From NCBI GenBank assembly GCA_903873295.1, contig CAIQNV010000007.1, positions 1 to 35,144 on the forward strand: 35,144 nt of DNA, read 5' to 3'. The first letter of the stretch is position 1. Each line of letters starts with the position of its first letter. This stretch comes from an uncultured Elusimicrobia bacterium. GTDB lineage: Bacteria > Elusimicrobiota > Elusimicrobia > Elusimicrobiales > UBA9959. The notes beneath the pieces were generated by a model that did no database searches, was not told where the DNA came from, and saw only the letters and a list, made by a program, of their open reading frames with translations. Shown here piece after piece: positions 1 to 35,144 of this stretch. Position numbers and translations under genes: made by a program.

Positions 1-1
1 A

Positions 2-346
2 CTGTGCATGAAATTAGCCATGGCGTTCGATTACGACAAGGCGGAGCTAAAAGGCGATTTTACCGCGCAGCTAAAAGAGATCGCGGCGTTCATGGCGGCC
101 AATCCCCGGGCGCGCATTGAGCTGCGGGGCTATACCGACGACCGCGGCGAAGAGGATTACAATTTGAATCTTTCCAAGGGCAGGGCCGGTTCGGTGCTGA
201 AGCATCTTGTAGAAACCAGCGGGATAGACGCCGGCCGGCTGTCGGCCAAGGGCATGGGCAAGGCCGACCCCATAGCCTCGAACCAGACCGCAGAGGGCCA
301 GCAGCGCAACCGCCGCGTTATCGCTATCCTGACCATGGAGAAATAG
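2..346 (+). CDS. OmpA-family C-terminal domain protein, 5' end outside window
   Basis: This is the C-terminal part of an OmpA/MotB-type peptidoglycan-binding protein. Known role of the family: the domain sits in the periplasm and binds the diaminopimelate of peptidoglycan, tethering the outer membrane to the wall. Visible signs are the Tyr-Thr-Asp-Asp-Arg-Gly stretch after the second strand, the LSKGRAGSV helix, the GMGKADPIASN segment and the closing QQRNRRV, which together give the beta-alpha-beta-alpha-beta-beta order of the fold. The frame stays open from the left edge through the Met at 8, so the true start, and probably a signal peptide or barrel domain, lies upstream. The next gene starts 80 nt downstream behind its own GGAGGA ribosome site. 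Confident for the domain; the full architecture is unknown. Confidence 0.85.
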   Translation: MCMKLAMAFDYDKAELKGDFTAQLKEIAAFMAANPRARIELRGYTDDRGEEDYNLNLSKGRAGSVLKHLVETSGIDAGRLSAKGMGKADPIASNQTAEGQQRNRRVIAILTMEK

Positions 347-426
347 CGCCGGGCGCGGGTACTGTATATGGAGCTGAAGTTGCAGCAGACCAGGGAATTT
401 TCACACCCGATGATCGGAGGAAGTCT

Positions 427-3400
427 ATGAACCGCAGCTTAAAAACCACTATCTTCAGCGCAGTCCTGGCCGGGGCTTTAGCCCTTCTGACCGCCGCCGC
501 GCAGGCGGCCGTGCCCGAGCTGATAAGCTTCCAGGGCAAGCTCGCCGACTCCGCCGGCAGGGCGATCACGACCAGCGTCCAGATGACTTTCAAGCTCTAC
601 ACCGCGGCCTCTGGCAGCGCCCTTCCGGTCTGGACCGAAAACCAGACCGTCACCCCCGACGAGTACGGCATTTACAGCGTGCTGCTGGGCGATGTCGCCG
701 CTTTGAATGTCAGCTTCTCCACCGCCTACTATCTGGGCGTGAAGGTGGGCACCGACCTGGAAATGACGCCCCGCTACAAGCTGGTGTCTTCGGCCTATTC
801 TTTATATTCCGTAAACAGCGGCACCGCGGCCTGGGCGTCAGGCGCGGATTGGGCTACGATAACCAATAAACCGGCACTAACCGCTCAGGGCAACACTTTC
901 AATGGAATAAGCCAGCTAGTGCTGTTAGGCACGGACGGCAGACTGCCGGCCTTGGATGGTTCTCTGTTGTCTAATGTCTCGGCAAGCGGTATCGCCAACG
1001 GCGCGGTGACGCTTGCGAAGATGGCTGATATGGCGGCTGGCTCGCTTATCTACCGCAAGACGGCGGGCGCAGGCGCGCCGGAAGTGAACACCCTGGCGAC
1101 TTTAAAGGCCGATCTGGGATTGACGGGGACGAACTCCGGCGACATCGCAGCGGGCGCAGCCGGGAATTTAATGATCTCGAACGGAACAACCTGGGCTTCC
1201 GCCGCGGTTCCGACCTGGAACCAAAGCACCACAGGCAACGCCGCGACGGCCACCAATCTTACGGGCCTGACCGCGACGGTCGCGAATTTAAACAGCGTAA
1301 CGGGAACGCTGGGAACGGCGGCGTATACCGCGGATACCGCCTACGCCACCGCCGCGCAGGGCGCCAAGGCCGACGCCGCTTTACCCTCGGCCTCCTTCAC
1401 CGACGCGGCCGTAACGGGAAAAGTTATTACAGGCTACGCAAGCGGCGCGGGTGTCATAGCTGAAACCGATACTATCCTTGGCGCTATCAACAAGCTTAGC
1501 GGCAATATAACGGCTAACGGCAACGGCACCGTAACCGGCGTAACCGGCACGGCGCCCGTCGCTTCCAGCGGCGGAACCGCCCCCGTGATCTCAATGGCGG
1601 CGGCTACTAACGCGAATGCCGGGTACGCTACCGCGGCGCAGATAGCCGCGATCGAAGCAAATACCTTAAAAATAACGAACGCGACGCATACGGGCGAGGT
1701 TACAGGCTCCGGCGCGCTCACTATCGCCAACGGCGCGGTGACAGACGCGAAGGTGACGCTGTCTACGGGCGCGATCACGGGCGGAAAATTCGGGGACGAC
1801 CGCGTAGCGATAAGCACGCAGGCCGTTTCCGGCGGCGTCTATAATGCGGCGGGCAAGCTTGTGCAGCTTACATCCGATAATAAACTGCCGGCCCTGGACG
1901 GTTCAGCTTTGATCAACGTAACCGCCGGAGATGTTTACAAGGCGAACAGTCAGACCTTCGCCGGCCAAAACACCTTCACCAGCCAGGTTATTATCTCCAG
2001 CGATATCACGGCCGCCCGCTACCAGATAAACGGCAGCACAGTGGTAGCGCAGAAAGGCTATGGCGGCCTGCAATTGGGCGTAGGCGCAGGGCCGAGCACT
2101 ACCGGCAATTACAACACTTTTGTCGGCAACCAGTCGGGAACCAACAACATTGCCGGTTTTATGAATACTTTTACGGGCGCTTCTTCCGGCCTTGGCAACA
2201 CTACTGGCAACTATAATACTTTCCTGGGCGCTTATGCCGGCCAGACTAACGCAGCGGGGGCGGATAATGTCTATGTGGGAAAAGATTCCGGCAAAGCTAA
2301 TACTTTGGGCTCAAACAACTCTTACCTCGGCTCTCAAAGCGGTTATAATTCAAGAGGATCGGAAAATGCGGTTCTGGGCTATAAAGCCGGCTTCGGCGCC
2401 AGTAACCAGTCTTTCTCCAGCGCCACATTGGTGGGTTCACAGGCCGGGCTGGCCCTGACTACAGGCAGCGACAATATAATGCTGGGCTATAAGGCCGGGT
2501 ATACTGTTACCTCCGGCACCGGCAATATCATCATCGGCTACGAAAAAACAACGCCGCTGGCCACCACTAACAATTTCCTTAATATAGGCGGCGTGCTGTT
2601 CGGCGACCTGACCATCGGCGGTCTGACCAGCGGCAATGTGGGAATAGGCACTTCCAGCCCCGGAGCGAAGCTGGATGTTGCCGGCGGGGACATCAATACC
2701 AGCGATACCTACCAACTGGGCGGGCAGACCGTTCTCTCCGTGCGGTTCGGCCAAACCCTGGCCCTGGGCTTTAATAACGGGCCGACCGACGACAACGACA
2801 GTGGCCCCAATACCTATGTGGGCGTAAATGCCGGCCGTATTAACTACGAGGGCGGACACAATACCTACATGGGCTATGGCGCGGGGTATTCTAATGTCAA
2901 TGGAAGCGACAACTCCTTTATAGGCGATACTGCGGGCTACGCAAATACCGGCAGCGGGAATACCTTTATGGGCAAGGGCGCGGGCTACTCTAACGGCTCC
3001 GCCGGCAATAATATCTACATAGGAGACAGCGCCGGCTACAACAGCAGCGACGGCAGCTTAAACGTTTATATAGGAAATAATGCGGGCGCCGGCGGCACGG
3101 GGGCAACTCCCGGGGGCAGCCAAAACACTTATGTGGGCTATGATGCCGGCAATAAGAACACGCTGGGCTCGGAGAATGTCTTCATGGGCTCAAGCGCGGG
3201 CACCTGGAACGCTACCGGGAGCCAGAACACCGCCGTGGGTATGTCCGCCGGGATGGACAATGTTACCGGTTCCGCTAATGCTATCCTCGGCTACAAGGCC
3301 GGCAACGGCGACGGTTCCACAAGTTCCTATTCCAGCTCGACGCTGGTGGGCTACCAAGCCGGGGCCGGTTTAAGCACCGGCAGTGATAATATCCTGCTCG

Positions 3401-3909
3401 GCTGGAATGCGGGTTATGATATTACCACCGGCCACGACAACATAGTGATCGGTTACAATAAAACCACCTCCGGGGTTGCCGCCAATAACGAACTTAACAT
3501 CGGCGGCGTCTATAAAGGCAATATCGTGGCAGGTACGGGCGCCGGCACGGCCACTATCCCCAGATACACTGTGGCGGACAAGGGTACAAATCCGGGTGCC
3601 ATTACGCTGGTTGATTCCGATTTCGGAAAAACCTTCACCTCTACAGGTACTTCCACGGGCGGAAATTACTATCTTCCGGCTGTAGACGCTACCGATATAG
3701 GCGCGCAGTTTACCTTTGTCAAACTCGGCTCTGGCACCTTGACCATCTGGGCCAATGGAAGCGCCTCAATAGCCGATTCCCCCGCCGGTGGAATAATCTC
3801 TAATGCTTTAGAAACCTATGCCACCATCACCTTGCGCCTGACTACGGACCTGACCTGGTCAATTATGGGCGGCAATGGTTCCTGGACTACCGGCCCCGGT
3901 GTCTTTTAA
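427..3909 (+). CDS. Secreted repeat-rich surface fiber/adhesin-like protein (1160 aa)
   Basis: Function unknown; the build suggests a surface rod or fiber. Residues 1-27 form a signal peptide with an AQA cleavage site. An N-terminal domain (about 30-130) begins ISFQGKL and recurs in such secreted proteins. A Gly/Ala/Thr-rich stalk runs to about residue 550. Two blocks follow (about 555-735 and 790-1031) of short repeats of the type NTFxGxxAGxxN, resembling the left-handed beta-roll of YadA-like heads or phage fibers. Each block ends with NI-LG-AGY, NIIIGYxKTT and LNIGGV, so the whole block is duplicated. Between them lies a NVGIGTSSPGAKLDV segment as found in tail-fiber-like proteins. No YadA membrane anchor and no S74 chaperone peptidase is visible. 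The ribosome site GGAGGA precedes the ATG; a DUF1566 gene follows after 16 nt, probably cotranscribed. Confidence 0.75.
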   Translation: MNRSLKTTIFSAVLAGALALLTAAAQAAVPELISFQGKLADSAGRAITTSVQMTFKLYTAASGSALPVWTENQTVTPDEYGIYSVLLGDVAALNVSFSTAYYLGVKVGTDLEMTPRYKLVSSAYSLYSVNSGTAAWASGADWATITNKPALTAQGNTFNGISQLVLLGTDGRLPALDGSLLSNVSASGIANGAVTLAKMADMAAGSLIYRKTAGAGAPEVNTLATLKADLGLTGTNSGDIAAGAAGNLMISNGTTWASAAVPTWNQSTTGNAATATNLTGLTATVANLNSVTGTLGTAAYTADTAYATAAQGAKADAALPSASFTDAAVTGKVITGYASGAGVIAETDTILGAINKLSGNITANGNGTVTGVTGTAPVASSGGTAPVISMAAATNANAGYATAAQIAAIEANTLKITNATHTGEVTGSGALTIANGAVTDAKVTLSTGAITGGKFGDDRVAISTQAVSGGVYNAAGKLVQLTSDNKLPALDGSALINVTAGDVYKANSQTFAGQNTFTSQVIISSDITAARYQINGSTVVAQKGYGGLQLGVGAGPSTTGNYNTFVGNQSGTNNIAGFMNTFTGASSGLGNTTGNYNTFLGAYAGQTNAAGADNVYVGKDSGKANTLGSNNSYLGSQSGYNSRGSENAVLGYKAGFGASNQSFSSATLVGSQAGLALTTGSDNIMLGYKAGYTVTSGTGNIIIGYEKTTPLATTNNFLNIGGVLFGDLTIGGLTSGNVGIGTSSPGAKLDVAGGDINTSDTYQLGGQTVLSVRFGQTLALGFNNGPTDDNDSGPNTYVGVNAGRINYEGGHNTYMGYGAGYSNVNGSDNSFIGDTAGYANTGSGNTFMGKGAGYSNGSAGNNIYIGDSAGYNSSDGSLNVYIGNNAGAGGTGATPGGSQNTYVGYDAGNKNTLGSENVFMGSSAGTWNATGSQNTAVGMSAGMDNVTGSANAILGYKAGNGDGSTSSYSSSTLVGYQAGAGLSTGSDNILLGWNAGYDITTGHDNIVIGYNKTTSGVAANNELNIGGVYKGNIVAGTGAGTATIPRYTVADKGTNPGAITLVDSDFGKTFTSTGTSTGGNYYLPAVDATDIGAQFTFVKLGSGTLTIWANGSASIADSPAGGIISNALETYATITLRLTTDLTWSIMGGNGSWTTGPGVF

Positions 3910-3925
3910 TTAAGGAGATTTTATT

Positions 3926-4735
3926 ATGCAGTTAAAAATAAATAAAAATGCGCTATTTCAGCTGATTCTGATCAGCGGCCTGTCCGGAGCTGTTTATGCG
4001 GGTTCGGTTGAGGGAACAACGCATGTTCTGGGCGCGGTAAAGCAGACGCTGTCCTCTACCACCGACACCGTGAAGGCGGGCTATTACTCTTCCACCACGC
4101 TGCACGCTGTGGACGCTAACCTGGCGGCGGCCAATATTAAAAGCGGCACGGCCATCTTCGGGATTACTGGCACCCTGGCGGGCGGCTCAGGCCATGAGCT
4201 GCCCGACACCGGCGTGACGCTTTGCTACGACACCGCTGGCGGAGGCACAATAACCTGCCCCGAGCACGGCGCCGCCTCCGAGCAGGACGGGTCCTATAAT
4301 CCCGCCGCCACGCAGCTCAGTTACACGGACAATGGCAATTTCACCATAACCGACAATAGAACAGGTTTGATGTGGAAGAAATGTCAGGAGGGGCGAAATA
4401 ATGACGCTACTTGTACCGGCACCGTCGGGACATACACCTGGGCGGCCGCTTTAGCGCGATGCTCGGGACTAACTGCTCCCGGTGGCTACACCGATTGGCG
4501 TCTCCCGAATATAAAAGAATTAATTAGTCTGCTGAATTACAACACTGCCTACATGATAAACACTGCCTATTTCACAAACTATGATTACAACGGCGTATTG
4601 TGGTCGTCAAGCGCATTAAATGATTCGGAATATAATTCTGCCTGGAGGGTGAACCCCGTATGGGGCCAGACAACGTACATAGAAATAAATATGATTAACA
4701 CCAACATAGTCCTTTGCGTCTGCACCCCGCCGTGA
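3926..4735 (+). CDS. Secreted DUF1566 (Lcl C-terminal-like) protein
   Basis: A 269-residue exported protein of unknown function. Residues 1-25 look like a signal peptide ending at VYA-GS. Residues about 35-90 contain the AGYY-TTL-AVDANLAAANIKSGTAIFGITGTL segment that often precedes this family. From about residue 130 the DUF1566 domain is clear: FTITDNRTGLMWKKC, TWAAALARC, GGYTDWRLPNIKEL and LWSSSALNDSEYNSAWRV. The usual family ending V-R-C-V-R reads VLCVC here, so two Arg positions have changed. Family knowledge: DUF1566 occurs in cell-surface proteins with C-type-lectin-like folds. An AAGGAG ribosome site and the 16-nt gap suggest co-expression with the repeat protein upstream. It is convergent with the ATPase gene. 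The 157 nt after it hold no gene I can support. Confidence 0.78.
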   Translation: MQLKINKNALFQLILISGLSGAVYAGSVEGTTHVLGAVKQTLSSTTDTVKAGYYSSTTLHAVDANLAAANIKSGTAIFGITGTLAGGSGHELPDTGVTLCYDTAGGGTITCPEHGAASEQDGSYNPAATQLSYTDNGNFTITDNRTGLMWKKCQEGRNNDATCTGTVGTYTWAAALARCSGLTAPGGYTDWRLPNIKELISLLNYNTAYMINTAYFTNYDYNGVLWSSSALNDSEYNSAWRVNPVWGQTTYIEINMINTNIVLCVCTPP

Positions 4736-4892
4736 GTGGTTTCGTAACGGGTCCGGTTATTGCGGTTGGAAATTCGGTGGCATAATACTTAAAGGCAGCA
4801 GGAGTCTTTGCCCGATGGCGGTTATGCTGTTTCAGGCTATGCCGGTTCATATAGCGCCGGGTAAAATCACGGTGATGAGGGGCGTCCCTTGA

Positions 4893-6023
4893 TCAGGAAC
4901 AGTTTTGCCGCACCCATACACCCATCCAATGGTCTGTAAAAACGTAGCCTGCGGCAGCCCTCTCGATAATGTCCTTGGATACCAGCAGGCTGAGTGATTT
5001 TTTTACCAGCGCGGACGATCTCAGCTGAAATCTGGTTATAAAAGCACCGCTGAATATCGCGGCCCCGGGGTTTGCGGCCAGACCCTGCAGCAGCCGTTTT
5101 TGCGTTTGAGGCAGGTTCTCCCAGAGGTTCTGGTAAAGCGGCGTGTTCCTTTTGGCGATCAGGGCTACGGCCCGGTCAATATCGGCGGCTGTAATCTTCT
5201 TTTCCTCGGTTTTAAGATCCCATAACTCGTGGGCGAGGTACTGGATATAGTATGGTATGCCGCCGGCGGAGTCGACGATGGACCGCAGGGCTTCTTCGGG
5301 GCAGTCAAAACCGCCTTTCGCGAAATTTACGGCCAGGTATTTTTCAAAATATTCAGAGGGAATCTTTTCAAGGTGCGTGACCGGCCCCAAGCCGAAGAAC
5401 GCGCGGGATCTCTTTGAAACCATTTCGTTCATCATTGTCTTTTTTGAGCCGCAGAAAGCGTAGCCGACATTGCGCTGCTTTTGTATTACCGCGCGCATAA
5501 GTTTCTCCAGCGGCTCTCCGCCTATGCCGACTATTTCCTGGAACTCGTCGAAGATCACAACCACCGGTTTCTTTTCCCGGGTAGCGAATTCCTGGGGGTA
5601 TGCCAGTAGATTCTCTATCATCTGAAAAACCTCCTTCTGGGGAGGTGAGGCGTCGACGCCAAGACTTAGGGAGCCATCCGGATTTACGGAAAACTGCGGC
5701 CTCAGGCCGGAAACAAAATCCTTAATGAACTTTACGGCCTCGGCAAAACCCAGTTTTCTCATTTCAGCCGCGGCTTTGCCCAAGGCTGCGGCAAACTGTT
5801 CGATCGAAGCGGTTTTAAACAGGTCCAGATAAATCACTCTTACGCCTTTTGCCTTAAGTTTTTCCGCTGCGGCAAGGAGAAGCGAGGTCTTCCCATACCT
5901 GCGCGGGGCGATTAAAAACACCTTCTGTCCGTCCAAAAGGTCTTTTGCAATAGTCTCCAGTTCTGTTTTTCGGTCAATAAAATTGGCATCCTTCACCACT
6001 TCACCGAAGACGAACGGGTTCAT
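4893..6023 (-). CDS. Archaeal-type AAA ATPase (PF01637-like)
   Basis: A 376-residue P-loop ATPase of the 'archaeal ATPase' group, whose members are often stand-alone, scattered and of unsettled function. Walker A is APRRYGKTS (39-47), where the usual first Gly is Ala as is common in this group. Walker B is VVVIFDE (154-160). SKK at about residue 213 fits the sensor region. The C-terminal part ends in a winged-helix-like segment (LLVSKDIIERAAAGYVFTDHWM). The N-terminal FVFGEVV-FIDRKTEL stretch is the typical opening of the group. The start at 6023 has a GGAG ribosome site 5 nt upstream. The gene is a lone unit with two tandem palindromes upstream (6053-6079) and a palindromic repeat beyond, which fits a self-regulated, possibly mobile cargo gene; that is inference. 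Confidence 0.8.
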   Translation of the reverse strand: MNPFVFGEVVKDANFIDRKTELETIAKDLLDGQKVFLIAPRRYGKTSLLLAAAEKLKAKGVRVIYLDLFKTASIEQFAAALGKAAAEMRKLGFAEAVKFIKDFVSGLRPQFSVNPDGSLSLGVDASPPQKEVFQMIENLLAYPQEFATREKKPVVVIFDEFQEIVGIGGEPLEKLMRAVIQKQRNVGYAFCGSKKTMMNEMVSKRSRAFFGLGPVTHLEKIPSEYFEKYLAVNFAKGGFDCPEEALRSIVDSAGGIPYYIQYLAHELWDLKTEEKKITAADIDRAVALIAKRNTPLYQNLWENLPQTQKRLLQGLAANPGAAIFSGAFITRFQLRSSALVKKSLSLLVSKDIIERAAAGYVFTDHWMGVWVRQNCS

Positions 6024-6052
6024 AGTCGCTCCATTTTTCGCTATATCAATTA

Positions 6053-6079
6053 AACCTAAAGGTTGCTAACCTATAGGTT
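6053..6079. promoter_or_regulatory. Tandem palindromes upstream of the AAA ATPase gene
   Basis: Two 12-nt palindromic sites, AACCTAAAGGTT (6053-6064, one central mismatch) and AACCTATAGGTT (6068-6079, perfect), are separated by 3 nt. They lie 30-56 nt before the ATPase start, so their centres are 15 nt apart. This is the form of a dimeric repressor operator, perhaps autoregulatory through the winged-helix part of the ATPase. The role is inferred. Confidence 0.5.
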
Positions 6080-6153
6080 AATAATACAAAACCTGCGGCA
6101 TTGCTGTAAAGGCCGGGTTTCCTTTTCTCTCTAAGTATTTTCTAATCCTGGGA

Positions 6154-6216
6154 GATTTGGGGACAGGGGGGATTTGGGGACAGTATATTTAATTCGGAAT
6201 TCTATATACTGTCCCC
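6154..6216. repeat. REP-like palindromic repeat (GGGGACAGTATAT family)
   Basis: A 13-nt arm GGGGACAGTATAT (6176-6188) is matched exactly by its complement at 6204-6216. Inside it an AATT/AATT pair closes a 3-nt loop, giving a near-complete hairpin. The unit GATTTGGGGACAG occurs twice as a direct repeat (6154-6166 and 6171-6183), so a partial second copy abuts it. This shape resembles REP elements moved by REP-associated tyrosine (Y1) transposases; no transposase is in the window. The right arm overlaps the 3' end of the radical SAM gene and supplies its stop. Confidence 0.75.
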
Positions 6217-7206
6217 GGAATTCCCACAATGGGGGCCGTCCTGGGCGGCAGGGGCTTGGGGAAAGAGGGCGGCTTGGCGGGAGCGGAAGGCGGGGTCGTT
6301 CAGCGGGCAGTCTTCGGCGCCCCTGAACTCCCGGTACATGGGCGAGGCCCACAGGCGCTTTACTATCGGGAGCAGCGCCTCCTTCCTGATATTCCCGAAC
6401 GGCACCGGGAAATAAGTGCAGGGCACCACGTCGCCGGCGGCCGTGATATCCACCTTCCAGCGGTCAAAAGAAGAACAGACAAAAACGGCGGCCGGGTTAT
6501 CCACCGGCCCTATTACCCAGTGGACTTTGCCGGGCTTAAGCAAAGCGCGTAAGAGCGCGCGGTCTTCGGCGGTAAGCACTTCGTCCGGATTTGAGTCCCA
6601 GCGGCCCGCCCTCATCGGCGAGAGAAGCCGCAGGCGCGCGCCCAGCCCGGCCGCTATCTCCGCCATTTTTGCCGCCCTGCCGTCCCGCAGGCGCTCTTTG
6701 GTGGCGCAGAAAGAAATATCCACCGGCACGCCCAGCTTGACAAGGTTCCGCGCCGCGCCGGCCGCTTTTTCCCAGAGGCCGGGCACCCCGCGTTCCCGGT
6801 CGTGGCTCTCCGGCTCGGGGTCGTCCAGACTTATGCCGGCTAAATTCAGGCCCGCTTCGGCCAGTCCGGCGGCGGCCGGCCCGTCCAGCAATAAACCGTT
6901 GGTGGTAAGGGAGGCGCGCAGGCCGCTACGGCGGGTAAAGCGGATAAGCTCCGGCAGGTCGCCGCGCAGCAGCGGTTCCCCGCCGAAAAAGCTTGCTTCC
7001 CGCGCGCCCAGCCGCGCGGCTTCGGTTATCAATCCCTTTATTTCTTCGCCGGTCAGCTCCGGCCCGGTAGACGCCCCGCCGCCGCTCACGGCGCAGCGCG
7101 CGCAGGCGCATTGGCAGCGGCGGGTGACGGAAAGCATTATGGTCGCACCGAAAAGCGGCCTGAATATTCTTATCAGGTCCCGGGCGAGCGCACGCGGGCC
7201 GGTCAT
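6202..7206 (-). CDS. SPASM-like radical SAM protein, paralog 1 (334 aa)
   Basis: Radical SAM enzyme; substrate unknown. The [4Fe-4S]-SAM motif is C31-x3-C35-x2-C38 with an extra C33, preceded by the island's signature PLFGATIMLS. FFGGEPLL is the SAM-binding GGE motif and TTNGLLLD the next strand. An auxiliary-cluster tail reads C-x18-C-x36-C with FGNIRKE between, as in SPASM/twitch domains. The start at 7206 was chosen because it gives an ATGA overlap with the stop of the upstream paralog, showing translational coupling. The same frame is open further upstream only as a shadow of that paralog. The N-terminus is about 30 residues shorter than in its siblings. The last codons (NSGDSI) and the stop lie in a REP-like palindrome. 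Confidence 0.85.
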   Translation of the reverse strand: MTGPRALARDLIRIFRPLFGATIMLSVTRRCQCACARCAVSGGGASTGPELTGEEIKGLITEAARLGAREASFFGGEPLLRGDLPELIRFTRRSGLRASLTTNGLLLDGPAAAGLAEAGLNLAGISLDDPEPESHDRERGVPGLWEKAAGAARNLVKLGVPVDISFCATKERLRDGRAAKMAEIAAGLGARLRLLSPMRAGRWDSNPDEVLTAEDRALLRALLKPGKVHWVIGPVDNPAAVFVCSSFDRWKVDITAAGDVVPCTYFPVPFGNIRKEALLPIVKRLWASPMYREFRGAEDCPLNDPAFRSRQAALFPQAPAAQDGPHCGNSGDSI

Positions 7207-8267
7207 CCGGGGCCGCCTTTTCCGCCGTCGGGCGGGTTCCCGCTCCGGGCCAGGAACGAAGGGGCGTTGAGAGGGCAGCCGTCGAACTCCGCCTCCGGCG
7301 CGAAAACATCGGCGTCCCACATGCGCCTGACCGCTGCGACGAGCGGCTCCGTGCGGATATTGCCGAAAGGCTCCGGGAGGTAAGGGCAGGATAAAATATC
7401 GCCGTAGGCGGAGACGTCGAAAGTGCTGCGCAGGAGGGTGTGGCAGCGGAAAGGGGCGCCGGGCCGGTCCAGGAATTCGTAGCCCCAGCAGGCCACGCCG
7501 CGGCGCAGGCGCGAGCGCAGGAGGTCCGTCTCTTCTTTGGTGAGAGGGATGTCTTCGCGGTCCTTCCATAGCCCCGCGCGCACCGGCGGCAGAACGCGCA
7601 GCCCGGCGCCAAGCTCCACGGCCAGCCCGGCCATGCGGTCGAACTCGCCGGAGCGGAGGCTTTCGCGGCTGGCGTAATAATTTATGAGCGTGCGTACGCC
7701 CGCCGCCCGGCAGGCCCGCAGGGCCGCGGCGGCCTTGTCCCAGGCTCCCGGCACGCCCCTGAACTTGTCGTGGGAGGCCGCGTCCGGGCTGTCGAGACTG
7801 ACGCGCACGCTTCCCGCTCCGGCGCGGGCCAGCTGCGCGGCCAGGGCCTCGTCGAGAAGCAGGCCGTTGGTTTCCACTGTGACGTTCAGCCCCAGCCTTG
7901 AGGCTTCCGCCACGTGGCCGACGAGGTCCGGGGCCAGCAGGGGTTCGCCCCCGAAAAAATGAACGCCGGTACCGCCGGCGGCCCGCAGATCGCGCAGGAG
8001 CCCGCGCACCTCCTCCGCCGAAAGCTCTTTCTCGCCGTCTTTTTTGAAGAGGCCCGCGCCGCAGTGGCGGCAGGAGCACTGGCAGCGGTAGGTGAGCGAG
8101 ATCAGCGCCGTGGCGCCGAAAAGCGGTTTTATTCTGCGGGCCAGCGGGAGGCCGTTCCTCAGGGCGAAATAAAGAAGGCGCACGAAGAGCGGATGGCCGG
8201 CGTAAGAGCGCAGGACGCGGCGCAGAGCGGTCACATTAAGTAAATTTCCCGGCGCGGGCATGGGCAT
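7203..8267 (-). CDS. SPASM-like radical SAM protein, paralog 2 (354 aa)
   Basis: Radical SAM enzyme of unknown substrate. An amphipathic, basic N-terminal region (about 12-50, with LLYFALRNGLPLARRIKPLF) may lie on the membrane. It is followed by the core motif RCQCSCRHCG (cluster ligands C62, C66, C69, with extra C64). HFFGGEPLL and ETNGLLLDE are the second and third core motifs, and RVSLDSPD the next strand. The tail has C-x18-C-x36-C with YGDILSC and FGNIRTEP, a SPASM-like auxiliary cluster site. A GGAG ribosome site lies 8 nt before the ATG. It sits 15 nt after the gene for paralog 3 and overlaps paralog 1 by 4 nt, so all are one leftward operon with the B12-type rSAM gene. Confidence 0.87.
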   Translation of the reverse strand: MPMPAPGNLLNVTALRRVLRSYAGHPLFVRLLYFALRNGLPLARRIKPLFGATALISLTYRCQCSCRHCGAGLFKKDGEKELSAEEVRGLLRDLRAAGGTGVHFFGGEPLLAPDLVGHVAEASRLGLNVTVETNGLLLDEALAAQLARAGAGSVRVSLDSPDAASHDKFRGVPGAWDKAAAALRACRAAGVRTLINYYASRESLRSGEFDRMAGLAVELGAGLRVLPPVRAGLWKDREDIPLTKEETDLLRSRLRRGVACWGYEFLDRPGAPFRCHTLLRSTFDVSAYGDILSCPYLPEPFGNIRTEPLVAAVRRMWDADVFAPEAEFDGCPLNAPSFLARSGNPPDGGKGGPG

Positions 8268-8282
8268 GAGTAAAACTCCGGT

Positions 8283-9332
8283 TCAGCAGGTCCTGTCCGT
8301 GTTAAGCAGATGGCCGTGGCGTTTTATAAAATCCGCGTCGTTCATCGGGCAGTCGAAATGCCTGGAGCCCTCTTTGAACATCCCGGAGCTCCACATCCGC
8401 TTTACTATGGTTTCGAGCGGCTCTTTGCGGATATTGCCGAAGCCGGCCGGCAGGTAAGCGCAGGCCAGCACTTCGCCGTAGGCCGAAACGTCGAACTTAT
8501 TGCCCAGCATGGAGTTGCACCAGAACGGCACGCTCTTATGACTGAGAAATTCCGTTTCCCAACAGACGTCCGGCGCCAGCAGGCCGCGCAGCTTTGCGAT
8601 CTCGGGCTCCGAAAGGCGCACCTCCCCGTTCTCTTTCCAGCGGCCGCTCTGTATGGCGGACAGGAAGCGCACGCCCACGCCCAGCTCGCGGGCCAGGGCT
8701 ATCAGCTTTTCAAAATCGCCGCTGGCCAGATTCTCTTTGGTCGCGTAGAGCGACATGAAGCAGGGGATGCCGTGCCTGACGCAGAGACGGATGCCCTCGG
8801 TCGCTTTGCGCCAGCAGCCTTTTATCCCGCGGTGCGCGTCGTGCTCCTCCTCGCGCGGGCTGTCCAGGCTGACGCGGATCAGGTCGATGCCGGCCTCCTT
8901 CAGCCCGAGCGCCATGGGCTCGTCGAGCAGAAGGCCGTTGGTGTCCACGGTGGCCATCAGGCCCAGGGCCTTGGCCCGGGCCACGTATTCGGCCAGGTGC
9001 GGCGCCAGCAGGGGCTCGCCGCCGAAGAAGTGGACGCAGGCCCCGCCCAGGCGGGCCAGGTCGTCCATGAACTTTAAAATTTCGGCGGGGCTCAGCTCGC
9101 CTTCGGCCTGCTTCGGGTATTTGCCGGCGCCGCAATGCGGGCAGCTGCACTGGCAGCGGTAGGAAAGCGAGAGTATGGCCGTCACGCCGTAGAGCGGCGT
9201 GAACTTTCTTATGAAGGGCAGGACGGTGCGAAAATAAAAAGCGGTAAAGCCGATAAACCAGGCTGTTCCGTAAAACCGTTTTGTGACGGAGCGGAGCCTG
9301 AAAGTGACCTGGTTTAGAATTCTGGAAAGCAT
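8283..9332 (-). CDS. SPASM-like radical SAM protein, paralog 3 (349 aa)
   Basis: Radical SAM enzyme of unknown substrate. The N-terminal 45 residues are hydrophobic and basic (FRLRSVTKRFYGTAWFIGF), again suggesting membrane contact. Core ligands are C60, C64 and C67 (with extra C62) in SYRCQCSCPHCG. HFFGGEPLLAP and DTNGLLLDEP follow, then RVSLDSP. The tail shows C-x18-C-x36-C with FDVSAYGEVLAC and FGNIRKEPL. It starts 6 nt after the stop of the B12-type rSAM gene and has no clear ribosome site. TACAAT 8 nt before the ATG (9341-9346) could act as an internal promoter. It is very similar to paralog 2 and to the first half of the 15004 fusion, so the set arose by duplication. Confidence 0.87.
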   Translation of the reverse strand: MLSRILNQVTFRLRSVTKRFYGTAWFIGFTAFYFRTVLPFIRKFTPLYGVTAILSLSYRCQCSCPHCGAGKYPKQAEGELSPAEILKFMDDLARLGGACVHFFGGEPLLAPHLAEYVARAKALGLMATVDTNGLLLDEPMALGLKEAGIDLIRVSLDSPREEEHDAHRGIKGCWRKATEGIRLCVRHGIPCFMSLYATKENLASGDFEKLIALARELGVGVRFLSAIQSGRWKENGEVRLSEPEIAKLRGLLAPDVCWETEFLSHKSVPFWCNSMLGNKFDVSAYGEVLACAYLPAGFGNIRKEPLETIVKRMWSSGMFKEGSRHFDCPMNDADFIKRHGHLLNTDRTC

Positions 9333-9338
9333 TTTAAG

Positions 9339-10814
9339 TTATTGTATCATTTTGCTTTTCGCGTCCGGCCGGGCGGGCGCGGGTTCTTTTGCGGAGCACA
9401 GCCGCCCGAGCCCGCCGAGGAGCGCCCGGGTGGCCGCGCGCAGGAGGCTGCCGGCTCCGAAATGCCTCAGAAGCCCCAGTATCTTAGAAGGGCTGGCGTG
9501 CGCGACCAGCATGGCCCTGCGTTGGAGGCGGGCGAGCTCCGCCGGCCCCATCCCGTTCACCTCCATCATGCCTCCCGCGTAGCGTGAAAAGCCGCCGGTG
9601 CCGGCGCTCAGGAGTTTCAGCCCGTGCAGGCCCTGTTCCGCCATCCGGCGAAGCTCGGTGCCGGGATAGGGAACGGCGATGGCGAAGGGCGAGTAGCGTA
9701 TTTCCGGGGTGGCGCGCACGAACCGCGCTGTGGCCATCACGGTTTCCCGCGTGTCGCCCGGATTGCCGAGCATGGACGCCACGGTGGTGGAGATCCCGAG
9801 CCCGCGGCAGAGGCGCAGCGCGGTCCTCACTTCCTCGGGGGTCACGCCTTTGCGCATAAGGAGGAGCGCGTTCGGGTCCACGCTCTCCAGGCCGAAGTTA
9901 AGGCGCACCAGCCCCGCTTCCCGCAGCAGGGCCAGCAGGGGCCCGTCCACCAGATTCGCGCGGGTCTGCCCCTCAAAAGTGACCCCGGCCTTCCGCCTTA
10001 TCAGTTCGCGGCAAAGCCCTTCTATGCTCCCGCGGTCCGCGGTAAGCGTCGAAGCCACCAGGCCGAAATGCGCTGCGCCGAACTTCGCCTTGGCGTCCAG
10101 GATATCCTCGACGACGCGCGCCGGGGACCGGGACCGGAGCTTCCTGCCGTTATAGACGCCCTCGCCGCAGAATACGCAGTTAAAGGGGCAGCCGCGGGAA
10201 AGCTCAGCCAGAAATACAGGCACTACGCCCAGGCCGGGCACTTCGAAAGAATACCGGGACGGGGAGATCTTGCCGCGGGAGGGGAAAGGAAGGGAGTCGA
10301 GATTCTCCAGGAAGGGGCGCGGCTGGTTCACCCGCACCGAGGAGCCTTCCCGCCAGACCAGGCCTTTTATTCCGGCGTAGGCGCGCCGCCCCTCGAGCTC
10401 CCGCGCCAGCTCCACGAGGGTTGCTTCGCCTTCGTTGAACACCGCGAAATCCATATCAGGCGAAAGGGCTTCTTCCCTGAGCGCGGTGACATGGGCGCCG
10501 CCGACGACGATAGGAAGCCCGAACCGCTCTTTCAGCCGGCGCGCGTAGGAGGCCGCCACGGGATAGACCGGGGTGGTGGCGGTGAGGCCGATCATGCCGG
10601 GGCTGAAATTTTTAATGCGCGCGCACAAGTCTTCAAAGGACTGCGGCTCGACCTCCAGGTCTATCAGGTCGACGGCGTGGCCGGCCTTCTCCAGGCTGGC
10701 CGCGAGGCTCATAAGTCCGAGGGGGGGGAAGCTCGTGAAGGCCCTGTAAACGGCGGCGTAGTTCCCTTCGGAGGCGGAGGTCCACGGTACCTGGATGAGC
10801 GTGAATTTCCCCAT
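9339..10814 (-). CDS. B12-binding-domain radical SAM protein (491 aa)
   Basis: Belongs to the large class of radical SAM enzymes with an N-terminal cobalamin-binding (Rossmann) domain, which includes methyltransferases and ring- or bond-forming enzymes. Residues about 1-150 are the B12-type domain: FPPLGLMSLAASLEKAGHAV, MIGLTATTPVYPVA and PIVVGGAHVT. No DxHxxG motif is seen, as in many members. The rSAM motif is SRGCPFNCVFCGEG (C209, C213, C216). Downstream are LNFGLESVD and VPYPGTEL, typical of the family. It is the first gene of the leftward operon, with a perfect TATAAT box 5 nt before the ATG. The C-terminal 60 residues (MLVAHASPSKILGLL) are basic and hydrophobic. Substrate unknown. Confidence 0.88.
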   Translation of the reverse strand: MGKFTLIQVPWTSASEGNYAAVYRAFTSFPPLGLMSLAASLEKAGHAVDLIDLEVEPQSFEDLCARIKNFSPGMIGLTATTPVYPVAASYARRLKERFGLPIVVGGAHVTALREEALSPDMDFAVFNEGEATLVELARELEGRRAYAGIKGLVWREGSSVRVNQPRPFLENLDSLPFPSRGKISPSRYSFEVPGLGVVPVFLAELSRGCPFNCVFCGEGVYNGRKLRSRSPARVVEDILDAKAKFGAAHFGLVASTLTADRGSIEGLCRELIRRKAGVTFEGQTRANLVDGPLLALLREAGLVRLNFGLESVDPNALLLMRKGVTPEEVRTALRLCRGLGISTTVASMLGNPGDTRETVMATARFVRATPEIRYSPFAIAVPYPGTELRRMAEQGLHGLKLLSAGTGGFSRYAGGMMEVNGMGPAELARLQRRAMLVAHASPSKILGLLRHFGAGSLLRAATRALLGGLGRLCSAKEPAPARPDAKSKMIQ

Positions 10815-10819
10815 GCCAT

Positions 10820-10825
10820 ATTATA
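10820..10825 (-). promoter_or_regulatory. Candidate -10 box of the leftward rSAM operon
   Basis: On the minus strand a perfect TATAAT lies 5 nt before the ATG at 10814. No ribosome site fits in between. Transcription from it would begin at or next to the ATG, so a leaderless mRNA is expected. No clear -35 box was recognised. Confidence 0.5.
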
Positions 10826-10862
10826 ACCAAAAAAACTGCGCTTGCCGGAGGGAAAACAGCAG

Positions 10863-10962
10863 CGGGCCGGGCATGGGGTTGCTTTGGAGCCGCTTTGGGG
10901 ATTCGGGGGGAACCGCGCAACGGTTCCTGCGCGGCGGAATGGGCAACCCCATGACTGGCCCG
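10863..10962. repeat. Large imperfect inverted repeat between divergent rSAM operons
   Basis: A 20-nt arm (10863-10882, containing GCATGGGGTTGC) pairs with 10943-10962 (GCAACCCCATG) with 18 of 20 positions matching. A second, inner pair CCGCGCA/TGCGCGG (10913-10919 and 10928-10934) makes a nested hairpin. The 100-nt structure fills the gap between the divergent promoters. It could be a small mobile palindrome or a control element for both operons; the sequence alone does not decide. Confidence 0.6.
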
Positions 10963-11021
10963 TCCCCAGACTAAACCCGGAAGCTACAGTATAAGATTTA
11001 AGCCCGGCGCCATTTGCGCTA

Positions 11022-11036
11022 TGCTAAAATTATAGA
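11022..11036 (+). promoter_or_regulatory. Candidate promoter of the rightward rSAM operon
   Basis: TGCTAAAAT (11022-11030) is an extended -10 form and TATAGA (11031-11036) an alternative. The ATG is at 11042, 11 or 5 nt later, with no Shine-Dalgarno sequence. A leaderless or nearly leaderless transcript is likely. No clear -35 box. Confidence 0.4.
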
Positions 11037-11041
11037 CGCTT

Positions 11042-13588
11042 ATGAAGACAGTTTTTGTGCGCGCGGCCACCGAGAGCCTGGGCCTGGAATATCTTTCCTC
11101 GGCGCTGAAGGCCCGCGGCCATTCGGCGGAGCTGGTCTACGAGCCCCTCCTTTTTGATTCTTTCAGGCTGAGGCTGCCGTTCCTCGAGCCGGACAGCGCG
11201 AAGTCCGCCGCCCGCAAAGCCCTGGGCTTAAAGCCCGGGCTTATAGGTTTCTCCGTGGATTCCGACCATTTTCAATGGGCGCTGGCGGCTGCGCGCGAGG
11301 TAAAGCGCCTGAGCCGCGTCCCCGTTATTTTCGGCGGCGTGCACCCCAGCACCGCCCCGGAAGCCGTCCTGGCGCGGCCGGAAGTGGACCTGCTTTGCGT
11401 GGCCGACGGAGAGCGGGCCATAGTCGAGCTGGCGGATAAACTGGAGCGCGGACAGCCTCCGGAGGGCATAGCTAATATCTGGTTCAAAAAGAACGGCGCG
11501 CCCGTCAAGACCCCGGTCAGGCTGGAAACCGGGCTGGACTCCCTGGCTTTCCCGGACAAGGACCTTTTCTACGGGGAATATCCCGGCTTCGTCCTTGACA
11601 CTTATTCCATCGTCACCGGCCGGGGCTGTCCCAACGCCTGCACTTACTGCTACAACAGTTCCATGCGCCGCACCCTGTCCCGGCTGGGCTGCCGGGACGC
11701 TTTTCTCAGGCGGCGGAGCGTGAAGAACGTCATTTTGGAATTGCTGGCCGCTAAAAAAAACAGGGCCTTCCGCAGGGTCTCTTTCTGCGACGATCTTTTT
11801 ATCTCCGATAAGGCCTGGCTGGAGGAATTCGCGGCGGTTTACCCCCGGGAGATAGGCCTGCCCTTTTTCTGCAATATCCATCCGGCCGACGCCGACGAGC
11901 GCGCCGTGGAACTGCTCAGGGCCGCGGGAGCGACCGCGGTGAACATGGGCGTGCAGACCGTAAGCGCGGAGCTGAGGCGGGAATGCCTGGGCCGCGAGGA
12001 GAGCACGGAAGCCGCGGTGAGCGCGCTGCGGCTGCTGGACCGCGCCGGCATTTTCGCCTACACTAATTTTATCTTCGGCCTCCCCGGGCAGGACGACGAG
12101 GAGCTTGCGCGCGCCGCCGGCTTCGCGGCCGCCAACCCGGCCGGCTTCCACGACGTGAACTGGCTCAGGTATTACCCCGGCACCGCCCTGCTCGACAGGG
12201 CCCGCGCCTCGGGCCTCATCGCGGAGGCGGCGGCCGCGGCGGTGGAGGACGGCAGCTTCGCCGTGCCTTACGGGCAGGGCGGACACAGCTATACCCCGGA
12301 GCGCGCGCGCCTGCGCAATATGGTGTTCCTGGCGTCGCTTTTGCCGCGTAAAATTTCAGAGGGCCTGCTGGAGAAAGGGCTCTGGAAATTCCTGCCGGCT
12401 TTCAGCCTCCGCCTGCCGGCCATAGCCGCCCGCGCCCTGCTGGCGCGGCTGAGGGGCAATCCTAATCCTTATCCTAATTTTTCCCTGCTGGGCAGCCTGC
12501 GCTATTTCCTGCGGTATTTTTTTCGCTCCTATCTCGCGCGGGCGGCGCAGCGTTCACTTCTTGTTTTCAGGCGGGTTTTCGTCAGGGCGCGGGGAGCGCT
12601 GTTCCTGGCCGGGCTGCTGGACCTGCGCCGGGCTTTCAGGTACGCCGCTTATTTCTTCAGGCGCCGGCTGCTTGGCGGAAGGGTGCCGGGCATGGCGGCC
12701 TTCGCGGCCACTTTCGGCTGTCAGTGCGCCTGCGCGGCCTGCTCTTCCAAAACCTTTGAAAAACATTTCGGCGCAAAAGTTATGGACAAGGAAAAAGCTC
12801 TGGCCCGGGCCGGAGAGCTGGCCGCTTTGGGCGTGCCGAGGATACATTTTACCGGGGGAGAGACCACGCTGGTCCCCTATCTGGAAGAGCTGGCCGCGGC
12901 CTGCGCCGGCGCCGGAATGACCGTGTTCGTGGAGACTAACGGCATCGGTTTGACGAGGGAAAAAATCCTGGGCCTGAAGCGGGCGGGGATAGCCTGCCTG
13001 AACATAAGCCTGGACTCCGCTTCGCCGGAGACGCACGACGGCGTCCGGAAAGCCGCAGGCTGCCACGCCGCGGCCGTAAACGCGCTGAAATTATGCGGTG
13101 AGCTCGGCCAGAAATGCCTGGTCTCGTGCTACGCCACCAGGGAAACCGCGGCCGACGGGTCGCTGGCCGGTCTGCTGGCCGCCGCTTTCGCCGCAGGCGC
13201 CGGGGCGGCGCGTATCCTTCCTCCCGTCGCCTCCGGCGGCTGGACGGACAGCTTCGAGGCGCTGGTCCTTGAGCCTTCGGACCGCGAAGCCGTGCTGGAG
13301 GCCGCGTACGCCGCGCCCGGGCCCGTGCTGGACAGGACCGCCGTGGTGGACTGCGAGCTGGCTTCCGCCTATAAAATAATGGTACTGCCCGACGGCAGTC
13401 TTGCGCCCTGCGAACATCTGCCGTATATCTTCGGCGGTTCGCGGGAGCTGAGCGTGGAGGCCGCGCTCCTAAAGATGGCCGCCTTCCCCCTGTTCCGCGA
13501 AAAGACCAAATGCTGGCCCAGGAATCAAGCCTGGCGCGCGGCCCACCCGGAGGCCTCCTCCGGGAAAATCCAGTATCTAGATATTTAG
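11042..13588 (+). CDS. Fusion of two radical SAM enzymes: B12-type plus SPASM-like (848 aa)
   Basis: Two complete rSAM units lie in one polypeptide. Residues 1-150 form a B12-binding-type domain (LEYLSSALKARGH, VPVIFGGVHPS). The first rSAM motif is GRGCPNACTYCYNS (C196, C200, C203), followed by NMGVQTVS and FIFGLPGQ. Residues about 430-545 are a basic, aromatic linker (LRYFLRYFFRSYL) that looks membrane-seeking. The second rSAM motif is FGCQCACAACSS (C560, C564, C567, extra C562), with HFTGGETTL, ETNGIGL and NISLDSA. The tail is C-x18-C-x33-C. The second half is homologous to the stand-alone SPASM-like genes of the island, where GGEPLL reads GGETTL here. Such a fusion suggests two successive radical steps on one substrate. 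No frameshift or internal stop is present; product unknown. Confidence 0.85.
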   Translation: MKTVFVRAATESLGLEYLSSALKARGHSAELVYEPLLFDSFRLRLPFLEPDSAKSAARKALGLKPGLIGFSVDSDHFQWALAAAREVKRLSRVPVIFGGVHPSTAPEAVLARPEVDLLCVADGERAIVELADKLERGQPPEGIANIWFKKNGAPVKTPVRLETGLDSLAFPDKDLFYGEYPGFVLDTYSIVTGRGCPNACTYCYNSSMRRTLSRLGCRDAFLRRRSVKNVILELLAAKKNRAFRRVSFCDDLFISDKAWLEEFAAVYPREIGLPFFCNIHPADADERAVELLRAAGATAVNMGVQTVSAELRRECLGREESTEAAVSALRLLDRAGIFAYTNFIFGLPGQDDEELARAAGFAAANPAGFHDVNWLRYYPGTALLDRARASGLIAEAAAAAVEDGSFAVPYGQGGHSYTPERARLRNMVFLASLLPRKISEGLLEKGLWKFLPAFSLRLPAIAARALLARLRGNPNPYPNFSLLGSLRYFLRYFFRSYLARAAQRSLLVFRRVFVRARGALFLAGLLDLRRAFRYAAYFFRRRLLGGRVPGMAAFAATFGCQCACAACSSKTFEKHFGAKVMDKEKALARAGELAALGVPRIHFTGGETTLVPYLEELAAACAGAGMTVFVETNGIGLTREKILGLKRAGIACLNISLDSASPETHDGVRKAAGCHAAAVNALKLCGELGQKCLVSCYATRETAADGSLAGLLAAAFAAGAGAARILPPVASGGWTDSFEALVLEPSDREAVLEAAYAAPGPVLDRTAVVDCELASAYKIMVLPDGSLAPCEHLPYIFGGSRELSVEAALLKMAAFPLFREKTKCWPRNQAWRAAHPEASSGKIQYLDI

Positions 13589-13608
13589 GTGCGCCGGGCG
13601 TATAAAGT

Positions 13609-14922
13609 ATGAATTTAAGAGAAAGGATCATATTCAAGGCGGGCGAACTGCTCTATCCTGGCTTCGGCAGAGAGGCCGCGGCTTTCGGCGGGGGCGAGGC
13701 GGCTCCGCTTCTGAAACTGAACGCTTTATTGGCGCACGCGCGCAGGCACCTTCCCGCCTATGACGCCGCCTGCGCGTCCGCCGGGGTGGGGCCGTCAGGA
13801 CTGGCCGCCATCGAGGACGCCGGGAGGCTGCCCCGGCTTGAGAGGGGAGACCTTGCGCGAAAGGCCAACCGTATCCGGGAAGGGCGCTCCCTGGCGCGGC
13901 TGGAAAGCGGAGGCACGGGCCGCTCGGGCAAAGTGGAGACGGCGCTGGACCTGCGCGGAGTCGTTAAAAGATACGCCGGGCTCCTGTCCGTGCTGAAGAC
14001 GGCCGGCTGGCGCATGGGGGAGAAGATAGTCGCTTTTCACCCCGTGGAATACGGCTACTTCAATAACCTCGGCCTGCTGCTGCGGAGCCGGGCTTTTACG
14101 AAGATCCTGTTCGAGTTTTTTCAGCAGTATTTCCTCTACAGGCTTTTTCATAACAGAAAAAATATTCACTACGGGGCGGAGCTCTTCACTAGCCCGGAGG
14201 CGGCCGCGGCGCTGCTGGAAAAAGCGCTGGCGGAAAACCCCTTGTTCATAATAACCCGGCCGGACGCGCTGATGGCCGTCCTTAAAAGCCTGAGGAACCG
14301 CCCGGCTCCGGGTTTCGGACGGCTCAAAGCCGTGTTGACAGTGGGCACGGTGCTGGGGGAAACGGTGAGAAAAGAGGCCCGGGAAAAGCTCGGCGCCGAA
14401 GTGTACAATATGTACGCTTCCACCGAGCTGGGCTATGTGGCTCTCGGCTGCGCCCGCCCGGAGGGCCGGCTGCACGTCAACGAGGCCGATTATCTGGCGG
14501 AGACGGATGGAGAGCGGGGGCTGACCGTGACGGATTTTAATAACCGGCTGATGCCCATGCTGCGCTACGGGACGGGAGACGTCGGCGAGCTCTCGGCGGG
14601 CGGCTGCGCCTGCGGCCGCCGCGGGCAACTGCTGCGGGTGCTTGGCAGGAAAGATAAATTCATAAAGGACGGGCGCGGGGACCGGCTCTACGAGGCGGAC
14701 GTGATAGACCGGACCTTCCCTGCTGACCTGCCGCTTTTTCAACTGCTCGCGGGAAAAGAAGACAAGCTCGAGATACTTTTCAGCGGCGGCAGCCCGCGGG
14801 CCGACGAGGCCGCGGCTGCCGGTATCGCCGGCCTACTGAGTCTCGATAAAGGCGCTTATGTTTTCAGCAGGGCTGAAAGTTTTAAAATGCCCGCCTCGGG
14901 AAAATTCTGCTTCCTGCCGTGA
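13609..14922 (+). CDS. PaaK/CapK-like adenylate-forming enzyme (437 aa)
   Basis: Resembles phenylacetate-CoA ligase and CapK/coenzyme F390 synthetase-type proteins, which activate a carboxylate as an acyl-AMP and pass it to a thiol or amine. The phosphate loop is ESGGTGRSGK (99-108). The adenine/acyl site is YNMYASTELG (266-275). RYGTGD (319-324) holds the ribose-binding Asp, and GRKDKFIKDGRG (346-357) is the hinge. A C-x-CGR stretch (333-337) is usual in PaaK relatives. The C-terminal domain is short. It lies 20 nt after the rSAM fusion and 81 nt before the rSAM-methyltransferase fusion, so it probably activates or transfers an acid made or modified by the rSAM enzymes. No carrier protein gene is nearby. 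The ATG at 13609 has no strong ribosome site. Confidence 0.82.
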   Translation: MNLRERIIFKAGELLYPGFGREAAAFGGGEAAPLLKLNALLAHARRHLPAYDAACASAGVGPSGLAAIEDAGRLPRLERGDLARKANRIREGRSLARLESGGTGRSGKVETALDLRGVVKRYAGLLSVLKTAGWRMGEKIVAFHPVEYGYFNNLGLLLRSRAFTKILFEFFQQYFLYRLFHNRKNIHYGAELFTSPEAAAALLEKALAENPLFIITRPDALMAVLKSLRNRPAPGFGRLKAVLTVGTVLGETVRKEAREKLGAEVYNMYASTELGYVALGCARPEGRLHVNEADYLAETDGERGLTVTDFNNRLMPMLRYGTGDVGELSAGGCACGRRGQLLRVLGRKDKFIKDGRGDRLYEADVIDRTFPADLPLFQLLAGKEDKLEILFSGGSPRADEAAAAGIAGLLSLDKGAYVFSRAESFKMPASGKFCFLP

Positions 14923-15003
14923 AGCCGGAAAGAGGAACTGCGGCGAACAGAAACGGAAATGATAAAATAATCTGCCCGGCAGCGGCCGGCAGCCTGCGAG
15001 CTT

Positions 15004-16791
15004 ATGAATAAATCTTTTTCAGCCGCGACCGCGCTCAATAACCTGGTCAAGAACCAGTTGGGCCGCCGGCTGCGCCCCTTCATCGATACGCGGGCGGTAA
15101 GAGCTCTCATCGTCGGCTACCAGCGCTGGCTTCAGCCGGCCGTCCGCCGCGTGTATCCGCTCTTCGGCGTTACCGTGATGATCGGCCTCACCTATAAATG
15201 CCAGTGCCGCTGCGTGCATTGCGGCACCGTCCCCTATCGCGATCCGGAAAGGTCCGAGCTGAGCGAAGCGGAAGTCGTAGAGCTTATGAGTCAGGCCGGC
15301 GCCCTGGGCGCGGGGGGAGTTTCCTTTTTTGGCGGCGAGCCTCTGCTGGCGAAAGGACTTTTAGAAATGGTGAGGGCGGCCAAGTCGCTGGGGCTGCTGG
15401 CGACTTTGGACACCAACGGCCTTCTGTTGGACCGGGACCTGGCCCGCAGCCTGGCGGAGGCCGGACTGGACCGCATCGGCGTGAGTCTGGACAGCGCCGA
15501 CGAGGCCGAGCATGACCGCCTCCGTCAGACGCCGGGGGTTTACCGCGCCGCTCTGAACGCCATCGGGTTTTGCCGGGACGCCGGGATAGACGTGTTCCTT
15601 TCCACCTACGCCACGGGCGAGAGCCTGCGCGACGGCGGCCTCGACCGCATTATCGCCATCGCCCGCTCGCTCGGGGTGAGGACAAGGGTCCTTTCGCCCC
15701 TGCGCGCGGGCAAGTGGCTCAAGCGGGACGACGTCGGCCTGAGCCCCGGCGAGGTCGCCCTGCTGCGCTCGCGCCTGTCCGGCGAGGTTTACTGGGAATC
15801 CGTTTTTTTAACCTCGCCCGAGCGCCCTTTTATGTGCAGCTGCGCCTCGCGCACGCATTTTTACGTGTCGCCGTACGGCGACGTGCAGCCCTGCTGTTAT
15901 ATGCCGCTTTCTTTCGGGAACGTGCGTGAGGAGCCCATGAAGCGCATCGTGAAGCGGATGTGGGGCTCGGCCATGTTCGCCTCCCTCGATTCCAGCGTCG
16001 ATTGCCCGATGAATTCGCCGCGCTTCCGCGAGGTTTTCGGCCCCGTTCTTTCCAGGCCCGGCCCCGGCCCCCATCCGGCGGAGCTCGCGTCCTCTCCCAA
16101 CGATCCCCGGGAATGGGACGAGTGGGCCGGAGAGTATGCCCGGGACGTGGATTGGCTGGAAGAGATCCATAACAGGGACCTGGCGGCGCTGCTGCCTTCC
16201 GAAGGTAAAAAAGTGCTGGACGCCGGCTGCGGGACGGGGCGCAGGTCGCGCGCTCTCTTCGGCCGGGCGGCCCGGCTTACGGCGGTGGATTCTTCCAAAG
16301 GCATGGTCAAAGCGGCCAAAGAAGCGCTCGCCCTTCTGCCGCAGGCCGAAGTGCTGGAGCTCGATATAGAGCAAGGCGGACTTCCCCGGGGCGAATTCGA
16401 CGCGGTTCTCGCGGTGTCGGTGCTGCACCATATCCGGAACGCGGAGGCGGCGGTCCGGAACCTCGTAGACAGCATGGCGCCGGGCGGCACGCTGGTGATA
16501 ATAGACGCCGTCGCCGGCCAACCCGGGCCTGCGGCGCTCCGCTATTACCTGGAGCTGCTTTTCCGGCACAGCCCGCTGCGCCTCTTCCGGGCTTTCCTGG
16601 ACGCCTTCTTTTCAGACACGCGGGTCGCGCGCCATAAGAGGCGCGAGGTCCCTCTCACTTTCGAGGAGTTCCGCCGCCGCTACGCGCCGCTGCTGCCCGG
16701 CGCGGCCGCCGAAGTCCGCCACGGCATCTTCGCCTACCTCGTCTGGCGCAAGCCCGGCGGGGCGTCTCCCGGCGCGGCGCTAAAGAACTGA
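15004..16791 (+). CDS. Radical SAM (SPASM-like) - class I methyltransferase fusion (595 aa)
   Basis: Residues 1-350 form a SPASM-like radical SAM unit: a basic N-terminus, then TYKCQCRCVHCG (C66, C70, C73, extra C68), FFGGEPLL, DTNGLLLD and GVSLDSAD. The C-x18-C-x36-C tail includes SPYGDVQPCCYMP and FGNVREEP. After a short linker, residues about 370-590 form a class I SAM-dependent methyltransferase. Its motif I is VLDAGCGTG (from residue 404), with LTAVDSSKGM for the acidic ribose ligand and LAVSVLHHI, the pattern of UbiE/COQ5-like enzymes. One protein therefore uses SAM both for radical chemistry and for methyl transfer. The first half is closest to the stand-alone paralogs on the other strand. 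It probably belongs to the same operon as the adenylate-forming gene. Confidence 0.86.
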   Translation: MNKSFSAATALNNLVKNQLGRRLRPFIDTRAVRALIVGYQRWLQPAVRRVYPLFGVTVMIGLTYKCQCRCVHCGTVPYRDPERSELSEAEVVELMSQAGALGAGGVSFFGGEPLLAKGLLEMVRAAKSLGLLATLDTNGLLLDRDLARSLAEAGLDRIGVSLDSADEAEHDRLRQTPGVYRAALNAIGFCRDAGIDVFLSTYATGESLRDGGLDRIIAIARSLGVRTRVLSPLRAGKWLKRDDVGLSPGEVALLRSRLSGEVYWESVFLTSPERPFMCSCASRTHFYVSPYGDVQPCCYMPLSFGNVREEPMKRIVKRMWGSAMFASLDSSVDCPMNSPRFREVFGPVLSRPGPGPHPAELASSPNDPREWDEWAGEYARDVDWLEEIHNRDLAALLPSEGKKVLDAGCGTGRRSRALFGRAARLTAVDSSKGMVKAAKEALALLPQAEVLELDIEQGGLPRGEFDAVLAVSVLHHIRNAEAAVRNLVDSMAPGGTLVIIDAVAGQPGPAALRYYLELLFRHSPLRLFRAFLDAFFSDTRVARHKRREVPLTFEEFRRRYAPLLPGAAAEVRHGIFAYLVWRKPGGASPGAALKN

Positions 16792-16818
16792 AGTTTTCGG
16801 CTGCCGCAAGGAATCACC

Positions 16819-17517
16819 GTGACCAAAAGTAAACCAGAAAATACGATCCTCCGCCTGGCCTCTATATTTGCGACAGCCCTGGGGCCGTTCATTCTTCTGT
16901 CGGCTTACCTGCGTCCCGGGCAGGTCCCGCTTCTCCTTGCCGCGGCGGGCTATCTGTGTTTAGCCGGGGGCTTATGCGGCATATTTTACTGGCTGAAATA
17001 CCGGCGGAATGAAGAGCTTGTCAGGGCCGCTTTGGCGCTCGGCGGTTTCGCGGTCGCCGATCCCGGGCGGAACAAGCCCGACGGCAAGTACGACGTGAAA
17101 GGGGTAGTCAACGGCGTGGAAATGTGGCTGAACGGCATGGATTTCAGCTCAAAAGATAACGGGCCCTGCCTCGAACTGGAGATCCTCTGCAAAGTGGCCA
17201 ACAGGCTTAACGCGCGCCTGACGGTGTATCCCTCGGGATTTCTATACAAGCCGCTGTTCGCCTCGCTGCCTCCAAAAATAGAATATGTTCCGTATTGGGA
17301 CTGGTACGCTATCCATTCGGAACCCGCCGGGGCGGCGGAAAAACTTCTTTCCGGCGCCCGTCTCAACGGGATCAAAACGGTATTTCAGGATAAGTACGGC
17401 TTTAAACTTCTCGAACTGAAAGGCGACAGGCTCCGCTGTGTTTTTAAACACGCGCTCGGCCGCAAATATCTCAGGGAAACTACCGGCCAGGTGGCCATAC
17501 TGGCCGCTTCGATTTGA
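16819..17517 (+). CDS. Membrane-anchored protein of unknown function (232 aa)
   Basis: I do not recognise a family. Two N-terminal membrane segments (about 11-29 and 36-58, ending GIFYWLKYRRNEE) are followed by a soluble domain of about 170 residues, probably cytoplasmic by the positive-inside rule. The soluble part alternates hydrophobic strands with charged turns (VVNGVEMWLNGMDF, LELEILCKVANRLNARLTVYP) and ends AILAASI. GTG is the start, because AAGGA lies about 8 nt upstream. It begins 27 nt after the rSAM-methyltransferase gene, and its stop overlaps the possible TTG start of the next gene. It is therefore part of the rightward rSAM transcript. A role as scaffold or membrane partner is only a guess. 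Confidence 0.65.
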   Translation: MTKSKPENTILRLASIFATALGPFILLSAYLRPGQVPLLLAAAGYLCLAGGLCGIFYWLKYRRNEELVRAALALGGFAVADPGRNKPDGKYDVKGVVNGVEMWLNGMDFSSKDNGPCLELEILCKVANRLNARLTVYPSGFLYKPLFASLPPKIEYVPYWDWYAIHSEPAGAAEKLLSGARLNGIKTVFQDKYGFKLLELKGDRLRCVFKHALGRKYLRETTGQVAILAASI

Positions 17518-19253
17518 AAAGGCTGAACAAAGATCTACAGATGGACGAAAACCCGGATACTTTTTCTTTGAGCGGCAGGCTCTGGCTGGCCGCCGGCGTT
17601 CTGGCCGCGCTGGGCGCCATCGCCATGCCGGTCCTGAACCCGGACCTTTTCTGGCACCTCTCCGCCGGAAAATACATGAAAGAATTTCTCCGCCTGCCGT
17701 CGGCTGATTTTCTGTCCTGGACGGAGCGGGGGGCGCCCTGGGCCGATTTTGAATGGCTGGCGCAGGTTCTTTATTATGCCGTTTATTCGCTGGCCGGCAA
17801 AGCCGGTTTTTTCGCGCTGAAAATGGTCGTGCTCGCCGCCACTTTCCCGGTATTCTACGCGATCCTTTCTCTTAACGGCCTGAAGCGCGCCGCTTTTTTC
17901 GCGCTGCCCGTCTGGGCGCTGGCGCTCATGGCCAACTCGGACCTGCGCCCGGAAAATTTCAGCGTCCTCTTTTTCTCTCTCCTGCTTTGGCGGCTGGAAG
18001 CCGCGCGCCTCTCCGGGAAAATATGGCCGGCCTCGCCGGGAGCTTTTCTCCGGCTCGCGGCCTTTTTCGCGCTCTGGGCCAATCTCCACGCGGGCTTCGC
18101 CTACGGGCTGCTGCTGCTGGCGTTTTACGCCGCGGGGGGCCGGGCGGACCGGAAACTGTGGCCGTCCGTAGGGCGGGAGCCTGGCTGGGGCCCCGCGCTG
18201 GCCGTGCCGGCGGCGGTTGCCGGCTCGCTGCTGAACCCCTGGGGCTTCAAGCTGTATTCCATACTTCTCCAGCACGCGGTCCAGTCCGGCGCCATGACGC
18301 GCTACCTCGCCGAATGGGCGCCGCCCTCCTTCGCCAATCCCTGGCATTGGCCTTTCATGGCTTTCCTCCTGGTTTCTTTTTCACTCCTGCTGAAGCGGTT
18401 CCTCAAAGAGCGCTCTCTCCCGCTGGCGCAGCTGTTTACCCTGGGCTGGCTGGCTTTCGAAGCCTCGCGGCATACGAGGCATATAGTTTTCTTCTCGCTG
18501 GCGGCCGCCGTTTATTCTTTCGACTCCGCCTCGCGCCTGTGGAGCCCGGCGGCGCTGCGCCGCGGCGGGCGCTTTATCTTCGGCCTGGCGCTGGTTTATC
18601 TCTCCCTGCTGGTCTGGCCGCGCTATCTCGCTTTAAAGATGAATCTCGGCGAGGAGGCGGCCGGCGCCGCCGCCTATCTTAAAGCCAGCTCGCGCGAACT
18701 GGGCGGCCGGAAGCTCTACAATCCCTGGACCTGGGGCGGCTACCTGGGCTGGGCGCTGAACCCGGAGTATCTGGTTTTCACGGACGGCAGATACATCTTT
18801 CATAAATACCTCGAGCCCGTCAGCGCCGCCATGGCCGACCAGGACACCTGGGAAAAGTTCGCCGTCGAGCGCGGCTTTGAACTGGCGCTTTTTCGCCGCG
18901 ATTATCAGCTGCTGCCCTTTCAGCGGACCGGGCGGAAGGGAGGCGGGGCGACGGTCTTAAGGCCCTCCTATCTGCTGTTCATGCCCGAAGAAAAATGGGC
19001 GCTGGTATACTGGGACGCTTTTTCGGTCCTTTTCGCCCGCAGGGGAAGGCCGGTCCCGGCCGAATTCAAGATCGTACGCCCGGATGATTTTGAAAATGTG
19101 AAACTGGAGCTTTGTTCCGGCGCCCTTGCGCGGAAGGCCGCCGAGGCCGAGCTGGAGCTTTACCGGGGCGCCGCCGCCGGAGCCCCTTCAAGAAAGGAGG
19201 CGGACCGCTTCAGGACCTGGCTTGAAGGTTTCCCCGCCGCCTGTCCGCGGTGA
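17514..19253 (+). CDS. Polytopic membrane protein, GT-C glycosyltransferase-like (579 aa)
   Basis: About ten membrane segments fill residues 20-380, followed by a soluble C-terminal part. The start NPDLFWHLSAGKYMKE, then WTERGAPWADFEWLAQ, matches the acidic first-loop pattern of GT-C-fold membrane proteins that use lipid-linked sugars. The GGYLGW and LVFTDGRYIFHKY stretches after the last membrane segment recur in that group. Catalytic activity is not shown. The start could be TTG at 17514, overlapping the previous stop, or ATG at 17541 in the same frame; I cannot choose firmly because neither has a good ribosome site. As the last gene of the rightward run it may glycosylate or move a lipid-linked product of the rSAM island, which is inference. 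Confidence 0.65.
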   Translation: MKRLNKDLQMDENPDTFSLSGRLWLAAGVLAALGAIAMPVLNPDLFWHLSAGKYMKEFLRLPSADFLSWTERGAPWADFEWLAQVLYYAVYSLAGKAGFFALKMVVLAATFPVFYAILSLNGLKRAAFFALPVWALALMANSDLRPENFSVLFFSLLLWRLEAARLSGKIWPASPGAFLRLAAFFALWANLHAGFAYGLLLLAFYAAGGRADRKLWPSVGREPGWGPALAVPAAVAGSLLNPWGFKLYSILLQHAVQSGAMTRYLAEWAPPSFANPWHWPFMAFLLVSFSLLLKRFLKERSLPLAQLFTLGWLAFEASRHTRHIVFFSLAAAVYSFDSASRLWSPAALRRGGRFIFGLALVYLSLLVWPRYLALKMNLGEEAAGAAAYLKASSRELGGRKLYNPWTWGGYLGWALNPEYLVFTDGRYIFHKYLEPVSAAMADQDTWEKFAVERGFELALFRRDYQLLPFQRTGRKGGGATVLRPSYLLFMPEEKWALVYWDAFSVLFARRGRPVPAEFKIVRPDDFENVKLELCSGALARKAAEAELELYRGAAAGAPSRKEADRFRTWLEGFPAACPR

Positions 19254-19305
19254 ATAAGGGGAAGTCCGCCCGGAGAGCGCTAATTCACCGCTCCCCTTTA
19301 TATTG

Positions 19306-19311
19306 TAAAAT
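19306..19311 (+). promoter_or_regulatory. Candidate -10 box before the diguanylate cyclase pair
   Basis: TAAAAT lies 9 nt before the ATG at 19321, and no Shine-Dalgarno sequence is present. The 67-nt gap after the GT-C-like gene and this box suggest a new transcription unit with a very short leader. No -35 box was recognised. Confidence 0.35.
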
Positions 19312-19320
19312 CCTAACTAT

Positions 19321-20661
19321 ATGTTGAGGCCAAACGCTTTTGCCAAGGTTGCCGGCCCGTCCGCCATTTTGGCCGCGGTCGGCTGCACGTTTTGGCTGTG
19401 GCCCGCCCATTTCCTTTGGGTTTTTCCCGCGAGCGGGGCGCTTTTTATCTGGTTTTCCTGGTCGGGTGAAAAAGAAGTCAAATATATTTTTCTCTTCCTG
19501 GTCACCGCGGCGGGTTTTATCCTGCCCAAGCTTTCCGGCGGCGGTGAGTCCTTTCCCCTGATGGCCGGGGCCATAGCCGAAGTGCTCTGTCTGTGGCTGC
19601 TTTTTTTCGCTCTGTCCTATTTTGAAAGCTCGCGGCTGTCTCTCCGCGAGCGGCTCGCCGCCGAGGAAGCGGCCGCCAGGGTGAAGGTAAAAAATCTGGA
19701 GGACGAGCTGGCCCGCTACCGCCTGCACCTGGACAGCACGCTGGCGCGCATGAGGGATAAAGGGGCGCTTTCAGCCGCCATTCAGGATATGGGTTCCGCC
19801 TCTACCCCCGACGAGGTGAAAGGCCGGCTGGAGGCCCTGCTTAATAATTATTTCCCCGGGGCGCTGGTAGAGCTGCACTCGGGCGCGCCGCGCGACTTTG
19901 CCGATAAGTGGGTGGCCGAGCGCAAGATCCCCCTGCTGGTGCGCAATTCGCAAACGGACAGCCGCTTCGCCCGCGGCTTCTTCGGCCCCGGCGAGCGGTC
20001 TTTCATGGCCCTGCCGCTGCACCTGTTCGGCCGGCTGGTCGGGTTCGTGAGGGCTTCCGCCCCTGAGCCGGACCGCTTCAAGGCCGGGGACCTGCGCGGC
20101 GCCGAGCTGGCCTGCACGCTGGCGGGGGTCAGCATGGAGAATATCCATCTGTTCGAAAAAGTGAACGAGCTGGCCATAAAAGACGGCCTCACCGGCCTCT
20201 ATACCCACCGCGCTTTCCAGTCCAGGCTGGAGGAGGAGATACTGCGCTCCGCCCGGACCAAGGTGCCTTTTTCCGTGATAATGGCGGACATAGACCATTT
20301 TAAATCTTATAACGATACTTTCGGCCACCAGGCCGGAGACGCCGTGCTCAAGGCGGTGGCGGAGACCATCGCCGGCGGGGTGCGGGAAATAGATTTCGCG
20401 GCCCGCTACGGCGGCGAGGAGTTCGCGCTGGTCGTCACCGGCGCGGGCAGGGCCCAGGCCGCCGCCGCCGCTGAAAATATCCGCCGTTCGCTCGAGGCGC
20501 GCTCTTTTAATTTCGGGGGAAAACGCTCCGCCGTGACGGCAAGTTTCGGCGTGGCGGAATTCCCCGCCGAGGCCTCGGCCGCCGGCCAGCTGGTGCGCGC
20601 CGCGGACGAGCGTCTCTACCGCGCCAAGCAGGCCGGCCGCAACAGGGTGGTGTCCGCGTGA
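19321..20661 (+). CDS. Membrane GAF-GGDEF diguanylate cyclase with intact I-site (446 aa)
   Basis: Makes cyclic di-GMP from two GTP. About four membrane segments (residues 10-100) precede a charged coiled coil (about 105-145) and a GAF-like sensor domain (about 150-275). The GGDEF domain begins LAIKDGLTGLYTHRAF. It carries ADIDHFKSYNDTFGHQAGD for metal binding and the signature GGEEF (364-368), an active variant. R355-E-I-D358, exactly five residues before GGEEF, is the RxxD allosteric inhibitory site, so product feedback is expected. The stop overlaps the GTG start of the second cyclase (GTGA), so the two are translated together. No PilZ or EAL partner is in the window. Confidence 0.9.
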   Translation: MLRPNAFAKVAGPSAILAAVGCTFWLWPAHFLWVFPASGALFIWFSWSGEKEVKYIFLFLVTAAGFILPKLSGGGESFPLMAGAIAEVLCLWLLFFALSYFESSRLSLRERLAAEEAAARVKVKNLEDELARYRLHLDSTLARMRDKGALSAAIQDMGSASTPDEVKGRLEALLNNYFPGALVELHSGAPRDFADKWVAERKIPLLVRNSQTDSRFARGFFGPGERSFMALPLHLFGRLVGFVRASAPEPDRFKAGDLRGAELACTLAGVSMENIHLFEKVNELAIKDGLTGLYTHRAFQSRLEEEILRSARTKVPFSVIMADIDHFKSYNDTFGHQAGDAVLKAVAETIAGGVREIDFAARYGGEEFALVVTGAGRAQAAAAAENIRRSLEARSFNFGGKRSAVTASFGVAEFPAEASAAGQLVRAADERLYRAKQAGRNRVVSA

Positions 20662-21905
20662 ACAGGCCTGAATTCTGGACCGTCGCGGCCGCGGCTTCTC
20701 CGCTGCTTTCTTATTTCCTGGGACGCTTCAACCGCTGGGCCGGCCTGTCCGCCGGCGCGGCGCTTTTCGCCTTCGCCTCTTTCATGCTGGCCGGGGAGAT
20801 CGCGGCCGGCGCGCCGTATGTCGCGCTGGCGCTGTGGACAGGCGCGGCGCTGGCCCATTCCGTGAGCCTGAACGGCGGGGCGGGTTCCTCGCCCGACCGC
20901 TCCGGTCTTGAAAAAGCCCTCCGCCGCGCGGCGCGGCTGGAGGCGGAGCTTTCACTGATAAAAACCGAGGCCACGCTTAACGCCGCCGGAGAGAAAAAAT
21001 CACTGGCGGTGTATTCGGCCGTGAGGCTGCTCTCCGACACGGTAGAGCCGCAGTCGGCGGCCAAGCAGCTGGGCAGATACCTGTCCGATTATTTTGAGAC
21101 CGACGAGGCCGCCCTTTATATGGCCGGCAGCTCGCCCGGCGGCGGAGAGATGGAGCTTTTTGCCCAGGGCGCCAGGGGCGCGGCTCTGCCCGGCTACTCC
21201 GGCCTGCTGGCGCTGGCCGGCGGCTTTCCGGCGGAAGCGCTGGCGGTTTCCGGGTTGGTCCTGGCCCCGGTCTCGGCGGGCGGCGAAGCGCTGGGACTTA
21301 TAGCGCTTCGCGGCGGCACGCAGGGGGCGGAGTCGGCCGGCAGGTTCGCCGCGGAAATTTCATTCGCGCTTAAGCGCGTCATCCTGTTCCGGCAGGTCGA
21401 ATTGCTGTCGCTTACCGACGGTCTTACCGGGCTGTGGCGCCGCAGCGCCCTGGACGAGAAGATCCGCGAGGAGCTGCGCCGGGCGGCGGCCTTTAAAACC
21501 ACGCTGGGCTTTATGATAGCCGATATCGACCATTTCAAGCGCCTCAACGACGCCTACGGCCACCAGTTCGGCGACGCCGTGCTCAGGAGGGTGGCGCAGC
21601 TGCTGAAAGAGGGCGTCTATGAGACCGACTTCGTGGGGCGCTACGGCGGGGAGGAGTTCGGCATCGTGCTGCCGCGGGCGGATTCGGCGGGTCTGCTGCG
21701 CAAGGCGGAGACCATAAGGGCGCGCATCGAGGCCGAGAATTTTTCGCAGGGGCTCGAGAAGGTGCGCCTGACGGTGTCGATAGGCATAGCCCATTTTCCG
21801 CGCGACGGGCGCGCCCCCGGGGAGCTTGTGGGCCGGGCTGACGCCGCGCTTTACGCGGCCAAGGAAGGCGGGCGTAACAGAGTTGTCGACGCGGGGAATT
21901 TGTAG
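20658..21905 (+). CDS. Membrane GAF-GGDEF diguanylate cyclase lacking the I-site (415 aa)
   Basis: A second cyclase, clearly a paralog of the first. Two or three membrane segments (about 6-70) are followed by a coiled coil (about 84-110), a degenerate GAF-like domain (about 120-255) and a GGDEF domain. Active-site stretches are LTDGLTGLWRRSAL, ADIDHFKRLNDAYGHQFGD and GGEEF (330-334). The position that holds RxxD in the first cyclase reads Y321-E-T-D324 here, so the usual inhibitory site is missing and activity should not be limited by product in that way. The GTG start at 20658 is set by the GTGA overlap with the preceding stop. Rearranged or paired signalling with the first enzyme as a heterodimer is possible but not shown. 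Confidence 0.88.
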   Translation: MNRPEFWTVAAAASPLLSYFLGRFNRWAGLSAGAALFAFASFMLAGEIAAGAPYVALALWTGAALAHSVSLNGGAGSSPDRSGLEKALRRAARLEAELSLIKTEATLNAAGEKKSLAVYSAVRLLSDTVEPQSAAKQLGRYLSDYFETDEAALYMAGSSPGGGEMELFAQGARGAALPGYSGLLALAGGFPAEALAVSGLVLAPVSAGGEALGLIALRGGTQGAESAGRFAAEISFALKRVILFRQVELLSLTDGLTGLWRRSALDEKIREELRRAAAFKTTLGFMIADIDHFKRLNDAYGHQFGDAVLRRVAQLLKEGVYETDFVGRYGGEEFGIVLPRADSAGLLRKAETIRARIEAENFSQGLEKVRLTVSIGIAHFPRDGRAPGELVGRADAALYAAKEGGRNRVVDAGNL

Positions 21906-21964
21906 GAAGCCGTGAGTTTCAAAGTCTGGGCTTTTCGGCTCTCGGAAGGTTTTAAGGAGGACTA

Positions 21965-23014
21965 ATGGAAGAACAAAACAACAGCGGGGCGGTGAATCCC
22001 GAAGCGCAGTCAAAGCCGCCGGCGCAGCCGGTTCCGGCGGCGGCCCCGCGGGGCGCGGTCCCGTGGCTGAAGCTGATAGCGGGGTTATACGCCCTCTCGC
22101 TTATCGCGGCTTTCTTCGTAATTAATAAGGCCGATGCCGCACGCAGGAACAGGCCGAAAGATATGGATATTTCCAAACTGACCGGCCTCATCCAGTCAAA
22201 GAAGGACGCGGTGGCGGTGATACCGCTTTACGGCGTGATCTCGCAGGGCAGCTCGTCCCGCTCCTGGGAGAACGGCAGCCAGCAGATCGCCAAGCGCATA
22301 AAGACCCTGGCCGCCAAGAAGGAAGTGAAGGCGATAGTCCTGGACATAAACTCGCCCGGCGGCACCGTGGGCGCGGTGCAGGAGATCTATTCGGCCGTGC
22401 TTAAAGCCAGGGCCGAAACAAAGAAGCCTTTTATCGCCCGCTTCGGCGAGGTCTCCGCCAGCGGCGGCTACTATGTGGCCGCGGCCTGCGACCAGATCAT
22501 GGCCCACCCCGGCACCATAACCGGCTCCATAGGCGTGATCTTCAGCGTCAGCAACTTCGAGGGGCTGATGAAAAAAGTCGGCTACAGGAACGAGGCGATA
22601 AAATCCGGCAAGTTCAAGGATATCGGCTCGGCCACGCGCGAGATGACGCCCGAAGAGCGCAAGCTGCTGCAGGGGCTCATCGACGACTCTTACGAGCAGT
22701 TCGTAAAGGCGGTCTCCGACGGCAGAAAAATGTCGATAGACCAGGTTAAACTGCTGGCCGACGGCCGCATTTACAGCGGCAGGCAGGCTAAGGAAATAGG
22801 GCTGGTGGACAGTCTTGGCGACCTCCAGGACGCCATTGACCAGGCGGGCGAGCTGGCCAAGATCGGAAAGAACCCGCGCGTGCTCAGCGACTCCGACCCG
22901 TTCGAGAACCTGATGTCGCTGGTGGACAGCAAGCTGTCTCTCTTCGGGACAAAGTCCGTTGTCGAGGCTATCGATCTCGCGCCCAGCCTTGAATACCGCT
23001 GGTACGGGCGTTAA
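21965..23014 (+). CDS. sppA: Signal peptide peptidase SppA, short 36-kDa type
   Basis: A membrane-bound serine protease that degrades leftover signal peptides; Ser/Lys catalytic dyad. One membrane anchor (about 34-56, LKLIAGLYALSLIAAFFVIN) leaves the protease domain outside the cytoplasm. Motifs in order are VIPLYGVISQG, VLDINSPGGTVGAVQEIY, then EVSASGGYYVAAACD with S166 as nucleophile, ITGSIGVI, and IKSGKFKDIGS with K218 as general base. The 52-residue Ser-Lys spacing equals that of the Bacillus subtilis SppA dyad. At 349 residues it is the single-domain form, not the double-domain E. coli type. AAGGAGG lies just before the ATG. It opens a likely operon with the Yip1-like, NnrE, receiver and amylase genes. 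Confidence 0.93.
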   Translation: MEEQNNSGAVNPEAQSKPPAQPVPAAAPRGAVPWLKLIAGLYALSLIAAFFVINKADAARRNRPKDMDISKLTGLIQSKKDAVAVIPLYGVISQGSSSRSWENGSQQIAKRIKTLAAKKEVKAIVLDINSPGGTVGAVQEIYSAVLKARAETKKPFIARFGEVSASGGYYVAAACDQIMAHPGTITGSIGVIFSVSNFEGLMKKVGYRNEAIKSGKFKDIGSATREMTPEERKLLQGLIDDSYEQFVKAVSDGRKMSIDQVKLLADGRIYSGRQAKEIGLVDSLGDLQDAIDQAGELAKIGKNPRVLSDSDPFENLMSLVDSKLSLFGTKSVVEAIDLAPSLEYRWYGR

Positions 23015-23040
23015 CCTTTACCTGCCGTTTAGGAGGAGAA

Positions 23041-23586
23041 ATGAATCTTTTTGCCGCTTTGGAAACTCTAATAGACAGGCCGGAAACGCTGGCCGGAGAG
23101 GCGCGGCCGGAGGGTCTTGGCCGCACCGGCCTGCTGGGCTACTTCGCCGGCACGCTGGGACTGTTCGTCTGCCTGCGCATGTTCTCGGCCGTGCCGCCGG
23201 GAATTATGTCTTTCTCCGTAGTGCTTCTGCTGGTGCTGGCGGCTAACTTCTTTCTCGCCGCGTCGATGCACCTGTTCATGGACTTTACCGGGGTAAAGGG
23301 CAGCGCCGCCAGGCTTTTCCTGGCCTTCGGCTGCTCCGACTACTTCCTGGCGCTGCTGGTGCCGCTGGCCTTCTTCATAAAGCTGGAGGTCCTCAACGGC
23401 TTCTTCTGTTTCTGTCTTTGCTTCCTGGCCGTGATCTACACCCGGGTGCGGCTTGTGCTCAGGCTTTATCCGGTCTCGCTAAATAAGGCGCTCTTGTCGC
23501 TCTGGCTGCCTTACGCCGGGCTGTGCGCGGTATCTTTTGTCGCCTGCGTCTATTCCATAGCCTGGCTGGTCTGGCTGGTGATTTAA
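23041..23586 (+). CDS. Yip1-like small polytopic membrane protein (181 aa)
   Basis: A 181-residue membrane protein with about five hydrophobic segments (around 32-50, 57-78, 90-112, 116-136 and 150-180). It opens with MNLFAALETLIDRPETLAGE, the kind of short cytoplasmic lead seen in bacterial Yip1-domain proteins, and has the helical-bundle layout of that group. I see no catalytic motif. The assignment is by overall pattern rather than a diagnostic residue set. The GGAGGAG ribosome site lies close to the ATG, 26 nt after sppA, and nnrE follows 12 nt after its stop, so it is cotranscribed. The function is unknown. Confidence 0.7.
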   Translation: MNLFAALETLIDRPETLAGEARPEGLGRTGLLGYFAGTLGLFVCLRMFSAVPPGIMSFSVVLLLVLAANFFLAASMHLFMDFTGVKGSAARLFLAFGCSDYFLALLVPLAFFIKLEVLNGFFCFCLCFLAVIYTRVRLVLRLYPVSLNKALLSLWLPYAGLCAVSFVACVYSIAWLVWLVI

Positions 23587-23598
23587 GGATAGAAGGTC

Positions 23599-24327
23599 AT
23601 GTCTAAAATTCCGCAGGTCAAAGAATTCGGCGGGTTTCCCGTGGTGACGGCCGAAAAAATGAAGTACCTGGATAAGAAGGCCTCGATGGAGCACGGCCTG
23701 CCTTCGCACGTCCTTATGGAAAACGCTGGCCGCGCCGTGGCGCGGGCCGCGCTTGAATTCGCCGCGGTGGAACTGGGGAAACAGCCGGCTGACCTTAAAG
23801 TCGCGGTCTGCTGCGGCAAGGGCAATAACGGCGGGGACGGCCTGGCGGCCGCGCGCTATCTGCGGCAGGCCGGCGCGGAGGTAAAAGTTTTTATACTGCC
23901 GCCTAAAGAAACGGGCTACGGGGAGCTGGTGGTAAAAAATCTCGAAGCCGCCAAAGCCGCCGGAGTCCCGGTGGCGATGACGCGCAAAGAAGACCTGGAC
24001 GGCCTGGAGGCGGAATTCTCTTCCGCCCACCTCCTGCTGGACTCCCTGCTGGGCATAAGCGCGGTAGGCAAGCCGACAGGACCGGTCCGCCGGCTTATAC
24101 AACTGATGAATAAGAGCGGCCGCCCCATAATCGCCGTCGACCTGCCGTCCGGCCTCAGTCCCGACACCGGCCACCACAGCGGCGTGTATATTATGGCGAA
24201 GCTGACGCTGACGCTGGGCTTCGCTAAAACAGGGCTGATGGCCGCGCACGCCCAGAAAAACACCGGCGTAATAAAGGTGCTGCCTATAGGCTACCCGCAG
24301 GCGCTTATCGACGAGGCCGCCGCATGA
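23599..24327 (+). CDS. nnrE: NAD(P)H-hydrate epimerase (YjeF N-terminal domain)
   Basis: Repairs damaged NAD(P)H by interconverting the R and S hydrates so that the S-specific dehydratase can act. At 242 residues it holds only the epimerase domain, without the NnrD dehydratase domain found fused in E. coli YjeF. Visible motifs are VVTAEKMKYLDKKASMEHGLPSHVL, which is the usual N-terminal helix, MENAGRAVA, then VCCGKGNNGGDGLAAARYL for the nucleotide-binding loop, LLLDSLLGISAVG with the catalytic-type Asp, and IAVDLPSGLSPDTG. The dehydratase must be encoded elsewhere. An AAGGATAGAAGG ribosome region precedes the ATG. The stop overlaps the start of the receiver gene by ATGA, so these two are translationally coupled. 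Confidence 0.92.
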   Translation: MSKIPQVKEFGGFPVVTAEKMKYLDKKASMEHGLPSHVLMENAGRAVARAALEFAAVELGKQPADLKVAVCCGKGNNGGDGLAAARYLRQAGAEVKVFILPPKETGYGELVVKNLEAAKAAGVPVAMTRKEDLDGLEAEFSSAHLLLDSLLGISAVGKPTGPVRRLIQLMNKSGRPIIAVDLPSGLSPDTGHHSGVYIMAKLTLTLGFAKTGLMAAHAQKNTGVIKVLPIGYPQALIDEAAA

Positions 24328-24737
24328 ACATAATTATCGCCGACGACGACCAGAACCTGCTGGCCATGCTGGTTCCCTACCTGGAGCACGAGGGACATAA
24401 AATAATATTGGCCGCCAACGGGACGGAGCTCCTTAAAAAAGTTAAAGAGACCCGCGCCGACCTTATAATCTCGGATATAAATATGCCCGGCTTCGACGGG
24501 ATAGAGCTATACAAAAAGACCCGGGCCATGCCGGAATACGCCGCCGCGCCCTTTATCCTCTGGAGCGGGCTGGAAATTGAAAAGGGGCGCGCCCTGGCCG
24601 GCGGGGACCCCAAGCTGCGGTTCCTTAAAAAGCCTTTCAGCCTTGCCGTCCTGCGCAAGGCTATCGACGAGGTCACCGACCTTCCCTTCTTCGGCGATTA
24701 CGATCGCCCCGGCGGCAAGCCCGGGCTTAAAATTTAA
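24324..24737 (+). CDS. Stand-alone response regulator receiver domain (137 aa)
   Basis: A single CheY-like receiver with no output domain. The acidic pocket is ADDD (6-9). The phosphorylated Asp is D51 in LIISDINMPGFDG. The switch position is LWSG, and the conserved Lys lies in FLKKPFS. It ends in a short charged tail (FFGDYDRPGGKPGLKI). No kinase is adjacent; the gene lies between nnrE, which it overlaps (ATGA), and the GH13 gene, 16 nt downstream. It may act by protein contact, for example on a kinase or chemotaxis-like complex. The link to the metabolic neighbours is unexplained. The domain call is certain, the role is not. Confidence 0.88.
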   Translation: MNIIIADDDQNLLAMLVPYLEHEGHKIILAANGTELLKKVKETRADLIISDINMPGFDGIELYKKTRAMPEYAAAPFILWSGLEIEKGRALAGGDPKLRFLKKPFSLAVLRKAIDEVTDLPFFGDYDRPGGKPGLKI

Positions 24738-24753
24738 CACTGACAGGAGAACT

Positions 24754-26559
24754 ATGCGACCCTTCAACGACAGCGTCCTTTATTTCGCGGTGGTGGACAG
24801 GTTTTTCAACGGAAATACCGGCAACGACAAGGGGTTCAATTCCGCCTCTTTCGACGCCACCCGCTCGGACTGGTACAAGTACTGGGGGGGCGACCTCAAC
24901 GGCGTGATCGATAAACTGGATTATCTGAAGGAACTGGGCTGCTCCGCCGTGTGGCTGACGCCGCTGTTCGACCAGGCGGACGGCCTGGTCGACGTAGAGG
25001 GGCGCGGGATGGCCGCCTACCACGGCTACTGGGCCAAGGATTTTAAGCGGCTTGACGAACATCTGGCGGGTTCGCCGGAGGACGTGCGCGTCTTCGCCTC
25101 GAACGACACCGTGGTGGACCGCCTTGTAAAGTCCATGCATGAAAAAAACATGCGCCTGGTGCTCGATATTGTCTGCAATCATTCCAGTCCCGCCCAGCGC
25201 CCCGACATGGGCGGCAGGCCCAATAAGGGGGAGCTGTACGACGACGGGAAGCTGCTGACCTCCTATAATGACGATAAGCTCGGCTGGTATCACCGCAACG
25301 GCGGCGTGAGCGACTGGAACAATAAGGGGCAGGTGGAGAACAGCGAACTCTGCGGCCTGGCCGATTTTAACGAGTCTCGTATCGGCTACCGCACTTACAT
25401 AAAAGACGCTATGAAGATGTGGCTCGACAAGGGGGCGGACGCCTTCCGCGTCGACACCGTGAAGCATATGCCGCTCTGGTTCTGGCAGGAGTTCGTGTCG
25501 GACATGGTGTTCCACCGGCCGGACCTTTTCGTTTTCGGAGAGTGGTTCCAGGGCGGCTGCTACGACGAGCTGTCGGTAGAGTTCATCAATAAGAGCGGGA
25601 TGGGCATGCTGGACTTCGCCCTGCAGCGCGGGCTTGAAGACTGCCTGGCCCGCGGGGCGGGGCCCGGGTTCGAGCTCGTGCACAATGTTTTCGGGAAGGA
25701 CTCGGTCTTTGACGACTGCCGCCACCTGGTGACCTTTCTTGACAACCACGACATGCCGCGCTTTATGTCGGCCGGCGCGACGCCGGCGCGGGTGGATATG
25801 GCGCTGGCCCTTATCCTGACCTGCCGCGGCACGCCCTGTATTTATTACGGCACCGAGCAGTACCTGCACAACGACACCAACGGCGGCGCGGACCCCTACA
25901 ACAGGCCCATGATGGAGAGCTGGGATACTTCCACCCCGGCGTTCCGCCTCGTGAAAAAACTGGCGGCCGTGCGCAGGGAAAACGCGGCCGTGCAGAGCGG
26001 CAGCCACAGGAAGAAATACCTGTCGGCTGACGTTTACGCCTATACCCGCGTTTACCGCGGCAGCTGCTGCCTGGCGGTCTTCAACCGCGGCGCGGAAACC
26101 TCCATCGATCTTGAAACTATCGAGCTGCCGGACGGCGTATACAAGGATGTCCTTTCGGAGCGCGCCGTGTCGGTAAAAGATAACCGCCTGAAGGGGCTCA
26201 GTCTGCCGCGCGACAGCTCTTTTGTGCTCTCTTATTGCGCTCCCGCGCGCGAGAGGGCAGGGATGGAAATTTCATTTTTGCTCAACGGCTTCAGCACGGT
26301 CTACGGCCAGCGCGTGAAAGTGACGGGCAACTGCCCGGAACTCGGGAACTGGGACCTGGAAAAGGCCTTTCCGCTGGAATATATAAATGAAAATCTGTGG
26401 ATGGGCCGTTTGCCGGTAAAAGAAAGCGCCGGCCGGGCTATAACCTACAAGTTCGTGGTTGAAGGGGCGAAAGACGGCGCGCTTTACGAAAACCGCCCCG
26501 CTCATTTCCGCCTCCTCCCCGCCGAAGGCGCCCTGGAGCTGCAGCACCGCTGGAGCTGA
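24754..26559 (+). CDS. GH13 alpha-amylase/CGTase-like enzyme with C-terminal CBM20 (601 aa)
   Basis: Hydrolyses or transfers alpha-1,4-glucan chains. GH13 regions are complete: I, LDIVCNHS (D138, N142, H143); II, FRVDTVKHM with nucleophile D234 and K237-H238; III, FGEWF with acid/base E263; IV, FLDNHD with H332 and D333. The V-K-H form of region II and the opening SVLYFAVVDRFFNG are like cyclodextrin glucanotransferases and maltogenic amylases. A C-terminal starch-binding CBM20 (about 510-601) has FLLNGFSTVYGQRVKVTGN, LGNWDLEKA and YKFVVEG. There is no signal peptide, so it should act on internal glycogen or maltodextrin. The start at 24754 has an AGGAGA ribosome site; the frame is open further up inside the receiver gene but without support. 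Confidence 0.9.
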   Translation: MRPFNDSVLYFAVVDRFFNGNTGNDKGFNSASFDATRSDWYKYWGGDLNGVIDKLDYLKELGCSAVWLTPLFDQADGLVDVEGRGMAAYHGYWAKDFKRLDEHLAGSPEDVRVFASNDTVVDRLVKSMHEKNMRLVLDIVCNHSSPAQRPDMGGRPNKGELYDDGKLLTSYNDDKLGWYHRNGGVSDWNNKGQVENSELCGLADFNESRIGYRTYIKDAMKMWLDKGADAFRVDTVKHMPLWFWQEFVSDMVFHRPDLFVFGEWFQGGCYDELSVEFINKSGMGMLDFALQRGLEDCLARGAGPGFELVHNVFGKDSVFDDCRHLVTFLDNHDMPRFMSAGATPARVDMALALILTCRGTPCIYYGTEQYLHNDTNGGADPYNRPMMESWDTSTPAFRLVKKLAAVRRENAAVQSGSHRKKYLSADVYAYTRVYRGSCCLAVFNRGAETSIDLETIELPDGVYKDVLSERAVSVKDNRLKGLSLPRDSSFVLSYCAPARERAGMEISFLLNGFSTVYGQRVKVTGNCPELGNWDLEKAFPLEYINENLWMGRLPVKESAGRAITYKFVVEGAKDGALYENRPAHFRLLPAEGALELQHRWS

Positions 26560-26574
26560 GCCAAAAGGCGATTG

Positions 26575-26652
26575 AAAAGGAGGCAGGCACCTTTTTGCGT
26601 CTTTTTGGCCTTTTTTGGGCTAAAAATATCAAAAAGGTGCCTGCCTCCTTTT
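26575..26652. repeat. REP-like 23-nt perfect inverted repeat between convergent genes
   Basis: A 23-nt arm (26575-26597, core GGAGGCAGGCACCTTTTT) has its exact complement at 26630-26652. The 32-nt interval can pair further, with G-U pairs, through CTTTTTGGCC and GGGCTAAAAA, leaving a 6-nt loop. It lies between the converging GH13 and tilS genes and may serve as a two-way terminator. The right arm encodes the last seven residues of TilS (KRRQAPF) and the stop. The form suggests a second REP/MITE-type family. Confidence 0.8.
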
Positions 26653-27396
26653 AGCTAATGCTCGGGAGAGTTTTTCGGAGAGTTCACACAGGTGTTCGCG
26701 CAGGCGGGGCTGTTTCTTGAGCATCAGGGGCAGAAGGGTTTTGCGTATCCAGTTGCGGGTGTAATACTCGTCGTCGTTCGTGTGGTCCTTCCTGGACGGC
26801 AGGGCATTGGCTTTTAAATAAACTTCTATCTCGCTTCTTGAAACGGCCAGCAGCGGCCTTATCAGGCTCACGCGGTTTTTCCCTTTCGCGCACAGGGGCC
26901 GCTTAACGGGAATGCCAAGCAGACCCTTCGGCTCCGTGCCGCGCAATAAATTCAAAAGGATAGTCTCGGCGTGATCGTCGGAATGATGCGCGGTGGCTAC
27001 CAGGCCGCATTTTTTCTTTAAAGCGGTTTCCGAGAGCAGTCTGTAGCGGGCGTTCCTGGCGGCGTGTTCTATGCTTGTGCCGGTTTTTTTCGCCAGGGCC
27101 CGTATATCCGCCGAGAGAATGACGGTTTCTATGCCGTATTCCGCCCCCGCTCTTTTAACGAAAGCGGCGTCCGCGTCGGCAAGCCGCCCGCGCAGCGTGT
27201 GGTTAATGTGGCAGATATAAAGTTTTAAACGGTGCGAGCGCGCCTGGCCCGCGAAGAAATCCAGCATGACCGCGGAATCCGGCCCGCCCGAAACGGCCAG
27301 CAGTATGGAATCGCCGTCTGAGAAAAGACGCCGCGCCCTGGCGTGAGCCAGGACGCGGTTCCAAAGGCTCAGGGTAACCGCCTTCCTGTTATGCAT
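26629..27396 (-). CDS. tilS: tRNA(Ile)-lysidine synthetase, short form
   Basis: Attaches lysine to C34 of the CAU-anticodon tRNA(Ile), using ATP. The PP-loop is SGGPDS (36-41). Further family motifs are CHINHTLRG, SIEHAARNARYRLL, VATAHHSDDHAETILLNLLRG, LIRPLL and NDDEYYTRNWIRKTLLPLM. At 255 residues it covers the N-terminal catalytic domain and a little of the linker. The E. coli enzyme is over 430 residues and the short Aquifex form about 310, so the C-terminal part is reduced or lost. The final KRRQAPF and the stop are encoded by one arm of a palindromic repeat, which suggests that repeat insertion cut the original end. It lies 26 nt after a receiver gene on the same strand. Confidence 0.9.
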   Translation of the reverse strand: MHNRKAVTLSLWNRVLAHARARRLFSDGDSILLAVSGGPDSAVMLDFFAGQARSHRLKLYICHINHTLRGRLADADAAFVKRAGAEYGIETVILSADIRALAKKTGTSIEHAARNARYRLLSETALKKKCGLVATAHHSDDHAETILLNLLRGTEPKGLLGIPVKRPLCAKGKNRVSLIRPLLAVSRSEIEVYLKANALPSRKDHTNDDEYYTRNWIRKTLLPLMLKKQPRLREHLCELSEKLSRALAKRRQAPF

Positions 27397-27422
27397 GGTT
27401 AATTTTTTCGGCCCCTGGACGG

Positions 27423-27815
27423 TCAGACGAACTTCTCGGCCCGGCGGAGCAGGGTTTCAACTCGGGCCCGCAGTTCCTGCGGAGAGAAGGGCTTGGTCAT
27501 ATAGTCGTCGGCGCCCAGGTCCAGGCCTTCGGCCTGATCGGTAACCCGGGTTTTGCCGCTCAGGATGAGTACGGGGAGGAGCTTGAGCTTGGGAGAATCC
27601 TTCAATTTTCTGAAAATGTGCACGCTGTCCCCGTCGGGGAGCATCCGGTCCATAATTATTATGTCGAAGGCTTCCTTGTCCAGCAGTTCCTCCGTTTCCT
27701 TGATGGAGCCGGCGGTGGAAATTTGGACGTCGCGGCTTTTCAGTATCTTCGCCACCAGCCTGGCTACAATAGCCTCGTCCTCTACAATGAGTATCCGCTT
27801 GGCTTTCTGCTTCAT
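27423..27815 (-). CDS. Stand-alone response regulator receiver domain (130 aa)
   Basis: A CheY-like single receiver. RILIVEDE (7-14) provides the acidic pocket, D56 in IIIMDRMLPDGDS the phosphorylation site, ILSGKT the switch and GADDYMTKPFSPQEL the conserved Lys with alpha5. No DNA-binding domain follows. AAGGA lies 7 nt before the ATG. It is divergent from the PhoB-like gene, with 110 nt between, and lies just upstream of tilS on the same strand. No kinase neighbour on its strand is visible. The two kinases of the phosphate locus, one of which has lost its regulator, are possible phosphodonors; that is speculation. Confidence 0.87.
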   Translation of the reverse strand: MKQKAKRILIVEDEAIVARLVAKILKSRDVQISTAGSIKETEELLDKEAFDIIIMDRMLPDGDSVHIFRKLKDSPKLKLLPVLILSGKTRVTDQAEGLDLGADDYMTKPFSPQELRARVETLLRRAEKFV

Positions 27816-27869
27816 ATGTTTCCTTTTATTCTAGGGTATTAATACCATTAATCCCGCCACCCCTACAAC

Positions 27870-27925
27870 CCTTTTATCAAACCTTTTATCAAAACAGGGT
27901 GTTTTAGGTTTGCTATTATATTTCC
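27870..27925 (+). promoter_or_regulatory. Promoter region of the phoB-like gene with 12-nt tandem repeat
   Basis: CCTTTTATCAAA occurs twice in direct contact (27870-27881 and 27882-27893). An extended -10 box TGCTATTAT (27911-27919) ends 6 nt before the ATG at 27926, with no ribosome site, so the mRNA is probably leaderless. The tandem repeat has the form of a direct-repeat site for an OmpR/PhoB-type regulator, perhaps autoregulation; it is 20 nt from the -10 box. Confidence 0.5.
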
Positions 27926-28627
27926 ATGAACGAGAAGATACTTATTGTTGAGGATGAAAAGGATATAGCCAGGATGCTGGACTATAACCTAAAAAAGGAG
28001 GGCTACCGCACCGTGCTGGCGCATGAGGGGTCCTCCGCGCCGCTGCTGGCCGCAAAAGAGCGCCCTCAACTGATACTGCTGGACCTGATGCTGCCCGGCC
28101 TGGACGGGCTGGAGGTCTGCCGCCGCATCAAGATGGACGCGAAGACCGCCTCTATCCCGATAATAATGCTTACCGCCAAGGGCGAAGAGTCGGATAAAGT
28201 AGTCGGACTTGAGATGGGCGCCGATGATTACGTTACAAAACCGTTCAGTATTAAGGAACTTATATCGCGGGTGAAAGCCGTGCTGAGGCGGGCGGCCGTC
28301 TGCGGCGAGGCCCTTGAATTTTACAGAGCTGGCGACCTTGAACTTGATTGCTCGCGTGTGCTGGCGCTGGTTAAAGGAAAGCCGGCGGACCTTACCGCCC
28401 GCGAATTTGAGCTTTTAAAAGCCCTGATGGCCGCCGGGGGGAGAATGCAGTCGCGCGCGGCCCTGCTGGAGAAGGCCTGGGGGCTGGACGCCTCTCTTGA
28501 GGTGGAGACCCGCACCGTGGACGTGCATATAGGCACGCTGCGCAAAAAACTCGGCGCGGAGGGCCGCCGCTTAGTGACCGTAAAAAACTACGGCTACAGG
28601 TTCGAGGCGGGAAACAGCCCTAAATGA
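27926..28627 (+). CDS. phoB: PhoB-like OmpR-family response regulator
   Basis: A DNA-binding regulator of 233 residues. The receiver has ILIVEDEKD, phosphorylated D53 in LILLDLMLPGLDG, IIMLTAKGEE and GADDYVTKPFS. The C-terminal winged helix (about 135-230) shows DLTAREFELLKALMAAGG, the transactivation/recognition segment LLEKAWG and EVETRTVDVHIGTLRKKLG, then VTVKNYGYRFE, the standard PhoB order. It overlaps the kinase gene by ATGA. A phosphate role is inferred from the PAS-type PhoR-like kinase behind it and from the porin and PstS genes downstream. Its DNA was duplicated; a decayed copy lies at 31044-31157. Confidence 0.88.
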   Translation: MNEKILIVEDEKDIARMLDYNLKKEGYRTVLAHEGSSAPLLAAKERPQLILLDLMLPGLDGLEVCRRIKMDAKTASIPIIMLTAKGEESDKVVGLEMGADDYVTKPFSIKELISRVKAVLRRAAVCGEALEFYRAGDLELDCSRVLALVKGKPADLTAREFELLKALMAAGGRMQSRAALLEKAWGLDASLEVETRTVDVHIGTLRKKLGAEGRRLVTVKNYGYRFEAGNSPK

Positions 28628-30399
28628 AATTCTTTTCTACGCTTAAATTCCGGGTTCTGGTTTCGTATGTGCTGGTGGTGCTGTTCGCTCTGGCCGTCAC
28701 CGCATTTTTTCTTGACAGCTTTCTTGAAAGGCAGGCGCTTGACGACCTGCGCGGCTCTATGGGCACGCAGGCCCGGCTGATCGCGGTCCAGCTGGACGCT
28801 GCGCGGCTTATCAAAGAAGACACCGTTGATATTGACGCTCTTGTTAAGAAGCTGGCCAGTAATACCAGCTCCAGAATAACCGTGATTTCCGCCTCAGGGA
28901 GAGTGCTGGGAGATTCTAATCTGCCCTACCCGTTAATGCTCAGGATGGAAAATCATCTTGGCAGGCTAGAGATAAGACAGGCGGGCGGCCGGGACGCCGT
29001 CAGCGTCGTCAGGCGGTCCGGCACCCTTAACGAGGAGATGCTTTACCTTGCCGTTCAGGTGAGAGACGGCGCGCGCCTGGCCGGTTTTGTGCGGTTGTCT
29101 ATGCCTTATCAAGGTGTTCAGCGCATGCTTTCAGAGCTGCGCCGCACCGTGGAATTCAGCTTCGCACTTTCGGCCCTTTTTGCCCTGGCCGTGGGCTGGC
29201 TTGTGGTTTTGTTCATAGGCAGGCAGTTCGGGGAAATAATGACGGGCTCAAAGCGCTTCGCCGAAGGCGATTTCGGCTATCGTATCCCGGTCGGGTCGTC
29301 AGGTGAACTAGGAAGACTTTCAGGGACCCTTAATTACATGGCCGGCGAGATCGGCGCAAAAATCCGAGAGGCCGAACTGCGCCGGCTGGAACTGGAGGCG
29401 GCTTTCCGCGACATGTCCGAGGCCATCGTGGTTACCGACGGCGGCGGTATTATTACGCGCCTGAACCCGCAGGCGCGCCGGCTTATGGGCGTGCGGGGGT
29501 TTGACGCCGAGGGTATGCGCCTGTCCGGCATGCCCGCCGGGCCGGAGTTGTCTTCCGCGGCTATTAAGGCGCTTTCCAGCGGTTTTCCCGTTTCTTTTGA
29601 GATAGAACCGGCGGCCGCTCCGGATACTGTTTTAAGCATAAGCGCGGCCCCCATAGTGGAGAACGGGGTTATAGGCGGCTGCGTGCTGGTGGCCAGGGAT
29701 ATTACCGGGCCGCGTAAGCTTGAGGCCATGCGGCGGGACTTTGTGGCCAATGTTTCGCATGAGCTTAAAACCCCTCTTACCGCCATCAGGGGCTGCGCCG
29801 AAACCCTGCTTAATGGTGCGCTCGAAGACCGGGAACACGGTCCCGGTTTCGCCCGCAGCATACACGAACAGGCGGTGCGGCTGGATAACTTGGTAAACGA
29901 TCTGCTCAAGATCTCTTATGCCGAATCCGGCCGGGCTGTCCTTGAAAAGGCGCCCGTGAATTTAAAACCTCTTGCGGAGGAGATCGTCGTTGAGCTGGCC
30001 GCCATCCTGGAGAAAAAGCATATCAAGCTGCTAAACCTTGTTCCGGAAAACTTTTTGGTGAACGCCGATAAGGACAAGCTTTCGCAGGTTCTTATAAATC
30101 TGGTGGAGAACGCCGCCAAATACAACAGGGAAGGCGGGGAGATTAAAATTTTAACGGAAAAAGAGGACGGCGCGGTTAAAGTTGCGGTGGCGGATAACGG
30201 CCCTGGCATACCTGAAGCTCACCTGCCGAGGATCTTCGAGCGGTTTTACCGCGTCGACAAAGCCCGCTCCCGTGAAATGGGCGGCACCGGCCTGGGGCTA
30301 TCCATCGTTAAACACCTCGTCGAACTGCACGGCGGCAGTATCGGCGTTGAAAGCGCCGAGGGCCGCGGCTCAACGTTCTGGTTCACCCTCCCGGGATAA
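28624..30399 (+). CDS. phoR: PhoR-like sensor histidine kinase, copy 1
   Basis: A membrane kinase of 591 residues. Membrane segment 1 (about 10-30), an extracytoplasmic sensor of about 140 residues, membrane segment 2 (about 178-200), HAMP ([15 protein letters not shown]), PAS ([19 protein letters not shown]), then HisKA with phosphorylated H379 in [18 protein letters not shown]. The ATPase part has [12 protein letters not shown] (N box), VADNGPGIP (G1), [27 protein letters not shown] (F and G2, given as 20-plus residues in two motifs) and a final WFTLPG. Full sensor plus PAS matches the long PhoR type. It is coupled to phoB by a 4-nt overlap. It is closely similar to the kinase at 31157, especially over the last 55 residues. 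Confidence 0.9.
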
Positions 30400-30479
30400 G
30401 CGTCCCAGTATTGAAACTCCGACTTCCTAACGTCAGCATCCCTGCGCGCTGGCACGTCTTTTATTTACACACATTTTAC

Positions 30480-30523
30480 TTTCCCTTAATACCGGCTTTA
30501 AATGGTTTTCTTAAACTATAGTC
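30480..30523 (+). promoter_or_regulatory. Candidate Pho-box promoter, duplicated copy before the chimeric porin ORF
   Basis: Half-sites TTTCCCTTAAT and CCGGCTTTAAA (30492-30502) are followed after 9 nt by TAAACT (30512-30517) and then, 6 nt later, the ATG. The same layout with high identity precedes the full porin at 32979, so the promoter was duplicated with the gene. Spacing of the repeats from the -10 box is like that of PhoB sites, which replace a -35 box. No ribosome site. Confidence 0.45.
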
Positions 30524-30958
30524 ATGAAACCTAATAAAACCATGTTAACCATGTTGTTTTTCGCGGCGGCCGTGCCCGCCCGCGCCGGAAAACTGGATAT
30601 CCTGCTTGACCGGTTTGTGAAAAAAAGCGTGATCGATCCCGGTGGGGCCCGGAAGATAAGGATAGGCACGCAGCGGTGCTGCGCTCCCCGGCCGGCATAT
30701 TCGCCTACAAGCGGAAGCGCTGTTCCCGGGAGCAGCGGAGCGGAGTTCACTGACGAAGAATTGAAGGCAGCTTTCGATTGCCTTGACGACCTGCGTGCCA
30801 GCGGAATTACAAATATGCCCGGCGCCAGATCGCCCCTGATAAGGGAATTAGGCTGGGACAAGCATAAAACAGCGCAGGCGCTCACGCTATGGAGGAGAAC
30901 CCTCAATAATTCCGGTATGGAAGAACGGGTTACGGCAGCTCTGAATATGGCCGGGTAG
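30524..30958 (+). CDS. Chimeric ORF: porin N-terminus joined to an unrelated helical segment (144 aa)
   Basis: Residues 1-50 match the first 50 of the porin at 32979 in about 35 positions, including the signal peptide (VPARA-G) and KLDILLDRFVKKSV. After GTQ the sequences diverge completely. The beta-barrel is absent. A low-complexity Pro/Ser stretch follows, then a helical domain EFTDEELKAAFDCLDDLRASG, read in two parts, with LGWDKHKTAQALTLW, whose form recalls small cytoplasmic helical proteins of unknown role. It may be a decayed porin copy fused by recombination to foreign sequence, or a new exported protein. It keeps a promoter like that of the true porin. I regard it as probably a degraded duplicate, but the frame is intact. 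Confidence 0.55.
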   Translation: MKPNKTMLTMLFFAAAVPARAGKLDILLDRFVKKSVIDPGGARKIRIGTQRCCAPRPAYSPTSGSAVPGSSGAEFTDEELKAAFDCLDDLRASGITNMPGARSPLIRELGWDKHKTAQALTLWRRTLNNSGMEERVTAALNMAG

Positions 30959-31043
30959 AGCGGTGGCTGGATAAATTAAATCGGGGCTTTATTCTGGATT
31001 TGGCCGGTTTCCGGTGTAGTCTGTTCCCTATCCGGCTGTGGCT

Positions 31044-31157
31044 GATTCCGGTAAAGATGGAAAAGACATAGCACGGATGATTGAGTATAATCTTAAAAAG
31101 GTTAAGGGACTTGGGCCTGGCGATGATGATTCCGGCAGTCGTTTTGAAAAACACTAA
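31044..31157 (+). pseudogene. Remnant of a duplicated PhoB-like regulator gene
   Basis: The frame read from 31056 gives DGKDIARMIEYNLKK, matching EDEKDIARMLDYNLKK near the start of the regulator at 27926; 36 of 46 bases agree over that stretch. It then jumps to GLGPGDDDSG, resembling GLEMGADDY from mid-receiver, and ends SRFEKH before TAA, like the [10 protein letters not shown] end of the regulator. The stop overlaps the ATG of the second kinase (TAATG), as the true regulator overlaps the first. Large internal deletions removed the phosphorylation site and the DNA-binding domain, so it cannot work as a regulator. No start codon or ribosome site is evident. Confidence 0.75.
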
Positions 31158-32917
31158 TGCTTAAAACTTTCAGGTTCCGGCTTTTTCTTTCATATCTGGC
31201 CTTGTACGCGGCGGTTCTCGGCGCGGCTTTCTTTCTGGTCTATCAGCGGATAGAAAGAGCCGAAGTTTCCACTTTAAGAATAAAACTTTCTGATGAAGCC
31301 GCGCTGGTTTCAGCGCAGCTTCGCGCTTCGGACCTGGCTTCACGGGAGCTAAACGCGCTGGCGCATTCGCTGGGGTCAAAAGTGGGTTCAAGGCTGACAA
31401 TTATAGGCGCCGGCGGCCGGGTGCTGGCGGATTCGGAATTGGATGCCGCCGCCGTTAAGGCCATGGAGAACCATTCGGACCGGCCCGAAGTATCCGGCGC
31501 GCTGGAGGGCGAAGCCTCTTATGACCTGCGCCGCTCGGCTACGCTCGGCACGGTCATGCTTTACGCCGCTTACCCTGTGCGCTTTGGCGGCCGCGCGGGA
31601 GCGGTAGTGCGCCTGGCCATACCGGCCGCCCAGCTTGAAGCTATGCGGGCACTGCTCAAGAGAGCGCTGTCGGCCTCGCTTGCGCTGGCGCTGCTGCTCT
31701 CGTTCTTTCTCAGCCTGGCGGTTTCAGCCGGTTTTTCCAGGCCATTTGAGAAAATAATTTACGGTTCCAAGAAATTTGCCGCGGGGGAGTTCTCTTACAG
31801 AATACAGAAAGATTTTCACGGCGAGATGGGCAAGCTGGCCGAAACCCTTAATTTCATGTCCGCCGCCATGGAGAATAACCTGCGGCGGGTGGAAGCCCAG
31901 ACGCAGCAGTTGTCGGCTGCTTTCGCAAATATGGCTGAGGGCGTACTGGTGACGGGCACTGATGCCAGTGTGACCGCGATTAATCCGGCCATGGAGCGGA
32001 TATTCAACGTTAAAGCCGCCGACTCCATAGCAAGGCCGCTGCTCGAAGTTATCCCTAACGCCGGGCTGGGCGGGATATGCGCCCGTGCTCTTTCAGACGG
32101 GAAACCCGTCTCCGACGAGATGGAACTCTCCACTCCAGTCAGGGGTATTTTCAGCGTTAACGCCGCGCCCATTTTCGAAGGCGCGGCAGTGTCCGGCTGC
32201 CTTATGGTCGTGCACGATATTACAGAAGTGCGGCGCTTGGACGCTAAGCGCAGGGACTTTGTGGCGAATGTTTCGCACGAGCTTAAAACGCCGCTTACCG
32301 CTATCCGCGGTTACGTGGAAACGCTGATGGGGGGAGCCATAGACGACAAAGAACACGCGATGGAATTCCTTGGCGTCATTCTCCAGCAGTCCAGACGCCT
32401 CGACAATATCATCAGCGATCTGCTTAAACTTTCCTCGCTCGAATCTTACGCGTTAGAGGTAAAGAAGGAAGAGCTGGGGCTGAAAGACCTGGCCGATTCC
32501 CTTATAGCCGGACTAGCTTCAGTCTTCAAGGTTAAAAATGCCGTCGTCTCCAATATGATACCAGCCGGGCTTGTTGTAAAGGCCGATCCGGAGAAACTGG
32601 GACAGGTTTTAATAAATTTGCTGGATAACGCCGTTAAATTCACTGCGGGGAACGCGCAAGTAGAGGTTTCCGTGCAGGAGCTGCCCGGAAGCATAAAAGT
32701 TCTGGTTAAAGATAGCGGCATAGGAATACCGCAAGAGCACCACGCCTGGGTGTTCGAACGGTTCTACCGAGTGGATAAGGCCCGATCACGCGAAATGGGA
32801 GGCACAGGGCTAGGCCTTTCAATAGTAAAACATGTGGTAGAACTGCATGGCGGCTTGGTAGGGGTTGAAAGCGCCGAAGGCCGCGGCTCCATGTTTTGGT
32901 TTACCCTGCCTAAATAG
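31157..32917 (+). CDS. PhoR-like sensor histidine kinase, copy 2, without its own regulator
   Basis: A kinase of 586 residues with the same plan as copy 1: membrane segment (about 7-25), extracytoplasmic sensor, membrane segment (about 172-195), HAMP (SKKFAAGEFSYRIQ), PAS (MAEGVLVTGTDASVTAINP), HisKA with H374 in [19 protein letters not shown], and an ATPase domain with [32 protein letters not shown] and WFTLPK. All catalytic boxes are intact, so it is likely active. Sensor regions of the two copies differ much more than their catalytic ends, so they may sense different signals. Because its cognate regulator is reduced to a remnant, it may signal through the PhoB-like protein at 27926. The porin promoter follows within 61 nt. 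Confidence 0.9.
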   Translation: MLKTFRFRLFLSYLALYAAVLGAAFFLVYQRIERAEVSTLRIKLSDEAALVSAQLRASDLASRELNALAHSLGSKVGSRLTIIGAGGRVLADSELDAAAVKAMENHSDRPEVSGALEGEASYDLRRSATLGTVMLYAAYPVRFGGRAGAVVRLAIPAAQLEAMRALLKRALSASLALALLLSFFLSLAVSAGFSRPFEKIIYGSKKFAAGEFSYRIQKDFHGEMGKLAETLNFMSAAMENNLRRVEAQTQQLSAAFANMAEGVLVTGTDASVTAINPAMERIFNVKAADSIARPLLEVIPNAGLGGICARALSDGKPVSDEMELSTPVRGIFSVNAAPIFEGAAVSGCLMVVHDITEVRRLDAKRRDFVANVSHELKTPLTAIRGYVETLMGGAIDDKEHAMEFLGVILQQSRRLDNIISDLLKLSSLESYALEVKKEELGLKDLADSLIAGLASVFKVKNAVVSNMIPAGLVVKADPEKLGQVLINLLDNAVKFTAGNAQVEVSVQELPGSIKVLVKDSGIGIPQEHHAWVFERFYRVDKARSREMGGTGLGLSIVKHVVELHGGLVGVESAEGRGSMFWFTLPK

Positions 32918-32934
32918 TTTTACCCGCATTTTAC

Positions 32935-32978
32935 ACCGTCTTTAATCCGTCTTTAAACGGTTTTCTTAAACTTGAGTT
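32935..32978 (+). promoter_or_regulatory. Candidate Pho-box promoter of the porin-pstS operon
   Basis: CCGTCTTTAAT (32936-32946) and CCGTCTTTAAA (32947-32957) are contiguous 11-nt direct repeats, 10 of 11 identical, the half-site period used by PhoB. TAAACT (32967-32972) starts 9 nt later, and the ATG follows after 6 nt with no ribosome site. The sequence of the half-site differs from the E. coli CTGTCATA core, so the regulator specificity must be tested. Confidence 0.55.
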
Positions 32979-34256
32979 ATGAAACTTAAGAAAACCCTGT
33001 TGGCTCTGTTGTTCCTCGTGGCGGCCGTGCCCGCCCGTGCCGGAGAGCTGGATATGTTGCTCGACCGGCTTGTGGAAAAAAGCGTGCTAGATCCCGGCGA
33101 AGCCCAGGAGATAAGGATAGGCACCCAGGAGGAAGTGAAAAAAGAAATATCGCAGCAGCGGAATACTACCTTGCCGATGTGGGTGCAGACGCTGAAGTTC
33201 CGCGGCGACGTGCGCCTGCGCTACCAGTTCAACGATAACGAGAATAACATCTACAACCAGCACAGGGGCCGTTACCGTCTGCGCTTCTTCGTGGATGCCA
33301 AAGTGAACGAGAAGGTCTACGCCGGCTTCGGCTTCGCCAGCGGCTCAAGCGTGGACCCGCGCTCCACCAACCAGACATTCGATGCCAACTTCTCCAAGAA
33401 ATCCCTATGGATAGATTACGTGTTCGCGGAATACAACGCGAACGACTGGCTGGCCATAACGGCCGGCCGCACCAAGAACCCGCTGTGGCTCACCAACGAC
33501 ATGCTCTGGGACTCTGACATAAACCCTGAAGGGATCAGCGCCCGCGTGACCGCGCCAGTGAACTACAACTGGCAGATCTTCGGCAACGCCGGCTACTTCG
33601 CGTTGAGCGAGCTGGTGGGTGAACCCCAGGACTCCGGCCTGGTATTCGCGCAGCCCGGTGTCAGTTGGAAGGATAACGACGGCGTTTACGACTTCAAGGC
33701 CGGTGCCGCGGTTTACGGCTTCAACCACGTGAAGAGCCACCCTGTGTTCGGCAACAGGCCTTCAGCTACGGAATATCAGACGGCCAACACCGTTGCAGGC
33801 GGCAAATATAAGTACGGTTACAATTCCGTAAGTCCGGAGCTGGAAGTGAACGCCAATATCCTCAACCCGGTGCCCGTGCCGCTGCTGGGCTACTTCGGCT
33901 ACAATATTACCTATGCGGGGATATTCGGTAATTACATACAGAATACCCAGCGCTCCGTGGACAACAAAGGCTTGATAGCCGGTTTCAAGATCGGACAGCG
34001 CTCTGTGTCCGACGCGGGCCAGTGGCAGTTAGGCTGGAGCCTGCGCCAGTTGGAGAAGGACGCCTGGCTGGACACCTACCCGGACTCCGACTTCTACGGC
34101 GGCGCCACCAACGTGAAAGGACAGAAGACGCAGCTCGCAGTGGGCCTGATGCGGGATTTCGCGGTCAATCTGGCCTGGCTCGACGCCAGGCCTATCAGCA
34201 ACTCGGCGCGCAAGCGCGAGCGGCTGTTCCAGACTGACATCAACCTTAAGTTTTAA
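32979..34256 (+). CDS. Outer-membrane porin, Porin_5-like, probable phosphate-induced
   Basis: A 425-residue beta-barrel protein. The signal peptide is residues 1-21 (AVPARA-GEL). A helical, charged periplasmic segment (LDMLLDRLVEKSVLDPGEA) leads into KFRGDVRLRYQF, the first strand. Alternating aromatic strands fill the rest: RYRLRFFVDAKVNEKVYAGF, LWIDYVFAEYNANDWLAITAG, which matches the family's GRTKNP turn, and so on. The last residues LFQTDINLKF end with Phe, the BAM recognition signal. Family: putative porins of Porin_5 type, often next to phosphate genes. It is 22 nt upstream of pstS, so outer-membrane entry and periplasmic capture of phosphate are cotranscribed. A truncated relative is at 30524. 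Confidence 0.85.
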   Translation: MKLKKTLLALLFLVAAVPARAGELDMLLDRLVEKSVLDPGEAQEIRIGTQEEVKKEISQQRNTTLPMWVQTLKFRGDVRLRYQFNDNENNIYNQHRGRYRLRFFVDAKVNEKVYAGFGFASGSSVDPRSTNQTFDANFSKKSLWIDYVFAEYNANDWLAITAGRTKNPLWLTNDMLWDSDINPEGISARVTAPVNYNWQIFGNAGYFALSELVGEPQDSGLVFAQPGVSWKDNDGVYDFKAGAAVYGFNHVKSHPVFGNRPSATEYQTANTVAGGKYKYGYNSVSPELEVNANILNPVPVPLLGYFGYNITYAGIFGNYIQNTQRSVDNKGLIAGFKIGQRSVSDAGQWQLGWSLRQLEKDAWLDTYPDSDFYGGATNVKGQKTQLAVGLMRDFAVNLAWLDARPISNSARKRERLFQTDINLKF

Positions 34257-34278
34257 ATTAAAACAGGAGAATAAAAAT

Positions 34279-35079
34279 ATGAAAAAACTGATAATAGCCT
34301 TTATGGCGCTCGGCATGGCCGGCACGGCCTCCGCCGCCAAGGTGGTGCTGGAAGGTTCCACCACGGTGCTGCCTATCGCCCAGAAAGCGGCCGAAGTGTT
34401 CATGAAGAACAACCCCGACGCGGACCTTTCGGTGCGCGGCGGCGGCTCAGGCGTGGGCATCGCCTCCATTATAGACGGCACCTGCGACATAGCCGACTCC
34501 TCCCGCGCCATAAAGCCGGACGAGCTGGCGAAAGCCGCCAAGCGCGGGCGCGACCTGAAAGCCCACGTGATAGCCATGGACGGGATAACGCATATAGTGC
34601 ATCCCTCTAACACCGTAACGAACCTCACCCGCGCGCAGATCAAGGAGATATACACCAGCCACGCCGTCAACTGGAAGAAGTACGGCGGGCCGGACCTGAA
34701 GATAGTCGTGATCTCGCGCGACAGCGCCAGCGGCACCTTTGAGGCCTTCAGCGAAATGGTGCTGGATAAGAAAAAAGTGCGCCCCGACGCCATCATGCAG
34801 GCCTCAAATCAGGCTATCGCTTCCATAGTCTCGCGTACTCCCGGCGCGATAGGTTATGTCGGCCTGGGTTACGTCAGCACCTCCGTGAAGGCTGTGTCGG
34901 TGGACGGAATTGAGTCTACCAAGGATACCGTGCTTAAGAATAAGTATCCAATAACCAGGCCGCTGTTCATGTATACGAACGGCAAGCCCGAAGGGATGAT
35001 CAAGAAGTTCATAGACTTCGTGAAAAGCCCCGAGGGCCAGAAGATAGTGAATGAGGAAGGTTTCGTGGGACTTAAATAA
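34279..35079 (+). CDS. pstS: Periplasmic phosphate-binding protein of an ABC importer
   Basis: Captures phosphate in the periplasm for the PstCAB importer. Signal peptide 1-19 (GTASA-AK). Motifs of the PstS family are VLEGSTTVLPIAQKAAE, RGGGSGVGIASI, DIADSSRAIK, then ISRDSASGTFEAF with Ser/Arg/Asp/Ser-Gly-Thr phosphate ligands, and PGAIGYVGLGYV. At 266 residues it is the compact PstS type, shorter than the E. coli protein (about 346). The AGGAG ribosome site precedes the ATG, and the porin gene ends 22 nt upstream. pstC, pstA, pstB and phoU probably follow beyond the window edge. The last 65 nt hold no gene I can support. Confidence 0.92.
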   Translation: MKKLIIAFMALGMAGTASAAKVVLEGSTTVLPIAQKAAEVFMKNNPDADLSVRGGGSGVGIASIIDGTCDIADSSRAIKPDELAKAAKRGRDLKAHVIAMDGITHIVHPSNTVTNLTRAQIKEIYTSHAVNWKKYGGPDLKIVVISRDSASGTFEAFSEMVLDKKKVRPDAIMQASNQAIASIVSRTPGAIGYVGLGYVSTSVKAVSVDGIESTKDTVLKNKYPITRPLFMYTNGKPEGMIKKFIDFVKSPEGQKIVNEEGFVGLK

Positions 35080-35144
35080 GGGTTCTTCTGGAATTACAGT
35101 GCATACCCATGACTATGTCACTATTGACCTCGTGATGAAGTAAA

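Follow-up and report, generated by a model that had tools for sequence, protein, structure and literature searches.

The locus considered here raises the question of what molecule could be the target of seven radical SAM domains encoded side by side. The window, that is, the whole stretch of DNA analysed (35,144 nucleotides), takes up the whole of contig C7 in the assembly of an Elusimicrobiota genome, and the domains lie between positions 6202 and 16791, in two divergent operons. The nearest named record is GWC2_64_44, at 80% for one of the encoded proteins (S3, described below).

Radical SAM domains of the island and their cysteine signature

The seven radical SAM domains announced by the initial annotation were all found, in intact open reading frames and where it had placed them. 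The minus strand encodes three SPASM-like proteins, S1 (6202–7206; 81% for the orthologue in genome G124), S2 (7203–8267; 87–88% for its orthologue in the same genome) and S3 (8283–9332), together with gene E (9339–10814), the product of which is a B12-binding radical SAM protein. Between the two operons lies a divergent intergenic region (10815–11041), where inspection revealed no convincing precursor peptide ORF. The plus strand carries a B12 radical SAM/SPASM fusion (11042–13588), with its B12-binding half at ~11042–12541 and its SPASM-like half at ~12674–13585, then a PaaK-like adenylate-forming ligase (13609–14922) and finally a SPASM-like domain fused to a class I SAM methyltransferase (15004–16791; SPASM-like part ~15004–16098, methyltransferase ~16111–16788).

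Five of these domains had been credited with a CxCxCx2C motif, and all five indeed have it: CQCACARC in S1, CQCSCRHC in S2, CQCSCPHC in S3, CQCACAAC in the B12 fusion and CQCRCVHC in the methyltransferase fusion. The extra cysteine, which is located in the SAM-binding loop, is rare elsewhere, being present in one of 80 control radical SAM proteins taken from other loci. The tail C-x18-C-x36-C, with x33 in the B12 fusion, is also as described. It is not special to the island, contrary to what its use as an island signature had implied, since the three tail cysteines are invariant in 48 aligned sequences of the wider family, including CNxxC relatives that lack the extra cysteine. The supposedly shared FGNIR is exact in S1, S2 and S3 only; it reads FGNVR in the 15004 domain and FGGSR in the B12 fusion.

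The C-terminal auxiliary-cluster cysteine set comprises up to seven residues in SPASM proteins and fewer in twitch proteins. Judged by Pfam and by the fold matches of S3, the island domains possess the radical SAM core with CX3CX2C by which the SPASM/twitch superfamily is recognized, and they share with BlsE, PqqE, SkfB and AhbD/NirJ this core and possibly the C-terminal Fe–S-type cysteines. Unlike these enzymes, they carry the extra cysteine (CxCxCx2C), have only three tail cysteines, form their own clade and stay under the equivalog cut-offs. The Pfam Radical_SAM model scored 72–87 bits for S1, S2, S3 and the 15004 domain and found a second Radical_SAM stretch in the fusion; the Pfam SPASM model was over its cut-off in S1 and the 15004 domain, under it in S3, and absent in S2 and the fusion. 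No NCBIfam SPASM equivalog (AhbD, NirJ2, GeoRSP, PqqE, MoaA and others) reached its cut-off, the best score being 118.6 bits versus 500, and the domains do not group within a characterized SPASM family.

A tree of 92 rows, built by a quick method with SH-aLRT support only, places S1, S2, S3 and the 15004 domain as paralogues in a 30-row clade in which all members are of the CxC type (support 99), and each of the four has one-to-one orthologues in other genomes. The initial annotation had treated the five domains as one set. This holds for these four, whereas the SPASM-like domain of the B12 fusion branches apart; it falls in a separate clade, and an Omnitrophota protein bearing CQSRC is close to it. 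The copy on contig C133 of the same assembly belongs to a third CxC lineage. The extra cysteine therefore marks lineages and has been gained or lost only a few times, with 4 changes on this tree versus 24 when shuffled.

The structural model of S3 (pLDDT 90.7, pTM 0.90) begins with a two-helix hairpin at the N-terminus, continues with a radical SAM barrel and ends in a SPASM-like tail. Among solved structures, its fold comes closest to those of BlsE, SkfB, PqqE and MoaA; viperin and DesII rank lower, and the matches also include SuiB, EpeE and the lipid radical SAM enzyme GDGT-MAS. BlsE, a nucleoside-sugar decarboxylase, is the best solved match both by sequence and by fold, and several of the fold matches act on nucleotides or nucleotide sugars. 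The N-termini are basic, with a median net charge of +8 versus −2 in controls. The basic charge and the two modelled helices agree with the basic, amphipathic N-termini from which chemistry at the membrane had been proposed, but these features do not show membrane binding.

The larger cluster in related genomes

The island is only part of a larger cluster. In four relatives (G124, G130, G131 and G149), the orthologous module sits within a cluster of 40–55 kb, and the arrangement is seen in part in G125, G126, G138, G139 and G150. In the genome under study, the remaining cluster lies on C133 and a GT-C-like gene, F7, on C103. That so much of the cluster is on other contigs is the main reason why the gene set of the window appeared odd. 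Genes of the neighbour loci were called by codon-position scoring, since longest-ORF calling gave antisense errors in this GC-rich DNA.

The complete cluster encodes about 15 radical SAM proteins, including the products of three HpnJ/BchE-like B12 radical SAM genes. Its sugar genes comprise a relative of the XrtA-type deacetylases, a DegT aminotransferase that in many cases carries a fused radical SAM domain, an SDR and HpnA-like epimerases, and its other members a methyltransferase, a FemAB relative, a FAD enzyme, a DUF2334 deacetylase, a GT28-C protein and a membrane protein with a putative GT-C fold, assigned by modelling. U32-family proteins related to UbiU/TrhP, and thus relatives of oxygen-independent hydroxylases, are repeated members (G000:C133:11594–12493 and 13471–14349; L131:17157–18335). 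Few glycosyltransferases are found within the cluster itself. A 2020 paper on Elusimicrobia is said to describe a nitrogenase-paralogue cluster. That identity is ruled out here: the cluster proteins of 270–370 aa are aminotransferase, radical SAM, methyltransferase and deacetylase proteins, not NifH or NifD.

Several members resemble known families at a distance. With the HpnJ model, gene E scores 127 bits and the best member of the cluster 214 bits, neither reaching the cut-off of 577.6, and the ladderane model TIGR04072, the top-scoring one for the B12-binding half of the fusion, gives 120 bits for gene E and 90.7 bits for the fusion against an equally unreached cut-off of 360. The XrtA-type polysaccharide deacetylase relative matches TIGR03006 (E 4e-54; 183.6 bits, under the cut-off of 276.2), and the FemAB relative matches TIGR03019 (E 2e-28; 99.4 bits, under the cut-off of 260.35). 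For F7, the conserved membrane partner beside the ligase, the model has a pLDDT of 84.5, and Foldseek returned OST, PglB, ALG9, DPY19 and AftA with probability 1.00 and E-values of 1e-5 to 1e-3; this tentative GT-C assignment, for a protein outside the window, comes from a 10-sequence model with TM-scores near 0.5 (~0.45–0.53).

The composition of the module varies in places. The gene found at the position of gene E is strain-dependent, this place being taken by a B12 radical SAM gene, by another B12 radical SAM gene or, in three genomes, by one for a U32 protein, a pattern reminiscent of loci that diversify a surface product. In G150 each half of the B12 fusion is a gene of its own, in G155 the two lie on different contigs, and in G125 and G126 the methyltransferase half of the other fusion occurs unfused. 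Close to the methyltransferase fusion, G126, G130 and G149 encode a 383-aa RidA-fold protein (L130:9725–10876), which we take to be possibly chorismatase-like; it may provide the ligase with an aromatic acid.

The ligase and the fusion orthologue occur in exactly the same 12 of the 341 genomes of the phylum. Eleven of these 12 carriers belong to the genus of the window, of which 21 genomes out of 32 lack both genes. In G150 and G155, the FemAB and ligase genes are adjacent and come after the SPASM half, and an Omnitrophota locus (L013) has SPASM, B12 radical SAM, FemAB, ligase and deacetylase genes in series. Homologous islands in relatives do keep the partner genes together.

More distant CxC relatives were compared by their neighbourhoods. 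At least two sugar-gene classes are present in five of eight such loci versus 0 of 57 control loci, same-locus and syntenic references being excluded; the p value of 7e-6 overstates independence, because synteny links three of the five positive loci to one another. Two of the eight outside loci have no sugar genes and one has only DegT. A B12 radical SAM gene lies near the distant relatives in all eight loci, compared with 6 of 57 controls, in a test that included same-locus references. In G331, G328 and the Omnitrophota locus L014, the CxC protein gene adjoins a B12 radical SAM gene, and genes for transketolase halves, epimerases and GT2 proteins surround the two; some of these loci also contain a GHMP kinase gene, a DegT gene, a nucleotidyltransferase gene or one resembling GDP-mannose dehydratase.

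Split transketolase genes, a GHMP kinase and a PHP-like protein surround the CxC radical SAM gene at L144 (G331), L145 (G328) and L014, the split transketolase genes of G331 forming two pairs, and this split-transketolase sugar cluster is common to Elusimicrobiota and Omnitrophota. In addition, a 3.7-kb contig of a Nanoarchaeota bin (L015) has a CQC SPASM gene adjoining an AMP-ligase-like gene; its presence in an archaeal bin reflects transfer or mis-binning.

Candidate products of the cluster

The explanation that best accommodates these observations, and to which we attach about even chances, is that 6202–16791 constitutes a module for tailoring within a large anaerobic cluster by which a lipid-linked (amino)sugar or a surface glycolipid is made and decorated. 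We infer that the substrate of the module is a lipid-linked sugar. The small number of glycosyltransferases within the cluster, and the three outside loci that show no sugar genes or only DegT, speak against this explanation. The initial annotation had suggested a lipid or lipid-linked product; the sugar enzymes and the protein with the putative GT-C fold point to the lipid-linked form, whereas the membrane argument leaned partly on a gene that belongs to the flank (17514, see below). A precedent exists on hopanoids, where HpnK deacetylates and the radical SAM enzyme HpnJ then rebuilds glucosamine, a B12 radical SAM step after deacetylation being the known order for the BHT cyclitol ether (PMC12583986). 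Genes for a nodB-type deacetylase and FemAB are neighbours in a PEP-CTERM EPS locus (PMC3684757).

By analogy with HpnK followed by HpnJ on hopanoid glucosamine, and with the neighbouring deacetylase and FemAB genes of that EPS locus, the pathway would run as follows, throughout without oxygen. The epimerases, the SDR and the DegT aminotransferase would shape the sugar, and the deacetylase would free an amine. The HpnJ/BchE-like B12 enzymes, together with the CxC SPASM enzymes paired with them, would then act on unactivated sugar carbons, in radical steps that may include methylation, ring rearrangement, dehydrogenation or epimerization; in each SPASM-like domain, the three tail cysteines would hold a predicted auxiliary Fe–S cluster with a free site. 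The PaaK-like ligase would activate a carboxylic acid, which the FemAB-like GNAT protein may transfer to the freed amine, while the fused methyltransferase would add a methyl group and the GT-C protein would transfer the sugar from a polyprenyl carrier.

Part of the same evidence lends itself to other readings. The B12 halves match lipid-associated models (TIGR04072, HpnJ/HpnR), the N-terminal helices are basic, and GDGT-MAS appears among the structural matches, all of which is consistent with a non-sugar membrane lipid, polycyclic or ladderane-like, with the B12 and SPASM enzymes acting on hydrocarbon chains. We nevertheless hold such a product to be unlikely: all the lipid-model matches are far under the curated cut-offs, squalene-hopene cyclase is present in none of the 10 cluster genomes (controls were positive), no fatty-acid synthase or acyl-carrier gene was recognized among the annotated cluster genes, and the CxC relatives are located with nucleotide-sugar genes. 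It is likewise doubtful that the cluster makes a soluble secondary metabolite, be it aminocyclitol-like, nucleoside-like or arylated, to which the sugar genes would supply one moiety. Relatives of FemAB, of GT-C-fold proteins and of XrtA-type deacetylases commonly occur in loci for envelope glycans, and no exporter was recognized among the genes examined, even if the ligase has weak matches to FlxY and BagE/FevW, the RidA-fold protein is encoded near the module in three genomes and BlsE and DesII are close structural matches of S3. As for RiPP maturation, in which the SPASM enzymes would modify a ribosomal peptide, the resemblance of S3 to SkfB, SuiB, PqqE and EpeE would suit it, but the genes abut or overlap, no RiPP-maturase cut-off was reached, and the three gaps contain no convincing precursor ORF, in agreement with the initial annotation. 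We consider this very improbable.

Within the lipid-linked sugar explanation, it is tempting to go further and to propose a new class of anaerobic envelope pathway of Elusimicrobiota and Omnitrophota, in which the CxCxCx2C SPASM subfamily, in tandem and partly fused with B12 radical SAM enzymes, would remodel a lipid-linked sugar at the level of its carbon skeleton, with the extra cysteine serving as a new ligand for the active-site cluster or for the substrate. This extended proposal is speculative and, as a whole, unlikely.

Known systems and the edges of the island

Like the hopanoid genes hpnA, hpnI, hpnK and hpnJ, the cluster joins HpnJ-like B12 radical SAM proteins (214 and 165 bits), HpnA-like epimerases (120–130 bits) and sugar deacetylases. 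Unlike them, it scores below the cut-offs and has many more radical SAM genes, SPASM partners, the ligase and FemAB; with no squalene-hopene cyclase in the 10 cluster genomes, the hopanoid system is ruled out. The XrtA/PEP-CTERM EPS locus is similar in its TIGR03006 deacetylase and TIGR03019 FemAB, of which the cluster has relatives, both under cut-off, but the cluster is dominated by radical SAM genes. The exosortase/XrtA system is also ruled out, exosortase having 0 matches in the genome under study (assembly ~90% complete). The ladderane TIGR04072 protein differs in its setting, no ladderane fatty-acid genes having been recognized here. By the features tested, the cluster is therefore not a hopanoid, ladderane or XrtA system, though it may work like the hopanoid one.

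The enzymes themselves have ordinary radical SAM folds; what is new is the gene set, its density and the CxC subfamily. The remark that no described pathway is known with this make-up agrees with this for the combination; the kinds of enzyme are known, and the set in the window is a cluster fragment. No description of the cluster was found in the open-access literature searched, most subscription papers being outside that search. A conserved cluster with about 15 radical SAM enzymes would amount to unusually dense radical chemistry. If a lipid-linked sugar is the substrate, the single known step of the HpnK/HpnJ type would be extended to a whole tailoring pathway, and its product would be one to seek in uncultured groundwater Elusimicrobiota. 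The one-to-one pairing of ligase and fusion and the FemAB–ligase–deacetylase neighbourhood provide directly testable enzyme pairs.

The left edge of the island is occupied by a dispersed palindromic repeat without assigned strand (GGGGACAGTATATTTAATTC / GAATTCTATATACTGTCCCC; 6176–6216), which overlaps the 3′ end of S1. The pattern, beginning with GGGGACAGTATA, has 8 matches in the genome with at most two mismatches, compared with 0 for the reversed control pattern. We assume the repeat to be of the REP/RAYT kind, and a gene on C103, at ~13.7 kb, presumably encodes a RAYT-like transposase.

On the right, two membrane proteins had been counted as island partners. The 232-aa protein encoded at 16819–17517 (plus strand) has a hydrophobic N-terminus, shows no homologue in the sets compared and is of uncertain cluster membership. 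The membrane protein at 17514–19253 (plus strand) is colinear with the following genes in relatives and conserved apart from the island, in some of them without any island; it is not homologous to the conserved partner F7. It is thus ruled out as the membrane partner of the cluster and belongs to the chromosomal flank outside it. Since the DNA rightward of 17.5 kb is colinear with relatives that lack the module there, either the module has been relocated or the junction was created by the assembly. Farther along, at 27926–35079, the window contains a row of genes that encode two sensor kinases similar to each other, a response regulator, a porin-like protein and a phosphate-binding protein of the PstS-like kind.
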